From the NCBI GenBank assembly GCA_000720805.1, contig JODI01000042.1, forward strand, positions 1 through 64,000: a stretch of 64,000 nucleotides of DNA. Direction: 5' to 3'. Below are positions 1-64,000 of this stretch, piece after piece. The DNA is from Streptomyces violaceoruber. GTDB taxonomy: Bacteria > Actinomycetota > Actinomycetes > Streptomycetales > Streptomycetaceae. The notes under the pieces were generated by a model. That model saw only the letters and a list, made by a program, of their open reading frames with translations. It was not told the DNA's origin and ran no database searches. The first letter of the stretch is position 1. Every line of letters begins with the position of its first letter. The translations under genes and the position numbers were made by a program.

Positions 1-102
1 GTGCGGGGGGGGTGGGTCAGTGGGGATGTGGGCCGGTGCGGCCTCGGGGTCGGTGCGCGCCCGGGGTCGGCACGGAACGCAACCGGTGCGGAACGCAGCC
101 GG

Positions 103-1863
103 TCAGTGGCTGCTTCGGTGGGCGTGTGCCTCGGCCAGGAGGAGGTAGGCGGCGGCGGTCCAGGTGTAGGCGCGGTCGCGCAGACCCGTCCCGGCCATGG
201 CGTCGAAGTTCTCGGCGAAGCCGTGGGTCTCGCACAGGGCGCGGAAGCGGGCGCTGATCTCGTCCGCCAGGCGGTCGTGTCCGGCGCGGCGCAGACCGTC
301 CTCGACGAGGACCGTGGCGGGGGCCCAGATCGGGCCGCGCCAGTAGCCGTCGGAGAGGTAGTGCGGTGAGGTCGGCAGCTCGGTGGCCAGGCCGTACGAG
401 GTCAGGTGGGCCTCGATGCGGCCGGCCAGCACGTCGCTGACGTCGTCCGGCAGATGCTCGCCCAGAGCGATGGGCATCAGGTCGAGGAGGCTGGAGCTGT
501 CCCAGGTGTCCCCGCTCTCGACGCCCCGGGTGACGAACCGGTCACCGGTCCAGAGCTGCTCGAGCATCGCCGCCTGGGTCTCCGCGGCCGTGCGCGTCCA
601 CCGGAGCGACTTCTCCGGCCACCCCAACTCCGCCGCCAAGTCGGCAAGTTGATGCAGCTGGAGAACGAGGAAGGCGGCCAGGTCCGCGGTGACGACCACG
701 CGTTCGGGGTCGAAGGTGGTGGCGTTGTCCCAGCCGCTGTCGTTGCCGTGCTGGTAGTGGGGCAGCGCGGCGCCGGGGGCGCGTCGTGCGGTGAGCCAGA
801 AGCCGGTCCAGCGTTCCAGCCTGTCGTACGTCTCGGCCAGTTCGGCCTGTCCGGGGGGCGTGCCCAGCCGGCGGCGGAGGTGGCCGAACGTCCAGCCGTG
901 GATGGGGGGTTTGACGAAGTTGTGGAGCACCTCGGAGTGGGTGACCGAGTCGGGCAGCGCGCCGGTCTCGTCCTGGTGGTCGAAGGGCAGGTGGAACTGG
1001 TCCCAGGCCAGTTCGGGGCAACCGGGGGCCAGCGCGAGGGCGTTGAAGCAGTGGTCCCAGCTCCAGACCTTGTCCATCCAGTGCTTGGACATGAGGACGG
1101 CCGGACGGGTGACCAGACCCGCCGGGCGTACGGTCGCGGACCACAGGACGTAGGCGGCGAGTTCCGCGGCCGGGGTGGCGGACGAGCGCCAGGGAGCCAC
1201 CGTGTCGACGAAGTCCGCGAAGGAGTTCCGCGCGGCTTCGACGATCTTGTCGAAAGTCACCGTCGACGTGTACGGCGGGCGGGCCGTGTCGAGTTCCTCG
1301 ACGGCGATCTCCCAGGGACCGTCCGCGGCGGCGACGGTGAGGCCGCGGGTGGCGCTGCCGAGGGCCTGACTGCCCGATGTGTCGGTCACCACGCCGGAGA
1401 GCACGGTCACGCGGTAGCGGCGCCCGGTCTCGTACGACGTGAACACATACGCGCCGGCGGCCGCGTCGTGGAAGAAGTAGGTGCCGCTGAACGGGGTCAG
1501 CGTCCCGGCCGCCGCCGAAACGCGCAGCGGCAGTCCCGCGCCGCGCAGGCGTACGGTGTCCGGCGACTCGTAGGCGAGGTCGGTGCGGCCGGTCGCGCCG
1601 ATCCAGCTGAGCAGACCCGGTCTCGCCTCCACGCGGGTCTCGGCCCGCTCCCCCGTCGCGCTGTCGAGCGGCACCAGGCGCAGGACGGCGTGCATGCCGT
1701 TCTGGTGCGAGACGAGGTGGAGGTCCTCGGCGTACGTCTTCTCCGCCACCACGGGCGAGATGTCGAACCAGGATCCGTGCGCGCTGAAAGGGATTTCATA
1801 GACGGAGAAGGCGGAGAAGGCGGAGAAGGCGGAGAAGGCCGGGCCGGATCGGTCGGCGGTCAT
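103..1863 (-). CDS. GH63-like (MGH1-type) glycoside hydrolase, cytoplasmic
   Basis: 586 residues, no signal peptide. A beta-rich N-terminal half precedes an (alpha/alpha)6-type catalytic half carrying the GH63/mannosylglycerate-hydrolase signatures KVWSWDHCFNALAL, HGNDSGWDNATTF and YWRGPIWAP. These families use an inverting mechanism on alpha-glucosides or alpha-mannosides; the exact substrate cannot be read here. It is the last gene after binding protein and two permeases, so it probably hydrolyses the imported sugar in the cytoplasm. The N-terminus holds four copies of Phe-Ser-Ala from a 9-bp tandem repeat, so the true start could lie just downstream near VYEIPFS; the chosen ATG is the first in frame. 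Confidence 0.85.
   Translation of the reverse strand: MTADRSGPAFSAFSAFSAFSVYEIPFSAHGSWFDISPVVAEKTYAEDLHLVSHQNGMHAVLRLVPLDSATGERAETRVEARPGLLSWIGATGRTDLAYESPDTVRLRGAGLPLRVSAAAGTLTPFSGTYFFHDAAAGAYVFTSYETGRRYRVTVLSGVVTDTSGSQALGSATRGLTVAAADGPWEIAVEELDTARPPYTSTVTFDKIVEAARNSFADFVDTVAPWRSSATPAAELAAYVLWSATVRPAGLVTRPAVLMSKHWMDKVWSWDHCFNALALAPGCPELAWDQFHLPFDHQDETGALPDSVTHSEVLHNFVKPPIHGWTFGHLRRRLGTPPGQAELAETYDRLERWTGFWLTARRAPGAALPHYQHGNDSGWDNATTFDPERVVVTADLAAFLVLQLHQLADLAAELGWPEKSLRWTRTAAETQAAMLEQLWTGDRFVTRGVESGDTWDSSSLLDLMPIALGEHLPDDVSDVLAGRIEAHLTSYGLATELPTSPHYLSDGYWRGPIWAPATVLVEDGLRRAGHDRLADEISARFRALCETHGFAENFDAMAGTGLRDRAYTWTAAAYLLLAEAHAHRSSH
1804..1839. repeat. Four perfect 9-bp tandem repeats (GGAGAAGGC)
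   Basis: Four exact head-to-tail copies near the 5' end of the GH63-like gene. On the coding strand they encode repeated Phe-Ser-Ala. The unit is a multiple of three, so slippage would change length without frameshift. Confidence 0.95.
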
Positions 1864-1944
1864 GAAGCGTCACTCGTTTCTCGGGCAGGGGCGGGCGGCC
1901 GTCCGGCGTGTGGACGGTGGGCCGTGACGATGTGGGGGAACCGG

Positions 1945-2781
1945 TCAGTCCTTGACCGCGCCGGCGGTCACCCCGGCGGCGACGTAACGCTGGGCGAGGA
2001 CGAGGATGACCGCGGCCGGCAGCGAGGCCACGACGGCGGTGGCCATGATGGCGTTCCACTCCTGGTTGTTGTTGCCGATGTAGTGGTAGATGCCGAGGGT
2101 GATCGGCTCGTGGGCGCCGCCGTTGACCAGGGTGCTGGCGAAGACGAAGTCGGACCAGGACCACAGGAACGCGAACAGGGACACCGTGACGACGGCGTTG
2201 CGGCTCATCGGCAGCACGATCGACCGGAAGGTGCGCAGGGGCCCGGCACCGTCCGTCTTCGCCGCCTGGAGCAGTTCGCCGGGGATGCCGGACATGAACG
2301 CGGTGAAGATGAGGACGGCGAACGGGACGGCCAGGGTCGAGTCGGCGATGATCAGGCCGGGGACGGACTGGAGCATGCCGAGGCTGAGGTAGATGGCGTA
2401 GAAGCCCATCGCCATGATGATGCCGGGGATCATCTGGGCGGCCAGCAGGACGAAGGAGAGGATGCCGCCGCCCCGCGGGCGCAGCTTGGCCAGCGCGTAG
2501 CCGGCGGGGGCGGCCAGGGCCACGGTCAGGGCGACGGTGCCCAGACCGACGACGAGGCTGGTGCCGAGGTAGGGCAACTGCTGGTCCAGGACGGCCCGGT
2601 AGCCCTCCAGGGTGCCGTGGACCGGGAAGAGACCCGGGGGCGACTTGCGCATGTCCTGGTCGCGGGTGAAGGACACGTTGAGCATCCAGTAGACCGGGAA
2701 GAGCATGACCCCGGTCAGCAGGAGGCCGATGGCCGTCTTCCACCACGTACGGCTGCGTCGGTTCATGGCGATTCCTGTCAT
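1945..2781 (-). CDS. Carbohydrate ABC transporter permease, MalG type
   Basis: 278 residues with about six membrane segments and the permease cytoplasmic loop (EAA-like motif around ELLQAAKTDGAGPLRTFRSIVLP) that docks to the ATPase. It forms the membrane channel together with the MalF-type permease, whose 3' end it overlaps by 4 nt (ATGA), so the two are translationally coupled. No ATP-binding subunit is encoded in the cluster. Streptomyces CUT1 importers usually share the multitasking ATPase MsiK encoded elsewhere, which is my inference here. The substrate is unknown but should be an oligosaccharide given the flanking hydrolases. Confidence 0.93.
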   Translation of the reverse strand: MTGIAMNRRSRTWWKTAIGLLLTGVMLFPVYWMLNVSFTRDQDMRKSPPGLFPVHGTLEGYRAVLDQQLPYLGTSLVVGLGTVALTVALAAPAGYALAKLRPRGGGILSFVLLAAQMIPGIIMAMGFYAIYLSLGMLQSVPGLIIADSTLAVPFAVLIFTAFMSGIPGELLQAAKTDGAGPLRTFRSIVLPMSRNAVVTVSLFAFLWSWSDFVFASTLVNGGAHEPITLGIYHYIGNNNQEWNAIMATAVVASLPAAVILVLAQRYVAAGVTAGAVKD

Positions 2782-3749
2782 GACAGCGCCTGCTTTCGCT
2801 GGACCCTCATGTAGATCAGGCCGAAGACCAGCGCGGCGACGACCAGCAGGTTGCCGACGGCGGCGCCGGGGCCGAAGGCGGGCAGCAGGTTGCCGAAGCC
2901 GAGTTGGTAGGACCAGGTGGCGAAGGTGGTGGACGAGTCCGCCGGGCCGCCCTTGGTCATGATCCAGATGATGTCGAAGACCTTGAGCGTGTAGACCAGC
3001 CCGAGGAGCAGGGTGATCGCGGACACCGGGCGCAGCAGCGGGAAGGTGATGCTCCAGAACCGCCGCCAGGGACCCGCCCCGTCCAGGGCGGCGGCCTCGT
3101 ACAGGCCGGCCGGGATGGACTGCAGGCCGCTGTAGAGCACGACCAGGTTGAACGGGACGCCGATCCAGATGTTCGCGATGATCACCGAGGTCAGCGACCA
3201 GGACGGCGAGGTCAGCCAGTTCACCGGGCCGATGCCGACGGCGTGCAGGGCGGCGTTGACGACGCCCGACTCACTGTTGAGCATCCACGACCAGGTGGAG
3301 GCCGACACGATGAGCGGCAGCAGCCACGGCACCAGGAACAGGGCCCGCAGGGTGGCCGAGAGCCGGAAGTTCTGGTTGAAGAAGACCGCGAGCGCCAGGC
3401 CGATGGCGTACTGGAAGACCAGGCACACGGCGGTGAACACCACGGTGTGGAGCAGGGCGGGGGCGAAGGTCGGGTCGTCGAAGACGGTCCGGTAGTTCTT
3501 CAGGCCCGTGAACGGCGCGTCGCCCCGGACGAAGGAGCGCACGGTGTAGTTGCGCAGGCTCAGGTCGATGTTGCGGTAGAGCGGATAGGCGTAGAAGAGG
3601 ACGAGGTAGAGGACGACCGGGGCGAGGAACGCCCAGGCGGCCAACTGCTGGGAGCCGGGGCGGCGCCGGGCCCGGGGCGGGGCGGCGGGCACCGTCCCGG
3701 GGCGGTTCCCCGCCGGTCGCAGGTGCGGCACTTGTGTGGTGTGGCTCAT
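2778..3749 (-). CDS. Carbohydrate ABC transporter permease, MalF type
   Basis: 323 residues. A basic, Pro-rich cytoplasmic N-terminus is followed by about six membrane helices and the EAA-like loop (LYEAAALDGAGPWRRFWSITFPLL). The frame is open further upstream, but ATG at 3749 (MSHTTQVPHL) has an AGGG-type ribosome site about 8 nt away and avoids overlapping the binding-protein gene, so I chose it. It pairs with the MalG-type permease and receives sugar from the lipoprotein encoded 20 bp upstream. Confidence 0.92.
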   Translation of the reverse strand: MSHTTQVPHLRPAGNRPGTVPAAPPRARRRPGSQQLAAWAFLAPVVLYLVLFYAYPLYRNIDLSLRNYTVRSFVRGDAPFTGLKNYRTVFDDPTFAPALLHTVVFTAVCLVFQYAIGLALAVFFNQNFRLSATLRALFLVPWLLPLIVSASTWSWMLNSESGVVNAALHAVGIGPVNWLTSPSWSLTSVIIANIWIGVPFNLVVLYSGLQSIPAGLYEAAALDGAGPWRRFWSITFPLLRPVSAITLLLGLVYTLKVFDIIWIMTKGGPADSSTTFATWSYQLGFGNLLPAFGPGAAVGNLLVVAALVFGLIYMRVQRKQALS

Positions 3750-3769
3750 CAACGGGCCCTGGGTCCTCG

Positions 3770-5020
3770 TTACTTGGCGGCGGACTGGGCTGCGGTCAGC
3801 GCGTCCTTCGGGGATGTCGAGCCGCTGAGGGCGGACTGCACGGCCTTCCACATCTGCTCGGAGATCTTGGGGTACTTGGTGCCCAGGTCGTCGCTGGTGC
3901 GGCCCTTGGCCGCCTTCACCGCGTCCACCCAGGGCTTGAGCTTCGCGTCGGCCGCCACCTGCTTGTCCTGGACCTCGGCGGTGGGGGCGACGTAGGACAG
4001 GGTGGTGTCGGTCTCGAGCAGGTTCTGGGCGTTGGTCAGGCAGGACACGAGCTTCTGCGTGGTGGCGTAGCGGCCGGTCTGGTCCTGCACCGGGATGGTG
4101 ACGAACTCACCGCCCGTCGGTGCCGCGGCGCTGCCTCCTGAGGCGCCGGGGACCGGAATGACCCCGTAGCCGAAGCCGGCCTTCTCGGCGTTGGCCAGCT
4201 GCCAGGTGCCGTTCTCCGCGAAGGCGTAGTCGCCCGTCGCGAACTCCTGCCAGCTGGTGGTCTGGGTGTTGTTGAGCACTGAGTTGGGGGCGTACTTCTT
4301 CTTGACCCAGTCGCTCCACAGAGACAGGGCCGACACACCCTGGGCGGAGTCCAGCTCGGTCAGCTTCGCGCCGGATCCCCAGAACCACGGCAGGAACTGG
4401 AAGCTGCCCTCCTCGGTCCCGATGGCCGAGAACGTGATGCCCTTCTTGCCGGCCGCCTTGACCTTCGCCAGCGCCGCGGTCAGCGACTTCCAGTCCTTGA
4501 CCGAGGCTATGTCCACCCCGGCCTTCTTCAGCACCGCCTTGTTGTAGTAGAGCGCCAGGGTGTTCGCGCCGATCGGCGTGCCGTACGTCTTCCCGCCCGA
4601 CTGACCCGCCGCGAGCAGGTTGGGGTCCACGGCCGAGGTGTCCAGCTTGTTGTCGGAGGTCGTGGTGAGTACCCCCGCCTCCGCCAGGGTCGACACGACG
4701 GGGTTGTCGACGATGAGCACGTCCGCGGAGTTGCCCTGCTGCGCCGCCAGCAGCGCCTTGTTGGCCAGGTCGCTGGTGTCGAACGCCGTCCGCTTGATCT
4801 TCACGCCGGCCTCGGTGCCACAGCCGTCGATCAGCTTCGCCCACGCCGAGCTGTTGTCGAACTGCGGGTAGGGGTCCCAGACGGTGTAGGTACCGCTGCC
4901 GGCCGCCTCGTCGGCGGCGTCCCCCGAGCCGGAGCCGCATGCGGTGGCGGTGGTGGCGACAGCCAGGGCGGTCAGGGCCGCGGCGGTCAGGCGGCGCCTT
5001 CTGGAGGAGCTGTTCATCAT
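3770..5020 (-). CDS. ABC transporter sugar-binding lipoprotein
   Basis: 416 residues. It has an Arg-rich N-terminus, a hydrophobic stretch and Cys28 after ATA (a slightly atypical lipobox), followed by the Gly/Ser linker usual for Streptomyces lipoproteins. The mature part reads as family 1 solute-binding protein (TYTVWDPYPQFDNSSAW near the start; tryptophan-rich ligand region FLPWFWGSG). Two consecutive ATGs are available; AGGAA lies about 5 nt upstream of the first. It captures extracellular sugar for the downstream permeases. The 5' leader contains three degenerate 21-22 bp repeats. No copy of the local LacI palindrome lies directly before it, so it is probably read from the lacI promoter or from an unrecognised one. 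Confidence 0.93.
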   Translation of the reverse strand: MMNSSSRRRRLTAAALTALAVATTATACGSGSGDAADEAAGSGTYTVWDPYPQFDNSSAWAKLIDGCGTEAGVKIKRTAFDTSDLANKALLAAQQGNSADVLIVDNPVVSTLAEAGVLTTTSDNKLDTSAVDPNLLAAGQSGGKTYGTPIGANTLALYYNKAVLKKAGVDIASVKDWKSLTAALAKVKAAGKKGITFSAIGTEEGSFQFLPWFWGSGAKLTELDSAQGVSALSLWSDWVKKKYAPNSVLNNTQTTSWQEFATGDYAFAENGTWQLANAEKAGFGYGVIPVPGASGGSAAAPTGGEFVTIPVQDQTGRYATTQKLVSCLTNAQNLLETDTTLSYVAPTAEVQDKQVAADAKLKPWVDAVKAAKGRTSDDLGTKYPKISEQMWKAVQSALSGSTSPKDALTAAQSAAK

Positions 5021-5078
5021 GGGTTCCTTTGTTTTGGCATGCAGGTGCCGAGGCGAGGGGTTTCGGGAGGAGGCGGGC

Positions 5079-5143
5079 ACGCCGAACGGCGGTGAGGGGC
5101 ACGTCGACCGGCGGAGAGGGCACATCGAACGGCGGTGATGGGG
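5079..5143. repeat. Three imperfect 21-22 bp direct repeats in the binding-protein leader
   Basis: Units at 5079-5100, 5101-5121 and 5122-5143 share the core CG(A/C)(A/C)CGGCGG(T/A)GA. The period is two DNA turns, and each unit carries a half-site-like CGAACGG or CGACCGG resembling half of the LacI palindrome found at 6.3-6.5 kb. Function is not known. Confidence 0.6.
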
Positions 5144-5223
5144 ATTCGAGCGTCCGGTGAGGAAGGAGGCGGAGGCGATGAGGAAAGGCGGAAGGAGGAA
5201 GGAGGAAGGGAATCGGCTGAGGG

Positions 5224-6270
5224 TCAGGCCGTCGTGGCGGGCCCGGCGTCCGCGGCGGGTGTGGATCCCGCCGGGCCGGTGCTGGCCCGCAGGGAGATGG
5301 GCGGGGTGAGGAGATGGTGCCGGGGCGGCGCGTCGGGATGGTCGAGTCGCTCCACCAGCAGGTCGACGGCGAGACGGCCCATCTCGGCCGCCGGTACGTC
5401 CGCCGCGGTGAGCTGCGGGGTCACCGTCTCCGCCCACCGTGCGGCCACGACCCCGGTGACGGAGAAGTCGCGCGGCACATGGCGGCCGGCCTCGGCCAGC
5501 CCCCGGTAGAGGCCGCCCAGGGCGGCCTCGTTCAGTGTGACGAGGGCCGTGGTGGCCGGGTCGTCGTGCAGGATCCGTTCCACACAGGTCTGGCCCGAGG
5601 CGGCGTCGTCACCGCAGCAGTACGTCCGGACCGTCAGTCCGCGTTCGGCCGCCGCCTTCGTGAAACCCTCCAGACCCCGGTGCGCGGACTCGTACCCGGA
5701 CTGAAGCAGTTGCTCGGGACGGTTGACGAAGGCGACCCGGCGGTGGCCGAGATCCGCCAGGTGGTGGACACAGCGCTCGACCAGCGCGGTGTGGTCCAGA
5801 CCCACCCACCAGCCGCCTTCGGGGCGAGCGGTACGGCCGATGGCGACGGACGGGAAGTCGAGGGTGGCCAGGTGCTCCACCCGGTCGTCCTCCAGCCTGA
5901 TCTCCATCAGGATCGCACCGTCGACCCGCCGCTCCCCCAGCAGCCGCTGGAAGGACCGGTCGCTGTCCGCGCCGCTGGGTGACAGCAGCACGTCGTAGTC
6001 GTAGGCCGCGGCGGCCTCCACCACGCTGCCGATGAAATCCAGCTGCATCCCGGTGTAATGGCTCCCAGCGGGAGGAAAGACGAGGCCCAGGGTGCTGGTT
6101 CGCCCGTTGGCCAGGGCGCGGGCGCTGGCGCTGGGCTGGTAGCCCAACTCGTCGACGACCTGTTGGATCTTCCGGCGGGTGTCCTCCGACACCGGGCGCT
6201 TGCCGCTCAGCGCGTAGGACACGGTGCTCCGCGAGACACCGGCCCGCCGGGCGATCTCACCGATGTTCAC
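5224..6270 (-). CDS. LacI-family sugar-responsive repressor
   Basis: 348 residues. The N-terminal helix-turn-helix and hinge (VNIGEIARRAGVSRSTVSYA) are canonical and are followed by a periplasmic-binding-protein-like effector domain. I chose GTG at 6270 because AAGGAG lies 5 nt upstream and the HTH begins at the second residue; the frame is open further upstream, but that part lies in the operator region. The gene is followed by the ABC operon on the same strand and is divergent from the giant secreted hydrolase. Three perfect CGAACCGGTTCG palindromes in the divergent region indicate autorepression and control of the secreted enzyme. Confidence 0.93.
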   Translation of the reverse strand: MNIGEIARRAGVSRSTVSYALSGKRPVSEDTRRKIQQVVDELGYQPSASARALANGRTSTLGLVFPPAGSHYTGMQLDFIGSVVEAAAAYDYDVLLSPSGADSDRSFQRLLGERRVDGAILMEIRLEDDRVEHLATLDFPSVAIGRTARPEGGWWVGLDHTALVERCVHHLADLGHRRVAFVNRPEQLLQSGYESAHRGLEGFTKAAAERGLTVRTYCCGDDAASGQTCVERILHDDPATTALVTLNEAALGGLYRGLAEAGRHVPRDFSVTGVVAARWAETVTPQLTAADVPAAEMGRLAVDLLVERLDHPDAPPRHHLLTPPISLRASTGPAGSTPAADAGPATTA

Positions 6271-6283
6271 GGCAACTCCTTGC

Positions 6284-6297
6284 TCGAACCGGTTCGA
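6284..6297. promoter_or_regulatory. LacI operator 1, TCGAACCGGTTCGA
   Basis: Perfect 14-bp palindrome 13 bp upstream of the lacI GTG, in its 5' leader. It shares the 12-bp core with two further sites and would let the repressor block elongation or loop DNA. Confidence 0.8.
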
Positions 6298-6365
6298 CAC
6301 CTCGGAGAGGAGACCGTTGACCGGCCGCGTGGGGTTGAGGGGGAAGAGAGGCGACTGCCGGTTGT

Positions 6366-6377
6366 CGAACCGGTTCG
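6366..6377. promoter_or_regulatory. LacI operator 2, CGAACCGGTTCG
   Basis: Perfect 12-bp palindrome lying about 10 bp downstream of the -10 element of the lacI promoter, i.e. across the expected start of transcription: a classic autorepression position. Confidence 0.85.
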
Positions 6378-6386
6378 CGTGAAGTG

Positions 6387-6415
6387 AAGGTAGGAACAAG
6401 CCGGGCGCCTGTCAA
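6387..6415 (-). promoter_or_regulatory. Promoter of the lacI gene
   Basis: On the minus strand: -35 TTGACA (6415-6410), 17-nt spacer, -10 TACCTT (6392-6387). It is close to the housekeeping sigma consensus and sits immediately before operator 2. Confidence 0.7.
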
Positions 6416-6488
6416 CACTTCGGACCACGCTTTTCGTAAAGTCCCCGCGATCCCGCGGACACGGCGGAGGTTCTGTGTGTCGGGGGGA

Positions 6489-6517
6489 TTGCTGGCCGGT
6501 TTCCTCAATGCTAGCTT
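6489..6517 (+). promoter_or_regulatory. Promoter of the secreted glycoside hydrolase gene
   Basis: -35 TTGCTG (6489-6494), 17-nt spacer, -10 TAGCTT (6512-6517). Operator 3 starts 3 nt after the -10, so bound repressor would cover the start site. The transcript would have a leader of roughly 170 nt. Confidence 0.6.
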
Positions 6518-6520
6518 CGC

Positions 6521-6532
6521 CGAACCGGTTCG
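6521..6532. promoter_or_regulatory. LacI operator 3, CGAACCGGTTCG
   Basis: Third perfect copy of the palindrome, overlapping the predicted transcription start of the divergent hydrolase gene. The stretch 6271-6695 contains only these operators, two promoters and the leader. Confidence 0.85.
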
Positions 6533-6695
6533 ACTGGTCTCACCTCCACCATGCGACACAACCCGAACCGCCGGACGCCGGTCCGGCAGGCCGGGCGGGA
6601 AGAGACGGCCGGCCGCCGGTCGGCCGACGTGGGTCAACCGGAAACGCTCCCCCAAGGATCCGGAACAGCTCCCCCCAAGGATGAGGACGTAATCC

Positions 6696-9600
6696 ATGCC
6701 ATCCGCTGACAGATCCGCCAGGCGCCGAGCCGCGGCCGCCGTGGCCCTGACGCTCGGCGCGGGCCTGCTGGCCGCACCGGCGGTCGCCGCGCAGGCGGCC
6801 GACGCTCCCCAGCCCGTCGCCCGTTACACCTTCGACGAGGACGACCTCGCCTCGGGCACGATCGCCGACAGCTCCGGCAACGGCCTGACGGCGAGCCTGG
6901 TGAACGGCGACACCGCCCGGTCCGTCACGGGCACCGACGGAGGCAAGGCACTCGCGCTGCCCGGCGGGGCACCCACCTCGAACGGCGCGTATGTCCGACT
7001 GCCGCGCGAAGTGCTCGGCGACGCGACGGACTTGACGGTCTCGGCCCGCGTGAAGTGGGGCGACGACGCGTCGGCCTGGCAGCGGATCTTCGACCTGGGG
7101 ACCGACAACACGAAGTACCTCTTCACCACCCCGTCCAACAACGGCGGGCTGCTGCAGACCTCCGTGACCACCGGCGGGGGCGGCGCGGAGGCACAGGTCC
7201 GCGGTTACGCGAAGCTTCCCGCGGACCAGTGGCGGACCGTCACCGTCACCCTCGACAGCGCGGCCGGCCGGCTCACCACCTACCTCGACGGCGTGGCGGT
7301 CTCCTCCACCGCGACCGACGTCAAGGCGAACGAGCTGCTGAACAGTTCGGCGACGTCAGCCGGTTACATAGGCAAGTCCTTCTACCCCGACCCATTGCTC
7401 AAGGGCGCGATCGACGACTTCACCGTGTGGCACACGGCGCTCAGCGCCGACCAGGTGGCCGGCACGGTCGGGAGCCTTCCCACCCTCCAGGAGATCTCGC
7501 GGACGTCCTTCGAGGTCCGTACGACGACGGGAACCGCCCCGTCCCTCCCGGCCGCCGTCCGCGCCTCCTTCTCCGACGGCTACGACCGTGACACGCCGGT
7601 CACCTGGGACGCGGTACCGTCCGACGAGTACGCCCAGCCGGGCACGTTCACGGTGGCCGGCACCGCGTCCGGTCGCGCGGTGAAGGCGACCGTCACCGTG
7701 GTCCGCGAGGGGCAGCTCACCGTCGACCTCGGCTCGGACACCGGCGCGTTCCACGGCGGCGCCTCCGGCACCCTGTACGGGGTGTACGGACCGGACGTCC
7801 CCACCAACAACCTCATCGAGGGCATGGGCCTGCGCACCGTCTCCACGAAGGCGCAGGACGGCCCGCAGCACCCCGGTGCCGACGCGCTGGACGTGGTCAA
7901 ACCGCTGGCCGACTCCACCGACGGTGACGTGTACATCTACATGACGGACATCCACCGCGGCTTCCCGTACCAGTGGCCGGGCGACACTCCCGAGGAGAAG
8001 CTGAAGCTCTACAAGGAGAAGGTCGCCAAGCAGGTCGACCAGGTCCTGCGGTTGCCGAAGGAGTACCAGGACAACATCGTCTTCGTGCCGTTCAACGAGC
8101 CCGAGGGCAACATGTTCGGCACCGGTGAGTGGAGCTACGACAAGGTCAGCTGGCTCACCGACCCGGACGACTACTTCGCCGCCTGGGACGACGCGTACAA
8201 GCTGATCAAGGGCAAGATGCCGAGCGCCCGCATCGCAGGCCCCAACACCAGCGTCCTGTACGACCAGGTCAAGGGCTTCCTCACGCACGCCCTGGCCGCC
8301 AACACCCTCCCGGACGTCATCACCTGGCACGAGCTGAGCCACCCGGAGGCGGTGCGCGAGAGCGTCGCCAAGTACCGGGTGTGGGAGAAGGAGCTGTTCA
8401 AGGGCACCTCCCGGGAGGGCACGCAGCTCCCGGTCAACATCAACGAGTACGCCTTCAACTACCACACCTCGGTCCCCGGTCAGATGATCCAGTGGGTGTC
8501 GGCGATCGAGGAGTCCAAGGTGGACGCCGACATCGCGTACTGGAACATCGACGGCAACCTCTCCGACTCCGCAGTGCAGTCCAACCGCGGCAACGGCCAG
8601 TGGTGGCTGCTGAACTCGTACGCCTCGATGAGCGGGCACACCGTGAAGGTGACCCCGCCGTTCCCCGGCGAGAACTACACCATGCAGGGCGTCGGCACGC
8701 TGGACGCCAAGAAGAAGCAGGCCCGGCTGATCTTCGGCGGCTCCGCCGGCAAGGGTCACATCACCTTCGACAACGTCTCCAAGAAGCTCTTCGGGGATCG
8801 CGTGCACGCCTGGGTGCGGGAGATCGAGTGGACCGGGCAGGTGGGCGACTCGCCCGGCCCGAAGCTGCTCACCGAGCAGAACCTGAAGGTCGCTGACGAC
8901 GGCACGGTGGTCGTCGACTTCGGCGACGGCGCGCTGCCGAAGCTGAAGGAGTCCTCGGCCTACGAGATCGTCCTCAGCCCGGCCGGGAAGGCGCGGGGCA
9001 CGCAGTCCCCGCCCGTGCGCTGGCAGGGTTCGTACGAGGCGGAGGACGCCGCGCACACCGGGTCCGGCTACTCCAAGAACGGCCCGGAGGGCTCGACCCG
9101 TGACGTGTCGAAGTTCTACACCTCCGGCGGCTACGACGTGGGCGGTCTGCGCACCGGCTCGGACGTCACCCTCGACACCACCGTGGACGTCCCCGAGGAC
9201 GGCACCTACGACCTGAGCGTCTTCGCCAACTCGCTCAACACCTTCGACAAGGTGAAGGAGCAGGGTCCTACCAACGTCTTCCTGCGCGTGGACGGCAAGG
9301 CGGACAGCGAGCAGGAGCTGTTCCTGCCGCTGGGCTACAAGTGGGTGGTCTGGGACCACGCCGACACCAAGGTCAAGCTGACCAAGGGCAAGCACACCCT
9401 CACGCTCGCCGCGAAGAGTGCCGACGGCAAGCGGACCACGAAGGGTGACGCCATCGTCGACCGCCTCACCCTCACCCTTCCCGCGGTGTCGGCCGGCACC
9501 CAGGTGTACGAGGGCGAGCTGGCCTGGCCGGCCGGCGGGGCGCAGCCCGTCTACGACCTGCCGAAGCAGACCGGGACCCCGGCCACCGGCTCGGGCGCGG

Positions 9601-10367
9601 TCCGGCTCAAGAAGGACCAGAGCGCCACGTTCTGGGTCTACTCCCCCGCCGACCGCGAGGCCACCCTCGACGTCGACACCCTCGGCGGCACGGGCGCCCG
9701 GCTCTCCGTCAACGGGCACGACGTCCTGCGCCTGGCCAAGGGCGGCAGCAGTGTGGCGGTCTCCCTCTCGGGCGGCGTCAACAAAGTGACGGTGACCGGG
9801 GGTTCGTCCACCACCCTCGTGGACCGCCTCACCGTCACCCCCACCGAGGGCACGCTGAAGACGCGTACGTACGAGGCGGGCGACGCCGAGCTCGCGGGCT
9901 CGGCAACGCTGACCCCGCTGTCCCTGGCCACCGCCGGCACGGCGATCACGGGCGTCGGCGGCGACCCCGGCAACGGCAACACCGCGACGTTCACGGTCGC
10001 CGCCGACCGGACCGGCCTGTACGCGCTGCGCATCCGCTACTCCAATCCCGAGCAGGCCGAGGCCACGCACTACAACCCGGACCCGCTCGCGCGCCACGCC
10101 GACATCAGCGTCAACGGCGGGGAGGTACGGCGCGTCAGCTTCCCGCACAGCTTCCACCAGAACAACTTCTGGGAGCTGACCGCCCCCGTCCAGTTGAAGA
10201 AGGGACAGAACACGATCGCCTTCCGCTCCGAGGAGCTGCCGAACTTCGACGGCACCACCTACGCCTCGGACACCTTCCCCGGCGTACTGCTGCGCTCGCG
10301 CTACGCGCCGGTGATCGACCGGATCGCGGTCGCGCCGTACGCACGGGAGGTGCGCGAGACGCGATGA
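6696..10367 (+). CDS. Very large secreted multidomain glycoside hydrolase (clan GH-A fold)
   Basis: 1223 residues. Signal peptide residues 1-35 (Arg-rich, then a hydrophobic core ending AVAAQA). Next come a LamG/concanavalin-like domain (about 40-255), a bacterial Ig-like domain (about 260-345), and a catalytic (beta/alpha)8 region (about 350-740). Beta-sandwich carbohydrate-binding modules (about 765-930 and 1060-1220) follow. The candidate acid/base is Glu468 in VPFNEPEG and the candidate nucleophile is Glu584 in VNINEYAF; both fit clan GH-A, but I cannot fix the family or substrate. GAGGA lies 8 nt before the ATG. It probably releases oligosaccharides for the neighbouring importer, and LacI operator 3 covers its promoter. 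Confidence 0.85.
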   Translation: MPSADRSARRRAAAAVALTLGAGLLAAPAVAAQAADAPQPVARYTFDEDDLASGTIADSSGNGLTASLVNGDTARSVTGTDGGKALALPGGAPTSNGAYVRLPREVLGDATDLTVSARVKWGDDASAWQRIFDLGTDNTKYLFTTPSNNGGLLQTSVTTGGGGAEAQVRGYAKLPADQWRTVTVTLDSAAGRLTTYLDGVAVSSTATDVKANELLNSSATSAGYIGKSFYPDPLLKGAIDDFTVWHTALSADQVAGTVGSLPTLQEISRTSFEVRTTTGTAPSLPAAVRASFSDGYDRDTPVTWDAVPSDEYAQPGTFTVAGTASGRAVKATVTVVREGQLTVDLGSDTGAFHGGASGTLYGVYGPDVPTNNLIEGMGLRTVSTKAQDGPQHPGADALDVVKPLADSTDGDVYIYMTDIHRGFPYQWPGDTPEEKLKLYKEKVAKQVDQVLRLPKEYQDNIVFVPFNEPEGNMFGTGEWSYDKVSWLTDPDDYFAAWDDAYKLIKGKMPSARIAGPNTSVLYDQVKGFLTHALAANTLPDVITWHELSHPEAVRESVAKYRVWEKELFKGTSREGTQLPVNINEYAFNYHTSVPGQMIQWVSAIEESKVDADIAYWNIDGNLSDSAVQSNRGNGQWWLLNSYASMSGHTVKVTPPFPGENYTMQGVGTLDAKKKQARLIFGGSAGKGHITFDNVSKKLFGDRVHAWVREIEWTGQVGDSPGPKLLTEQNLKVADDGTVVVDFGDGALPKLKESSAYEIVLSPAGKARGTQSPPVRWQGSYEAEDAAHTGSGYSKNGPEGSTRDVSKFYTSGGYDVGGLRTGSDVTLDTTVDVPEDGTYDLSVFANSLNTFDKVKEQGPTNVFLRVDGKADSEQELFLPLGYKWVVWDHADTKVKLTKGKHTLTLAAKSADGKRTTKGDAIVDRLTLTLPAVSAGTQVYEGELAWPAGGAQPVYDLPKQTGTPATGSGAVRLKKDQSATFWVYSPADREATLDVDTLGGTGARLSVNGHDVLRLAKGGSSVAVSLSGGVNKVTVTGGSSTTLVDRLTVTPTEGTLKTRTYEAGDAELAGSATLTPLSLATAGTAITGVGGDPGNGNTATFTVAADRTGLYALRIRYSNPEQAEATHYNPDPLARHADISVNGGEVRRVSFPHSFHQNNFWELTAPVQLKKGQNTIAFRSEELPNFDGTTYASDTFPGVLLRSRYAPVIDRIAVAPYAREVRETR

Positions 10368-10376
10368 GGTGAACGC

Positions 10377-10415
10377 CGTACGGCCGGGACGTCCATGTGA
10401 CGCCCCGGCCGTACG
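10377..10415 (+). terminator. Hairpin terminator after the secreted hydrolase
   Basis: 12-bp perfect GC-rich stem (10377-10388 with 10404-10415) and a 15-nt loop, 10 nt after the stop codon. There is no U-tract, as is common in Streptomyces. Confidence 0.75.
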
Positions 10416-10434
10416 TGTTCCACCGTTGCCCGGT

Positions 10435-10451
10435 ATACCCCACCCCGGTAT
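10435..10451. promoter_or_regulatory. Degenerate CsoR-like box overlapping a leaderless promoter
   Basis: ATACCCC-ACC-CCGGTAT has a perfect left arm, but the right arm matches GGGGTAT at only 5 of 7 positions. The -10 hexamer TATATT (10449-10454) overlaps the right arm exactly as at the clear CsoR boxes. The predicted +1 falls on the A of the ATG at 10461. Confidence 0.35.
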
Positions 10452-10460
10452 ATTGGCGGG

Positions 10461-11555
10461 ATGGACGTGGAGGGGTTCGCAGAAGAGGGATACGACGCGG
10501 TGCGCCGCGTCTTCCAACGGCTGGTGGACGACGGACTGGAGACCGGGGCGGGGCTGTCGGTCTGGCGGGAGGGACGCGAAGTCGTCCGGCTGAACGCGGG
10601 CTGGGCCGATGCCGGGCGCAGCCGCCCGTGGCGCGACGACACGCTGGTCATGCCCTACTCGCTGTCGAAGTCCTTCGTCACGCTCGCCGCCCTGGTGGCG
10701 GTACGCCAGGGCGCGCTGTCCCTGGACGAGCCGATCGCCCGGTACTGGCCCGTGTACGGGGTCCGGGGCAAGGACCGCACCACCCTCCGCCACGTGCTCA
10801 CCCACCGCGCGGGCCAGCCGCGTTTCCCCGCCGACGCCGCGGACCTCGACCTGCTGGACGACGAGGGGCTGCGGGAGAGCCTGGCGCGGGCGGCCCCGGA
10901 GTACGTTCCCGGCACCCGGCTCGGGGAGCACGCCCTCACCTACGGCCACCTGGTCGACGGCGTTCTGCGCGCGGCGGCCGGCACGACAGTGGGCGAGACG
11001 TTCAACGACGTGGTCCGGCCCGCGCTGGGCCTCGACGCCTGGTTCGGCGTTCCCGGTCAGGAACTGCACCGCGTCGCCGACCTGGAGTACGCGGCCCCGG
11101 ACTGGCCGCGCCGACTCCACGCGGCACCCTGGCTCCACACCCCCTCCGGCGCCCTGGACACCGCGCGCACCAACTCCCGCGTCTGGCGGCAGTCCGTCTT
11201 CGGCGCCGTCAACCTCCATACGACCGCGACCTCCATGGCCGCGTTCTTCTCGCGCCTCACCGGCGAGGACGGGCCGGTCCGCGCACTGCTGGGTGCGGAG
11301 CTGCACACCGCACTGCTGGAATCCCAGGTCACCGACCACGACGAGGTCTTCGGCACCCGGATCACCTGGACGCTGGGCTTCGTCAAGGACAAGGGAAAGA
11401 TCGCCAAGGGCGGGATCGGCGGCTCCGCCGCATGGTGGTCGCTCAGGAACCAGCACGCCTGCGCGTATCTGACACGCCGACTGGACGACCACGCGCGGGC
11501 TGCCACGATCGCGACAGCGCTGGGTGACGACCTGACGGTGGTCGGCGAGGACTGA
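10461..11555 (+). CDS. Serine hydrolase, class C beta-lactamase/esterase family
   Basis: 364 residues, no signal peptide, so cytoplasmic. The SxxK motif is Ser67-Leu-Ser-Lys70 and the usual Tyr motif is Tyr161-Gly-His163 (Y-x-N in true class C enzymes; Y-x-H in many esterase-like members). A glycine-rich segment near 315 (KGGIGGSAAW) stands where the KTG-like motif is expected. The family includes EstB-type esterases and D-aminopeptidases; beta-lactam hydrolysis is not implied. The start is probably leaderless: a TATATT -10 ends 6 nt before the ATG and no strong ribosome site is present. A CsoR-like sequence overlaps that promoter. Confidence 0.85.
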   Translation: MDVEGFAEEGYDAVRRVFQRLVDDGLETGAGLSVWREGREVVRLNAGWADAGRSRPWRDDTLVMPYSLSKSFVTLAALVAVRQGALSLDEPIARYWPVYGVRGKDRTTLRHVLTHRAGQPRFPADAADLDLLDDEGLRESLARAAPEYVPGTRLGEHALTYGHLVDGVLRAAAGTTVGETFNDVVRPALGLDAWFGVPGQELHRVADLEYAAPDWPRRLHAAPWLHTPSGALDTARTNSRVWRQSVFGAVNLHTTATSMAAFFSRLTGEDGPVRALLGAELHTALLESQVTDHDEVFGTRITWTLGFVKDKGKIAKGGIGGSAAWWSLRNQHACAYLTRRLDDHARAATIATALGDDLTVVGED

Positions 11556-11560
11556 TAAGG

Positions 11561-11598
11561 ACGGTGTGGCCGACCGCACGCGCGGCCGGCCACACCGT
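11561..11598. terminator. Bidirectional terminator between convergent genes
   Basis: 12-bp perfect stem (11561-11572 with 11587-11598) and a 14-nt loop between the serine hydrolase and the DUF305 gene. It serves both strands. Confidence 0.8.
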
Positions 11599-11617
11599 GT
11601 CAGGCGAGCGGGACGCG

Positions 11618-12289
11618 TCAGTTCTTGCCGAGCATCTTGTTCATCTGCTGGATCTCGGCGGTCTGGGCCGAGATGACGTCGTCCGCGAGCTTCACGGCGG
11701 GACCGTACGCGCCCTTGGCCTTCTCGGTCTTCGCCATCTCGACGGCGCCCTCATGGTGCTGGACCATCATCTCGAGGAACATCTTGTCGAACTCGGCGCC
11801 GGACGCCTTGTCCAGCTTGCCCATGTCCTCGCCGCTCATCATGCCGGGCATGTCAGGCATGGAGGACGACATGTCGTGGTCCATGCCCGGCATGGACGAC
11901 ATGTCCTCGGGGACCTCCTCGCCCCACGAGGTGAGCCAGCCGGACATGGTCTTGATCTCCGGGTCCTGTGCGCTCTTGATCTTCGTGGCGAGGCCCTTGA
12001 CCTCCTGGGACGAGGCGCGGTCGGCGGCCAGGTCGGCCATGGTGATGGCCTGACGGTGGTGCTGGATCATCTCGGTGGAGAAGTCGACGTCGGCGTCGTT
12101 GTGGGTGCCGGCCTTCGCCGCGGCGGAAGCGGAGGCGGATGGACCGGCCGACTCGGAGTTCATCGACCCCATGTCGTGACCGCCGCTGCCGCTGTCGCTG
12201 TCGCCGCCGCACGCGGCCAGTACGAGGGCGGCCACGCCGGTGGTGGCGGCGAGGGCGGCACGACGGATGAGCCTGCGCTGTGCAGTCAT
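11618..12289 (-). CDS. DUF305 copper-associated lipoprotein
   Basis: 223 residues. Lipobox LVLAAC with Cys27, Ser/Gly linker, then the DUF305 helical bundle containing repeated His/Met-rich signatures (FSTEMIQHHRQAITMA; FLEMMVQHHEGAVEMA) and a Met/His-rich insert (about 135-165). Such proteins bind copper outside the membrane in copper-resistance loci. The ATG at 12289 has AGGAG 8 nt upstream; a longer frame is not needed. It lies downstream of a DUF6153 gene and is probably co-transcribed with it from the CsoR-box promoter at 12.87 kb. Confidence 0.9.
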   Translation of the reverse strand: MTAQRRLIRRAALAATTGVAALVLAACGGDSDSGSGGHDMGSMNSESAGPSASASAAAKAGTHNDADVDFSTEMIQHHRQAITMADLAADRASSQEVKGLATKIKSAQDPEIKTMSGWLTSWGEEVPEDMSSMPGMDHDMSSSMPDMPGMMSGEDMGKLDKASGAEFDKMFLEMMVQHHEGAVEMAKTEKAKGAYGPAVKLADDVISAQTAEIQQMNKMLGKN

Positions 12290-12386
12290 GGTTGAGCTCC
12301 TGCGTTCTGGTGTCTCGGATCTGCTGAAGGGCATGCCGAAGCACGGCGCCACGTCCGCATGGGCAGGTGGCGGCGTACGGGCCGCT

Positions 12387-12827
12387 CTAGATCCGCAGAA
12401 GCTGGAGCTCGGAGAGTGAGGGCGGTGCTCGACCACCGTCGGGACCACTGCCGTCCGGGAACGTCCGCACGTCCGGCGCCGACCCGGCGCAGGTCACCAC
12501 GTCGGGCTCCAGCACCGGTACCACCGCGGGAGTCCCGGGAACGGAGGCGGACGCGCAGGTCGGGTCCGCATGCGTCATGTGACCCGGGCAACCGCCTTCA
12601 CCGTGGTCGCACTCCCCCGGGGCCGACATCACCACACCTGTGTGTGCGCTCGCCACGATCCGGTCGGGCCCTGCCGGATCGTGGTTCGCCGGGACCGGCC
12701 CGAGGCCGTGCATGCCGAGCAGACCCAGCAGGAGGGCGGCCACGAGCAACCCGAACGACCGCACCGTACGGTGCGGTCGCGGGTGCTGGACGAGGCGGGT
12801 CACGGCCTCATCGTAAGCATGGATCAT
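12387..12827 (-). CDS. DUF6153 small exported/membrane-anchored protein (copy 1)
   Basis: 146 residues. A basic N-terminus and one hydrophobic helix (about 26-42, LLVAALLLGLLGMHGLG) precede an extracytoplasmic segment with clustered Cys/His (ECDHGEGGCPGHMTHADPTC). It ends with the family tail PPSLSELQLLRI. Function is unknown; the Cys/His content and position suggest a periplasmic copper ligand or chaperone. A CsoR-type repeat lies 47 bp upstream. It shares its end signature with two other small proteins in this window (14537-14974 and 33379-33810). Confidence 0.85.
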   Translation of the reverse strand: MIHAYDEAVTRLVQHPRPHRTVRSFGLLVAALLLGLLGMHGLGPVPANHDPAGPDRIVASAHTGVVMSAPGECDHGEGGCPGHMTHADPTCASASVPGTPAVVPVLEPDVVTCAGSAPDVRTFPDGSGPDGGRAPPSLSELQLLRI

Positions 12828-12873
12828 GGGCCCCTTGCATCCCGGACGCCGCCGAAGCGGCCACGGAGGTTCA

Positions 12874-12890
12874 ATACCCGCCCAGGGTAT
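12874..12890. promoter_or_regulatory. CsoR-type operator before the DUF6153/DUF305 genes
   Basis: ATACCCG-CCC-AGGGTAT: same 17-bp length and ends as the perfect boxes, with the innermost base of each arm changed. On the minus strand the -10-like TATTGA overlaps the gene-proximal arm. Confidence 0.6.
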
Positions 12891-12920
12891 ACCAGCCCCG
12901 GCCGGACGGGCGTCTGAAGG

Positions 12921-14462
12921 TCAGACCTGGTAGGCGACGTTCGCCATCATCCCGGCCTCACCGTGGTAGGCGTTGTGGCAGTGCAGCATCCACTGTCCCG
13001 GGTTGTCGGCGTCGAAGAAGACGGACAGCTTCTGCTTCGGCAGCACGATCGCGGTGTCCTTGCGCGGCCCGGAGGCACCGAGCTGGTACGTGTGGCCGTG
13101 CAGGTGCATGGGGTGCCACATGTCGGTGTCGTTGACGAAGTCGAGCCGTACGCGCCGGCCCTCCTCGACGAGGATCGGGTGGGCCTGGGGATTCTTCATG
13201 TCGAACGGCGTGCCGTTGACGGCCCAGTTGTACTTGGCCATGCCGCCGGTCAGTTCGATCCGGTGCGTGATGTCGGTCTTCGCTGTCTTGAGGCGCACGT
13301 CGTCGGCGGCGAGAAGCTGCGACGCCGTCCTGATCACACCGTCGAGTTCCTTCGGACGGACTGTCGGCTTCGGCGTACTCCCCGAGCCCGTACGCACCAG
13401 GGCCAGGCCGTTCGCGTTCTTGCCTTCGGCCAGGGCGACCAAGGGGAAGACGCCGTCACCAAGGGTGACGAGGACGTCGTAGCGCTCACCCATGCCGACC
13501 AGCAGGGCGTCCACCTCCTGATGCCGGACCGGGAAGCCGTCGGTGTGCGTGATGGTCAGCTTGTGGTCGCCGAGGGCCACCCGGTACGCGGTGTCCCCGC
13601 CCGCGTTGATGATCCGCAGACGCACTTTCCTGCCGGGCTTGCCGGTGTAGACGTCCGGGGCAGTCGCCACTCGGCCGTTGATCAGGTGGTGCGGGTACTT
13701 CACGTCACCGGCGTCGCCGCCGAGCAGGTCGCTCTCAGCGCCCATGAGCATGAACCTCATCGACGAAGAGGACGGGGAATCTCCTCCCATGTCCATCCCG
13801 CCCATGTCCATCTCGCCCATGCCGTGCCTGAGTTCGGCGAAGACCTCGTCGGGGGTGCCGGTGACACCGTCGACCCAGTCGTCGAGGAGGACGACCCACT
13901 CGTCGTCGTAGGCGAGGACCTCTTTCGGGTCCTCGATGACCAGCGGGGCGTACAGGCCGCGGTCGAGCTGGACGCCGACGTGCGGGTGGAAGAAGTACGT
14001 GCCCGGGGCGTCGGCGGTGAAGCGGTAGGTGAAGGTGGATCCGGCCCGGACGGCGGTCTGCGTGGCCGGCGGCACTCCGTCCATGTCGTTGCGCAGCGCG
14101 ATGCCGTGCCAGTGGATGGAGGTGGCGGTGCGGTCGGGGAGCTGGTTGGACAGTTCGGCGACGAGGGTGTCACCGACGGACAGCCGTACCTCCCTGCCGG
14201 GGGTACGTCCGTCGAAGGCCCAGGTCCGGGGCATGACGCCGCCACCCAGGTCGATCCTCGCGGGGGCGGCGGTCAGGGTGAGCTTCCGCTCTCGTCCTGT
14301 GCGCCCGCGCTTCTTCTCGGTGGCGGCGACAGCGGAGCCGGACGGGCTGGTGAGGGCGTCGGCGCCGCCGGAGCCGGAGTCGCCGCTGCAGGCGGCGAGC
14401 GCGCCGGCGCCCGCGATTCCGAGCCCGGCGATCAGGGCGGAGCGACGGTTGATGCTGTTCAT
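12921..14462 (-). CDS. Multicopper oxidase (CueO/CopA-like), exported
   Basis: 513 residues. N-terminal NRRSALIAGLG resembles a Tat signal and is followed by a lipobox-like ALAAC (Cys25). All copper sites are visible: HWH at 117-119, HPH at 159-161, HPMHLHGH near 450, and HCH at 494-496 with His500 and axial Met505. A Met-rich loop (MGEMDMGGMDMGGD) resembles the cuprous-ion docking loops of CueO. It oxidises Cu(I) to less toxic Cu(II) outside the membrane. It lies directly after DUF6153 copy 2 and is probably transcribed with it from the CsoR-box promoter at 15.0 kb. Confidence 0.93.
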   Translation of the reverse strand: MNSINRRSALIAGLGIAGAGALAACSGDSGSGGADALTSPSGSAVAATEKKRGRTGRERKLTLTAAPARIDLGGGVMPRTWAFDGRTPGREVRLSVGDTLVAELSNQLPDRTATSIHWHGIALRNDMDGVPPATQTAVRAGSTFTYRFTADAPGTYFFHPHVGVQLDRGLYAPLVIEDPKEVLAYDDEWVVLLDDWVDGVTGTPDEVFAELRHGMGEMDMGGMDMGGDSPSSSSMRFMLMGAESDLLGGDAGDVKYPHHLINGRVATAPDVYTGKPGRKVRLRIINAGGDTAYRVALGDHKLTITHTDGFPVRHQEVDALLVGMGERYDVLVTLGDGVFPLVALAEGKNANGLALVRTGSGSTPKPTVRPKELDGVIRTASQLLAADDVRLKTAKTDITHRIELTGGMAKYNWAVNGTPFDMKNPQAHPILVEEGRRVRLDFVNDTDMWHPMHLHGHTYQLGASGPRKDTAIVLPKQKLSVFFDADNPGQWMLHCHNAYHGEAGMMANVAYQV

Positions 14463-14536
14463 TTCGTGGTGTCCTCTGCTGGAAACTGCCGATGCGGTCG
14501 CGGAGGGAGGGCACGTCGCGCGCCGTCCCGCGCTGC

Positions 14537-14974
14537 CTACACGCGCAGTCGGGAGAGGACGGACAGGTCCGGCGGGGCGCGGACGGCGACGGCCGCGCCG
14601 GGAGTGCGCCCCGCCGCGGTCTGCCGCAGGTTCAGCAGCGGGTCGAACGCGATCTGATCGGGTACCGCGAGCTGTACGGAGCCGACGTTCGCCGAGGCGC
14701 AGTGCTGCATGCCCGGCATGTCACAGGTGCCGTGTCCGGCGTAGTTCGCGGCAGTCCCCGAGACGCGTGCCTGGGTGGGGACCGAGGACGGCGGCGTCCC
14801 GTCCGGCATCACGTGAACGGCGTGGACCGGGTCCGGCATGGACGACATGGAGGAGACGTCCGTCGATGGCGTCTCGTGGTGGACGAGCACGGCCAGCGCG
14901 ACGCAGAGGGTGACGAGCACCCCGTACGCCCAACGGGCGGCTGTTCCGCCACCCCGTGCCGACCGAATCGTCAT
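14537..14974 (-). CDS. DUF6153-like small exported protein (copy 2)
   Basis: 145 residues from the ATG at 14974. One hydrophobic helix (about 17-33) is followed by His/Met-rich segments (HHETPSTDVSSMSSM; CDMPGMQHCAS) and the family-type tail APPDLSVLSRLRV. I prefer this ATG because it follows a GGTGGAG-like site and leaves the CsoR box outside the coding region; the frame is open to 15064. It is first in an operon with the multicopper oxidase and presumably handles extracytoplasmic copper. Confidence 0.8.
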   Translation of the reverse strand: MTIRSARGGGTAARWAYGVLVTLCVALAVLVHHETPSTDVSSMSSMPDPVHAVHVMPDGTPPSSVPTQARVSGTAANYAGHGTCDMPGMQHCASANVGSVQLAVPDQIAFDPLLNLRQTAAGRTPGAAVAVRAPPDLSVLSRLRV

Positions 14975-15011
14975 GCGCTCCACCTGTGTACTGTCGTCGC
15001 TGGATTGGATC

Positions 15012-15028
15012 GTACCCCTAGGGGGTAC
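15012..15028. promoter_or_regulatory. CsoR-type operator for the multicopper oxidase operon
   Basis: Perfect inverted repeat GTACCCC-TAG-GGGGTAC. On the minus strand a -10-like TACGAT overlaps its gene-proximal end, 38 bp before the DUF6153 start. Confidence 0.8.
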
Positions 15029-15088
15029 CCGGGCGCTCGGCGGGGTCAAGATGGAAGCCTTCATGTGACCCGCGCCACAGATGACGGA

Positions 15089-15105
15089 ATACCCCAGGGG
15101 GGTAT
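15089..15105. promoter_or_regulatory. CsoR-type operator for copZ-copA
   Basis: ATACCCC-AGG-GGGGTAT with the right arm overlapping -10 TATAGT (15103-15108). It is identical to the box at 39143-39159. CsoR releases such sites when it binds Cu(I). Confidence 0.85.
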
Positions 15106-15189
15106 AGTGTTCTCATCGGTCGGGTGAGGCAGGCAGTCACACCTCTCCCGTAAGGACCGTTCACGCACTCACACCCCGAGGGAAGAGCC

Positions 15190-15483
15190 ATGACCACCGA
15201 GACGAACTCCGGCTCCTGCTGCGGCTCCGGTTCCTGCGGCTCCGGCGCCACGGTCGACGTCCAGGGCGTCGGCGTGACCACCGTGTACAAGGTGTCCGGG
15301 ATGACCTGCGGCCACTGCGAGGGCGCGGTCTCCCAGGAGATCTCCGCGCTGGACGGCGTCACCGCGGTCAGCGCGGTCGCCAAGACCGGCGAGGTCACCG
15401 TGAGCTCCGCCGCCCCGCTCGACGAGGAGGCCGTCCGGGCCGCCGTCGACGAAGCCGGCTACGAGCTCGTCGGCCCCGCCTGA
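15190..15483 (+). CDS. copZ: Copper chaperone CopZ (heavy-metal-associated domain)
   Basis: 97 residues. A single HMA fold (about 30-97) carries the metal-binding MTCGHC with Cys40 and Cys43. An unusual extra Cys-rich N-terminal tail ([11 protein letters not shown], residues 10-20) adds three cysteines and could be a second copper ligand. It delivers Cu(I) to the CopA ATPase encoded about 100 bp downstream. The upstream promoter carries a perfect CsoR box. Confidence 0.92.
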
Positions 15484-15587
15484 CGACCCGGCGGGCCACC
15501 GCCCGCCCACGTGAACTCCCTCCCGCCGGGACGTACCGCACCGCTGATACGGTCGCCGTGCGTCCCGGCCTCCCCTGGAGACATGTC

Positions 15588-17876
15588 ATGACCAGTACGG
15601 CTCCCGAAAAGGCCCTTTCCGGCGCCGCTCCCGCGCCCGCGCCCGGCCGGCAGGTCGAGCTCTCCATCGGCGGGATGACCTGCGCCTCGTGCGCCGCCCG
15701 CATCGAGAAGAAGCTCAACCGCATGGACGGCGTCACGGCGACCGTCAACTACGCCACCGAGAAGGCGAAGGTCTCCTACCCGGACGACACCGAGGTCGCC
15801 GACCTCATCGCCACGGTCGAGAAGACCGGCTACACCGCGCAGGAGCCACCCCCGCCCGCCCCCGTCACGGGCGAGGAGGGCGCGGCGCAGGCCGCCCCGG
15901 CGGCGGACGGCGAGCTGCTGTCCCTGCGGCAGCGTCTGTACGTGTCACTGGTGCTCACCGTGCCCGTCGTCCTGATGGCGATGGTTCCGGCCCTGCAGTT
16001 CGACAACTGGCAGTGGCTGTCGCTGACCCTGGCCGCTCCGGTCGTCGCCTGGGGCGCCTTCCCCTTCCACAAAGCCGCCTGGACGAACGCCCGGCACGGC
16101 GCCGCGACCATGGACACACTGGTGTCGATCGGTACGCTCGCCGCGCTCGGCTGGTCGGTGTGGGCCCTGTTCTGGGGGACCGCGGGGATGCCGGGGATGC
16201 GGCACGCCTTCGAGTTCACCGTCTCCCGTACGGACGGTTCCTCCTCCATCTATCTGGAGGCCGCGGCCGGGGTGACCACGTTCATCCTCGCCGGGCGCTA
16301 TCTGGAGGCTCGCGCCAAGCGGAAGTCGGGTGCGGCGCTACGGGCCCTGCTCGAACTGGGCGCCAAGGACGTCTCCGTACTGCGTGCAGGCAAGGAAGTA
16401 CGCATTCCGGTGGGCCAGTTGGCCGTCGGTGACCGTTTCGTCGTGCGGCCCGGGGAGAAGATCGCCACCGACGGCACCGTCGTCGAGGGTTCCTCCGCGG
16501 TGGACGCCGCCATGCTGACGGGCGAGTCGGTGCCCGTGGACGTCACCGTCGGCGACGCGGTGACCGGGGCGACGGTGAACGCCGGCGGCCGGCTCGTCGT
16601 CGAGGCCACCCGGGTCGGCTCGGACACCCAGCTCGCGCGGATGGCGACGCTCGTCGAGGACGCCCAGAACGGAAAGGCCGAGGTACAGCGGCTCGCCGAC
16701 CGGATCTCCGGCGTCTTTGTACCGGCCGTCCTCTTCATCGCGGTCGCCACCTTCGGGGTGTGGCTCGGCGCGACGGGCGACACCGTGGCCGCCTTCACCG
16801 CCGCCATCGCCGTCCTGATCATCGCCTGCCCGTGCGCACTGGGCCTGGCGACGCCGACCGCGCTGATGGTCGGCACCGGCCGGGGCGCCCAGCTCGGCAT
16901 CCTCATCAAGGGTCCCGAGGTGCTGGAGTCCACGCGGCGCGTCGACACCGTCGTCCTGGACAAGACCGGAACGGTGACCACGGGCCGGATGCAACTCCAG
17001 GACGTGTTCACCGCACCCCGTGTGGACGAGGGCGAACTGCTGCGGCTGGCGGGGGCGTTGGAACATGCCTCGGAGCACCCCATCGCCCAGGCGATCGCGG
17101 CCGGTGCCGTCGAGAGGGCAGGAAGCCTGCCCGTGCCGGAGAACTTCGAGAACGTCGCGGGTCTCGGCGTGCAGGGCGTCGTCGACGGGCACGCGGTGCT
17201 CGTCGGGCGCGAGAAGCTCCTGGCCGAGTGGGCGATCGAACTGCCCCGGGAACTGGCCGAGGCCAAGGCGGCGGCGGAGGCGGAAGGACGTACCGCGGTC
17301 GCCGTCGCCTGGGACGGCGAGGCGCGCGGTGTCCTCACCGTCGCCGACGCGATCAAGGAGACCAGCGCCGAAGCAGTCGCCGAACTGCGCCGGCTGGGCC
17401 TGAAGCCGGTCCTGCTGACCGGCGACAACCAGCTCGTCGCCGAGTCCGTGGCCAAGGCCGTCGGCATCGACGAGGTCATCGCCGAAGTCCTCCCGCAGGA
17501 CAAGGTGGACGTCGTCAAGCGGCTGCAGGGCGAGGGCCGTACGGTCGCGATGGTCGGCGACGGCGTCAACGACGCGGCCGCCCTGGCCACCGCCGACCTG
17601 GGCCTGGCGATGGGTACCGGCACGGACGCGGCGATCGAGGCGGGGGACCTGACCCTCGTACGGGGCGATCTGCGGGTGGCCGCGGACGCGATCCGCCTCT
17701 CCCGCAGGACCCTGGCCACGATCAAGGGCAACCTGTTCTGGGCCTTCGGCTACAACGTCGCCGCCCTGCCGCTCGCCGCCTTCGGCATGCTGAACCCGAT
17801 GATCGCCGGAGCGGCCATGGCGTTCTCGTCCGTGTTCGTGGTGACGAACAGCCTGCGGCTGCGGGCCTTCAAGTAG
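15588..17876 (+). CDS. copA: Cu(I)-exporting P1B-type ATPase CopA
   Basis: 762 residues. One N-terminal HMA domain with Cys32 and Cys35 (MTCASC), eight expected membrane helices, and the intramembrane copper site Cys414-Pro-Cys416. Phosphorylation aspartate Asp458 lies in DKTGTVT; the P1B-specific HP motif (SEHPIAQA) and hinge [10 protein letters not shown] are present. It pumps Cu(I) out of the cytoplasm at the expense of ATP. ATG at 15588 has GGAG 7 nt upstream. It forms an operon with copZ under the CsoR box and ends at a hairpin before the nuo cluster. Confidence 0.96.
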
Positions 17877-17897
17877 GGGCTGCGGGCTCCACGTATA

Positions 17898-17928
17898 GGC
17901 TGCGGGCCTCACGGAGAGGCTCGCAGCC
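17898..17928 (+). terminator. Hairpin terminator after copA
   Basis: Outer stem 17898-17904 with 17922-17928 and inner stem 17906-17910 with 17916-17920. It separates the copper unit from the nuo genes. Confidence 0.65.
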
Positions 17929-17996
17929 GCCGCGCCGGCTCCTGCATCCTAAGCTGCTTAGAAGATCGAGGCCGCGGACTCTCAGGAAGGGGCCGA

Positions 17997-18353
17997 GTGG
18001 TGGGTTCTGACTGGCAACCGGTACTGGAGCTGCTGGTACTCGTCGTGGTGGCGATCGTCCTGCTGCACGCCGTCTCCGTCGCGTTGCGAGCGGTCCGCGA
18101 GCCGCTGCACACGGGTCCGTTCAGCGGCGGCCTCGAACCGCAGGAGCACGCGCTGTCCCGGTTCCACGTGCGCTGGTATCCCGTCACCATGATCTTCCTC
18201 GCCTTCGACATGGAGATGCTGTTCATGTATCCGTGGACGAAGGTGGTCTCGGAGGTCGGTGCCGCCGCGGTCGTCGAGATGTTCCTCTTCCTCGGCGTGC
18301 TGCTCGCCGGGGTCGGATACGCCTGGCGCGAGGGGGCGTTCCGGTGGAGCTGA
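17997..18353 (+). CDS. nuoA: NADH-quinone oxidoreductase subunit A homologue
   Basis: 118 residues, three membrane helices, with the conserved NuoA segment FDMEMLFMYPW between helices 1 and 2. GTG start with AGGAAG about 7 nt upstream. It is the first gene of an eight-gene overlapping operon. In complex I, NuoA wraps the quinone-channel subunit NuoH. Here the partners NuoB/C/D/I are absent or degenerate, so its role is probably in an atypical membrane complex. Confidence 0.88.
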   Translation: MVGSDWQPVLELLVLVVVAIVLLHAVSVALRAVREPLHTGPFSGGLEPQEHALSRFHVRWYPVTMIFLAFDMEMLFMYPWTKVVSEVGAAAVVEMFLFLGVLLAGVGYAWREGAFRWS

Positions 18354-20056
18354 AATCCCGGCTCGCACGCGCGGCCCTGTCCCGACCGGGGGTCCTGCTG
18401 GCGACGTACCCCGGAGCTACGCGAGAACGGCTCGCGGTGGAAGCGGAGTTGGCGCGCAGAGGGTGGCCGTCCGTGGCCACGCCGGCGGACGCCGATCTGC
18501 TGGTGATCGCGGGAGATTCCGGCAACGGGGGTGACAGAGGCAGGGCGAGCGGCGGGAGCGGCGACTGGGTCGCGAACGTCTGGGGCGCCATATCGGCTCC
18601 GAAGGCGTGGGTCCGCGTCACGGATGCGGTGCACGTCGCCGATGCGCTCGATCGCGGGCTGGCGGAACTCCGACGGGGAGGTTCGCCGTCGGGTCCGCGT
18701 CCGGCGAGCGGGCACGTGGGGCATGACGGTCAGGGAGAGCACGGGGACCACGGCGGGCACGGGGATCACCAAGATCACGGTCAGCACATGGACCACATGG
18801 ACCACATGGACCATGGGGCCCACATGGATCACGGAGACCACGCAGATCATGCAGCCCACATAGATCACGGGGATCACAAGCACCACGAAGGCCACCAGGG
18901 CCACCAGGGCCACCAGGGCCACGGCGGGCACGATGCCCAGGACCGGCAGATGGAACACGGCGAGCACGGCGGCCACGAAGGCCACAGCGAACACGAGGGC
19001 CACGCCCGCCACAGCGAACACGACGACCACAGCGAACACGACGACCACAGCGAACACGACGACCACAGCGAACACGACGGCCACGGCGACCACAACGAGC
19101 ACAGCGGCCACGGCGGCCACAGCGGCCACGGCGGCCACGGCGAGCACGGTGCGCATCAAGGCCATGCCGGGCACGGCGGGCATCAAGGCCATGCCGGGCA
19201 CGACATGGGCGTCGTGGACGGGCTCCCCATGGCGGGTCGGGCCGACGACCGTGACGGGCTGCGGCTGGACCGCTTGCACGTCCCGCTGGGTCCGGTCCTG
19301 GCCGACTGGCCCTCCGGCCTGGTGCTCCGGCTGACCCTGCAGGGCGACATCGTCCAGGAGGCCGCCGTGGAAGTCGTGGAAGCCGTAGAAGCCGCAGGAA
19401 TCGGGGAAACCGTAGACCAGGCCACCGCTCCTCCGGCGTCGCGACCGCCCTTCTGGAACGAGCCGTTCCTGCTCGCCGCCGAGGGCGTACGGGTTCCCCA
19501 AGGTGACGCGGCTCGGCGGTTGTGTGCGGCGCATCTGGACAGTCTGGGCAGGTACTTCGCCGTGGTGGGGTGGGGCGACCTGGCCGCGCGTGCCCGGCTC
19601 GCACGGGACCGCACACTCGCCGGTGCCTCGGCCGCCGAACTCACCGCTCTGGTGCGCCCGTTGATCCGTCGGGCCGCACGCTCGCGGACGGTGCGCCGGC
19701 TGACCGCCGGAGTGGGCGTGCTGCCTGCCGAGCACGCGCGGCACCACGGGGTCACGGGTCCGGCCCTGGTCGCGGACGGAGACGCCCACGCCCGCATGCT
19801 GGTGTGGCTCGAAGCCGTCGGCCGTAGCGCGGCGAGGGTCGGCGTGTCCGAGGCCCTGGACGCGGCGGAGGAGGCCGTCGGGCCCCGCGGGCGGATCGCC
19901 GGCGGGGCGACGCCCGCCTCGCAAGGGCTGTTGGACGTCCTGCCCGGCCTGCTGGCGGGTGCCGAGTTCGCGTGCGCGCGGATCATCGTGGCGAGCCTCG
20001 ACCCGGATCTCGACGAGATCGGACACGTCACGACAGCGGGGATGCACCATGGCTGA
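18344..20056 (+). CDS. Degenerate NuoB-like/NuoD-like fusion with a giant His-triplet linker
   Basis: 570 residues from GTG 18344, which overlaps the nuoA end by 10 nt. Three parts are visible. Residues 1-115 resemble the NuoB/small-subunit fold (LLATYPGA, DLLVIAG, VWGAISAPKAWVRV) but contain no cysteine, so the N2 iron-sulfur ligands are missing. Residues 124-286 are an almost unbroken array of x-x-His triplets, 53 His in 163 residues, with Asp, Glu, Gly and Met between. Residues 290-570 resemble a NuoD/hydrogenase large-subunit start (LHVPLGPVLADWPSGLVLRL) but lack the histidine of the quinone site. The gene stands where nuoB-C-D would be. The similarity assignment is by eye. The His array probably binds Cu, Ni, Co or Zn. 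Confidence 0.75.
   Translation: MELKSRLARAALSRPGVLLATYPGATRERLAVEAELARRGWPSVATPADADLLVIAGDSGNGGDRGRASGGSGDWVANVWGAISAPKAWVRVTDAVHVADALDRGLAELRRGGSPSGPRPASGHVGHDGQGEHGDHGGHGDHQDHGQHMDHMDHMDHGAHMDHGDHADHAAHIDHGDHKHHEGHQGHQGHQGHGGHDAQDRQMEHGEHGGHEGHSEHEGHARHSEHDDHSEHDDHSEHDDHSEHDGHGDHNEHSGHGGHSGHGGHGEHGAHQGHAGHGGHQGHAGHDMGVVDGLPMAGRADDRDGLRLDRLHVPLGPVLADWPSGLVLRLTLQGDIVQEAAVEVVEAVEAAGIGETVDQATAPPASRPPFWNEPFLLAAEGVRVPQGDAARRLCAAHLDSLGRYFAVVGWGDLAARARLARDRTLAGASAAELTALVRPLIRRAARSRTVRRLTAGVGVLPAEHARHHGVTGPALVADGDAHARMLVWLEAVGRSAARVGVSEALDAAEEAVGPRGRIAGGATPASQGLLDVLPGLLAGAEFACARIIVASLDPDLDEIGHVTTAGMHHG
19010..19081. repeat. Four 18-bp tandem repeats inside the His-rich array
   Basis: Near-identical copies of CACAGCGAACACGACGAC (last copy differs at its end) encoding His-Ser-Glu-His-Asp-Asp. 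They indicate recent expansion by slippage or unequal exchange. Confidence 0.95.
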
Positions 20057-20993
20057 GCGCGCCCCGCTGTGGGCGGTCTTCGTCCTGCCCGCCGTCCTGG
20101 TCGTGGTGGCCGTGGCAGTGGCCGGTCTCGACGCCGTGCTCGCGGCAGGGGCTCGCACCGGCCGTATCGGTTCGCCGCGTGCGGCAGCCCGCCATGCCGT
20201 CCGGCCCGGCCGCGAGGTGCTTCGGCATCTTGTGCAGCAGCCGCGGCGCACGCGTGCCGCCGATCTGCCGCTGACCCGCATCGGCGCGGCTCTGCTTCCC
20301 GTCGCGGCAGTTCTGGCCGCCGTCGTACTGCCGCTGGGCTTCCGGTCGGTGAGCGATCTGCCGGAAGGCATCGTCTGGTTCAACGCCATGGAGGCGCTGG
20401 CCTGGGCTGCGGTGTGGCTGGCCGGCTGGGGGCCGAACTCGGCGCTGTCGCTCATCGGCGGCTACCGGTTCCTCGCGCAGGGGCTGGCGTACGAGCTGCC
20501 GCACATGCTCGCCATCACCACGGCCGCGCTCGGGGCTCAGTCCCTGCGGGTGGGCGAAGTCGTGGACGGCCAGGCGGGGTTGTGGTTCGCCGTGTGGATG
20601 CCGGCGGCCTTCGGGATCTATCTGCTGAGCGCGATGGCGATGGCGTTCTGGGGGCCGTTCGACCAGCCCGCCGGAGTGGACGTGGCCGGCGGCGCGGCGG
20701 CTGAACTGTCGGGCGTGGACCGGGTGTTGTTCCTGGGCGGCCGGTGGCTGCTGCTGGTCGTGGCCGCGGCGTTCAGTGTGCCGCTCTTCCTGGGCGGCGG
20801 GCACGGGCCGCTGCTGCCCGGCTGGGCGTGGACCGTGCTCAAGACGGCGGCCGTGCTGGCCGTCCTGGTCTGGGCCCGGCGCAGGGTCCCCACGCTGCGC
20901 ATGGAGAGGTACGTGGAGCTGGCGTGGGTCGTGCTGACTCCGCTGGCCGTCGTGCAGGCCCTGTTCGTGGCCGTCGTAGTGCTGAATCGATGA
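20049..20993 (+). CDS. nuoH: NADH-quinone oxidoreductase subunit H homologue (diverged)
   Basis: 314 residues, about eight membrane helices, starting inside the end of the His-rich gene. The NuoH signature NSALSLIGGYRFLAQGLAYELP is present. The acidic loop that is normally PFDxPEAExEL reads PFDQPAGVDVAGG, so the conserved glutamates lining the quinone chamber are gone. This matches the degenerate NuoB/NuoD-like protein next to it and argues against normal quinone chemistry. Confidence 0.88.
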   Translation: MAERAPLWAVFVLPAVLVVVAVAVAGLDAVLAAGARTGRIGSPRAAARHAVRPGREVLRHLVQQPRRTRAADLPLTRIGAALLPVAAVLAAVVLPLGFRSVSDLPEGIVWFNAMEALAWAAVWLAGWGPNSALSLIGGYRFLAQGLAYELPHMLAITTAALGAQSLRVGEVVDGQAGLWFAVWMPAAFGIYLLSAMAMAFWGPFDQPAGVDVAGGAAAELSGVDRVLFLGGRWLLLVVAAAFSVPLFLGGGHGPLLPGWAWTVLKTAAVLAVLVWARRRVPTLRMERYVELAWVVLTPLAVVQALFVAVVVLNR

Positions 20994-21014
20994 CGAGAGC
21001 GAGGTGGGACGTCC

Positions 21015-21575
21015 ATGGATGTCGCCGTCTTCTGGGTGCTGGCGGTCCTCGGGGTCGTCAGCGGCGCGATGGTGTTCCGCTTCGACTCCATGGCGCGCGC
21101 GACGTTCTCCCTGCTGGCCTCGCTGCTGTGCGTGGGCGGGCTCGTCGTGCTGCTGGGGCTCGACTATCTCGGCATCGTCATCGTGCTGATGATGACCATC
21201 GAGATGGCCATCATGGCCGTCTTCATGGTGATGTACATGATGAACCCGGCCGGGCTCATGCCGATGACGATGATGCACAACAAGAGGGGCGCGGCCGTGG
21301 TCTGCGGGCTGCTGTTCGCGCTGCTGGCCGCCGGGATCGTGCTCGCGCCCTGGCCCGGACGCCGGGGCGGCGCTCCGAAGGACCCGACGATGGATCTCGG
21401 CATGTCCCTCATGGGCCCGCAGATGCTCACCATGATGACGCTGGGCATGGCGCTGTTCGCGACGATCGTGGCCACGGTGGTGCTGGCCACCCGCCGGGGA
21501 CGGTACGACCGGCTCGGCGACGACCTGCGGGCGCGGCGCGCGGACGATCCCGTACGGGGCGGTGTCGGCCGGTGA
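21015..21575 (+). CDS. nuoJ: NADH-quinone oxidoreductase subunit J homologue, Met-rich
   Basis: 186 residues with five membrane helices. Helix 3 carries the NuoJ-type Gly/Tyr/Glu region (LDYLGIVIVLMMTIEMAIMAV). The protein is strikingly Met-rich (VMYMMNPAGLMPMTMMHNK; GMSLMGPQMLTMMTLGMA), more than usual for NuoJ and notable beside a copper locus. Its end overlaps the nuoK start (GTGA). Confidence 0.87.
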   Translation: MDVAVFWVLAVLGVVSGAMVFRFDSMARATFSLLASLLCVGGLVVLLGLDYLGIVIVLMMTIEMAIMAVFMVMYMMNPAGLMPMTMMHNKRGAAVVCGLLFALLAAGIVLAPWPGRRGGAPKDPTMDLGMSLMGPQMLTMMTLGMALFATIVATVVLATRRGRYDRLGDDLRARRADDPVRGGVGR

Positions 21576-21877
21576 GTCTGGACCTGTTTCTGCTGCTGGC
21601 CGCCGCCCTGTTCTGCGTCGGGTTGTTCGGGGCGCTGACCCAGCAGTCGATCGTGATGCTGATGATGGGCCTCGAACTGATGCTGGGCGGGGTGATCCTG
21701 GCCGCGGCCGCCGTCTGGCACTACATCGCGCCGGCGACCTCCGAGGGCCAGGTGCTGATCGTCGTGGCGGTCACGGCGATGGCCCTGGAGATGGCGATCG
21801 GATTCGCCGTGGTCACCGCCCTGTTCCGGTCGCGGGAGATCGACATGACCGACATGGCGGCGGAGTTGAAGGAGTGA
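21572..21877 (+). CDS. nuoK: NADH-quinone oxidoreductase subunit K homologue
   Basis: 101 residues, three membrane helices. Both family glutamates essential for proton transfer are present: Glu35 (MMGLELML) and Glu73 (AMALEMAIG). The GTG start overlaps the nuoJ stop and the gene ends in GTGA shared with nuoL, giving tight coupling. NuoK is homologous to MrpC of cation/proton antiporters. Confidence 0.92.
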   Translation: MSLDLFLLLAAALFCVGLFGALTQQSIVMLMMGLELMLGGVILAAAAVWHYIAPATSEGQVLIVVAVTAMALEMAIGFAVVTALFRSREIDMTDMAAELKE

Positions 21878-23760
21878 GCGCCCTGCTGTGGGCGCTGGTC
21901 GCCCTCCCCCTCGGTTCCGGTGTCCTGCTTCTGGCGGCGGGGCGCGGGGCAGACCGGGTCGCCCCCGCCCTGGCCCTCGCGGTCACGGCAGCCACGACTG
22001 GGCTCGCCGTCGCGGCCGCCTTCCAACACCCCACCGCGCAGGCTCCGTTCCTCGACGGGCTCCCGCTGCGGCTCGCCGTCGACGGCCTGTCCGGTCTGCT
22101 GGTGGTCACGGTCACCGGGGTCGCCCTCGCCGTCCTCCTCTTCAGCGTCGCCGAGTTCGGACCGGACGAGGCGCGTGCCCGCTTCTTCGGGCTGATGCTG
22201 CTGTTCGCCGGGAGCATGCTCGTCACCGTGACGGCCGCGACCCTGCCCGTCCTGTTGATGGGCTGGGAGGTCATGGGTGCCACGTCCTGGGCGCTCATCG
22301 GCTACTGGTGGCGGGAACCTCGGCGGACGGCGGCCGCGGACACCGCGTTTCTCACCACCCGGACCGCGGACCTCGGTCTGTATCTGGCGGCGGGTGCCGC
22401 GCTGGCGAGCGGCCGTGACTCGACGCTCTCGCTGGACGGGCTTGCCCGCGCCGACGATCCGTGGCTGTCCTTCATCACCGCGGGCATCGTCGTCGCGGCC
22501 CTCGGGAAGTCCGCCCAGCTGCCGTTCAGTTTCTGGCTGTCGAAGGCCATGCAGGGCCCGAGCCCGGTCTCCGCGCTGCTGCACTCGGCGACGATGGTGG
22601 TCGCGGGGGCGTATCTGCTGCTGCGGACCGGGCCCTTGCTGGTCGCCTCCGGCTGGGGCGACGACGTGGTGGCGTGGACGGGCGCGGCCACCGCGCTGTG
22701 CCTCGGCCTGGTCGCCGCCGCCCAGCGCGACCTCAAGCAGTTGCTCGCCGCCTCGAGTTGTGCGCAGATCGGCTTCATGGTGCTGGCGGCGGGGGTCGGA
22801 GCGACGTCCGGGGGCACGTTGCAGCTGATCGCCCATGCGGCCGCGAAGAGTCTGCTCTTCCTGGCGGCCGGCGCGTGGCTGACGGCGCTGGGCACGCAAC
22901 AACTTCCCGAACTGCTCGGCGCGGCACGCCACCACGTGACGCTCGGCACCGCGTTCACCGTGGCCGCGCTGTCCCTGGCCGGGCTTCCGCCGCTCTCGCT
23001 GTGGGCCGCCAAGGACGTCCTGCTCGCCCAGGTCCTGGAGAGCAGCCCCTGGCTCTACGGCGTGGGGCTGGCCGCGGCCCTGCTGTCCGCGGTCTACAGC
23101 GCCAAGGCCCTGTGGTACGTGTGGCAGCCCGAGGTGCCCCGTCCCGATGCCGGAGTGCGGGGGAACGGCCGGCGGCCGCGGTCGTCCGCCCGCCGCATCC
23201 CGGCCGGGGCCGTGGCTCCCCTGGTTCCGCTGGCCCTGGCCTGCGTCGCCCTGACGCCCTTGGCCTTCCCGCCGCTGCGTGAGGCTGTCGGACGCGTGGT
23301 CGGCGGTCCCGGTCCCCTCGCCCCGGCCGCCTGGGAGTTCGCGCTGTCCGGGGGACTCGCCCTCGTGGCGGCCGCACTGGCCTGGTCCTGGAACACGCGC
23401 CCGCTGTCCCTGCCGGGTCGCGCCACGCGGGTGGTCGCGGACTGGCTGGGCCTGGAACGTGCTGCCCATGTCCTCCTCGTCGCGCCGGTGATGCGGCTCG
23501 CGCGCGTGGCCGCCGCGTTCGACGACCGGGGCCTGGACCGCGTGGTCGACGGCTCGGCCGCGGCTGCCGTACGGCTCGCGCGCTGGACGAACGGCGTCGT
23601 CGAACGGGCCCTGGACGGCACGGTGACGGCGGTCGCGTCCGGGACCCGCGCGCTCGGCCGCTGGGCCCGCCGCCCGCAGACCGGACAGCTGCACCAGTAC
23701 CTCGCCCAGGCCGTCGCGGCCTTTACCGTCCTCGCCGTCGTGCTCGTCCTCGTGAGGTGA
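21874..23760 (+). CDS. nuoL: NADH-quinone oxidoreductase subunit L homologue (antiporter-like)
   Basis: 628 residues. The Mrp/NuoL antiporter core has the charged-residue motifs GWEVMGATSWALIGYWW and KSAQLPFSFWLSKAMQGPSPVSALLHSATMV. A C-terminal amphipathic lateral helix and last membrane helix follow. It should translocate protons or cations. GTG start overlaps the nuoK stop by 4 nt, and the 3' end overlaps nuoM in the same way. Confidence 0.92.
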   Translation: MSALLWALVALPLGSGVLLLAAGRGADRVAPALALAVTAATTGLAVAAAFQHPTAQAPFLDGLPLRLAVDGLSGLLVVTVTGVALAVLLFSVAEFGPDEARARFFGLMLLFAGSMLVTVTAATLPVLLMGWEVMGATSWALIGYWWREPRRTAAADTAFLTTRTADLGLYLAAGAALASGRDSTLSLDGLARADDPWLSFITAGIVVAALGKSAQLPFSFWLSKAMQGPSPVSALLHSATMVVAGAYLLLRTGPLLVASGWGDDVVAWTGAATALCLGLVAAAQRDLKQLLAASSCAQIGFMVLAAGVGATSGGTLQLIAHAAAKSLLFLAAGAWLTALGTQQLPELLGAARHHVTLGTAFTVAALSLAGLPPLSLWAAKDVLLAQVLESSPWLYGVGLAAALLSAVYSAKALWYVWQPEVPRPDAGVRGNGRRPRSSARRIPAGAVAPLVPLALACVALTPLAFPPLREAVGRVVGGPGPLAPAAWEFALSGGLALVAAALAWSWNTRPLSLPGRATRVVADWLGLERAAHVLLVAPVMRLARVAAAFDDRGLDRVVDGSAAAAVRLARWTNGVVERALDGTVTAVASGTRALGRWARRPQTGQLHQYLAQAVAAFTVLAVVLVLVR

Positions 23761-25271
23761 CCCGGATGCTGACCGCCCTCGTCTTCGTGCCCACGGCCGT
23801 CGCGCTGTTGCTCTTCGTCCTGCCCCGGCGTACGGCCCCCGCGGTGTTCCGGGTCATCTGGGTGGCGGTGTCCGCCGTCGAACTCGCCCTCGTCGTCGCG
23901 CTGTGGGCCGGCTACGACAGCGACGGCGGAATGCAGTACGAGCAACGCACCCGCTGGATCCCCAGCGCGGGCGTGGGCTACCACGTCGGCGTGGACGGTC
24001 TGTCCCTGCCGCTGCTCGCCCTGACGTGCCTGCTGTTCCTGGCCTGCGCGGTGTACTCGCTGCGCGAGAACCGCCGTGTGCGTGAGTTCGCCGCCCTGTT
24101 CCTCTTCCTGGAGACCACCTGTCTGGGCCTGTTCGCGGCCCTCGACCTGATCCTGTTCTTCGTCTTCTTCGACCTGTCGATCGTGGCGATGTACTTCGTC
24201 ATCGCCGGGTGGGGTCACCGGCAGGCTGCCCGCGCCGCGCTGAAGTTCTTCCTCTACACCTTCATCGGCTCGCTCGCCCTGCTGCTCGGCTTCATCGGGC
24301 TCTATCTCGCCGCGTCCCCGCACACCTTCGACATGGTCGAGCTGACCCGGCAGAACCCGCTCGCCGGACGGTCCGTCTACGGCGGCCTCGTCCTGCTGGC
24401 CGTCCTGGTGGGCCTGGCGGTGAAGACACCGACGGTGCCGTTCCACACCTGGCTGCCGCCGGCGCACGTCGAGGCGCCGGCCGCGGGTTCGGCGATCCTG
24501 GCCGGGGTGTTGCTGAAGATGGGCACCTACGGGTTCGTACGCATCGCCATGCCGATGCTGCCCGGGGCCTGGCGACGCTACGCCCTCGTGCTGGTCGTCG
24601 TCGGCGTCGTGTCCGTCCTGCACGGGGCCCTGGTCGCGCTCGCGCAGACCGACTTCAAGCGGATGATCGCCTACACCTCCGTGAACCACATGGGCTACAT
24701 CGTCCTCGCGGTCGGCGCGGCCGCGGCGACGGCGGACAGTTCCGAGCAGGCCCGCTCCCTGGCCGTCACCGGGGCGGTGACGCAGATGGTCAGCCACGGC
24801 CTGCTCACCGGCGCGCTGTTCCTGCTCGCCGGGGTGATGTACGAGCGGGGACGGACGTACGACATGCCCTCCTACGGCGGAGTCGCGGGCGTGGCCCCCG
24901 TGTTCGCGGCGATGACCGGCGTCGCGGCCTTCGCCTCCCTCGGGCTGCCCGGGTTCTCCGGCTTCATCGCCGAGTTCCAGATCTTCACCGGAAGTCTCGG
25001 ACCGCGGCCCGTGGCCACCGCGCTCTCCGTGCTCGGCATCCTCCTCACGGCCGGGCTGTTCCTGCGGGCGCTGCGGCAGATCCTGACGGGGCCGTTGCGT
25101 CTGCCCGACGCCCCGGGGACGCCGCGCCCGTTCACCGACCTGCGCACCCATGAGAACCTCGCCGTCATACCCCTGTTGGTGCCGGCCGTGGTGCTCGGAG
25201 TGGCACCGCGCTTCCTGCTCGACGTCATCGAGCCGGCCTCGCGCTCCGTGCTGGAGCTGCTCACCCGATGA
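23757..25271 (+). CDS. nuoM: NADH-quinone oxidoreductase subunit M homologue (antiporter-like)
   Basis: 504 residues, about 14 membrane helices. Family motifs: LLALTCLLFLACAVY, LKFFLYTFIGSLALLLG, and KTPTVPFHTWLPPAHVEAPAAGS with its conserved Lys and His. GTG at 23757 overlaps the nuoL stop like the other junctions; an ATG nine bases later is the alternative. Confidence 0.93.
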   Translation: MTRMLTALVFVPTAVALLLFVLPRRTAPAVFRVIWVAVSAVELALVVALWAGYDSDGGMQYEQRTRWIPSAGVGYHVGVDGLSLPLLALTCLLFLACAVYSLRENRRVREFAALFLFLETTCLGLFAALDLILFFVFFDLSIVAMYFVIAGWGHRQAARAALKFFLYTFIGSLALLLGFIGLYLAASPHTFDMVELTRQNPLAGRSVYGGLVLLAVLVGLAVKTPTVPFHTWLPPAHVEAPAAGSAILAGVLLKMGTYGFVRIAMPMLPGAWRRYALVLVVVGVVSVLHGALVALAQTDFKRMIAYTSVNHMGYIVLAVGAAAATADSSEQARSLAVTGAVTQMVSHGLLTGALFLLAGVMYERGRTYDMPSYGGVAGVAPVFAAMTGVAAFASLGLPGFSGFIAEFQIFTGSLGPRPVATALSVLGILLTAGLFLRALRQILTGPLRLPDAPGTPRPFTDLRTHENLAVIPLLVPAVVLGVAPRFLLDVIEPASRSVLELLTR

Positions 25272-26686
25272 CCGAGATGAACGAGAACCCGCTCGACCTC
25301 CTGCCCGAGGTGCTGCTGGCCGCGTCGGCTGTGCTCGGCCTGCTGCTCGGCTCCTGGCTGCCGCGCGCCCGGCAGTGGGCGGTCGGGTTGCTGGCGGTCG
25401 TCGCGTGCGTGGCGGGGATCGTCGCGGCGTCCGTGGCCGCGGCGGAGCCCGCCACGACCGCCTTCGGTGAGGCGTTCGCCGTCGACCCGGTGACGAACAC
25501 GTCAAGGATCGTGGTCCTCGCCGGCACGCTCCTCGTCCTCGGCGTCTCCTTCCGGCCACTGCGGGGCGACGCCCGGGAGAGCGAGTTCTACGTCCTGGTG
25601 CAACTGGCGTCCCTCGGCGCGCTGATGATGGCGGGCACGCAGGACCTGCTGCTGTTGGCCGCCGCCTACCTGCTGGCGAGCATCCCGGCCTACACGCTCG
25701 CCGGCTTCCGCAAGGACGGGCCCGGCACCGAGGCGGCCCTCAAGTACTACGTCGTCGGCGCCCTGTTGGGCGTTCTGATGCTGACCGGCATCACGATCCT
25801 GTACGCGGCCGGGCGGGCGACCGGCTATCCGATGCTCGGGGACGCGTTCCGCGACGCGCCCAGGGCGTTGCTCGCCACCGGCGCTGTCGGGCTGCTGACC
25901 GGCGTGCTGTTCAAGGCCGGAGGCGTGCCCGCGCACTTCTGGGTGCCCGACGCGGTGCAGGGCAGCAGCCCACCGGTGGCCGCGCTGCTCACCACCATCC
26001 CGAAGATCGGGGCGCTGGCGGCGCTCTTCCGCCTCGGGGACGTGGTCTTCGCGGACAGCACGCTGCCGTGGGCCGCGCTCGTCGCCGTACTGGCCGCCGC
26101 GTCGATGACCCTCGGCAACCTGGGGGCGTTCTTCCAGCAGGACGTCAAGCGGCTGCTGGCCTACTCGACGATCAGCCAGGTCGGATACCTGCTGATGCCG
26201 GTGGCCGTCGCGGGCCGCGCGGACCTCGCCCAGTCGGCGTTGCTGTACTACCTCGCGGCCTACACGGTCACCAACCTCGGCGCGTTCGCCGTGGTGTGCG
26301 CCCTTCCCCGAGCCGAGTCGCTGGACGACTACCGCGGTCTCGCGAAGGAGCGCCCGCTGCTGGCGGCGAGCCTGGTCGTCTGCCTGTTGGGGCTCGTCGG
26401 CACCCCGCCGACGGCGGTCTTCCTCGGCAAACTCGAGGTGTTCAGCGCCGCGTTCGACGGCGGCTACGCGTGGCTCGCGGTCCTCGCCGCCGTCAACACC
26501 GTGGCGTCGCTCTTCTACTACCTGCGCTGGATCGTGCCCGCGGCCTCCCGGACCGGGTCCGTGCCCCTGGCCGAGGGCGGCCGGCCGGCGCGCGTCGTCG
26601 CCTACGCCGCCGCGGCCGTGTCCCTCGGGCTGGGCATCGGCGGCGGACCGGTCCTGGACGTGCTGACCGGACCGATCAGCCACTGA
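25268..26686 (+). CDS. nuoN: NADH-quinone oxidoreductase subunit N homologue (antiporter-like)
   Basis: 472 residues, about 14 membrane helices, ATGA overlap with nuoM. NuoN motifs FKAGGVPAHFWVPDAVQGSSPPVAALLTTIPK and LLAYSTISQVGYLL (read in parts) are intact, including the Lys residues of the proton channel. It is the last gene of the orphan membrane module. No peripheral-arm genes follow; the next gene is convergent. Confidence 0.92.
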   Translation: MTEMNENPLDLLPEVLLAASAVLGLLLGSWLPRARQWAVGLLAVVACVAGIVAASVAAAEPATTAFGEAFAVDPVTNTSRIVVLAGTLLVLGVSFRPLRGDARESEFYVLVQLASLGALMMAGTQDLLLLAAAYLLASIPAYTLAGFRKDGPGTEAALKYYVVGALLGVLMLTGITILYAAGRATGYPMLGDAFRDAPRALLATGAVGLLTGVLFKAGGVPAHFWVPDAVQGSSPPVAALLTTIPKIGALAALFRLGDVVFADSTLPWAALVAVLAAASMTLGNLGAFFQQDVKRLLAYSTISQVGYLLMPVAVAGRADLAQSALLYYLAAYTVTNLGAFAVVCALPRAESLDDYRGLAKERPLLAASLVVCLLGLVGTPPTAVFLGKLEVFSAAFDGGYAWLAVLAAVNTVASLFYYLRWIVPAASRTGSVPLAEGGRPARVVAYAAAAVSLGLGIGGGPVLDVLTGPISH

Positions 26687-26720
26687 CGTCCGTGGCAGAG
26701 CGCCCACCGGCGCCCGGACC

Positions 26721-27719
26721 TCAGTCGCGTGGCCGGCGCACGAGCATGCCGCCGCGTTTCAGCGAGCTGAGGACGAGTGAGGTGTCCACGGACGCCACGG
26801 CCCGCAGCCAGGACGCCCGGGTGACGAAGTCATACAGGGCCGACTCACTGGGCAGCGCCGCCAGCACCAGGATCTGATGCTCTCCGGTGACGAAACTGGC
26901 GTACCGGACGTGGACGTTGTCCGCCAGCGCCGCTGCCACCGCCTCGGCATCCGTCGGAGCGGTGCGCACCCGGATCAGCGCCTCCACCGGCAGCCCGAGC
27001 AGTGCCGGCTCGATCACGGCGCGGATGCGCACCCCGCCTTCCCGCCGCAGCGCGGCGAGGCGCCGCCGCGCGGTGGCTTCCGAGACTCCCGCGACGCGGC
27101 CGAGTTCCTCGTAGGTGCACCGCCCGTCCTCGGCGAGCGCGTTCAGGAGCAACCGGTCCGACCGGGAGAGTTCGACGTCGGCGGGCGGCATCACATCTCC
27201 GTCGGCTGACGACGGCGCGGGCGCCTCGGAGGGGGCGGCCAGCACGGCGATCTCGTCGTCGGTGAGCAGACCGGAGTGCCACTCGCGGATCGTCCGGATG
27301 TGCCGCAGCACCGGGAGGGTGAACGTCTCCAACATGCCGGGCAGTCCCGGCAGTTCGTCCATCACCAGGCTCGCCAGGCGGTCCCGGGGGCAGAGCAGCT
27401 CCGCGACACAGTCCGGGGAGCCGGTCAGGACATGAGTGAAGACACAGTCGGGCCGGCCGGCCAGCGCGCTCGCGACCATCCGGGCCTGCCCCGGGGCGCA
27501 GCGCACACCGACCACCGTGCTGCCGCCGTGCTGGGCCATGGCACCGATCCGCACCAGCCCCGAGTCCAGCAGCCGGGTCCCCCGACGGACGACGGTGCGT
27601 TCGGCCTCGCCGAGCGCTGCCGCGATGCGGTGCCACGAGGCCCGGCCGTCGATCTGCAGTGCGCTGATGATGCGACGATCGAGCGAATCGGCCACAGGAC
27701 CGGTCTGCTGTGCGTTCAT
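26721..27719 (-). CDS. Double-domain Lrp/AsnC-family regulator
   Basis: 332 residues made of two tandem Lrp units. An HTH lies at about 10-55 (SLDRRIISALQIDGRASWHR) and a second at about 185-235 (LSRSDRLLLNALAEDGRCTY). Each is followed by an RAM-type effector domain. Such tandem proteins are common in actinomycetes. ATG at 27719 is preceded by a GGTGGG-like site. It is divergent from a transporter-amidase-amino acid oxidase operon and probably regulates it in response to an amino acid or amide. Confidence 0.88.
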   Translation of the reverse strand: MNAQQTGPVADSLDRRIISALQIDGRASWHRIAAALGEAERTVVRRGTRLLDSGLVRIGAMAQHGGSTVVGVRCAPGQARMVASALAGRPDCVFTHVLTGSPDCVAELLCPRDRLASLVMDELPGLPGMLETFTLPVLRHIRTIREWHSGLLTDDEIAVLAAPSEAPAPSSADGDVMPPADVELSRSDRLLLNALAEDGRCTYEELGRVAGVSEATARRRLAALRREGGVRIRAVIEPALLGLPVEALIRVRTAPTDAEAVAAALADNVHVRYASFVTGEHQILVLAALPSESALYDFVTRASWLRAVASVDTSLVLSSLKRGGMLVRRPRD

Positions 27720-27852
27720 CCCACCAAGCCTATGGCCGATTCCGTCACTTCGACCGGGATTCTTGTTCCGTTCCGTCATCGTGCCCGAACCTGCACTGCA
27801 TGAGCCGCACGAACCAATGATCCCCGTCTCACGACGCACGGAGATGATCGAC

Positions 27853-29163
27853 GTGACCGCGACGCAAGGAACGACCCAAGGAACTCCCCTTCGACAACCG
27901 GCGGTCGAGCCCGCGCAGGCCCCCGGCACCCGGCGCGGGCGACTGGCTCTGCTGGGCCCCGGCCTGGTCCTGGCGGCCGCGAGCGTGGGCGCCGGCGACA
28001 TGGTGACGTCCCTCGCGGGCGCCTCCGGATACGGGATGGCCCTGCTGTGGGCGATCCTCATCGGCGTCGTCCTGAAATTCGTCCTCACCGAGGCTGTGGG
28101 GCGGCTCCAGATGGCGACCGGCCAGACCGTGATCGCCAGCCTGCGGTCGGTCGGACGCTGGCTGCCCCCGGCATTCTTCGTCTTCGTCCTGGTCATCGGG
28201 CTGCTGTACGGGGCCGCCCTGAGTTCGGTGGCCTCGCTGGCGCTGTCCACGCTGTTCCCCGCGCTCCCCCCGCGCCCGCTGGGCATCGCGATCGCGCTGG
28301 CGTCCGCGGCGCTGGTGTACGTCGGCCGGTACGCGCTCTTCGAGCGGGTGATGAGTGTCTTCATCCTCGTCAAGTTCCTCGGCATGGTCGTCCTGGCGGT
28401 GGCCATGCTCGCCACCGTCGACGATCTGCCGGGCCTCGTCTCCACCATGCGCCCGAGGCTGCCGGAGGGAGACGTGGTGACGGTGCTCGCCCTCATCGGC
28501 GGCGTGGGCGGCACGGCCGGAATCGCCTCGTACAGCTACTGGGTACGGGAGAAGCACTGGCAGCACCGGAGCTGGCTGCCGGTCATGCGGGCGGACTCGG
28601 CGGTCAGTTACGCCGTCACCTTCCTCTTCGTGCTGTGCACCACCATCGTGGGGACGGGCCTGCTGTACGGCACCGGCCGGACCATCAGCGGAAACGACGG
28701 CCTGGCCGCACTCGCCGACCCGCTCGGCGCGGACCTCGGGTCGGCGGCCCGCGTCCTGTTCCTGGCGACCTTCTTCTTCGTGACGCTGAGCGCCCTCGTC
28801 GGCGGGTTCAACGCCCTCTGCTATCTGCTGGCGGACTCCCTGCGGACCCTGCGCGGCGTCCCGGAGGCCGACGCCGAGCCCCATATGGCGCAGAACAGCC
28901 GGCCCTTCCGCGTCTTCGTGGTCTACTGCGCGGCCGCGTCGATCGCCGTCACGTTCATGGGCAAGCCGGTCGCCCTGGTGCTGACGTACGCCGCCTTCGG
29001 GTCCCTGATCCTGCCGCTCCTCTCCGGGGCGCTGCTGGTGCTGCTCAACCGCCGGGGCATCGAACCGCTGTACCGGAACAAGATCATGTCGAATGTGCTG
29101 CTGTCCGGCGCCTTCCTTCTCTTCGGTGTGCTGGCCGTCGTGCAGATCAAGGAAACGTTCTGA
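27853..29163 (+). CDS. Nramp (SLC11)-related membrane transporter
   Basis: About 436 residues, roughly 11 membrane helices. The overall pattern is Nramp-like, but helix 1 has GAGDMVTSLAGA instead of the metal-binding DPGN, and helix 6 has GGVGGTAGIASY instead of the MPH-type motif. Metal specificity is therefore doubtful; linkage to an amidase and an amino-acid oxidase suggests an organic substrate. I chose GTG 27853 because GGAG lies 9 nt upstream; ATGs at 27844 and 27817 are alternatives. It is first in a three-gene operon. Confidence 0.75.
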   Translation: MTATQGTTQGTPLRQPAVEPAQAPGTRRGRLALLGPGLVLAAASVGAGDMVTSLAGASGYGMALLWAILIGVVLKFVLTEAVGRLQMATGQTVIASLRSVGRWLPPAFFVFVLVIGLLYGAALSSVASLALSTLFPALPPRPLGIAIALASAALVYVGRYALFERVMSVFILVKFLGMVVLAVAMLATVDDLPGLVSTMRPRLPEGDVVTVLALIGGVGGTAGIASYSYWVREKHWQHRSWLPVMRADSAVSYAVTFLFVLCTTIVGTGLLYGTGRTISGNDGLAALADPLGADLGSAARVLFLATFFFVTLSALVGGFNALCYLLADSLRTLRGVPEADAEPHMAQNSRPFRVFVVYCAAASIAVTFMGKPVALVLTYAAFGSLILPLLSGALLVLLNRRGIEPLYRNKIMSNVLLSGAFLLFGVLAVVQIKETF

Positions 29164-29180
29164 GAGGCGGGAATCCGTTC

Positions 29181-30689
29181 GTGAACCCCTTCGTGAACTC
29201 CATGAACTCAATGAACTCCATGAAATCGATGAACTATATGAACGCCGCAGCCGACGCGGACGAGCTCTGCTTCCGCAGCGCCACCGAGCTCGCCGCCGCG
29301 ATCCGCCGCCGCGAGGTGTCCGCCCGGGAAGTCGTCACCGCCCACCTCGAACAGATCGAGCGCGTCAATCCGGCGGTGAACGCCGTCGTCACCCTGGTCG
29401 CCGACCAGGCGCTGGAAGAGGCGGCCAAGGCCGACGCACTGCTGATGACGGGCGCGGAGGTCGGCCCGCTGCACGGCCTGCCGGTCGCGCACAAGGACCT
29501 GCACGACACCGCGGGCATCCGGACGACGTACGGTTCGCCGATCTTCGCCGACCGGGTGCCCGACCGGGACCACCTGGTCGTCGAGCGTCTGAAGAACGCC
29601 GGGGCCATCACGCTCGGCAAGACCAACGTCCCGGAACTCGGCATGGGTTCGCACACCGTCAACAAGGTGTTCGGGCCCACCCGTAACCCGTACGACCTCT
29701 CCCGCAGCGCGGGCGGCAGCAGCGGCGGTGCGGGGGCCGCGCTCGCCTGCGGAATGCTGCCGGTCGCCGACGGCAGTGACACCGGCGGGTCGCTGCGCAA
29801 CCCCGCCTCCTTCAACAACGTGGTGGGGCTGCGCCCGTCCCCCGGGCGGGTTCCGTCCTGGCCCGACAAGGCGCCGTGGGGGCAGCTGTCGGTGAAGGGG
29901 CCGATGGCCAGGACCGTGTCGGACGTGGCACTGGCCCTGTCCGTGCTCGCGGGCCCCGACCCGCGCAGCCCGCTCGCCCTTGAGACGCCGGGCTCCGCCT
30001 TCGCGGGGCCCCTGGACGGCGATGTGCGCGGCCTGCGGGTCGCCTGGTCGGCGGACCTCGGCGGGACCGTGCCCGTGGACGCCGAGGTGCGGGACGCGCT
30101 GCGTCCGGCCGTCGAGGCGTTCGCCTCACTGGGCTGCGAGGTCGAGGAGGCCTGTCCGGATCTGTCCGGCGCCGACGAGGTCTTCCTCGTCCAGCGGGCC
30201 TGGCAGATGGAACTCGCCTACGGCTCCCTGCTCGACGAGCACCGCCACGCGTTGGCCCCGGACGTGGTGTGGAACATCGAGGAGGGACGCCGGCTGACCG
30301 GCCCGGACCTCGGCCGGGCCCAGCTTCTGCAGACCGCCCTCTACCACCGCGTCCGGGAGTTCTTCGAGACGTACGACCTGCTGCTGCTGCCGGTCAGCCA
30401 AGTCGCCCCCTTCGACATCCGGCTCCCCTACCCCGCCTCCGTGGACGGCACTGCGATGGAGACCTACTTGGACTGGATGCGCTCGGCCTATCTGATCTCC
30501 GTCACCGGTTGTCCCGCGCTGTCGGTGCCGGCCGGTTTCACCCCTGAGGGACTGCCCGTCGGGCTTCAGGTGGTCGGCCCGCACCGGCAGGACCGGTCGG
30601 TGCTGCGGGCCGGGTACGCCATCGAGCGGGCGCTGCGGACCGGCGAGCGCAGGCCGCGCGTCGCCCTCAGGGACGGGAGCCGGTCATGA
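29181..30689 (+). CDS. Amidase-signature enzyme (operon member)
   Basis: Up to 502 residues. Ser-cisSer-Lys triad: Lys105 (AHKD), cis-Ser180 in GGSSGG and nucleophile Ser204 in GSDTGGSLR, with the expected spacing of 24 between the serines. It hydrolyses a carboxamide; the substrate is unknown. The 5' end contains a run of 9-bp repeats giving in-frame starts at 29181, 29193, 29202, 29211, 29220, 29229 and 29238. GAGGCGG lies 11 nt before 29181, so the start is uncertain by up to 19 codons. Its 3' end overlaps the next gene by 4 nt. Confidence 0.88.
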   Translation: MNPFVNSMNSMNSMKSMNYMNAAADADELCFRSATELAAAIRRREVSAREVVTAHLEQIERVNPAVNAVVTLVADQALEEAAKADALLMTGAEVGPLHGLPVAHKDLHDTAGIRTTYGSPIFADRVPDRDHLVVERLKNAGAITLGKTNVPELGMGSHTVNKVFGPTRNPYDLSRSAGGSSGGAGAALACGMLPVADGSDTGGSLRNPASFNNVVGLRPSPGRVPSWPDKAPWGQLSVKGPMARTVSDVALALSVLAGPDPRSPLALETPGSAFAGPLDGDVRGLRVAWSADLGGTVPVDAEVRDALRPAVEAFASLGCEVEEACPDLSGADEVFLVQRAWQMELAYGSLLDEHRHALAPDVVWNIEEGRRLTGPDLGRAQLLQTALYHRVREFFETYDLLLLPVSQVAPFDIRLPYPASVDGTAMETYLDWMRSAYLISVTGCPALSVPAGFTPEGLPVGLQVVGPHRQDRSVLRAGYAIERALRTGERRPRVALRDGSRS

Positions 30690-31948
30690 GCCCGCGTGAC
30701 GCCGCCAGGATCCCGCGCAGCGCCCTCGTGATCGGCGCCGGCATGACCGGGCTCGCCACGGCCTGGTTCCTCCAGGAAGCCGGCGTCGAGGTCACCGTCG
30801 TCGACCGTCGGCATGTCGCGGCCGGCGCGTCCTGGGGAAACGCCGGTTGGCTCTCCCCCGCCCTCGCCGTCCCGCTGCCCGAGCCGGGCGCCCTGCGGCT
30901 GGGGCTGCGCACGCTGCTCTCACCGGCCTCGCCCCTCTACATCCCACCCCGCGCGGACCCGCGGCTGGCCCGGTTCCTGCTGTCGTTCAGCCGCAACTGC
31001 ACTCCTCGGCGCTGGCGGGTCGCGATGAGCGCCCTCGCCCCGCTGAACCGGCAGGCACTGGCCGCGTACGACGAACTCGCCCGAGGCGGCGTCGCCGAAC
31101 CGACCCGCCCGAGCGACCCGTGTCTCATCGCCTTCACCACCGAGGCCGCCCGCGCGCCGTTCGTCCACGAGCTGGAGGCGGTGCGCGCGTCCGGCCAGAG
31201 CGTGGACTACGACCTGCTCTCCGGCGCCGAGGCCCGCACCCAGGAGCCGGCACTGTCGGAACGGACGGGCGCCGCCGTACGGCTGCGCGGCCAGCGGTTC
31301 CTGAACCCGGGGGCCTACGCCGGGGCGCTCGCCGACGCGGTGCGCGAGCGGGGCGGCAAGGTCGTCGAAGGTCTGCGGGTCACCCGGGTACAGGATCACG
31401 GGAGCGAAGTCTCCGTGGTCGGGCCCGACGGTACGGACCTGCGTGCCGACGTGGCCGTGCTCGCCAACGGAGCCTGGCTGAACCGGCTGGCGGCCCCCTT
31501 CGGCGTTCGCGCCGCCGTCCAGTCCGGCCGCGGCTACAGTTTCACCCTGCCCTCCGACGGACTGCCCGCGGGGCCCACGTACTTCGCCGCCCAGCGAGTG
31601 GTCTGCACACCGCTCGGCGAGCGTGTACGGGTCGCCGGAATGATGGAGTTCACCGCCCCCGACCGCCCCGCGGACCCCCGCCGCGTCCAGGCCGTCATCG
31701 ACGCGGCACGCCCCATGCTGCCCGGCGCGGACTTCAGCCGCCGAACCGACGAATGGGCGGGCCCCCGCCCCTGCACCGCGGACGGTCTGCCCCTCGTCGG
31801 CCCGACCCGCTCACCGCGTGTGTACGTCTGCGGCGGCCACGGGATGTGGGGCATCGCGCTGGGCCCACTGAGCGGCAGACTCCTCGCCGAGTCCATCGTG
31901 ACCGGGCAGAGCGCCGCCGAGCTCACTCCCTTGCACCCGCTCCGCTGA
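30686..31948 (+). CDS. FAD-dependent D-amino acid dehydrogenase/oxidase (DadA-like)
   Basis: 420 residues. N-terminal FAD-binding Rossmann motif VIGAGMTGLATAWFLQEAG with the acidic end VVDRR, and a C-terminal DAO signature (GPRPCTADGLPLVG, VCGGHGMWGIALGP). It oxidatively deaminates an amino acid, probably the product of the upstream amidase after import. ATGA overlap with the amidase shows coupling. Confidence 0.87.
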   Translation: MSPRDAARIPRSALVIGAGMTGLATAWFLQEAGVEVTVVDRRHVAAGASWGNAGWLSPALAVPLPEPGALRLGLRTLLSPASPLYIPPRADPRLARFLLSFSRNCTPRRWRVAMSALAPLNRQALAAYDELARGGVAEPTRPSDPCLIAFTTEAARAPFVHELEAVRASGQSVDYDLLSGAEARTQEPALSERTGAAVRLRGQRFLNPGAYAGALADAVRERGGKVVEGLRVTRVQDHGSEVSVVGPDGTDLRADVAVLANGAWLNRLAAPFGVRAAVQSGRGYSFTLPSDGLPAGPTYFAAQRVVCTPLGERVRVAGMMEFTAPDRPADPRRVQAVIDAARPMLPGADFSRRTDEWAGPRPCTADGLPLVGPTRSPRVYVCGGHGMWGIALGPLSGRLLAESIVTGQSAAELTPLHPLR

Positions 31949-32039
31949 ACCGCTGGGAGGTGCCCGCCCGCCCGCCGGAACGGTGGTGAAGTCGCCCGGC
32001 GAAGCGGCCCGGGCCCGCGGTCCGGCTGAACCGCCGTAC

Positions 32040-33104
32040 TCAGTGTTCGTGCGGTACGTCCCGGTGGACCGGGCCGTGGGCGTCCTCGCAGTGGGCGGCG
32101 GCATCCGTGGCAAGCAGGTCACGGTCGCCGGGCAGGGTGAGCTGCAACACCGGAGCCGCCGTGTGGTCGACCTGGAGGGTGGTGTGGGTGATGCCGTAGT
32201 CGCGGCGCAGCAGCTCTTCGAGGTCGCGGCGGACAGCATGGCAGTCGCCGCCGGGTTCGACCAGGATGTGCGCGGAGAGGGCGGCCTGACCGGAGGTGAT
32301 CTGCCAGACGTGCAGGTCGTGGACCTCGACGACGGCGGGCTCGGCGACGAGCTGGTCACCGAGCGCGTCGGGGTCGACGTTCACGGGGGCGGCCTCCAGG
32401 AAGATCCGGCCGGACTCGCGCAGCAGCCCGTACCCCGCCTTGAACATGAGGGCCACGACCACGAGCGTGGCGATGCCGTCGGCGCGGGCGAAGCCGGTGA
32501 GGACGACGACCAGGCCGGCTACCGCGGTGCCGATGAAGGCGAACAGGTCGTTGAGGATGTGCTGGTAGGCGCCCTCGACGTTCAGGGACGTGCGGTTGGC
32601 CTTGGAGATGCACCAGGCCGCGGCCACGTTCACGGCGATACCGGCGAGTGCCGTGCCGAGCACCAGGCCGCCCTCGACCGCGGGCGGATCGATCAGACGG
32701 TGGACCGCCTCGTACGCCAGCCACGCCCCCAGCAGGAGCAGGCTCAGGCCGTTGGCCTGGGCGGAGAGGATCTCGGCGCGCTTGAGGCCGTAGGTGTAAC
32801 CGCCACGGGCCGGACGCGCGGCCAGCCGCATGGCGATGAGTGCGAGGACGATGGAGACGGCGTCGGTGAGCATGTGCGCCGCGTCCGAGATCAGCGCCAG
32901 GGACTGGGCGACGACACCGATGACGACCTCGACCGCCATGAACGCGGCGATCAGCGACAGAGCGATCGCCAGCCAGCGACGGTCGGCGTCCACCGAGACA
33001 CCGTGCGTGTGCCCGGCGTGACCGCCGCGCCCGGGTCCGTGCTCGTGTCCGCGCTCGTGCTCGTGCTCGTGCCCTGGTCCGTGCTCCTGACCCTGATGAC
33101 GCAT
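32040..33104 (-). CDS. Cation diffusion facilitator metal exporter (CzcD/ZitB-like)
   Basis: 354 residues. His-rich cytoplasmic N-terminus (HGPGHEHEHERGHEHG), six membrane helices, and the CDF metal-site motifs SDAAHMLTDA (helix 2) and HILNDLFAFIG (helix 5). A cytoplasmic ferredoxin-like domain ends in a His-rich tail. It exports Zn(II), Co(II) or similar in exchange for protons. ATG at 33104 has GGGGGAAGG about 8 nt upstream; an upstream in-frame ATG lacks one. Confidence 0.92.
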   Translation of the reverse strand: MRHQGQEHGPGHEHEHERGHEHGPGRGGHAGHTHGVSVDADRRWLAIALSLIAAFMAVEVVIGVVAQSLALISDAAHMLTDAVSIVLALIAMRLAARPARGGYTYGLKRAEILSAQANGLSLLLLGAWLAYEAVHRLIDPPAVEGGLVLGTALAGIAVNVAAAWCISKANRTSLNVEGAYQHILNDLFAFIGTAVAGLVVVLTGFARADGIATLVVVALMFKAGYGLLRESGRIFLEAAPVNVDPDALGDQLVAEPAVVEVHDLHVWQITSGQAALSAHILVEPGGDCHAVRRDLEELLRRDYGITHTTLQVDHTAAPVLQLTLPGDRDLLATDAAAHCEDAHGPVHRDVPHEH

Positions 33105-33378
33105 GCCTGTGCCTTCCCCCTCGTGACGGATGTCCTGACCGCAGTGAAACCCACCCGCGGGCGAATCACCAAAGGCTGCACCGGTGACCGTTGTCATGTC
33201 GGATAACAAGCCTCTGACCTGCGCGAATGTTCGCCACCCGAGGTGGATGCGACGGGGGATCCCCTCGGGACAAAAGGGACAGGGTGATCGGCGACGGTCG
33301 GTCTCCCCCGCGCCGGGACGCTTCCGTGCCGACCGCCGCAGACGGCGTCGTCACCCGGACCGCCTAATATCACTCGTC

Positions 33379-33810
33379 ATGGGGAGCCGGACACAGGACA
33401 CGACCCGCGAAGCGTGGGGCGCCACACGCATCGTGGCTCTCCGCCCCGCCTTGGCCGTGCTGCTCGCCGCACTGGTGGTGTGCCTGGGGTGCGTCCCGCA
33501 CGGTCACCGTGCCCCCGCCGCCGCCCCAGCGACCCACCTGTCCGCCACGGCCGGCCTGACGGCCGTATCGGTCGATCATCCCGCGCCGAAGGTCACCCAC
33601 CCGGCCGACTGCCCGTCCCGCGACGGATGCTGCGGCCCGGTCGGCGCCGGTGCGACGGCCGTACGCGTCGCCACCGCGCACCCGTTCCAGGCGACGCTGC
33701 CGCGCAGGCCGGACCTGCCCCGGCAGCCGGACGCGGCCGCGCGCGCCGTCGGGCCCTCGCCTGCCTGTCGGGCTCCCGACCTCCACGTCCTCCAGGTGCA
33801 ACGGACCTAG
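33379..33810 (+). CDS. Small exported Cys/His protein with DUF6153-like tail
   Basis: 143 residues. One hydrophobic helix (about 21-38) is followed by a loop with CPSRDGCCG and several His; the end is APDLHVLQVQRT, the same style of tail as the two DUF6153 proteins in the copper island. A -10-like TAATAT ends 8 nt before the ATG, so the mRNA is nearly leaderless. It lies about 100 bp upstream of a DUF3105 gene and is probably co-transcribed. Function unknown; extracytoplasmic metal handling is a guess. Confidence 0.7.
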   Translation: MGSRTQDTTREAWGATRIVALRPALAVLLAALVVCLGCVPHGHRAPAAAPATHLSATAGLTAVSVDHPAPKVTHPADCPSRDGCCGPVGAGATAVRVATAHPFQATLPRRPDLPRQPDAAARAVGPSPACRAPDLHVLQVQRT

Positions 33811-33911
33811 GCGGACGCCGAGACGCCCGACGCCGTGCGCTGCCGCGTGCGGCTCGGCCACGTCCGTCCGTCCCCGTCCACCCCCGCACCCATCACGAGG
33901 ATCACACAGGC

Positions 33912-34568
33912 ATGAGCAAGACCAGCAAGAAGGCCGCCACCGAAGCACGACGGGCCAAGATAGAGGAGGCGCGTCGCGCCGAGAGAGCCCGCGAGCGCCG
34001 CAACCGGATCATCACCGTCACCGTCAGCGCCCTCATCGTCGCCGGCCTCGTCGGGTGGGGCGCGTACGCCATCAACGACGCCGACAAGAAGGAGGACCAG
34101 CAGGCCGCCGCCGCGAAGAAGCCGGTTCAGGGCGAGAAGAGCTGGGACGCCAAGAAGCTCGGCCGCAATCACGTTCAGCAGAAGGTCAAGTACCCGATGA
34201 ACCCGCCCGTCGGCGGCGACCACAACCAGGCGTGGATGACCTGCGACGGCACCGTCTACACCAAGCCCGTCGCCAACGAGAACGCCGTGCACTCCCTGGA
34301 GCACGGCGCGGTCTGGGTGACGTACAACGACAAGGCCGCGGACGCGGAGGTCAAGACGCTCGCCGACAAGGTCTCCAAGACGCCCTACACGCTGATGAGC
34401 CCGGACAGGACCCAGTCGGGGGCGATCATGCTGTCGGCCTGGGGTCACCAGCTCAGCGTCGACAAGGCGTCCGACCCCAGGGTCGAGCAGTTCCTCACCA
34501 AGTACGTCCAGGGCGCGCAGACCCCGGAACCGGGCGCGGCCTGCACGAACGGCCTCACCGCTTCCTGA
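33912..34568 (+). CDS. DUF3105 single-pass membrane protein
   Basis: 218 residues. A charged cytoplasmic N-terminus (Lys/Arg/Ala/Glu-rich, about 1-32) precedes one membrane helix (about 35-55) and an extracytoplasmic DUF3105 domain. Conserved motifs are NPPVGGDHN, CDGTVY and the His-containing HSLEHGAVWVTY. Its function is not established; conserved His and Cys residues would fit metal binding. It follows the small exported protein on the same strand. Confidence 0.87.
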   Translation: MSKTSKKAATEARRAKIEEARRAERARERRNRIITVTVSALIVAGLVGWGAYAINDADKKEDQQAAAAKKPVQGEKSWDAKKLGRNHVQQKVKYPMNPPVGGDHNQAWMTCDGTVYTKPVANENAVHSLEHGAVWVTYNDKAADAEVKTLADKVSKTPYTLMSPDRTQSGAIMLSAWGHQLSVDKASDPRVEQFLTKYVQGAQTPEPGAACTNGLTAS

Positions 34569-34643
34569 GGGCCGGCTGACGGGCCGTCTACTATGGCCTT
34601 ACGTATTCGCTTGCGCATTCGGTGGTGAGAAGGAGTAAGTGTC

Positions 34644-35012
34644 ATGCGACGGTTGGGGGATCTCGAGGCGGAGATCATGGACCGCCTCTGGACGTGGAAC
34701 CGTCCGGCGACGGTGCGTGAGGTCGTCGACGACATCAACAAGATCCGTCCCGTCGCATACACGACGGTGATGACCGTCACCAACATCCTGTACACCAAGG
34801 GCTGGCTGCTGCGGGGCAAGCAGGGCCGCGCCTGGCTGTACTCGCCGGTCCGCAGCCGTGAGGCGTACGCCGCCGCGCTCATGGAGGACGGTCTGGGCGC
34901 GAGCAAGGACCGCCCGGCCGCCCTGGTCCACTTCGTCGAGAACATGTCCGAGGAAGAGGTGGCCTCCCTGCGCAAGGCCCTGCGGAACGTCGGTCGACAG
35001 GCGAATGCGTGA
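34644..35012 (+). CDS. BlaI/MecI/CopY-family winged-helix repressor
   Basis: 122 residues. Winged helix with the family motif YTTVMTVTNILYTKGWL (about 38-54) and a C-terminal dimerisation helix region. AAGGAG lies 8 nt before the ATG and a -10-like TACTAT is at 34589-34594. Members repress beta-lactamase or copper genes and usually sit beside a BlaR1/M56 sensor protease; none is adjacent here, so the signal input is unknown. Confidence 0.9.
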   Translation: MRRLGDLEAEIMDRLWTWNRPATVREVVDDINKIRPVAYTTVMTVTNILYTKGWLLRGKQGRAWLYSPVRSREAYAAALMEDGLGASKDRPAALVHFVENMSEEEVASLRKALRNVGRQANA

Positions 35013-35159
35013 ACGTGGCGCCCGTCCTGGCCGGTTACCCGACCGCGGTGGGTTTCGTCGCCGGACTCCGCTGACCGACGAGGCGTGAGACGCCTGCGCA
35101 TCGGACCCGCTTGCGATACGGATCACGAAGCCGGACTTCCGTGGCGCACGCCCCGATGA

Positions 35160-36281
35160 TCAGGTGGACGCCGGATCGGGCTCCGCCTCGGCGCGCACCG
35201 AATAGCGCTCGTCGTAACCGCGCAGCTTCCACAGGGCGACCGCGCCGATCCAGGTCGCCAGGAAGGTGACCACGATGACGATTCCGATCGTGTTGAGGTC
35301 GAGGGCGGCGAACCATGACCAGGGTGCGTCGTCGGCCGCGCCGAGCCGCTCCGCGAGCAGGGAGACCAGCTCCACCGTTCCGACCACGAACGCCACGAAG
35401 ATCGACAGGCCGGTCATGGTGAGGTTGTAGTAGATCTTGCGAACGGGGTTCGAGAACGACCACTCGTACGCCTTGGCCATGAAGACCCCGTCGGTGGTGT
35501 CCATCAGGCTCATGCCGGCCGCGAAGATCAACGGCAGTGCGATGATCGCGAGCGGCGGCAACGTGCCGTCCGCGGCGGAGCCCGCCGCGAGGCCGAGGGC
35601 GCCGACCTGGGTGGCGGTGTCGAAGCCGAGGCCGAAGAGCAGGCCCACGAAGTAGAGCTGCCAGCCGTGGTCGATGAACTTGTTGTACCGGCCCTTGAAG
35701 ACCCGGTTCATCAGCCCCCGGTCGGCCAGCAACTGCTCCAGCTCCTCCGGTTGGTGGCGGCCCTCCTTCGCCTCGCGCCAGGTCCTGACGATGCCGCGCA
35801 GCACGGCGAAGTTCAGGGCGGCGATGGCGTACAGGAACACACCCGAGACCAGCGTGCCGATGACGCCACCGATGTCGGCGAAGCCCGCCTGAAAGCGGTT
35901 GGCGGCCTGAGCGGCGAAGGCGATGCCCACGGAGAGCACGAAGACGACGGTCGAATGGCCGAGCGAGAAGGCCAGACCGACGCCGAGCGGCCGCTTGCCC
36001 TTCTGCAGCAGGTACCGGGTGCTGTCGTCGATGGCCGAGATGTGGTCCGCGTCGAAGGCGTGCCGCATGCCGAGCGTGTACGCCAGCCCGGCCGCACCCG
36101 CGTACAGCAGCTCGCCCTGACTGTTGGCGAGGTCGTGGTAGCGAGCGTTGTAGTAGGCGAAGAGCCCGAACCCGGCCACGTGCAGCGCCGCGATGAAGCC
36201 GTACATCGCCGCCAGGCGCCGGATCTCCCCGCGGTCGAACCGGCGGCGCCGCGAGGCGACGGGTGCGGTCTGCGTGGTCAT
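35160..36281 (-). CDS. NiCoT-family nickel/cobalt transporter
   Basis: 373 residues, eight expected membrane helices. Signatures: RHAFDADHISAIDDSTR in helix 2 (the HX4DH metal site), LGHSTVVF, GLLFGLGFDTATQV and GMSLMDTTDG. It imports Ni(II) or Co(II) by secondary transport. The ATG at 36281 has GGGGGAG 8 nt upstream. A two-hexamer repeat matching the Streptomyces Nur box lies about 60 bp upstream, implying repression when nickel is sufficient. Confidence 0.95.
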   Translation of the reverse strand: MTTQTAPVASRRRRFDRGEIRRLAAMYGFIAALHVAGFGLFAYYNARYHDLANSQGELLYAGAAGLAYTLGMRHAFDADHISAIDDSTRYLLQKGKRPLGVGLAFSLGHSTVVFVLSVGIAFAAQAANRFQAGFADIGGVIGTLVSGVFLYAIAALNFAVLRGIVRTWREAKEGRHQPEELEQLLADRGLMNRVFKGRYNKFIDHGWQLYFVGLLFGLGFDTATQVGALGLAAGSAADGTLPPLAIIALPLIFAAGMSLMDTTDGVFMAKAYEWSFSNPVRKIYYNLTMTGLSIFVAFVVGTVELVSLLAERLGAADDAPWSWFAALDLNTIGIVIVVTFLATWIGAVALWKLRGYDERYSVRAEAEPDPAST

Positions 36282-36338
36282 GGGCGGCTCCCCCGGGGAT
36301 CGGTCCTGCTGCTGACTGCTAATGCGATGGTTCACTAT

Positions 36339-36355
36339 ATGCAATCGATGTGCAA
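36339..36355. promoter_or_regulatory. Putative Nur box (nickel-dependent Fur-family repressor site)
   Basis: ATGCAA-TCGAT-GTGCAA matches the published Streptomyces Nur consensus TTGCAA-N5-TTGCAA at 10 of 12 positions, with both mismatches at the first base of each hexamer. It lies before a nickel transporter gene, the expected target. Confidence 0.65.
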
Positions 36356-36555
36356 CAGAGTCCGGCGCGGTCGGACCGGGTCCCGAGCCGGGGTTCGGCG
36401 CGGCTCGACACCCGTCGGATTCCCCGCCGCGCGGGTCACCCGTCACCGACGTCCCGGGCGGCACAACCAGCGCCCCACCGGGTCCGCCCCGGGCCCGCCC
36501 CGTCCATACTGCCTTCATGGATCATTTGCCGGACAACACACTGCCGGAGGTGGCG

Positions 36556-37128
36556 ATGGCCGACCTCGTCCTGTTCCATCACGCCCTGGGGCTCACGTCG
36601 GGGATCACCGGTTTCGCCGACATGCTTCGCCGCGCCGGGCACACCGTGCACACGCCCGACCTCTTCGAGGGCCACACGTTCGACACCCTGGAGCAGGGCA
36701 TGGGCTACGTCGAGCAGATCGGCTTCCGCGAGGTGATCGAACGCGGCGTCCGGTCCGTCGAGGACCTGCCCGTCGATCTGGTCTACGCCGGCTTCTCCGT
36801 GGGCGTGCTCCCGGCGCAGATGCTGGCACAGACCCGGCCCGGAGCGCGGGGAGCCCTGCTGTACTACGCGTGCGTTCCGGTCTCGGAGTTCGGTCCCGCC
36901 TGGCCGCACGGAGTACCGGTCCAGGTGCACGGCATGGATGCCGACCCGTTCTTCGCAGGTGAGGGCGACATCGACGCGGCACGGGCGCTCGTCGCGTCCG
37001 CCGACCAGGCCGAACTGTTCCTCTATCCCGGCGACCAGCACTACTTCGCCGACGACACGCTCACGTCCTACGTCCCCGAGGCGGCCGCCCTGCTGGTCGA
37101 CCGCACGCTGACGTTTCTTCAGCGATGA
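36556..37128 (+). CDS. Dienelactone-hydrolase-family protein
   Basis: 190 residues, alpha/beta hydrolase fold. The nucleophile position is Ser81 in AGFSVG, where classic dienelactone hydrolase has Cys; Asp lies in MDADPFF and His in GDQHYF. I chose ATG 36556 because GGAGG lies 5 nt upstream; an ATG at 36517 is possible. Substrate unknown; probably an ester or lactone. Confidence 0.82.
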   Translation: MADLVLFHHALGLTSGITGFADMLRRAGHTVHTPDLFEGHTFDTLEQGMGYVEQIGFREVIERGVRSVEDLPVDLVYAGFSVGVLPAQMLAQTRPGARGALLYYACVPVSEFGPAWPHGVPVQVHGMDADPFFAGEGDIDAARALVASADQAELFLYPGDQHYFADDTLTSYVPEAAALLVDRTLTFLQR

Positions 37129-37141
37129 GATCGGGGGTCCC

Positions 37142-37384
37142 GGTGACAGCCCTGGGGACAGGCTTGGCCGAGACCGGCGGCCTGACATCGCCCAGCTGGT
37201 CGAGAGGCACAACGGCGTATGGGGCGGCTGCTGGTGCATGAGCTTCCACGCCAGGGACCCGGGACGGACGAAGACCGCGAGGACCGTGGCGCGCAACCGG
37301 TCCGACAAGAAGGTCGCAGCCTGGTCAGCGTATGGACCAGGGGCAGAACCGACCCACGAGACACGGTCACCGGTCGGCTCCTGA
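37142..37384 (+). pseudogene. GNAT acetyltransferase remnant (N-terminal fragment)
   Basis: The frame ending at TGA 37382 reads DIAQLVERHNGVWGGCWCM, then SFHARDPGR and ARNRSDKKV. This matches my memory of the N-terminal region of a Streptomyces GNAT family (WGGCWCM, then RNR-DK). It has no start codon or ribosome site in place and stops after about 80 codons, before the acetyl-CoA domain. The rest of 37129-37539 holds no gene. Confidence 0.55.
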
Positions 37385-37539
37385 CGCGGAATCCGATCAG
37401 CCGCCTGAACACCGTTCGCCCCCGCCACGTACTAAGGGCACTAGGAGTACATGCCCACGCGGCGCCCCTGGGCGCTTCGCACGACGAGGTGGCGCGGTGA
37501 GCGTGGACCCGCCGTGCTCGGACGATCGGGAAGACGAAC

Positions 37540-38433
37540 ATGGGGACTCTGGCGCTCAGTTGGGCCGTGGCCGTGATCGCCGCCCTGGTGGCCGCCGTCA
37601 GCGCGGTCCGGGTGGCCACCACGAACGGTGAGGCCCGGTTGGCGGCGGGCGGCGACCTGCTGATGGGGCTGTGCATGACGGCGATGGCCCTGCCGGCAAC
37701 GGTCGCCTGGTACGCGGGCCACGGCATGTGGTGGGCGGCGGCGTTCGGCCTGCTCGGGCTCGCGGGCGTGGCCATGGCGCTCCGCCACACGCGCACGGGC
37801 GGGTGGAAGCACGGCCGCCACTGGGTGCACCTCATCGTCGGCAGCGCCGGCATGGTGATCATGACCCTCGCCATGACGAGCACGTCGTCCGGACCGGTGC
37901 TGGCCCTGGGCGGCTCCTCCATGGCGCACATGCCGGGCATGGAGAACATGACGAGTCCGACCGGCACGAACGGGACAGCCGGCATGGAGTCCATGGAGGA
38001 GATGCAAGGGACGGAGGGGATGGAAGGGATGGGTTCGATGCCGGGGATGGACATGTCCGGCATGGCGAACTCCGCTGCCGACGCGGGTTCGTCCGCCGGC
38101 TCCGGTTCCCTGTGGCGGTTCGTGATCGCGGCACTCGCCGTGTACTTCCTGCTGTCCATCGGGGCGTCCCTGTGGGCCAGGGTCCGCGGCACCGGCGAGC
38201 GGGGACGGGCCGGCACGGCCTTCAACTGGGGCCGCTGGCTGCTCGCCATGCCGGACACGGTGCTCGTCTTCCTGGCGTCGCTGACGATCTCGGTGTGGGA
38301 CAGGAGCAGGGTGGCCCAGCGGTCGGGGCGCGGCCGGCGCCGCAAGCTGGGAGCCGCTCCGGACGCGGCGCTGGCCGCCCATATCGGCATGGGCGGGACC
38401 ATGTCCGCGATGCTGCTGATGATGGCCGCGTGA
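37540..38433 (+). CDS. DUF5134 membrane protein with Met-rich loop
   Basis: 297 residues, about five to six membrane helices with a central extracytoplasmic or cytoplasmic loop (about 125-185) rich in Met (MAHMPGMENM; EEMQGTEGMEGMGSMPGM). Met-rich loops of this kind bind Cu(I) in copper-export proteins, so a copper role is plausible. GGGAAG lies upstream of the ATG. A 22-bp inverted repeat (GTACT...AGTAC, 37429-37450) lies about 90 bp before the start. Confidence 0.8.
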   Translation: MGTLALSWAVAVIAALVAAVSAVRVATTNGEARLAAGGDLLMGLCMTAMALPATVAWYAGHGMWWAAAFGLLGLAGVAMALRHTRTGGWKHGRHWVHLIVGSAGMVIMTLAMTSTSSGPVLALGGSSMAHMPGMENMTSPTGTNGTAGMESMEEMQGTEGMEGMGSMPGMDMSGMANSAADAGSSAGSGSLWRFVIAALAVYFLLSIGASLWARVRGTGERGRAGTAFNWGRWLLAMPDTVLVFLASLTISVWDRSRVAQRSGRGRRRKLGAAPDAALAAHIGMGGTMSAMLLMMAA

Positions 38434-38460
38434 CAGCGGGCCGTCACTGATCAGCGCACG

Positions 38461-38790
38461 TCACTTCCCGGTATCCGGCGGGGGCCGCGGGCCGTAGTAC
38501 GCCAGGAACATGTCCACGCCGCTACCGATGAGGCGGTCGGTCAGGTCGTCGTCGATGTGGGTACCGTACGTACTGATGACCGTGCGGGGGAGGACCAGGA
38601 GCGCGTAGAGCTGGAAAATCGCGGCCTCCAGGTCGGGGATGACCAGTCGGCCCTGGTCGGCGAGCGTGCGCAGGGCGCCGGCGACGGCCGGATGGTGGCT
38701 CTCCGGACCGCGCTCCTGCCATGCCCGCCCGGGCTCGGGAAAGCGGTGCTGTTCGGCCCGCGACGAGGTTGCGCAGGGCCGTGACGTCCT
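38461..38790 (-). pseudogene. C-terminal remnant of a TetR-family regulator, frameshifted
   Basis: Minus-strand residues EQHRFPEPGRAWQERG through DLTDRLIGSGVDMFLAYYG match the C-terminal effector domain of TetR repressors of drug pumps. The HTH half is absent. A one-base insertion (an extra C in GCGGGCCGAACAG, near 38755) shifts the frame between DVTALRNLVAG and EQHRFP. The upstream end fuses directly to an MFS fragment on the other strand near 38790. Confidence 0.7.
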
Positions 38791-39110
38791 TTCCGTCGGC
38801 CTCGGCGCGGTCTTCGTCACCGCAACGACCACCGCCCTCGGCATGGTGGAACCCGACGAGGCGGGACTCGCCTCCGGAGTCGTCAACACCTTCCACGAGG
38901 TGGGGGGTTCGATCGGCGTGGCGGTCGTCTCCACGGTCGCCGCCGGAATCGAGGCCGGGTCGGTCGGAGGCTTCACGGACGCCTTCACCGTCTGCGCCCT
39001 CGCGGCGGCGGTTGGCGCCGTCGTGGCCCTGGGACTCGTACCGCACGGCAAGCCACAGCCGACCGGTGGCCCGCACGTGCACCGACTCGCCGGCGGCCGG
39101 GCGGAAGGGC
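38785..39110 (+). pseudogene. C-terminal remnant of a DHA2-type MFS drug exporter
   Basis: The reading LSVGLGAVFVTATTTALG, DEAGLASGVVNTFHEVGGS and LGLVPHGKPQ corresponds to the last two to three helices of EmrB/QacA-type 14-helix pumps. The preceding eleven or so helices are missing. The frame stays open through the next promoter into the DUF4396 gene, so the natural stop is lost. TetR and pump genes are usually divergent neighbours, so one deletion removed both 5' halves and the shared promoter. Confidence 0.7.
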
Positions 39111-39142
39111 CCCGTCGAGCACGGGGCCAAAGTCGTGGACAC

Positions 39143-39159
39143 ATACCCCAGGGGGGTAT
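39143..39159. promoter_or_regulatory. CsoR-type operator for the DUF4396 gene
   Basis: ATACCCC-AGG-GGGGTAT, identical base for base to the copZ box, with the right arm overlapping -10 TATAAC (39157-39162). Confidence 0.8.
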
Positions 39160-39208
39160 AACGTTCTCAGTCGTGGGCCACAGAACGGCCCACTCGACGG
39201 GAAGGGGG

Positions 39209-39733
39209 ATGAAGGTCATGGACCACACCACGCACGAGGCCGGCACTGCTCACGACCAGGGCACCCACGGGGACCACCACGGGCATGAGGGGCATGCCGG
39301 AGCGTCCTGGGGAACGGCCGCCAAGGCGACCCTGCACTGCCTGACCGGCTGTGCCATCGGCGAGATCCTCGGCATGGTGATCGGCACCGCCCTGATGTGG
39401 GGCAACGTGTCGACCATGATCCTGGCGATCACGCTCGCGTTCCTCTTCGGCTACTCCTTCACCCTGGTCGCGGTGCGCCGGGCCGGTCTGGACCTCAAGT
39501 CCGCGATCAAGGTGGCACTCGCCGCCGACACCGTCTCCATCGCCGTGATGGAACTGGTCGACAACGGCATCGTCGCCCTGGTCCCCGGCGCGATGGACGC
39601 CCACCTGTCCGATGCGGTGTTCTGGTCGGCCCTGCTCGGGGGCTTCGCCATCGCCTTCCTGATCACCACTCCGGTCAACAAGTGGATGATCGGCCGCGGC
39701 AAGGGCCACGCCGTCGTCCACGCACACCACTGA
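39209..39733 (+). CDS. DUF4396 membrane protein, copper-regulated
   Basis: 174 residues. His-rich N-terminus (MDHTTHEAGTAHDQGTHGDH) and His-rich end (HAVVHAHH) flank four to five membrane helices with the family motif HCLTGCAIGEILGMVIG. GGAAGG lies just upstream of ATG 39209; ATG 39218 is the alternative. Function is not established, but the perfect CsoR box and His-rich tails point to copper transport or sensing. It is separated by 21 kb from the main copper island. Confidence 0.87.
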   Translation: MKVMDHTTHEAGTAHDQGTHGDHHGHEGHAGASWGTAAKATLHCLTGCAIGEILGMVIGTALMWGNVSTMILAITLAFLFGYSFTLVAVRRAGLDLKSAIKVALAADTVSIAVMELVDNGIVALVPGAMDAHLSDAVFWSALLGGFAIAFLITTPVNKWMIGRGKGHAVVHAHH

Positions 39734-39760
39734 CCACCACTGACCACCACTGACCACCGC
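39731..39760. repeat. Three 10-bp tandem repeats (TGACCACCAC) at the stop codon
   Basis: Three copies, the last with one change, beginning with the TGA stop of the DUF4396 gene. Confidence 0.9.
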
Positions 39761-39779
39761 TGGCCGCCAACCGCACCGA

Positions 39780-39822
39780 AGCAGCCCCGAGATGCCCGGG
39801 ACAAGGGCCCCTCGGGGCTGCT
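39780..39822. terminator. Bidirectional terminator between DUF4396 and GH43-like genes
   Basis: 12-bp perfect stem (39780-39791 with 39811-39822), loop 19 nt, between two convergent genes. Confidence 0.8.
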
Positions 39823-39866
39823 CCCGTACCGTCGCCGCCTCGCTCCCGGGTCGGCGGCAGAGCACC

Positions 39867-41264
39867 TCAGGCCCAGGCGGTCACCGGCACGAACGAGCTG
39901 TCGGCCCGGAACAGGTCCGTGCCGTCCGTGCGGTCCACGCGGAGTTGGTAGTCGTAGTGGCGCAGGTAGAAGCCGGGATAGTTGTACGACTCGAAGCGCA
40001 TCGATCCCGACACGCTGCCGGTGCGGGCGATGAACGTGGCGTCCTTGGCGAAGGTCGACGTGCCGTCGTCGGCGTCGAAGCGGGCGCGGAAGTCCCAGTG
40101 GCGCAGATACTTGCCGGAAGCGTCACGGAAGGAGTAGGCGTTCCCGTCGGCGAGGCCGGCCACGACCGTGAAGGTGGCGGCCTGCTTCTCGGCGGTGGTG
40201 CTGGAGCCGCTGACCACGGGGAGGTTGAGCAGCGAGGACTGCGACTGCCAGTAGCGGGTGGGGAAGTTTGCCGACCGGAACGAGCGGGTCACTCCCCTCG
40301 CCAGGCTCGGGCCGCCCGACACCGTCTCCCTGATCACGGTGAAGTGGCGTGCCGTACCGGAGACGACGGGCAGCGCGGTCGGTGCCGACCAGGTCGCGAA
40401 GGTGTCGTAGCTGTCGCTGTAGTAGTAGTTCCCGTCACTGTAGCCGTCGAAGAAGATCCGCCAGCCGCCGTTGTCGAGCTGGATCAGCGCCGGACCCTCT
40501 CGGTAGCTGCCCCAGCCGGCCCAGTCGCCCGTCCGGGAGATCGTGTAGGGGCCGGTCAGCCTGGACGCCGTCGCGTACTCGATGTACTTCGCCGTCTCGT
40601 TCTTGGTGAAGGCGTGGTAGGTCGAGCCGATCCTCACGATGTACGTGTCGATGTGGTTGGCCCCGATGCCGGACAGCGCCACCGGTGAACTCCACGCCGT
40701 GAGGGTGGAGTTGGTGGCCTTCAGGACGTACGGAGTGAAGTTCCACTCGTCGCTCGCGGTCGAGCAGGACACGATGACGTTCACGCTGCCGTCGCTGTCG
40801 ACGAACCACTCCGGCGCCCAGGCACGGGACAGGTTGGCGATCGGGACCGTGTAGTCGTAGAGGAACGTCCAGGTGACCCGGTCGGAGCTGCGGGCGAAGC
40901 CGATCGTGGTGCTGGGGTCCTGCCAGGTGTGGGTCGTGTAGGTCAGGTAGTAGAAGCCGTCGGTGTGCTTGAAGATGCTCGCGTCGCGGATGCGGTTGCT
41001 CGGCGGCGTGTAGGCGGACGACTTGGCGAGCCGGAAGTCAGTGGCGTCGTCGGACTGGTAGACGTTCACCGTGCCGTCGTTGCTGTTGAGGAACGGCACG
41101 ATCGTGTAGCGGGTGGCGGAGCCGCTCGGCGGGGCGGCGGCGAACGCCGTGCCGAGCAGTCCGGGGCCTTCGCCCAGCAGCACGGCCGACGCCGGCAGGG
41201 CGGCCAGGGCGCGCAGCAGGGTGCGCCGTGAGGGTGACGGGGCGGGGGGTTGTGTGGGGGTCAC
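39867..41264 (-). CDS. Secreted GH43-like arabinanase/arabinofuranosidase with AbfB (CBM42) domain
   Basis: 465 residues. Tat-type signal SRRTLLRALAALPASAVLL, then a five-bladed propeller region (about 50-320; motifs IRDASIFKHTDGFYYLTYTT, WAPEWFVD, EGPALIQLDNGGWRIFFDGY). A C-terminal AbfB beta-trefoil (about 330-465; SFRSANFPTRYW, LRHYDYQLRVDRTDG) follows. Blade 1 lacks a clearly recognisable catalytic Asp, so family membership is likely but activity is not certain. GTG 41264 follows GGAGAGAG. It probably acts on plant arabinans or arabinoxylan outside the cell. Confidence 0.82.
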   Translation of the reverse strand: MTPTQPPAPSPSRRTLLRALAALPASAVLLGEGPGLLGTAFAAAPPSGSATRYTIVPFLNSNDGTVNVYQSDDATDFRLAKSSAYTPPSNRIRDASIFKHTDGFYYLTYTTHTWQDPSTTIGFARSSDRVTWTFLYDYTVPIANLSRAWAPEWFVDSDGSVNVIVSCSTASDEWNFTPYVLKATNSTLTAWSSPVALSGIGANHIDTYIVRIGSTYHAFTKNETAKYIEYATASRLTGPYTISRTGDWAGWGSYREGPALIQLDNGGWRIFFDGYSDGNYYYSDSYDTFATWSAPTALPVVSGTARHFTVIRETVSGGPSLARGVTRSFRSANFPTRYWQSQSSLLNLPVVSGSSTTAEKQAATFTVVAGLADGNAYSFRDASGKYLRHWDFRARFDADDGTSTFAKDATFIARTGSVSGSMRFESYNYPGFYLRHYDYQLRVDRTDGTDLFRADSSFVPVTAWA

Positions 41265-41353
41265 GGGCGGCTCTCTCCAGGACATTCTCAGGAACTCTCA
41301 GGGCACTGCCAGGCGCTACCGGGGCACCCTCAAGCGGCTCGATGTGCGATATG

Positions 41354-41368
41354 CCGAACGAAGTTCGG
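41354..41368. promoter_or_regulatory. Inverted repeat CCGAAC-GAA-GTTCGG upstream of the GH43-like gene
   Basis: Perfect 6-bp arms with a 3-bp spacer, 90 bp upstream of the GTG. It resembles operators of sugar repressors (GTTCG half-sites) in Streptomyces; the regulator is unknown. Confidence 0.4.
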
Positions 41369-41558
41369 GAAGTCGATCAGAAGGTAGGGGTGAGGCAGGT
41401 GCCCGTCAATGGTTTGCGCAGGACCTGGTGCGGTCTGTGGAGGGTCTGTGGCAGCGGGCCGTTCGCGTTGTCGAACCGCCGCTGTCGCCAGGGTCGTTCC
41501 ACCGCGTCCCCCGGCACGTTACCGTTCGGTAGACGACGCGCTCCCGGAGGTTCCCCGC

Positions 41559-42992
41559 ATGACGCTCGACCGTTCCCCAGGCCTGGCGGAGTCCGCCCGT
41601 GCGCTGGCCGCCCGGGAGGTGACCGCCCGGGAGCTCGTGGAGCAGGCCCTGGCGCGGATCGAGGCCTCGCGGGAGTCCCTGAACGCCTTCCGGGTCGTAC
41701 GGACCCGGGCGGCGCTCGCCGAGGCCGAGGCCGCGGACGAGGAGTTGGCCGCGGGGATCCGCAAGCCGCTGCTCGGGGTGCCGGTGGCCGTCAAGGACGA
41801 CATGGACGTGGCGGGCGAGCCGACCGCGTTCGGCTGCCGGGGTGAGTTCCCGGCGGTCGCGCGGGACGGCGAGGCGGTACGGCGGTTGCGCGCGGCCGGG
41901 GCCGTGATCGTCGGCAAGACCAACACCTGCGAGTTCGGCCAGTGGCCGTTCACCGAGGGGCCCGCCTTCGGCGCGACCCGTAATCCGTGGAGCCCCGAGC
42001 ACACGCCCGGCGGTTCGTCGGGCGGTTCGGCCGCGGCCGTCGCCGCGGGGCTGGTACCGGCCGCGCTCGGTTCGGACGGGGCCGGTTCGGTGCGGATCCC
42101 CGCCGCCTGGACCCATCTGATCGGCATCAAACCGCAGCGCGGCCGTGTCTCCACCTGGCCGCGCGGCGAGTCCTTCCAGGGGATCACGGTCAACGGCACG
42201 CTCGCCCGTACGGTCGCCGACGCGGCTCTGCTGCTGGACGCGGCGAGCGGCAATCACGACCTCGATCCGCACCGGCCACCCGCCGTCAACGCCTTCGCGG
42301 CCGTCGGCCGCGACCCCGGCCGGCTGCGCATCGCGCTCTCCCTGAAGCCGCCGTTCACCGCCGCGCCCGCCCGGCTCCAGCCGGAGGTGCGCGATCGGGT
42401 GGTCCAACTCGCCGAGCAGCTGAGCGGGTTGGGGCATCATGTGGAGGAGGCCGATCCGCCGTACGGTCAGATCGGGCTGACCTTCGTGCCCCGCGCCACC
42501 GCCGGCATCGCCGAACGCGTGCGCGAGGCGCCCTTCCCGGCACTCCTCGACCGGCGCACCCTGGGCGCCGCCCGGCTGGGCGGGCTGCTCGGCGGGGTAC
42601 CGCTGCGGGCGGCCCGGCGGGCCGAGGCTGTGCTGCACCGTCGTATCGGACGGTTCTTCATGTCGTACGACGTGATCCTGGCGCCGACCACGGCCGCTCC
42701 CCCACCGCGCATCGGCGCCCTGGCGAACCTGGGGGGCCTGGCCACCGACCGCGCGATGATCGCGGCCTGTCCCTACGCCTGGCCGTGGAACGTGCTGGGC
42801 TGGCCCGGCGTCAATGTGCCCGCCGGCTTCGTCGCGGGCGGCCTGCCGGTGGGCGCCCAGTTGCTCGGACCGGCGAACAGCGAGCCGCTGCTGCTCTCGC
42901 TCGCCGCGCAACTGGAGGCGGAACTGCGCTGGCACGAGGCCTGGCCACCGCAGCCGGTCGCCTCGGAATCCGCGGCCGCGCCGGGGCATTAG
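41559..42992 (+). CDS. Amidase-signature enzyme (stand-alone)
   Basis: 477 residues. Triad Lys79 (AVKDD), cis-Ser153 (GGSSGG) and nucleophile Ser177 in GSDGAGSVRIP, with the standard 24-residue spacing. CGGAGG lies 8 nt before the ATG. The substrate cannot be inferred; relatives include GatA-like and aryl-acylamidase enzymes, but no gatB/gatC are adjacent. It is not closely similar to the operon amidase at 29.2 kb outside the signature. Confidence 0.9.
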   Translation: MTLDRSPGLAESARALAAREVTARELVEQALARIEASRESLNAFRVVRTRAALAEAEAADEELAAGIRKPLLGVPVAVKDDMDVAGEPTAFGCRGEFPAVARDGEAVRRLRAAGAVIVGKTNTCEFGQWPFTEGPAFGATRNPWSPEHTPGGSSGGSAAAVAAGLVPAALGSDGAGSVRIPAAWTHLIGIKPQRGRVSTWPRGESFQGITVNGTLARTVADAALLLDAASGNHDLDPHRPPAVNAFAAVGRDPGRLRIALSLKPPFTAAPARLQPEVRDRVVQLAEQLSGLGHHVEEADPPYGQIGLTFVPRATAGIAERVREAPFPALLDRRTLGAARLGGLLGGVPLRAARRAEAVLHRRIGRFFMSYDVILAPTTAAPPPRIGALANLGGLATDRAMIAACPYAWPWNVLGWPGVNVPAGFVAGGLPVGAQLLGPANSEPLLLSLAAQLEAELRWHEAWPPQPVASESAAAPGH

Positions 42993-43017
42993 GGCCCTAG
43001 GCCCGTACCCTGTGGCC

Positions 43018-43236
43018 ATGGACGACGCGCCGATGGTCGGGCTCATGGGACGGGTCACCGGGACGATCGGGCCGGGGCTGGTCGGCGAGGTGATCGTCCG
43101 CGTGCGCGGCGGTGCCGAGCACTTCCTCGCCTACCCCGCCGCCGGCTCGGACCGCATCGAGCGGGGCACGGTGGTGATGGTGGTGGAGTACCTGCCGCCC
43201 AGGACGGTCTACGTCACGGCGGCGTACGACGCCTGA
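43018..43236 (+). CDS. NfeD-like OB-fold protein, flotillin partner
   Basis: 72 residues forming one beta-barrel domain (MGRVTGTIGPGLVGEVIVRV...GTVVMVVEY), like the soluble C-terminal domain of NfeD. No membrane helix is present. It precedes a flotillin gene by 156 bp; NfeD-flotillin gene pairs are a conserved arrangement and the products interact at membrane microdomains. Confidence 0.75.
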   Translation: MDDAPMVGLMGRVTGTIGPGLVGEVIVRVRGGAEHFLAYPAAGSDRIERGTVVMVVEYLPPRTVYVTAAYDA

Positions 43237-43392
43237 GCCCTTCCCCATACGTCAGTTGAGCCCACCGCGGCGCAGGTGAGAGCCTTCCGCGTCAAGGTTT
43301 CGACAAGGAAGCGCCGGCGTCTTCACCCGGGGCTCGCGCAGGCGCACACTCCCTTCGTTCGGTGCCGAAAGGGCACCATCCAAAGGGGGCGT

Positions 43393-44868
43393 ATGCCGAT
43401 GGTTGTCGGCGTCGTTGCGGGGGCGGCTGTACTCGCCGTACTCGCTCTGATCGGTCTGTTCAAGATGTGTTGGCGGGTCGCCGAACCCAACGAAGCTCTG
43501 GTCATCTCCGGTTCCAAGCACCGGACCGAGGGGCTCGAGGAGGGAATGGGCTTTCGTATCGTCACCGGGCGCGGCACGTTGGTGCTGCCCGGTGTGCAGG
43601 CGGTGCGCAAGATGTCGCTGGACCTGAACGAGACCGAACTGCACGTGGACTGCGCGACCCACCAGGGCATACCGCTCAAGGTGCGGGGCGTGGTCATCTT
43701 CAAGGTGGGCGACGACTTCGTGTCGATCGCCAACGCGGCCCGTCGTTTCCTCGACCAGCAGAAGCTGATGTCGGAGCGGGTGCACAACGTCTTCGCCGGT
43801 CATCTGCGGTCCATCGTGGGCGGTCTGACGGTCGAGGACATGATCCGTGACCGGGAGAAGCTCACCGGGCAGACCCGGGCGGCCTGCGGCACGGAGATGG
43901 AGAAACTGGGTCTGATCGTGGACTCGCTGCAGATCCACGAGATCGAGGACCCGACCGGGTACATCCAGAACCTGGCGATGCCGCACGCGGCGGCCGTGCA
44001 GCGGGACGCGCGGATCGCGCAGGCGGAGGCGAACCGGCTGGCGACCGAGGCCGAGCAGCAGTCGTACGCCCGGATGGCCGAGGCCACCCGGGACAGCGAG
44101 ATCCTCCAGGCCGGCTACCAGGCCGAGCGTGACAAGGCCGCCGCCAAGGCCCGGCAGGCCGGCCCGCTGGCGGATGCCGCCGCGCGCCAGGAGGTCGTCG
44201 TCCAGGAGACGCGGGTGGCGGAGCTGGAAGCCCACCGGCGAGAGCAGCAGCTCCAGGCGGACGTCCGCAAGCCCGCGGACGCGCAGGCCTACGAGAAGCG
44301 GACGCTGGCCGAGGCGGAGCGCGACGCGCGGATCTCGGCGGCCCAGGCCAAGGCGAAGGAGACGGAGCTGGCGGCGGCCGCCGAGGCGACCCGGGTCAAG
44401 GCGGCCGCGGGCGCCGAGGCCGAGGCGACGAAGGCGCGCGGTACGGCCATGGCGGCGGCCACCCGGGCCACCGGTGAGGCCGAGGCGGCCTCGGCGCAGG
44501 CCAGGGGTCTCGCGGAGGCCGAGGCCACCAAGGCGCGGGGGCTCGCCGAGGCGGAGGCCATCAAGGCGCGGGCCGCCGCGCTCGCCGAGAACCAGGAGGC
44601 GGTCGTCGCCCAGCAACTCGCCGAGAACTGGCCGGAGATCGTGAAGGCGGGCGCGTCCGCGTTCTCCAGCGTCGACAACATGGTGGTGCTCAACGGCGCC
44701 GAAGGCATGGCGGACATGCTCGCCAAGGCGCTCACCATGGGCGGTACGGGGCTCGGTCTGGCCCGTCAGCTGCTGGCCTCGATGAACCAGAACGGGCCGC
44801 ACACGAACGGGACGTCGGCTCTGAACGGATCCGCCCAGCGCGTGCCGGTGGACACCGACAAGGGGTGA
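43393..44868 (+). CDS. Flotillin-like SPFH-domain membrane scaffold protein
   Basis: 491 residues. One N-terminal membrane helix (about 5-25), SPFH/band-7 domain (about 30-200; VPLK-type segment GIPLKVRGVVIFKVGDDF), then a long Ala/Glu/Arg coiled coil (about 205-425) with the flotillin EA-repeats (AEAEATKARG, AEAEATKARGLAEAEAIKAR). A short flexible tail follows. It oligomerises under the membrane. AAAGGGGG lies about 4 nt before the ATG. Confidence 0.93.
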   Translation: MPMVVGVVAGAAVLAVLALIGLFKMCWRVAEPNEALVISGSKHRTEGLEEGMGFRIVTGRGTLVLPGVQAVRKMSLDLNETELHVDCATHQGIPLKVRGVVIFKVGDDFVSIANAARRFLDQQKLMSERVHNVFAGHLRSIVGGLTVEDMIRDREKLTGQTRAACGTEMEKLGLIVDSLQIHEIEDPTGYIQNLAMPHAAAVQRDARIAQAEANRLATEAEQQSYARMAEATRDSEILQAGYQAERDKAAAKARQAGPLADAAARQEVVVQETRVAELEAHRREQQLQADVRKPADAQAYEKRTLAEAERDARISAAQAKAKETELAAAAEATRVKAAAGAEAEATKARGTAMAAATRATGEAEAASAQARGLAEAEATKARGLAEAEAIKARAAALAENQEAVVAQQLAENWPEIVKAGASAFSSVDNMVVLNGAEGMADMLAKALTMGGTGLGLARQLLASMNQNGPHTNGTSALNGSAQRVPVDTDKG

Positions 44869-44930
44869 GGGGGCGGCCTCCGGCCGGGGGCGAGGCGAAC
44901 GGTCCGGGGCACAGGCTCTAACGTGACCCC

Positions 44931-45377
44931 GTGACTGCCTTCACCGATGAGAACGTCCCCGGCCGGTCCGGCCCCTCCGCCACCACCGAGGCCGACCCCC
45001 GCGAGGTGGGCCGGGTGCGCACGGAGTACTCGCCCGCGCACGACGGGGACCCGGATCCCGGCGAGATCGTCTGGACCTGGGTCCCCTTCGAGGAGAACGA
45101 CGGCCGGGGCAAGGACCGCCCGGTGCTGGTCGTCGCCCGCGAGGCCGGCGGCACCTTCCTCGCCGTCCAGTTGTCGAGCAAGCGCCACGACGGCGACCGC
45201 GAGTGGGTGCCGATCGGCAGCGGCCCCTGGGACGGCTCGGGCCGGGACTCGTGGGTCGACGTGGACCGCGTCCTGCGCCTGCACGAGGCCGGCATGCGCC
45301 GCGAGGCCTGCGCCCTGGACCGCATGCGCTTCAACCTGGTCCGCCACCGCCTGCGGGAGCGCTACGGCTGGACCTGA
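44931..45377 (+). CDS. PemK/MazF-like protein (orphan toxin family)
   Basis: 148 residues. An acidic N-terminal extension (about 1-40) precedes a PemK/MazF barrel with GEIVWTWVPFEENDGRGKDRPVLVV, the standard first strand and K-RP turn. No antitoxin gene is adjacent, so it may be a solitary member with a non-toxin role. GTG start; a TAACGT -10-like element about 10 nt upstream suggests a leaderless mRNA. Confidence 0.8.
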   Translation: MTAFTDENVPGRSGPSATTEADPREVGRVRTEYSPAHDGDPDPGEIVWTWVPFEENDGRGKDRPVLVVAREAGGTFLAVQLSSKRHDGDREWVPIGSGPWDGSGRDSWVDVDRVLRLHEAGMRREACALDRMRFNLVRHRLRERYGWT

Positions 45378-45516
45378 CCGAGCAGACACCCGGCACCGCC
45401 TGCCCCTGCCCCCTGCCTCGGGCCCCGATGCCCTTGCCCCCGTTCTCCGGCACCCCTGCCCCGGGCCCCGGGCCCCGGCGCCCTTGTCCCCGGCCGACCG
45501 GGCAGAGGCCGCCCTC

Positions 45517-45600
45517 ACCGCCAGACGGGTCGGCTGCCCCTCTGCCCGCCAGACGAGTCGTCTGCCGCTCTGCCCGTCGGACGGGCTCGTGGCCGCTCTT
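45517..45600. repeat. Three imperfect 28-bp tandem repeats
   Basis: Units 45517-45544, 45545-45572 and 45573-45600 share the frame GCCAGACGGGTCG...CCGCTCTG with a few changes each. Confidence 0.7.
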
Positions 45601-45638
45601 CCGTCCGGCCCGGCCGGACGCCGTGACCGACGATGACG

Positions 45639-45683
45639 GATCGACGCCGCCCGCCACCCCGCCGCCCCGGCCGTGTTCGGGCC
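45639..45683. repeat. 45-bp direct repeat, copy 1 (copy 2 at 45825-45869)
   Basis: Begins GATCGACGCC and ends TTCGGGCC. The second copy, 186 bp downstream, differs at three positions by my alignment. Confidence 0.8.
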
Positions 45684-45824
45684 GCCGCTACGCCTGGGGC
45701 TGATCGAACGGGTAACGCCCGGCATCACTCTCCCGGCCCAACGGGGCGGATGCCGCAACCGGCGCCGACAGCGGCCCCATCCCCACGGCCCGGCCGCAAC
45801 CGCCGGGCCCGGCCCGCCACTACC

Positions 45825-45869
45825 GATCGACGCCACCCGCCACCCCACCGCCCCGGCCGTGTTCCGGCC
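45825..45869. repeat. 45-bp direct repeat, copy 2
   Basis: Second copy of the repeat at 45639-45683, same orientation. Confidence 0.8.
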
Positions 45870-45996
45870 CCCTGCGGACCGGCGTCGACCGAGTCGGTGC
45901 CTCAGGCCGCCACCGCTCCCCGACGCGGCCGCAGGGGCCCGCGACCGGCGGTGACCGGCCTGGAACGACGGCACCGCCGCAGGTGGCATGCCCCCG

Positions 45997-46830
45997 TCAC
46001 CGCTGGAGCTGACGCTCCGCAAACGCCCGTACGAAGGCCTCCCGGACCACGCTCCCCGCCGTGCGGTCCAGGATCCCGAAGACCACGTGCTCGAAGGCGC
46101 CGGCGAAGCGGCCGCCGGGGCCGAGGAGGGTGCGGAAGGCGGTCGCGACCTGCGTGGGGTCGTTCTGGAACACGCCGCAGCCCCAGGCCCCCAGGACCAG
46201 GCGCCGGTAACCGTGGGCGGCGGCGGTCTCCAGGACTCGCTCGGCCCGGGACGCAAGGGCCCGCGGCAGGTCGGCCGCCCGCTGCGGGGCCGTACGCAGG
46301 ACCACGCCTGCGTTCGGTGCGGCCGAGGTGAGGAAACCGGCGGTGTACGGCTCGTCCAGGAGGCGGCCGCGGTCGTCGCGGAAGACGGGCACGGCCGGTG
46401 AGTGGATGACACGGTCGGAGTAGAACGGGTCGCGGTGGGCGCGGTGGTGGTCGTAGAACTCCCGGACCCCGACCAGGCAGGCGTACAGCGCCGAGGCCCG
46501 GCACAGGGCCTCCTCCTGGGCCTGGGCGCCGTTGAGGAAGCCGCCGCCGGGGTTGCGGGCCGAGGCGAAGTTCAGGACGGCCACCGGTCCGGCGATGCGG
46601 TGGGCCGCCTCCAGGCTGCTCTCGCCCGTGGCCTCGAACAGCGTGTCCGCCGACGGGACCGCCGGTACGCGGATGTCACGGACCGGGACCGGTCCGTACA
46701 TCCGCGTACCGAGCCGGGCCGCTTCGACGGCGTCGGCGACGGACACCTCGTGCCCGGCCGGCGCGCGGTAGGTACCGGCCGCCACGATCTGCTGCGTCTC
46801 GCGCGCGATGCCCCGCAGGCGCGCGCTCAT
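45997..46830 (-). CDS. TIGR02452-family macrodomain/PARG-like protein
   Basis: 277 residues. The motif VLNFASARNPGGGFLNGAQAQEEALCRAS is the bacterial poly(ADP-ribose) glycohydrolase-type GGG-QEE signature, where the paired glutamates are catalytic in PARG. LVLGAWGCGVFQNDP is the second ADP-ribose loop. It probably removes ADP-ribose or a related nucleotide modification. The start at 46830 (MSARLRG) has a purine-rich site upstream. Confidence 0.88.
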   Translation of the reverse strand: MSARLRGIARETQQIVAAGTYRAPAGHEVSVADAVEAARLGTRMYGPVPVRDIRVPAVPSADTLFEATGESSLEAAHRIAGPVAVLNFASARNPGGGFLNGAQAQEEALCRASALYACLVGVREFYDHHRAHRDPFYSDRVIHSPAVPVFRDDRGRLLDEPYTAGFLTSAAPNAGVVLRTAPQRAADLPRALASRAERVLETAAAHGYRRLVLGAWGCGVFQNDPTQVATAFRTLLGPGGRFAGAFEHVVFGILDRTAGSVVREAFVRAFAERQLQR

Positions 46831-47119
46831 GGCGCCACCCCCGTGCGCGCCATGACCGTGTGCCGTGCGGCCACCCCCGTCGTGCTCATGCACGGATCCT
46901 GAGCCATTCTGGTCAGGTGCCGCAACACGTTTTCCTGGCCCCGGGACGCCCGGAAAACTCCACGAAAACACCACGGAAACGGAGATCACCGGCCCCCGAC
47001 CGCGCCGATGTGCCCCCTTGTGTGGATCCGCAGGAGGGTCTTGGGTGGGACGGGTGATGCCGGCCCGGCCCATCAGAATCCGGGTCGGCGGCATGATGGA
47101 ATCTCAGGAGGATCCCGAC

Positions 47120-48421
47120 ATGTCCGATTCGACAAGTGACTGTACGAAGCCTTACACGGCAGTCACAGAAGCCGAGGTGGAGGCCCTGGTCCGGGGCATC
47201 TGCTTCAAGACCGGTCCGCCCCGCAGACTCGGGGTGGAAGTGGAATGGATCGTCCAGGAGCTGCGCGCACCGCGGCTCCCCGTGACAACCCGCCGGCTCG
47301 AAGCGGCCTACGCCGCACTGCGGGCCGTGCCCCTGAGGTCGGCGCTCACCGTCGAGCCCGGCGGCCAGCTGGAGTTGAGCTCGCCGCCCGCCGCCTCCCT
47401 GATGGAGTGCATCGGTACCGTCTCCGCCGACCTGGACGCCGTCCGCGCGGTTCTGGCCAGAGACGATCTGGGCCTCGTCGGCGTCGGCCAGGATCCCTGG
47501 CATCCGCCCCGCCGGTTCCTGCGGGAACCGCGGTACGACGCCATGGAGACCTGTCTCGACCGCACCGGTCCGGCCGGCCGCGCCATGATGTGCACCTCCG
47601 CCTCCGTCCAGGTGTGTCTGGACGCCGGGCACGAGGAGCCCGGTCCGCTGGGGCTCGGGCGGCGCTGGTGGCTGGCGCACCAGCTGGGCCCGGTGCTGGT
47701 GGCCGCGTTCGCCAACTCCCCGCTGGCCGCGGCGGAGCCCACCGGCTGGCTCTCCACCCGGCAGTTGCTGTGGATGGAGATAGGCCCCGACCGGGCGGGC
47801 GCACCCCCGCTGGACATGGACCCACGTACCGCGTGGGCCGGGCACGTCCTGGACGCCCCGGTGATGTGCGTACGGCGGGACAGCGGCCCGTGGGACGTAC
47901 CCGAGGGGCTGACGTTCCGGGATTGGACCCGCTCGCGGACGCCCAGGCCGCCGACCCGGGAGGATCTCGACTACCACGTCACCACGCTGTTCCCGCCGGT
48001 GAGACCACGCGGCCATCTGGAACTGCGCATGATCGACGCGCAGCCCGGCGACGACGGGTGGATCGTGCCGCTCGCCGTCACGGCGGCCCTCTTCGACGAT
48101 CCGGAGGCCGCCGAGACCGCCTACCGGATCGTGAAGCCGCTGGCCGAACGGGGCCTGTCGCGGCCCGCGCCGCACAATCCGCTGTGGCTCGACGCTGCCC
48201 GGCAGGGGCTGGGCGACCCCGAACTGCACGAGACGGCCGTGGCCTGCTTCGCGGCGGCCCTGGACGCCCTGCCCCGGCTCGGTGCCACCACCGAGGTGAC
48301 GGACGCCGTCCGCGGGTACCGGGACCGTTATGTCGTCCCGGGCCGCTGTCCCGCCGACGACCTGCTCGACCAGCTGCGCGCCACGGACGGCCGCGCTCAT
48401 GGGAAGGACATCCGCACATGA
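47120..48421 (+). CDS. egtA: Glutamate-cysteine ligase EgtA (ergothioneine pathway)
   Basis: 433 residues, GCS2 family. Conserved GVEVEW and QLELSS active-site strands near the N-terminus (VEVEWIVQEL about 38; EPGGQLELSSPP about 75), with LELRMIDAQPGDDG later. It makes gamma-glutamylcysteine, the sulfur donor for EgtB. AGGAGG lies 8 nt before the ATG. First gene of egtABCD; its stop overlaps the egtB start (ATGA). Confidence 0.93.
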   Translation: MSDSTSDCTKPYTAVTEAEVEALVRGICFKTGPPRRLGVEVEWIVQELRAPRLPVTTRRLEAAYAALRAVPLRSALTVEPGGQLELSSPPAASLMECIGTVSADLDAVRAVLARDDLGLVGVGQDPWHPPRRFLREPRYDAMETCLDRTGPAGRAMMCTSASVQVCLDAGHEEPGPLGLGRRWWLAHQLGPVLVAAFANSPLAAAEPTGWLSTRQLLWMEIGPDRAGAPPLDMDPRTAWAGHVLDAPVMCVRRDSGPWDVPEGLTFRDWTRSRTPRPPTREDLDYHVTTLFPPVRPRGHLELRMIDAQPGDDGWIVPLAVTAALFDDPEAAETAYRIVKPLAERGLSRPAPHNPLWLDAARQGLGDPELHETAVACFAAALDALPRLGATTEVTDAVRGYRDRYVVPGRCPADDLLDQLRATDGRAHGKDIRT

Positions 48422-49764
48422 CCGACCCCGCCCTCGACACCGATCCCGCCGTCGACGACGCCGTCGATGCCGAGGCGTTCCGGGACCGGGCGCTCACCAC
48501 CCTCGTCACCGCCCGGGAGCGCACCACGCTTCTCACCAGCTGTGTCGAGGAGCCCGACCTGACCGCGCAACACTCGCCCCTCATGTCGCCGCTGGTGTGG
48601 GACCTCGCCCACATAGGCAACCAGGAGGAACAGTGGCTGCTGCGGACCGTCGCCGGACAGGAGGCGATACGTCCCGAGATCGACAGCATCTACGACGCCT
48701 TCGAGCATCCGCGCTCCGAACGCCCCTCCCTGCCCCTGCTGGCCCCGCGTGAGGCCCGCTCGTACGCGGCGGACGTACGCGGCCGGGTGATGGACGTGCT
48801 GGAGCGGGCGGCGTTCCACGGGACGCGGCTCACGGAGGCGGGTTTCGCCTTCGGGATGATCGCGCAGCACGAACAGCAGCACGACGAGACGATGCTGATC
48901 ACCCATCAACTCCGCAAGGGGCCGCAGGCCCTCACCGCCCCCGACCCGGACCCGGTTCCGCTGTTCACCGGACCGGCCGAAGTGCTCGTCCCCGGCGGCC
49001 CGTTCACCATGGGCACCTCCACCGAGCCGTGGGCGCTGGACAACGAACGACCGGCGCACCGGCGGGAGGTGGCGTCGTTCCACATCGACACGACACCGGT
49101 GACGAACGCCGCGTACCAGGCGTTCATCGAGGACGGCGGCTACGACGACGAACGCTGGTGGGAACCCGCGGGCTGGGCACACATCCGGCAGCATTCCATC
49201 CACGCGCCGCTGTTCTGGCGCCGGGACGGCAAGCAGTGGCTGCGGCGCCGCTTCGGCGTGACCGAGGTGGTGCCGCCCGACGAGCCGGTGCTGCACGTGT
49301 GCTGGTACGAGGCCGACGCGTACGCCCGCTGGGCCGGGCGCCGGCTGCCCACCGAGGCCGAGTGGGAGAAGGCGGCCCGCCACGACCCCGCCGGGGACCG
49401 GTCGACGCGCTACCCGTGGGGCGACGCGGACCCGGCGCCCGAGCACGCCAACCTGGGCCAGCGGCATCTGCGCCCGGCGCCCGCGGGGAGCTACCCGGAG
49501 GGTGAATCGCCGCTCGGAGTGCGGCAGTTGATCGGCGACGTGTGGGAGTGGACGGCGAGCGACTTCCTGCCGTACCCGGGCTTCAAGGCGTTCCCGTACA
49601 AGGAGTACTCGGAGGTCTTCTTCGGCCCCGACCACAAGGTGCTGCGCGGCGGTTCGTTCGCGGTGGACGCGGTGGCCTGCCGGGGCACGTTCCGCAACTG
49701 GGACTACCCGATCCGGCGGCAGATCTTCTCCGGGTTCCGCACGGCCCGCTCGGCGGCTGTCTGA
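48418..49764 (+). CDS. egtB: Ergothioneine sulfoxide synthase EgtB
   Basis: 448 residues. N-terminal DinB-like domain with the non-haem iron ligands His65, His151 and His155 (HEQQH), and a C-terminal formylglycine-generating/C-type lectin domain (GDVWEWTASDFLPYPGF; VLRGGSFA). It joins gamma-glutamylcysteine to hercynine with O2. Translationally coupled at both ends. Confidence 0.95.
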   Translation: MTDPALDTDPAVDDAVDAEAFRDRALTTLVTARERTTLLTSCVEEPDLTAQHSPLMSPLVWDLAHIGNQEEQWLLRTVAGQEAIRPEIDSIYDAFEHPRSERPSLPLLAPREARSYAADVRGRVMDVLERAAFHGTRLTEAGFAFGMIAQHEQQHDETMLITHQLRKGPQALTAPDPDPVPLFTGPAEVLVPGGPFTMGTSTEPWALDNERPAHRREVASFHIDTTPVTNAAYQAFIEDGGYDDERWWEPAGWAHIRQHSIHAPLFWRRDGKQWLRRRFGVTEVVPPDEPVLHVCWYEADAYARWAGRRLPTEAEWEKAARHDPAGDRSTRYPWGDADPAPEHANLGQRHLRPAPAGSYPEGESPLGVRQLIGDVWEWTASDFLPYPGFKAFPYKEYSEVFFGPDHKVLRGGSFAVDAVACRGTFRNWDYPIRRQIFSGFRTARSAAV

Positions 49765-50591
49765 TGTGCCGCCACCTGGCATACGTGGGACCGCCGGAGC
49801 CCCTCGGCCGGATCCTCGTCGAGCCGCCGCACAGCCTCTACCGCCAGTCGTGGGCGCCCCGGCGGCAACGGCACGGCACCGTCAACGCCGACGGTTTCGG
49901 AGTGGGTTGGTACGCCGACGGTGATCCCGTGCCGGCCCGGTACCGCCGGGCCGGGCCCATCTGGGCCGACCAGTCCCTCGCCGACCTGGCCCGGGTCGTG
50001 CGCTCGCGGGCCGTGCTCGCCGCCGTACGGGACGCCACCCTCGCGGGGGCGGACGCGGAGGCGGCGGCGGCGCCGTTCGCCGCGGGCACCTGGCTGTTCA
50101 GCCACAACGGCGCGGTCCCGGGCTGGCCGGGATCGCTGTCCCACCTGGTGACGGGCCTGCCCGCCACCGACGTGCTGTCGCTGGAGGCCCGCAACGACTC
50201 GGCGCTGGTCTGGGCCCTCGTCCTCGCCCGGCTGAGGGGCGGCGACGAGGAAGGCCAGGCGCTGGCCGACACGGTCCTGGAGGTGGCCGCCGCGGCGCCG
50301 GCCGCCCGCCTCAACCTGCTCCTCTCCAACGGCGAGACCATCACCGCGACCGCCTGGGGCGACACCCTGTGGTACCTCTCGGAACCCGGCCGCCGCACGG
50401 TCGTGGCCTCCGAGCCCTACGACGACGATCCGCGCTGGCAGGAGGTCCCGGACCGCACCCTGCTCGCGGCGAGCCGCACCGACGTGCTGCTCACCCCGCT
50501 CAAGGACCCGAGCGACGCATTGGCATCCGCCCTCACACCCGACTCCGCTCGCGCGGCGGCACCCGTACCTTCGAAGGAGCCCAGCACGTGA
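49764..50591 (+). CDS. egtC: Gamma-glutamyl hercynylcysteine sulfoxide amidohydrolase EgtC
   Basis: 275 residues. Class II glutamine amidotransferase (Ntn) fold with the catalytic Cys2 exposed after Met removal (MCRHLAYVG), plus NADGFGVGWY and FSHNGAVPGW. It removes glutamate from the EgtB product. The start overlaps the egtB stop (TGATG) and the end overlaps egtD (GTGA). Confidence 0.94.
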   Translation: MCRHLAYVGPPEPLGRILVEPPHSLYRQSWAPRRQRHGTVNADGFGVGWYADGDPVPARYRRAGPIWADQSLADLARVVRSRAVLAAVRDATLAGADAEAAAAPFAAGTWLFSHNGAVPGWPGSLSHLVTGLPATDVLSLEARNDSALVWALVLARLRGGDEEGQALADTVLEVAAAAPAARLNLLLSNGETITATAWGDTLWYLSEPGRRTVVASEPYDDDPRWQEVPDRTLLAASRTDVLLTPLKDPSDALASALTPDSARAAAPVPSKEPST

Positions 50592-51550
50592 GTCCGTTCC
50601 TTCTCACCCGCACCCTGCCCGAGGACGCCACGGAGGCCGCCCTGCGCGCCGACGTCCTCCGGGGCCTGACCCACACTCCCAAGACCCTCCCGCCGAAGTG
50701 GTTCTACGACGCCCACGGCAGCGACCTTTTCGAGCAGATCACCGAACTGCCCGAGTACTACCCGACGCGCGCCGAACGGGAGATCCTCATCGCCCGCTCC
50801 GGTGAGATCGCCGCGGCGACCGGCGCCCGCACCCTGGTCGAACTCGGCTCCGGCTCCTCGGAGAAGACCCGCCATCTGATCGAGGCGCTCACCGACCTGC
50901 ACACGTACGTCCCCGTCGACGTCAGCGACAGCGCGCTCACCCAGGCGGGACAGGCGCTGATCGCCGAGCGGCCGGCGCTGGAGGTGCACGCGCTGATCGC
51001 CGACTTCACCGCACGGCTGACGCTGCCGGACACGCCCGGCCCCCGGCTGGTGGCCTTCCTCGGCGGCACGATCGGCAACCTGCTGCCGGTCGAGCGGGCC
51101 GCGTTCCTGGCCTCCGTCCGCGCCCTGCTCTCCCCGGGCGACGCGCTGCTGCTCGGCACGGACCTGGTCAAGGACGAGAAGGTCCTGGTCAGGGCGTACG
51201 ACGACGCGGCCGGGGTGACGGCCGCCTTCAACAAGAACGTCCTGACGGTGGTCAACCGCGAGCTGGGCGCCGACTTCGATCCCGGCGCCTTCGACCACGT
51301 GGCGCTCTGGGACACCGAGAACGAGTGGATCGAGATGCGGCTGCGCTCCCGTACGGAGCAGAGCGTGAAGATCCCCGCGCTGGACCTCGCGGTCGACTTC
51401 GCGGCGGGCGAGGAACTGCGCACCGAGGTGTCCGCCAAGTTCCGCAAGGCGGGCATACGCGCGGAACTGTCCTCGGCGGGCCTCGACCTGACCCACTGGT
51501 GGACGGACGGTGAGGGCCGTTTCGCGCTCTCGCTGAGCGTGGCGCGGTGA
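50588..51550 (+). CDS. egtD: Histidine N-alpha-methyltransferase EgtD
   Basis: 320 residues. SAM-binding motif LVELGSGSSEKTRHLI, family motifs PPKWFYDAHGSDLFEQITELPEYYPTR (read in parts) and LGGTIGNL. It trimethylates histidine to hercynine, the first step of the pathway. No egtE follows; the final C-S lysis must rely on an enzyme encoded elsewhere. Confidence 0.95.
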   Translation: MSPFLLTRTLPEDATEAALRADVLRGLTHTPKTLPPKWFYDAHGSDLFEQITELPEYYPTRAEREILIARSGEIAAATGARTLVELGSGSSEKTRHLIEALTDLHTYVPVDVSDSALTQAGQALIAERPALEVHALIADFTARLTLPDTPGPRLVAFLGGTIGNLLPVERAAFLASVRALLSPGDALLLGTDLVKDEKVLVRAYDDAAGVTAAFNKNVLTVVNRELGADFDPGAFDHVALWDTENEWIEMRLRSRTEQSVKIPALDLAVDFAAGEELRTEVSAKFRKAGIRAELSSAGLDLTHWWTDGEGRFALSLSVAR

Positions 51551-51708
51551 CGGCGGACGCCGGCCGTCTCGCGCTCCGCCACGGCTTGGGGCACGGTGGA
51601 GTGAGGCGCCCGGGCACGACCCGTCGCTTCGGACACGTTGAACATGCTGGACGCGTCGGATGCGTCGAACACAGGTGACATCGCCGTCACCGCGGAGAGG
51701 AGCCCCGC

Positions 51709-51924
51709 ATGTCGAACCACACCTACCGGGTCACGGAGATCGTCGGCACGTCGCCCGAGAGCGTCGAACAGGCCGTCCGCAACGGTATCTCCCGCGCCTC
51801 CCAGACCCTGCGCAACCTCGACTGGTTCGAGGTCACCGAGGTGCGGGGCCAGATCGAGGACGGGCAGGTGGCGCACTGGCAGGTCGGTCTGAAGGTCGGT
51901 TTCCGGCTGGAGGAGTCGGACTGA
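51709..51924 (+). CDS. Dodecin-family flavin-storage protein
   Basis: 71 residues: one helix packed on a three-stranded sheet (YRVTEIVGTSPESVEQAVRNGISRASQTLRNLDWFEV in parts). Conserved W39 stacks on the flavin in dodecamers, and the Q-V-G-K strand is present. GAGAGGAG lies 7 nt before the ATG. Confidence 0.93.
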   Translation: MSNHTYRVTEIVGTSPESVEQAVRNGISRASQTLRNLDWFEVTEVRGQIEDGQVAHWQVGLKVGFRLEESD

Positions 51925-51948
51925 CGGCTCCGGCACACCGACGCGGAC

Positions 51949-52440
51949 TCAGGTCCGCCCCTCCCGCTCCTGCGCCACCTTCAGCTCGGCGGACCGGGCC
52001 GCCCAGCGCGCCCGTACGACCGTGAAGCCGCCCCGTTCGGCGTCCTCGCACACCAACTCGTCGTCGTCCACCAGCATCCGGATCTCCCGGGTGCCGGCGA
52101 GCCGGCGGAGGATCTCCAGCTTGGTGCGCCGGGCGGGCCTGCGGTCGTGGGGGCGCCGCATGTACACGTGCCCCCGTGGAAGGCCCTGTGCGGCGAGCCA
52201 GTCCAACGTGTCGCGCCGGCAGCGCTCGGGCCGGCCGGTGAGGTAGACGACCTCGCACTCCCGCGCGCTCTCCAGCACCAGCGCGATGCCCTCGGCGATC
52301 GGCGGATCCTGCGGCGCGGCGGCGAAGAAGCCGTCCCAGTCGCGTGGCCTGCGCTCCAGGAACCGCTGCCGGTGGGCCGTGTCGGCAAGGGTGTTGTCCA
52401 GGTCGAACACGGCGAGCGGAAGGCTGTCGCTGTCAGTCAC
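51949..52440 (-). CDS. HAD-superfamily phosphatase
   Basis: 163 residues. Motif I FDLDNTLAD near the N-terminus, motif II VYLTGRP, and acidic motif IV-like LVDDDELVCEDA. It resembles small acid phosphatase/polynucleotide-kinase-phosphatase-type HADs. GTG 52440 is preceded by GGTGGAAAG; GTG 52449 is possible. A perfect 66-bp palindrome begins 11 bp upstream of the start, so the promoter must be inside or beyond it. Confidence 0.83.
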   Translation of the reverse strand: MTDSDSLPLAVFDLDNTLADTAHRQRFLERRPRDWDGFFAAAPQDPPIAEGIALVLESARECEVVYLTGRPERCRRDTLDWLAAQGLPRGHVYMRRPHDRRPARRTKLEILRRLAGTREIRMLVDDDELVCEDAERGGFTVVRARWAARSAELKVAQEREGRT

Positions 52441-52450
52441 GCTTTCCACC

Positions 52451-52516
52451 CTAGGGCCCTTCTGATGGATCTCCGCGGCGTCGCGACGCCGCGGAGATCC
52501 ATCAGAAGGGCCCTAG
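52451..52516. repeat. Perfect 66-bp palindrome with no loop
   Basis: Two 33-bp arms meet at the central TCGCGA (52481-52486). I checked symmetry around 52483.5 from CTAGGGCCC at both ends inward; the bases immediately outside do not pair. It lies between divergent genes, not at a gene end, so a simple terminator role does not fit. It could be a palindromic mobile element, a cruciform-forming protein site or a transcription insulator. Confidence 0.95.
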
Positions 52517-52570
52517 ACACCCGGCAACCTCCACGCCCCCGGCGGCCACTGCTGTGCGGACAACGGACGA

Positions 52571-52598
52571 CGGTCAGCGGACCACGGTCAGCGGACCA
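52571..52598. repeat. Two 14-bp tandem repeats (CGGTCAGCGGACCA)
   Basis: Exact duplication in the leader of the pectate lyase gene, about 50 bp before its start. Confidence 0.9.
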
Positions 52599-52646
52599 CG
52601 ACGGCCGACAGCACACATTGGCATGCACGGCGAAGCGGGAGGCTCC

Positions 52647-53870
52647 ATGCGAGGCAGGCGTGACGCGTCGATCTGGACGGCGGCGGCAGTGGCGGGCGCG
52701 GCACTGGCGGCAGGATGGGGTGCGGCGGGCGAGGCGTCCGCGTCCGCCGCGGCGACGACCCTGGTCGTGGCCACCAACGGCAGCGACTCCGCCGCGGGCA
52801 CGCTCGCCCAGCCCCTGCGCACCATCCAACGGGCGGTGGACCTGGCCGCGCCCGGCGACACCATCGCCGTACGGGGCGGCACGTACGCCCTCACCGACAA
52901 CATCACCATCACCACCTCGGGCACCGCGTCCCAGCCCATCACTCTCGGCGCCTACCAGGGCGAGCGGGTCGTGGTCGACGGCGAGCGGCTGCCCGCGAGC
53001 CACACGCCCGTCGGCGGCAGCATCCCGCGCGCCGAGCGCGGGGCGATCCACCAGGAGGCCTCGTACTGGCGGATCTCGGACCTGGAGATCGTGAACGGAC
53101 CGTACGGCGTGTACTGCGACGGCTGCAACGGGAACGTGTTCGCGCGGCTGAAGACCCACGACAACTACGAGTCGGGCTTTCAGCTCCAAGGTGCCTCCGC
53201 CAACAACCAGATCCTGAATTTGGACAGTTACGGCAACCGCGACCCGCGCAAGAACGGCGAGAGCGCGGACGGTCTCGCCGTCAAGGAGGGCAGCGGGACG
53301 GGCAACGTGGTGCGGGGCGCCCGGTTGTGGAACAACGTCGACGACGGTTTCGACGCCTGGAAGTTCACCTCGCCGGTCCTGATCGAGAACACGGTCGCGT
53401 ACGGCAACGGCTTCAACCGCTGGGGTTTCCCCGACTTCGCGGGCGACGGCAACGGCTTCAAGCTCGGCGGCGGCAGCCCGGCACCCGCGGTGGCCCACAC
53501 CGTCCGGGGCAGCGCCTCCTTCAAGAACGCGGCGCACGGCCTCACGGACAACGGCAACACGGGCGCCCTCGCCCTGTCCCGCAACTCGACGTACGCCAAC
53601 GGCGGTACGGGTTTCGACGTCGACGTCTCCGGCGGCAAGGCGGTCCTCACCGCCAACCTGTCGGTGTCCGACGCGCGGGCCGCGGCCCTCGGCTCGGCGA
53701 CCGTCTCCAGCGGCAACTCCTGGGATCTGGGCGGCACGTGGAACGCAGCCTCGGTCCTGAGCACGGACCCGGCCCCGCTCACGGGGGCTCGCGCGGCGGA
53801 CGGTTCGCTGCCGCCGGCTCCGTCGTTCCTGGTCCCGAGGAACGGGGCGGGTATCGGGGCGCGGCTCTGA
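52647..53870 (+). CDS. Secreted pectate lyase, PL9 family type
   Basis: 407 residues. Signal peptide (about 1-38, ending ASASAA), then a right-handed parallel beta-helix. The calcium/catalytic region DGFDAWKFTSP and GDGNGFKLGG holds Lys272, which matches the base of PL9 enzymes. It cleaves polygalacturonate by beta-elimination. GGGAGG lies 5 nt before the ATG; ATG 52623 is a less likely start. Confidence 0.9.
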   Translation: MRGRRDASIWTAAAVAGAALAAGWGAAGEASASAAATTLVVATNGSDSAAGTLAQPLRTIQRAVDLAAPGDTIAVRGGTYALTDNITITTSGTASQPITLGAYQGERVVVDGERLPASHTPVGGSIPRAERGAIHQEASYWRISDLEIVNGPYGVYCDGCNGNVFARLKTHDNYESGFQLQGASANNQILNLDSYGNRDPRKNGESADGLAVKEGSGTGNVVRGARLWNNVDDGFDAWKFTSPVLIENTVAYGNGFNRWGFPDFAGDGNGFKLGGGSPAPAVAHTVRGSASFKNAAHGLTDNGNTGALALSRNSTYANGGTGFDVDVSGGKAVLTANLSVSDARAAALGSATVSSGNSWDLGGTWNAASVLSTDPAPLTGARAADGSLPPAPSFLVPRNGAGIGARL

Positions 53871-53885
53871 CGCGAGGGCACCCCG

Positions 53886-54329
53886 GTGACGGCGGGTGCT
53901 CGGCCGAGGCCGCATGCTTCTCCCATGCCTTCGACGCCCCGTACGTCCCTGACCGGCTCCGGATCCTGCACGCTCGTCGTGTGCCGGGGCTGCTGCTGCG
54001 GCAACGCCCGCAAGCGGCCCGGCACCGACCCGGCCTGGCAACTGGAGCTGCTGCGGGCCGGTGCGGCCGAGCACGGCTTCCAGGTCCGTACGACCGACTG
54101 CCTGGGACCGTGCGACCAGGCCGACGTGATCGTCGTCCGTCCCTCGGCCGCCGGACGCCGGGCCGGGGGACGGGCCACGTGGATCGGGTTCGTGACGGAC
54201 GACGACAGCACCGAGGAGGTCGTGCGGTGGGCGGCCGCCGGCGGTCCCGGCATCGCCGAGCCGCCGCTCACGCTGGAGCTGCAGTTCATCCGGCCGCCCC
54301 GCGACGCGCGCGTGCGGTCCCGCCGCTGA
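53886..54329 (+). CDS. Thioredoxin-like [2Fe-2S] ferredoxin domain protein
   Basis: 147 residues. Cysteine pattern VVCRGCCCG ... DCLGPCDQADV fits thioredoxin-like [2Fe-2S] domains (as in NuoE-type folds). It is probably a small electron carrier; partners are unknown. GTG 53886 follows GAGGG by 7 nt; ATG 53925 is an alternative. Confidence 0.78.
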   Translation: MTAGARPRPHASPMPSTPRTSLTGSGSCTLVVCRGCCCGNARKRPGTDPAWQLELLRAGAAEHGFQVRTTDCLGPCDQADVIVVRPSAAGRRAGGRATWIGFVTDDDSTEEVVRWAAAGGPGIAEPPLTLELQFIRPPRDARVRSRR

Positions 54330-54344
54330 TGGGCCGCCCGGTGG

Positions 54345-55040
54345 TCAACGGGTCTCCGCCCGGTAGAAGTGGCGGCGGACCCTGAGCAGCCACGCCTCCG
54401 CGGCCGCCTCGTCGGGCACCTCCGGCAGAACGGTTCGTGTCTCGTCGAAGGCGGTCTCGTAGCGGCGGAGCAGGGGCAGGGCGGCCGAGGCGTCGGCGGC
54501 GACGCGGTCGCCGAAGGAGTGGTACTCGTCGGGGTTCTCGACACGGATCTCGAGTCGGCCCGTGGCGTACAGGGCCAGGCCTTGGTGGCACAGCCGCTTC
54601 AGGTGCCGGGCGTGTTTCGCCGTGCGCTTGCGGGTGTCCGCCGAGAACGAGCCGTCGCCGCGGTTCTCGAGCCGGCGGAACTGCTGGGTGGCGTAGCCGA
54701 GATAGGCGTCCCGGACGCGCTTCGCGCACAGGAACGACCCACGGATGCCGATGAGTTCCTCGCCGAGCGGGGTGCGCGTCTCGTACAGCTCGTCCGGGAG
54801 CCACACCAGCTCCATGGCGGTCGGGTTGGCGCCGAGGGCGAGCCGGCACCATTTCGCCGCCTCGTGCAGGGTGCGGTCCGGTGCCGTGGTGACGTGGGAC
54901 TCCTTCGGGCCGCGCAGGCCGTGCAGGTCGGTGGTGGGTGCGGCGAACAGGCCGAGGCGGTCGACGTCGGAGCCGGCGTGGGCGAGGCCGTACGCGGTGG
55001 ACCCGACGATGCCGGAGAGCAGGATGTTCTGGACGGTCAC
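54345..55040 (-). CDS. RlaP-like nucleotidyltransferase
   Basis: 231 residues. Polymerase-beta-type nucleotidyltransferase motif GSTAYGLAHAGSDVDRLG near the N-terminus, and a helical C-terminal half (AKHARHLKRLCHQGLALYATG). GTG 55040 has AAGGAAGG upstream. Target molecule unknown. Confidence 0.85.
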   Translation of the reverse strand: MTVQNILLSGIVGSTAYGLAHAGSDVDRLGLFAAPTTDLHGLRGPKESHVTTAPDRTLHEAAKWCRLALGANPTAMELVWLPDELYETRTPLGEELIGIRGSFLCAKRVRDAYLGYATQQFRRLENRGDGSFSADTRKRTAKHARHLKRLCHQGLALYATGRLEIRVENPDEYHSFGDRVAADASAALPLLRRYETAFDETRTVLPEVPDEAAAEAWLLRVRRHFYRAETR

Positions 55041-55199
55041 GGTCGGCCGCCTTCCTTGGGTGGGGCGAGGTGGACGCGCGGCCGCCGCGGAGACGTCTCC
55101 ATTGTGCTGACCTGCCGGATCGCGGTCACCCGGTTTTCCGGGCACGGTCCGGTCGGCGCCCGGCGGGAATGCCACCGCCCGCCACGCGTTGAAACGGAC

Positions 55200-56198
55200 G
55201 TGAGTTCCGTGATCGCCGACACCCGCTTCTCCGTCCTCGACCGCTCCCGGACCCGCGAGGGCCACACGAACGCCGAGGCGCTGCGCGACACCGTGCGACT
55301 GGCGCGGGAACTGGAGAGGCTCGGCTACCACCGGTTCTGGGTGTCGGAGCACCACGGAGTGCCCGGGGTCGCGGGGTCGGCGCCGACCGTGCTGGCCGCC
55401 GCCGTGGCCTCCGCGACCGAGCGGATCCGGGTCGGCACCGGTGGTGTGATGCTGCCCAACCACCAACCGCTGGTCGTGGCCGAGCAGTTCGGTGTGCTGG
55501 AGTCGCTCTTCCCCGGGCGCGTCGACATGGGCCTGGGCCGGTCCGTCGGCTTCACGGACGGCGTCCGCAGGGCGCTCGGGCGCGACAAGGATGTCGCCGA
55601 CGACTTCGCCGGCCAGCTCGACGAGCTGCTGGGCTGGTTCCTGGGCACCTCCCCGACCCGCGTGCACGCGCGGCCCGCCGAGGGGCTGACCGTGCCGCCG
55701 TTCGTCCTCGCGATGGGCGAGGGTGCCGCCATCGCCGCCCGGGCGGGCCTGCCCATGGTCATCGGCGATCTGCGCGGCCGCGAGAAGATGCAGCGCGGCA
55801 TCGATCATTACCGCACCCACTTCCGGCCCTCCCCGTGGGCGCGGGAGCCGTACGTCGTCATCTCCGGCACGATCGCCGTCGCCGCCACACCCGACGAGGC
55901 GCGGCGGCTGTTGATTCCCGAGGCCTGGTCCATGGCGTACTCGCGCACCCACGGCACCTTCCCGCCCCTGCCGCCCGCCGAGCGCGTCGAGTCGCTGACG
56001 ATGACCGCCAAGGAGCGCGGCTTCTACGAGGCCGGGCTCGCCGGCCACATCGCCGGCACCGAGGAGCAGGTCGCGCACGAACTGGAGGCGGTGCTGAAGG
56101 AGACGGGAGCCCAGGAGGTCCTGGTCACGACCAGCACGTACGACCGCGAGGCCCTGCTGGACTCCTACCGGGGGCTGGCGCGGATCACCTCCGCCTAG
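55200..56198 (+). CDS. LLM-class flavin-dependent monooxygenase
   Basis: 332 residues, luciferase-like TIM barrel (LGYHRFWVSEHHG, IRVGTGGVMLPNHQPLVVAEQ, LFPGRVDMGLGRS). It uses reduced flavin to oxidise an unknown substrate. GTG 55200 and GTG 55209 are both possible. Its TAG stop overlaps the stop of the convergent EamA gene within CTAG. Confidence 0.9.
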   Translation: MSSVIADTRFSVLDRSRTREGHTNAEALRDTVRLARELERLGYHRFWVSEHHGVPGVAGSAPTVLAAAVASATERIRVGTGGVMLPNHQPLVVAEQFGVLESLFPGRVDMGLGRSVGFTDGVRRALGRDKDVADDFAGQLDELLGWFLGTSPTRVHARPAEGLTVPPFVLAMGEGAAIAARAGLPMVIGDLRGREKMQRGIDHYRTHFRPSPWAREPYVVISGTIAVAATPDEARRLLIPEAWSMAYSRTHGTFPPLPPAERVESLTMTAKERGFYEAGLAGHIAGTEEQVAHELEAVLKETGAQEVLVTTSTYDREALLDSYRGLARITSA

Positions 56199-57130
56199 GC
56201 GCCCTTCTGCGTCGCCCTCGCGAGGTTCCGGTGGGGGGCGGTGGTGTTGTCGGACCTGGCCGGCGATCGGCCGGCGGCGTGGACGACGGCCACGGCCGAG
56301 AGGGCGATCGCCAGGCCGACGGCGGTCTGAGCGGTGAACGGTTCGCCGAACATGAGCGCGCCCCACACGGCCGTGACGGGAGCCATCAGAAACATCAGCG
56401 TGTTGACCCTGGTGACCCCGAAGCGCTGCAGCGCCAGCCAGTAGAGGCCGTATCCGCCGAACGTCGACAGCGTCACCAGCCACACGATCGCGATCCAGAA
56501 CGAGGACGCCGCAGGTGGGGCGGCCGACCCGGTGGCGAGGGCGGCGCCGGTGAAGACGAGCGCGCTGGTGACGCAGTGGACGGTCAACGACACCGTGGGC
56601 GTGACCTGCGTATGGGAACGCTGTTCGAGGAACGTGGCCGCCACCAGTGAGAGCATCCCCGCGAACGGCACGAGATAGGTCCACCACGCGACACCGCCGC
56701 TCGCACCGGCGTCGGCCGAGGTCACCAGGGCGACGCCGACGAGGCCCAGGCACAGGCCGAGCCACTGCCTCCCCGAGACGTACTGCCGCAGCAGCGGTCC
56801 GGCCAGCGCTCCCGCGACGAGCGGCTGGGTGCCGTCGATCAGGGCGGTCGTGCCGCTCGACACGCCGAGCTGGATCGCCCAGTAGACGGTGAGCAGATAG
56901 CCGCTCTGGGAGAGCAGCCCGATCACGGCCTGCCGCCCGAGATCACTCGAGGTCAGCCCCTGCCACGCCGTTCTCCTCCGGACGGCGGCCGCCACGGCGA
57001 GGACGGCCGCCAGGGGCAGGAACCGCCACATCAGGATCGTCAGCGCGCCGGCGTCCTGCGTGCCCAGCTTGGCGCCCACGAAACCGGAGCTCCAGCACAG
57101 CACGAAGGCCGCGGAGAGGAAGAAGTTCAC
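56195..57130 (-). CDS. DMT-superfamily EamA transporter
   Basis: 311 residues, ten membrane helices in two EamA repeats (WSSGFVGAKLGTQDAGALTILMWRF; SGTTALIDGTQPLVAGAL; VNTLMFLMAPVTAVWGALMFGEP, read in parts). Probably an exporter of a metabolite or drug. It is divergent from a TetR gene, with two TetR-type operators between them. Confidence 0.92.
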   Translation of the reverse strand: MNFFLSAAFVLCWSSGFVGAKLGTQDAGALTILMWRFLPLAAVLAVAAAVRRRTAWQGLTSSDLGRQAVIGLLSQSGYLLTVYWAIQLGVSSGTTALIDGTQPLVAGALAGPLLRQYVSGRQWLGLCLGLVGVALVTSADAGASGGVAWWTYLVPFAGMLSLVAATFLEQRSHTQVTPTVSLTVHCVTSALVFTGAALATGSAAPPAASSFWIAIVWLVTLSTFGGYGLYWLALQRFGVTRVNTLMFLMAPVTAVWGALMFGEPFTAQTAVGLAIALSAVAVVHAAGRSPARSDNTTAPHRNLARATQKGA

Positions 57131-57214
57131 GGCTCATCACCCACCAGGGGTCAGGGTCATGGGGTCACTGAGTCCCAGGCCCACAGGCCCACAGGGCCAC
57201 TGGACCTGGGTCAC

Positions 57215-57230
57215 TAAACAGATCGGTATA
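57215..57230. promoter_or_regulatory. TetR operator 1, TAAACAGATCGGTATA
   Basis: Shares the 13-bp core ACAGATCGGTATA with operator 2. It lies 85 bp upstream of the EamA start. Confidence 0.7.
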
Positions 57231-57246
57231 CCTTCCACCCCGCCCA

Positions 57247-57264
57247 CTATACAGATCGGTATAG
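57247..57264. promoter_or_regulatory. TetR operator 2, CTATAC-N6-GTATAG
   Basis: Perfect 6-bp arms around AGATCG, ending 9 bp before the tetR ATG. It would block tetR transcription when bound. Confidence 0.8.
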
Positions 57265-57273
57265 CATTGGGTC

Positions 57274-57876
57274 ATGAGCACCAGGCGGATCACGATGACC
57301 CCGGGCGCGCGCCGCGTTCTCTCGGCCGCGTCACGGCTCTTCTACGAGCGCGGCATCCACGCGGTCGGCGTGGACCTGATCGCCTCCGAGGCCGGTGTCA
57401 CGAAGAAGACGCTCTACGACCGGTTCGGCTCCAAGGAGCAGATCGTCGTCGAGTACCTGGCCGACCGTGACGAGCGCTGGCGGGCGTTCGTCACGGAGCT
57501 GCTCGAGCAGGCGGGGCGTGGGCCCGTCGACCGGGTCCTGGCGGTGTTCGACGCCTCGCAGGCGTGGATGACCGAGAGCAGTCCGAAGGGGTGCAGCATG
57601 GTCAACGCGCACGCCGAGATCAGCGATCCCTCCCATCCGGCCCATCCGATCATCACGGGCCAGAAGGAGTGGATGCTGGCGCTGTTCACGGACCTGGTCC
57701 GGGAGTCCGCCCCGGCCCGGGCCGAGGAGTCGGCCCGCACCCTCATGCTGCTCCACGAGGGGGCGATGGTCGCCCACGGCCTGCGCATCTTCCCGGACCC
57801 GATCGGGCACGCCCGTGACCGGGCGCGCGACCTGCTCGAAGGCGCCGCGACCGACGGGGGTCGCGGCGCCCGTTGA
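57274..57876 (+). CDS. TetR-family regulator of the EamA transporter
   Basis: 200 residues. HTH at about 12-58 (FYERGIHAVGVDLIASEAGVTKKTLYDRFGSKE) and a TetR_C effector domain (GCSMVNAHAEI). Operators on both sides of the divergent region indicate autoregulation and control of the EamA gene. Confidence 0.93.
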   Translation: MSTRRITMTPGARRVLSAASRLFYERGIHAVGVDLIASEAGVTKKTLYDRFGSKEQIVVEYLADRDERWRAFVTELLEQAGRGPVDRVLAVFDASQAWMTESSPKGCSMVNAHAEISDPSHPAHPIITGQKEWMLALFTDLVRESAPARAEESARTLMLLHEGAMVAHGLRIFPDPIGHARDRARDLLEGAATDGGRGAR

Positions 57877-57904
57877 GCCGCTCGTCCGGCAGGACACTCG
57901 CCCT

Positions 57905-58720
57905 TCAGGACGCCGGACCCGCGTGGACCGGGGCCGGCGCCGGCTCGGGCAGCGCCTCCCGCTGCGCGGCCCGGGCCAGCGCACGGCGGTCGGGATGGCC
58001 GCCCGGTGCGACGGCTTCCCGTACGTCGGCCTCGGCCACCAGCCCCCGGGTCGACACCACCCGCCACACCGAGGCGAGCAGGGAGTCGTCGCCGACGAAC
58101 GCGGGCGCGGTGCTGGCCGCTCCCCCGGCGAGCCGGTAGCGGATGCGCACCGGCTGCACCGGGACGCCGGCGTCGATGGCGGCCTGGAACACGGCCCGGC
58201 GGAAGTGCCCCTGGGCCCGCCCGCACCAGGTGCTGCCCTCGGGGAACACGGCGACGGCCCGGCCGTCCCGCAGGGCGTCCGCGATCCGGGCGACCGTGCC
58301 GGGCAGGGCGCGCAGCCGGTCCCGGTCGATGAACAGGACACCGCCGCGCGCGGCCACCGGCCCGGCGACCGGCCATCCCCGTATCTCCTCCTTCGCGAGC
58401 ATCCGGGCCGGGCGGACGGCGGCGAGCAGGGGGATGTCCAGCCAGGAGATGTGGTTGGCGACCAGGAGCAGCCCTCCGGTGGGCGCGGCGGTGCCGGTGA
58501 CGCGGACCCGGACGCCGGCGGCCCGTACGATCCACCGGCACCACCGCCTGACCAGAGGGGCGGGGATCCGCCCGCCGACCGGCGACAGCACGGCCCCGGC
58601 CAGTACCAGGACCGTGACCGCCGCCAGCCGCAGCACGGCCAGTGGTACGGCCGCGGCGGCCCCCGTCCGTTCCACGCACGCCCTCGGGGTGCAGGGCGCG
58701 GCGGGGAGCCAGACGCTCAT
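57905..58720 (-). CDS. 1-acyl-glycerophosphate-type acyltransferase, OlsA-like
   Basis: 271 residues. One N-terminal membrane helix (about 23-45), then the PlsC motifs NHISWLD (the NHX4D catalytic pair), GVLFIDRD and FPEGST. Its start overlaps the stop of the GNAT gene (TGATG). With that partner it probably adds the second acyl chain to lyso-ornithine lipid, though a phospholipid role cannot be excluded. Confidence 0.85.
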   Translation of the reverse strand: MSVWLPAAPCTPRACVERTGAAAAVPLAVLRLAAVTVLVLAGAVLSPVGGRIPAPLVRRWCRWIVRAAGVRVRVTGTAAPTGGLLLVANHISWLDIPLLAAVRPARMLAKEEIRGWPVAGPVAARGGVLFIDRDRLRALPGTVARIADALRDGRAVAVFPEGSTWCGRAQGHFRRAVFQAAIDAGVPVQPVRIRYRLAGGAASTAPAFVGDDSLLASVWRVVSTRGLVAEADVREAVAPGGHPDRRALARAAQREALPEPAPAPVHAGPAS

Positions 58721-59490
58721 CAGGCCGGGACGAGGGAGAGGAAGTGCCGCAGATAGCGCGGGTCGACCCGGCGCATCGACAGCAGCACGTACAGGTCGGC
58801 GACCCCGAACTGCGGGTCGTGCGCCGGCTCCGCGCACACCCAGGCGCCGAGTCGCAGATAGCCGCGCAGCAAAGCGGGGAGTTCGGTGCGGGCCGGGACG
58901 GTCACGTCCTGAGGCACCCAGGGCCGCAGCGGACGTACCCGGAAATCCGCCGGGGCCAGGTGCCTGTCCCGTACCCGGTCCCAGGTGCCGGCCGCGAGGG
59001 TGCCGCCGTCGGCGAGCGGGATCGAGCAGCAGCCGGCGAGCCACTCGTGGCCCCGGTCGACCATGTAGCGGGCGATGCCGGCCCATATGAGGCCGATGAC
59101 CGCGCCGTCGCGGTGGTCGGGATGCACGCAGGAACGGCCGACCTCGACGAGGCCCGGGCGGATCGGGTCGAGCGGGGCGAGGTCGAACTCGCCCTCCGAG
59201 TAGAGACGTCCGGCGACCGCGGCCCGCTCCGGCGGCAGCAGCCGGTACGTCCCGACGACCTGGCCGGTCGCGGTGTCGCGCACGAGCAGGTGGTCGCAGT
59301 AGGCGTCGAAGGGGTCGACGTCGAGGCCCGCCTGCGGGGAGTTCAGGTGGGCGCCCAGCTCCCCGGCGAAGACCTCGTGGCGCAGCCGCTGCGCGGCCCG
59401 CACATCGGCCTCGTCTCGGGCCAGGGTGACGGTGTAGCGGACGGGTGCGGCGGACTGCGGGGGACGGTCCAGGGTGGAAACGCCGGTCAT
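58720..59490 (-). CDS. GNAT-fold N-acyltransferase, OlsB-like
   Basis: 256 residues. Matches the OlsB/hemolysin-like acyltransferase family (AAQRLRHEVFAGELG; DAYCDHLLVRD; EVGRSCVHPDHRDGAVIGLIW). OlsB transfers a 3-hydroxyacyl group from ACP to ornithine. GGAGAG lies 5 nt before ATG 59490. Coupling to the PlsC-type gene is the typical ols arrangement; I recall the homologous pair in S. coelicolor being linked to ornithine lipids. Confidence 0.82.
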   Translation of the reverse strand: MTGVSTLDRPPQSAAPVRYTVTLARDEADVRAAQRLRHEVFAGELGAHLNSPQAGLDVDPFDAYCDHLLVRDTATGQVVGTYRLLPPERAAVAGRLYSEGEFDLAPLDPIRPGLVEVGRSCVHPDHRDGAVIGLIWAGIARYMVDRGHEWLAGCCSIPLADGGTLAAGTWDRVRDRHLAPADFRVRPLRPWVPQDVTVPARTELPALLRGYLRLGAWVCAEPAHDPQFGVADLYVLLSMRRVDPRYLRHFLSLVPA

Positions 59491-59709
59491 GGCTCTCTCC
59501 AGGGCACGGGCCAACTCAGGGACGGTGGCGTACACCCTGTTTCTTCCGACACCGGTTGGCGCGGACGTGACCTGGGCCAGGAGCGCGGATGTGGGCTTGT
59601 TGAATGCCAGGGGCGCCGTCCGGAGAAGGCGAGACGGGGCCGGGGATGAGCACCACTCCCGACCCCGCCCGTCCGCACCCTCGGCGAACGTTTCCTCACC
59701 GGCGGAGCG

Positions 59710-60455
59710 CTACCGCTTCCCGGCCTTCCGCGCGGCCCGCAGCCACTCCTTGTTCATCCCGGTGATGGACACCAGCGGGATCCCCTTGGGGCAGGCCGTC
59801 GCGCACTCCCCCGTCAGCGTGCACCCCCCGAACCCCTCCTCGTCCATCTGCGCCACCATGTCCAGCACCCGCGTCTCCCGCTCGGGCGCCCCCTGCGGCA
59901 GCACGTTCAGGTGGTTGACCTTCGCGGACGTGAACAGCATCGCCGCCCCGTTGGGACACGCGGCCACACACGCCCCGCACCCGATGCACTCCGCGTGCTC
60001 GAAGGCGAAGTCCGCGTCCGGCTTGGGCACCGGAGTGGCGTGCGCCTCGGGCGCGGACCCGGTCGGCGCGGTGATGTACCCGCCGGCCTGGATGATCCGG
60101 TCGAACGCCGACCGGTCCACCACCAGGTCCTTGATCACGGGGAACGCCGACGCCCGCCACGGCTCGATGTCGATCGTGTCGCCGTCCTCGAAGGACCGCA
60201 TGTGCAACTGGCAGGTGGTGGTGCGCTCGGGCCCGTGCGCGTCGCCGTTGATGACGAGCGAACACGCTCCGCAGATGCCCTCACGGCAGTCGTGGTCGAA
60301 GGCGACGGGGTCCTCGCCACGCAGGATGAGTTCCTCGTTGAGGGTGTCCAGCATCTCCAGGAAGGACATGTCGGAGGAGATCCCGTCCACCTCGTACGTG
60401 GACATGGCGCCGTCGGCGTCGGCGTTCTTCTGCCGCCAGACGCGCAGGGTGAGCT

Positions 60456-60459
<4 letters not shown>
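59710..60459 (-). CDS. sdhB: Succinate dehydrogenase iron-sulfur subunit
   Basis: 249 residues. [2Fe-2S] ligands in [11 protein letters not shown] and TTTC; [4Fe-4S] and [3Fe-4S] ligands in [15 protein letters not shown] and [14 protein letters not shown]. It passes electrons from SdhA to the membrane subunit. ATGA overlap with sdhA. Confidence 0.96.
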
Positions 60460-62405
<1,946 letters not shown>

Positions 62406-63113
62406 TCAGCTCACCACTCCGGTCATGACGCCCACGGGTACGGCGATGAAACCGGCCGTGAGCAGCAGCGCGAGGACGTTGGCGATGGTCTTCAGGGCGC
62501 GGTCGCGGGCGCGGCTGCCGACACCGAGGGTCTGGGCGGCGCTCCAGAAGCCGTGCTGGACGTGCAGGCCGAGGGCGAGCATCGCGACGATGTAGATGAC
62601 GTTGCCGTACCAGGTGGAGAAGGTGTCCACGACGTTCTGGTACGGGTGGCCCTCCTGGAAGCCGCCGCCGTGCACGGTGCCGGTCGTCAGGTCGAGGAGG
62701 TGCCAGACGATGAACAGGCCGAGGATGATCCCGCCCCAGCGCATGGTGCGTGTCGCGTAGCTGGCCCGCGCCTTCTTGTGGACGTACTTGCTCGGGCGCG
62801 CCTTGAGGTCGCGGCGGCTGAGCTGGTAGGCGGAGGTGGCGTGGGCGACCACGGCGACGACCAGCACGATCCGGATCAGCCAGAGCGTCCACTCGTAGTG
62901 CATGAACGGCTCGCCGACGGTGCGCAGCCAGTGTGCGTAGTGGTTGAACTCGCCCGCCCCGAAGAAGATCTTCAGGTTGCCGATCATGTGGGCGACCAGG
63001 TACAGCAGCATGATCAGGCCGCTGACGGCCATCACGGTCTTCTTGCCGACGGTGGAGTCCCACACGGTGCGTGCCAAGGACGGCCGTCGGTCCGTCCGCG
63101 TTGCCAGTGCCAT
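62406..63113 (-). CDS. sdhC: Succinate dehydrogenase cytochrome b subunit (single-anchor type)
   Basis: 235 residues, five membrane helices with haem-ligand histidines in LVAHMIGNLKIF, FMHYEW, VAHATSAYQ, VWHLLDL and LHVQHGFW. Single-subunit anchors with two haems are typical of the menaquinone-linked (type B) enzyme. First gene of sdhCAB; no clear ribosome site, so a leaderless mRNA is possible. Confidence 0.93.
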   Translation of the reverse strand: MALATRTDRRPSLARTVWDSTVGKKTVMAVSGLIMLLYLVAHMIGNLKIFFGAGEFNHYAHWLRTVGEPFMHYEWTLWLIRIVLVVAVVAHATSAYQLSRRDLKARPSKYVHKKARASYATRTMRWGGIILGLFIVWHLLDLTTGTVHGGGFQEGHPYQNVVDTFSTWYGNVIYIVAMLALGLHVQHGFWSAAQTLGVGSRARDRALKTIANVLALLLTAGFIAVPVGVMTGVVS

Positions 63114-63196
63114 GTGTCAGCACGCTACGGACGTACGGGCGATCGGTCCAAGACATGGTCCAGCTTGATTCCATAGCCTGGGCCTATCGTGGAGGT

Positions 63197-64000
63197 ATGC
63201 AGTTCCAGCAGCTCCAGTACTTCGTCGCGGTCGCCGAGACCCGGCACTTCACCCGCGCCGCCGAACTGGTCCATGTCGCCCAGCCGTCCCTGTCGCAGCA
63301 GATCAAGGCGCTGGAGCGGGAGTTGGGCGCGGACCTGTTCCTGCGGGCGCGCGGCAACATCACACTCACCGACGCGGGTGAGGCCCTGCTGCCGCTGGCC
63401 CGGCGGATCCTCGCCGACGCGGACACGGCCCGGCACGAGGTGCTGGAGCTGGTGCAGCTGCGCAGCGGCCGGATCCGGCTGGGCGCGACGCCGAGCCTGT
63501 GCACGGGCTTGCTGCCGGATGTGCTGCGCGCCTTCCACGACCGCTATCCCGGCATCCGGCTGCTGATCGAGGAGGGCGGCTCGCACGATCTCGTACGGGA
63601 ACTCGCTCGCGGCGCCCTCGACCTGGCCCTCGTCGTCCTCCCGTTGCCCACGCCCTCCCCCGCGCTGACCACGGTGGAACTGCTGCGCGAGGACCTGGTC
63701 GTCGTCTCCTCCCCGGACGCCGCCAAGCCCGGCCGGGGCCGTCGCACGGTGCGGGTCGCCGACCTGGAGGGCGAGCGCCTGGTGATGTTCCGGCACGGCT
63801 ACGACCTGCGCGAGCTGACCGTGGCCGCCTGCCGCGCCGAGGGCTTCGAACCGGACTTCGCGGTGGAGGGCGGAGAGATGGACGCGGTGCTCGGTTTCGT
63901 ACGGGCGGGGCTGGGCGTGGCCGTCGTACCGCGCATGGTGGCCGCCCGGTCCGGGCGCGGGCTACGGGTCACACCGCTCGCCCGGCCCGGCCTGAACCGT
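63197..64000 (+). CDS. LysR-family regulator (3' end beyond the window)
   Basis: At least 268 residues. HTH at 1-60 (MQFQQLQYFVAVAETRHFTRAAELVHVAQPSLSQQ in parts) and substrate-binding domain (IRLGATPSLCTGLLPDVL). The gene is cut by the window end. It is divergent from sdhCAB; an inverted repeat ATGG-N12-CCAT (63155-63174) between them could be its binding site, so it may regulate sdh. Confidence 0.9.
   Translation, partial: MQFQQLQYFVAVAETRHFTRAAELVHVAQPSLSQQIKALERELGADLFLRARGNITLTDAGEALLPLARRILADADTARHEVLELVQLRSGRIRLGATPSLCTGLLPDVLRAFHDRYPGIRLLIEEGGSHDLVRELARGALDLALVVLPLPTPSPALTTVELLREDLVVVSSPDAAKPGRGRRTVRVADLEGERLVMFRHGYDLRELTVAACRAEGFEPDFAVEGGEMDAVLGFVRAGLGVAVVPRMVAARSGRGLRVTPLARPGLNR

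Follow-up and report, generated by a model that had tools for sequence, protein, structure and literature searches.

The window, a 64,000-nucleotide stretch of Streptomyces violaceoruber DNA, carries an eight-gene module in the order nuoA, fusion gene and nuoHJKLMN (Table 1). The A, H, J, K, L, M and N products all gave Pfam matches above cut-off, and NuoL, NuoM and NuoN were told apart by NCBIfam and position. The Pfam scan of the module's frames returned no NuoB, NuoC, NuoE, NuoF, NuoG or NuoI, and NuoD was seen only below threshold (E 0.12). Genome-wide, the PF01058 and PF00346 matches lie on other contigs, and separate Nuo1 and Nuo2 copies are present on contigs C31 and C22/C38. The second nuo operon (L116, on C22; A, B, C, H-N) gave no NuoD match by tblastn in the 14 kb read, and a NuoD-like frame on C38 (L117, G000:C38:38855-39604) aligned in two pieces.

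Genes for DUF305, a multicopper oxidase, a DUF6153-like protein, CopZ and CopA are found directly upstream of the module. As the first-pass annotation had noted, the module comes immediately after copZ-copA. Both genes share its strand, and the search for terminator-like sites gave none in the interval from copA to nuoA.

Table 1. Features of the module and its surroundings (positions in the window)
Feature	Position	Strand	Remarks
DUF305 (copper island)	11618..12448	-	CsoR-like box at 12874
Multicopper oxidase (copper island)	12921..14462	-	
DUF6153 gene (copper island)	14537..15064	-	PF19650 just under its cut-off; CsoR-like box at 15013
CsoR-type operator-like palindrome	15089..15105	.	overlaps promoter-like site 15081-15108, upstream of copZ-copA-nuoA
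copZ (HMA copper chaperone)	15190..15483	+	
copA (Cu P1B-type ATPase)	15558..17876	+	
nuoA	17997..18353	+	PF00507 E 2.9e-25; Met flank buried acids (D71-M72-E73-M74..M77), H57
NuoB-(His array)-NuoD fusion protein, 570 aa	18344..20056	+	open frame, GTG start
NuoB-like domain, residues 1-112	18344..18679	+	N2 cysteine motif absent
His/Asp/Gly array linker, residues 123-289	18710..19210	+	53 His, x-x-His register; pLDDT mostly < 50
NuoD-like domain, residues 291-566	19214..20041	+	quinone-site His lost
nuoH	20049..20993	+	ATG start; PF00146 E 1.1e-44 on ORF 19959-20993; several Q-cavity/E-channel residues changed
nuoJ, 11.8% Met	21015..21575	+	
NuoJ residues 59-88	21189..21278	+	signature MMxxEMxxMxxxMxxxMM...MxMxH
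nuoK	21572..21877	+	M29, M31, M32, M70, M74 beside E35 and E73
nuoL	21874..23760	+	proton-path residues kept; H334 = Q
nuoM	23757..25271	+	proton-path residues kept; E144 = D
nuoN	25268..26686	+	proton-path lysines kept; E133 = L
Nramp-type metal transporter gene	27436..29163	+	after nuoN
His-rich DUF4396 protein	39191..39733	+	PF14342 E 5.1e-43; own CsoR-type palindrome just upstream (box at 39143)

The NuoB-NuoD fusion gene and its linker

By every available indication, the frame at 18344-20056 is a real plus-strand gene. Its start overlaps nuoA by 10 bp and its stop overlaps nuoH by 8 bp, the tight overlaps to which the first-pass annotation had drawn attention. We found 445 homologues of the 570-aa protein at E<=1e-3 among 7988 candidates scored; the organisms named among the matches listed (120 of the 445) were Streptomyces. 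Comparison of the fusion gene with four relatives gave dN/dS values of 0.20-0.30 (N-domain) and 0.21-0.33 (C-domain), revealing purifying selection on both end domains. The value for the linker (0.14-0.59) is unreliable because of alignment and saturation.

Profile searches and the predicted structure identified a NuoB-like and a NuoD-like end, and the top Foldseek match of the fusion (B-D) protein was 7z0s_E, from formate hydrogenlyase. The N-domain lacks the four Cys of cluster N2, having 0-2 Cys, with the best column occupied in 18 of 75 sequences. The NuoD quinone-site His (GP-x-H-P) is absent, GP-x-L-x-D-W-P standing in its place, with a His anywhere in this stretch in 1 of 75 sequences. 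Conserved Cys ligands for [NiFe] are likewise absent: the C-domain has Cys columns only at C394 (45/75) and C544 (27/75), neither of them invariant. The structural similarity of both ends and the Cys and His columns bear out the first-pass description of a cysteine-less NuoB and a quinone-site-less NuoD. As judged from sequence, all that is left of the Q-module is a fused NuoB and NuoD from which the ligands of iron-sulphur clusters and quinone are missing. The suggestion that a metal-binding linker had replaced the Q-module does not hold, as the linker joins two retained, cofactor-less Q-module domains.

The reported array of 53 His was confirmed, with 48 of the 52 His-His spacings being exactly 3. 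Its DNA consists of overlapping 9-, 18-, 27- and 36-bp tandem repeats (TRF), suggesting that the array probably grew by repeat expansion. Among 79 proteins (78 relatives and that of the window) the number of linker His ranged from 0 to 79, with a median of 15; at least 10 were present in 56 proteins and 3 or fewer in 9, and the linkers of L086, L087 and L102 had none. The His array is a variable, dispensable lineage trait rather than a core feature.

The known heavy-metal-binding domain HMBD (PF19335) gave no match in the Pfam scan of the window protein, and it occupies the same place in the linker of the Rubrobacter-type relatives L148, L151, L152 and L153 (E 9.7e-15 to 4.4e-13) and is found in the B-D linker of proteobacterial relatives too. 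PF19335 occurred together with PF00346 in all 120 Rubrobacter-type homologues listed (the best 120 of 1017), which bear 1-7 copies of the HMBD motif each, and NCBI names the plasmid B-D proteins 'heavy metal-binding domain-containing protein'. Other deep relatives have a linker with only a Met-containing GGEGMMGG...PYGRPMAM stretch, and reading of L147, L154 and L156 revealed neither array nor HMBD. The distribution of array and HMBD points to two unlike metal-binding solutions in one linker, neither of them universal. The metal-binding role proposed for the linker in the first-pass annotation is therefore retained in part: copper genes, operators and HMBD relatives favour a metal link, but the array itself can be dispensed with.

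Distribution of the module and its copper neighbourhood

A scan of GTDB genomes found 157 relatives, from which 79 loci were kept and the B-D protein was extracted from 78. The carriers are mostly Streptomyces, with Wenjunlia, Actinomadura, Saccharopolyspora, Nonomuraea, Micromonospora, Bailinhaonella and a Thermomonosporaceae MAG. The nuoA, nuoH, nuoJ and nuoK genes were present in 79 of the 79 named loci, nuoL in 78, and nuoM and nuoN in 77, the missing cases being contig ends (L097, L106). The order A-BD-H-J-K-L-M-N was never broken as far as the contigs reach, so that the fusion gene is fixed between nuoA and nuoH, as would be expected from the first-pass placement of this gene at the position of nuoB-C-D. 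Streptomyces sp. CHD11 (L070/L073) and Streptomyces sp. TRM68367 (L037/L084) each have the module twice, as divergent copies located on separate contigs. None of the 79 loci gave a match to the Nramp gene located after nuoN in the window.

The fusion was detected at E<=1e-10 in 21 of 396 genomes drawn across Actinomycetota (15 of 236 genera), a lower bound, since additional genomes of family f27 gave NuoJ matches that score low but have the same size, which hints at more carriers. The module recurs in other actinobacterial classes, and the 20 deep regions retrieved have the same gene order wherever the contig reaches. Outside Actinomycetota the loci surveyed were those on plasmids, and gammaproteobacterial records were also among the protein matches. 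Each of the 12 plasmid loci with a query coverage of at least ~80% (H3-H14; ten from Alphaproteobacteria and two from Rubrobacter) is annotated as A-BD-H-J-K-L-M-N; four are typed conjugative, and in some the BD or nuoH gene is split or shortened. Apparently truncated copies, with nuoA and part or all of the BD gene, are present in L140 (Rhodococcus pRB29), where BlaI and M56 genes lie nearby, and in L141 (a plasmid of Streptomyces NBC_00080). A DUF6629 gene recurs upstream of nuoA in alphaproteobacterial plasmid copies (L163, L164, L170, L171, L172, L173), and a sigma-70 family factor is located just upstream in L170-L172.

Unbiased clustering of the neighbours of the 79 loci, in which most family names were assigned by reading the sequences, ranked DUF305 (22 loci), MFS (19), CopA (18), CopZ (12), PLP enzyme (12), NlpC (11), BlaI/CopY-type regulators (10) and multicopper oxidase (9) highest. 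The BlaI/CopY-type regulators and the M56 peptidase-like proteins (7 loci), both named by reading, may represent a second mode of regulation.

A copA at >=68% best-HSP identity was found in the flanks of 18 of the 79 loci. About 0.5 copA would be expected in 1.62 Mb (15 copA-like genes in ~53 Mb, from six genomes of the window's genus), a rough figure because the thresholds differ. When the window's own genome was left out, 5 of 22 genomes had a copA-like gene within 2.5 kb of the module, against 0.25 expected (P 3.7e-6), and 7 of 22 had one within 10 kb, against 0.50 expected (P 2.6e-7); these seven include five from a single family and two from a single genus, and the match in G007 reaches only 40% identity. 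In 61 of the 79 named loci, the flanks of up to 10 kb, with some contigs being short, gave no copA match of >=60% identity.

Streptomycete CsoR sites follow a consensus with a TAC-N9-GTA rule and G-tracts, according to the parts of PMC3902906 consulted. The palindrome at 15089, upstream of copZ in the window, matches this rule, G-tracts included, and is operator-like. In 12 of the 79 loci a strict CsoR-type operator stands no more than 300 bp upstream of nuoA, where a Markov model predicts 0.025; all loci together contain 60 strict sites in 1.62 Mb. Measured against computed background rates, copA and the CsoR-type operator are far more frequent next to the module than chance predicts; the figures for multicopper oxidase, DUF305 and the plasmid loci are raw counts. 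The loci are related, so that their counts are not independent.

Nine of the 12 plasmid loci have dedicated copper genes (multicopper oxidase, CopB, CopD, CusA/CzcA or copper-binding proteins) no further than 13 kb from the module. L173 has a P-type ATPase only, and no copper gene was found within 13 kb in L168 and L171. The arrangement in Rubrobacter tropicus is DUF305, ATPase, regulator, copper protein and nuoA. DUF4396 genes are located near the module on both Rubrobacter plasmids.

Methionine and proton-path residues of the membrane arm

The Met content of the module's NuoJ is far above that of canonical NuoJ, which has a mean of 2.7% and a maximum of 4.5% (30 sequences). The segment of NuoJ that aligns with E. 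coli Tyr59 has the motif MMxxEMxxMxxxMxxxMM in 79/79 near-family, 18/19 deep and 8/8 plasmid loci tested (of the 12). None of the 30 canonical NuoJ, taken from the best-scoring PF00499 loci in 80 genomes, has this motif. The sole deep exception, L142, has one inserted residue. All deep (19/19) and plasmid (8/8) sequences share NuoJ M26, M59, M60, M64, M67, M71, M75, M76, M84 and M86, together with E63 and H88. A one-face Met stripe in TM3 of NuoJ is weak (p 0.012, or 0.09 with M76).

NuoA carries D/E-M-E-M-x2-M and H57; M72 was found in 79/79 near, 19/20 deep and 8/8 plasmid sequences, and M74 and M77 in 79/79, 20/20 and 8/8. In NuoK, M29, M32 and M70 are fixed, and M31 (2/8 plasmid) and M74 (15/19 deep) are less so; M32 is also Met in both canonical copies of this genome. 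Among near-family columns with >=95% conservation, Met accounts for 23 of 139 in NuoA, NuoJ and NuoK vs. 14 of 555 in NuoH, NuoL, NuoM and NuoN (Fisher p 8.7e-9). These comparisons indicate that the Met residues of NuoA, NuoJ and NuoK are more conserved than the His array and are fixed at the old coupling site. They are the stronger clue, and one absent from the first-pass annotation.

The roles given to residues are those described in the literature on E. coli complex I. Most proton-path residues of NuoK, NuoL, NuoM and NuoN are retained in the membrane arm. The near-family exceptions are NuoN E133 to L, NuoM E144 to D and, in most members, NuoL H334 to Q, and NuoN K217 is E in 6 of 18 deep relatives. 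In NuoH, E157 is kept in the near family, in 8/19 deep and in 0/8 plasmid relatives; R takes the place of E241 in the near family (79/79), in 18/19 deep and in 8/8 plasmid relatives; and R291 is lost in the near family and kept in 16/19 deep and 8/8 plasmid relatives.

A putative role in copper handling

The operon itself had already been noticed in print. A nuoAHJKLMN or 'partial NDH-1' operon is linked to marine or osmotic adaptation in the consulted parts of PMC3314556, PMC4018334, PMC6676996, PMC6002675 and PMC8622039, and PMC6676996 gives the order as nuoA, a hypothetical protein, then nuoHJKLMN. The published operons (Salinispora partial 2; Streptomyces SM17/SM18; Kocuria flava S43) have the order of our module, with an unnamed protein between nuoA and nuoH; the likeness to the Salinispora operon is one of gene order. 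In the consulted parts of these papers, the operon is read as an ATP-generating proton pump, the domains of the middle protein, the Met residues and the copper link are not described, and no copper function is proposed; nor did we recognise a paper proposing one among those that our literature searches listed.

The module has homologues of complex I (NDH-1) A, H, J, K, L, M and N, the Q-module domains B and D, and most proton-path residues. Unlike complex I, it has no N module, NuoI or NuoC that we could find, B and D are fused and lack Fe-S and quinone ligands, NuoJ and NuoK are Met-rich, and the linker is of a metal-binding type. Group 4 [NiFe] hydrogenases, formate hydrogenlyase and MBS have NuoB/NuoD-type small and large subunits, as does the module, but the latter lacks invariant Cys for [NiFe] or [4Fe-4S] and has a copper context. 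The 'Ehr' complexes are cofactor-less, with NuoB/NuoD-type subunits. The linker of the relatives shares its YTCPMHPEV...CPKCGM-type domain (PF19335) with metal efflux proteins, and the HMBD stretch of the relatives matches such copper P-type ATPases and RND adaptors. In contrast to these proteins, the relatives have the HMBD inserted between NuoB and NuoD, and the window protein has a His array instead. Mrp Na+/H+ antiporters are a non-redox relative with NuoL/M/N-like and NuoJ/K-like subunits (PMC7419157, in the part consulted). Mrp and the module likely share the same ion-exchange logic. In contrast to Mrp, the module has Nuo-type subunits with NuoA, NuoH and the B-D protein, and soft-metal ligands probably take the place of a Na+ site. 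In the Pfam scan its genes matched Nuo-type families, with no MrpE, MrpF or MrpG family among the matches.

Several independent lines of evidence, all from sequence, support a metal link. We put at about even the chance that the eight genes specify a derivative of complex I that is redox-dead, serves in copper handling and couples proton flow to Cu(I) movement. Copper is the likeliest substrate on account of the Met residues and the HMBD relatives. The B-D protein would dock on NuoA, NuoH, NuoJ and NuoK where NuoB and NuoD dock in complex I, and its linker would take Cu(I) from the cytosol. Cu(I) would enter a Met-lined path at the old E-channel and cross the membrane in exchange for protons entering via NuoL, NuoM and NuoN, much as Mrp trades Na+ for H+. 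Export would be likelier than import, because the operator-like sites and the neighbours belong to efflux and detoxification. Against a copper substrate, the module could instead act on Ag, Zn or some other soft metal, and the Met residues, from which we infer a single path, could serve packing.

The main rival, which we regard as rather unlikely, is a copper-gated proton or ion channel or pump, in which metal on the linker switches NuoL/M/N conduction and no metal crosses the membrane. A cytosolic linker of widely variable metal capacity (0-79 His, 1-7 HMBD), as of a buffer or sensor, and the mostly intact proton-path residues are consistent with gating, but it leaves unexplained why many Met are fixed in the membrane helices of NuoA, NuoJ and NuoK while the linker varies freely. 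A transporter of another soft metal (Ag, Zn, Cd or Ni), with copper one of several metals in the same islands, is very unlikely. In its favour are the general heavy-metal character of HMBD, the arsenic, CDF and RND genes of some plasmid islands and the Nramp gene after nuoN in the window; however, the recurring partners are CsoR-type operators and copZ/copA, and that Nramp gene is not conserved. Met-only sites favour Cu(I)/Ag(I), which also counts against this reading.

The published view, in which the operon encodes a pump for protons or Na+ and so maintains the ion gradient in seawater, seems improbable to us. It is in keeping with the reports from Salinispora, Streptomyces and Kocuria and with the many plasmid copies from marine samples, but it has to account for a B-D protein without any Fe-S or quinone ligand and leaves the copper neighbours, the CsoR-type operators, the HMBD and the Met residues unexplained. 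Furthermore, of the carriers cited in these papers, one comes, according to the parts consulted, from copper-rich mine fluids and another from a copper iron sulfide mineral (PMC6676996, PMC6002675), the mine-fluid carrier being explained by osmotic stress in PMC6676996. A copper-based redox enzyme, in which Cu(I) in the B-D protein replaces Fe-S and reduces quinone, and Cu(I) oxidation drives proton pumping, is in our view as unlikely as a soft-metal transporter. Multicopper oxidases flank 9 of the 79 named loci and several plasmid loci, and NuoH R291 is kept in most deep and all tested plasmid relatives, but the near family has lost it, the NuoD quinone His is gone and NuoH E241 is R almost throughout. 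That the operon is a degenerate leftover of complex I without function would fit the lost cofactor sites; it is extremely improbable, being already contradicted by conservation: dN/dS is 0.20-0.33 in both domains, and gene order and most proton-path residues are kept across classes and phyla.

Returning to copper movement, we tentatively propose, at somewhat less than an even chance, that the module represents a branch of the complex I superfamily with a copper substrate. It would be a pmf-driven Cu(I)/H+ exchanger that receives Cu(I) from a metal-binding NuoB-NuoD pseudo-enzyme, has a Met-lined path in place of the E-channel, and spreads with copper islands, on conjugative plasmids too, across Actinomycetota and Pseudomonadota. 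It has long been asked how complex I links what happens in its Q-cavity to protons at a distance of many nanometres. With a natural relative that retains the proton arm and has an apparent metal path instead of redox input, this coupling could be studied without electron transfer.
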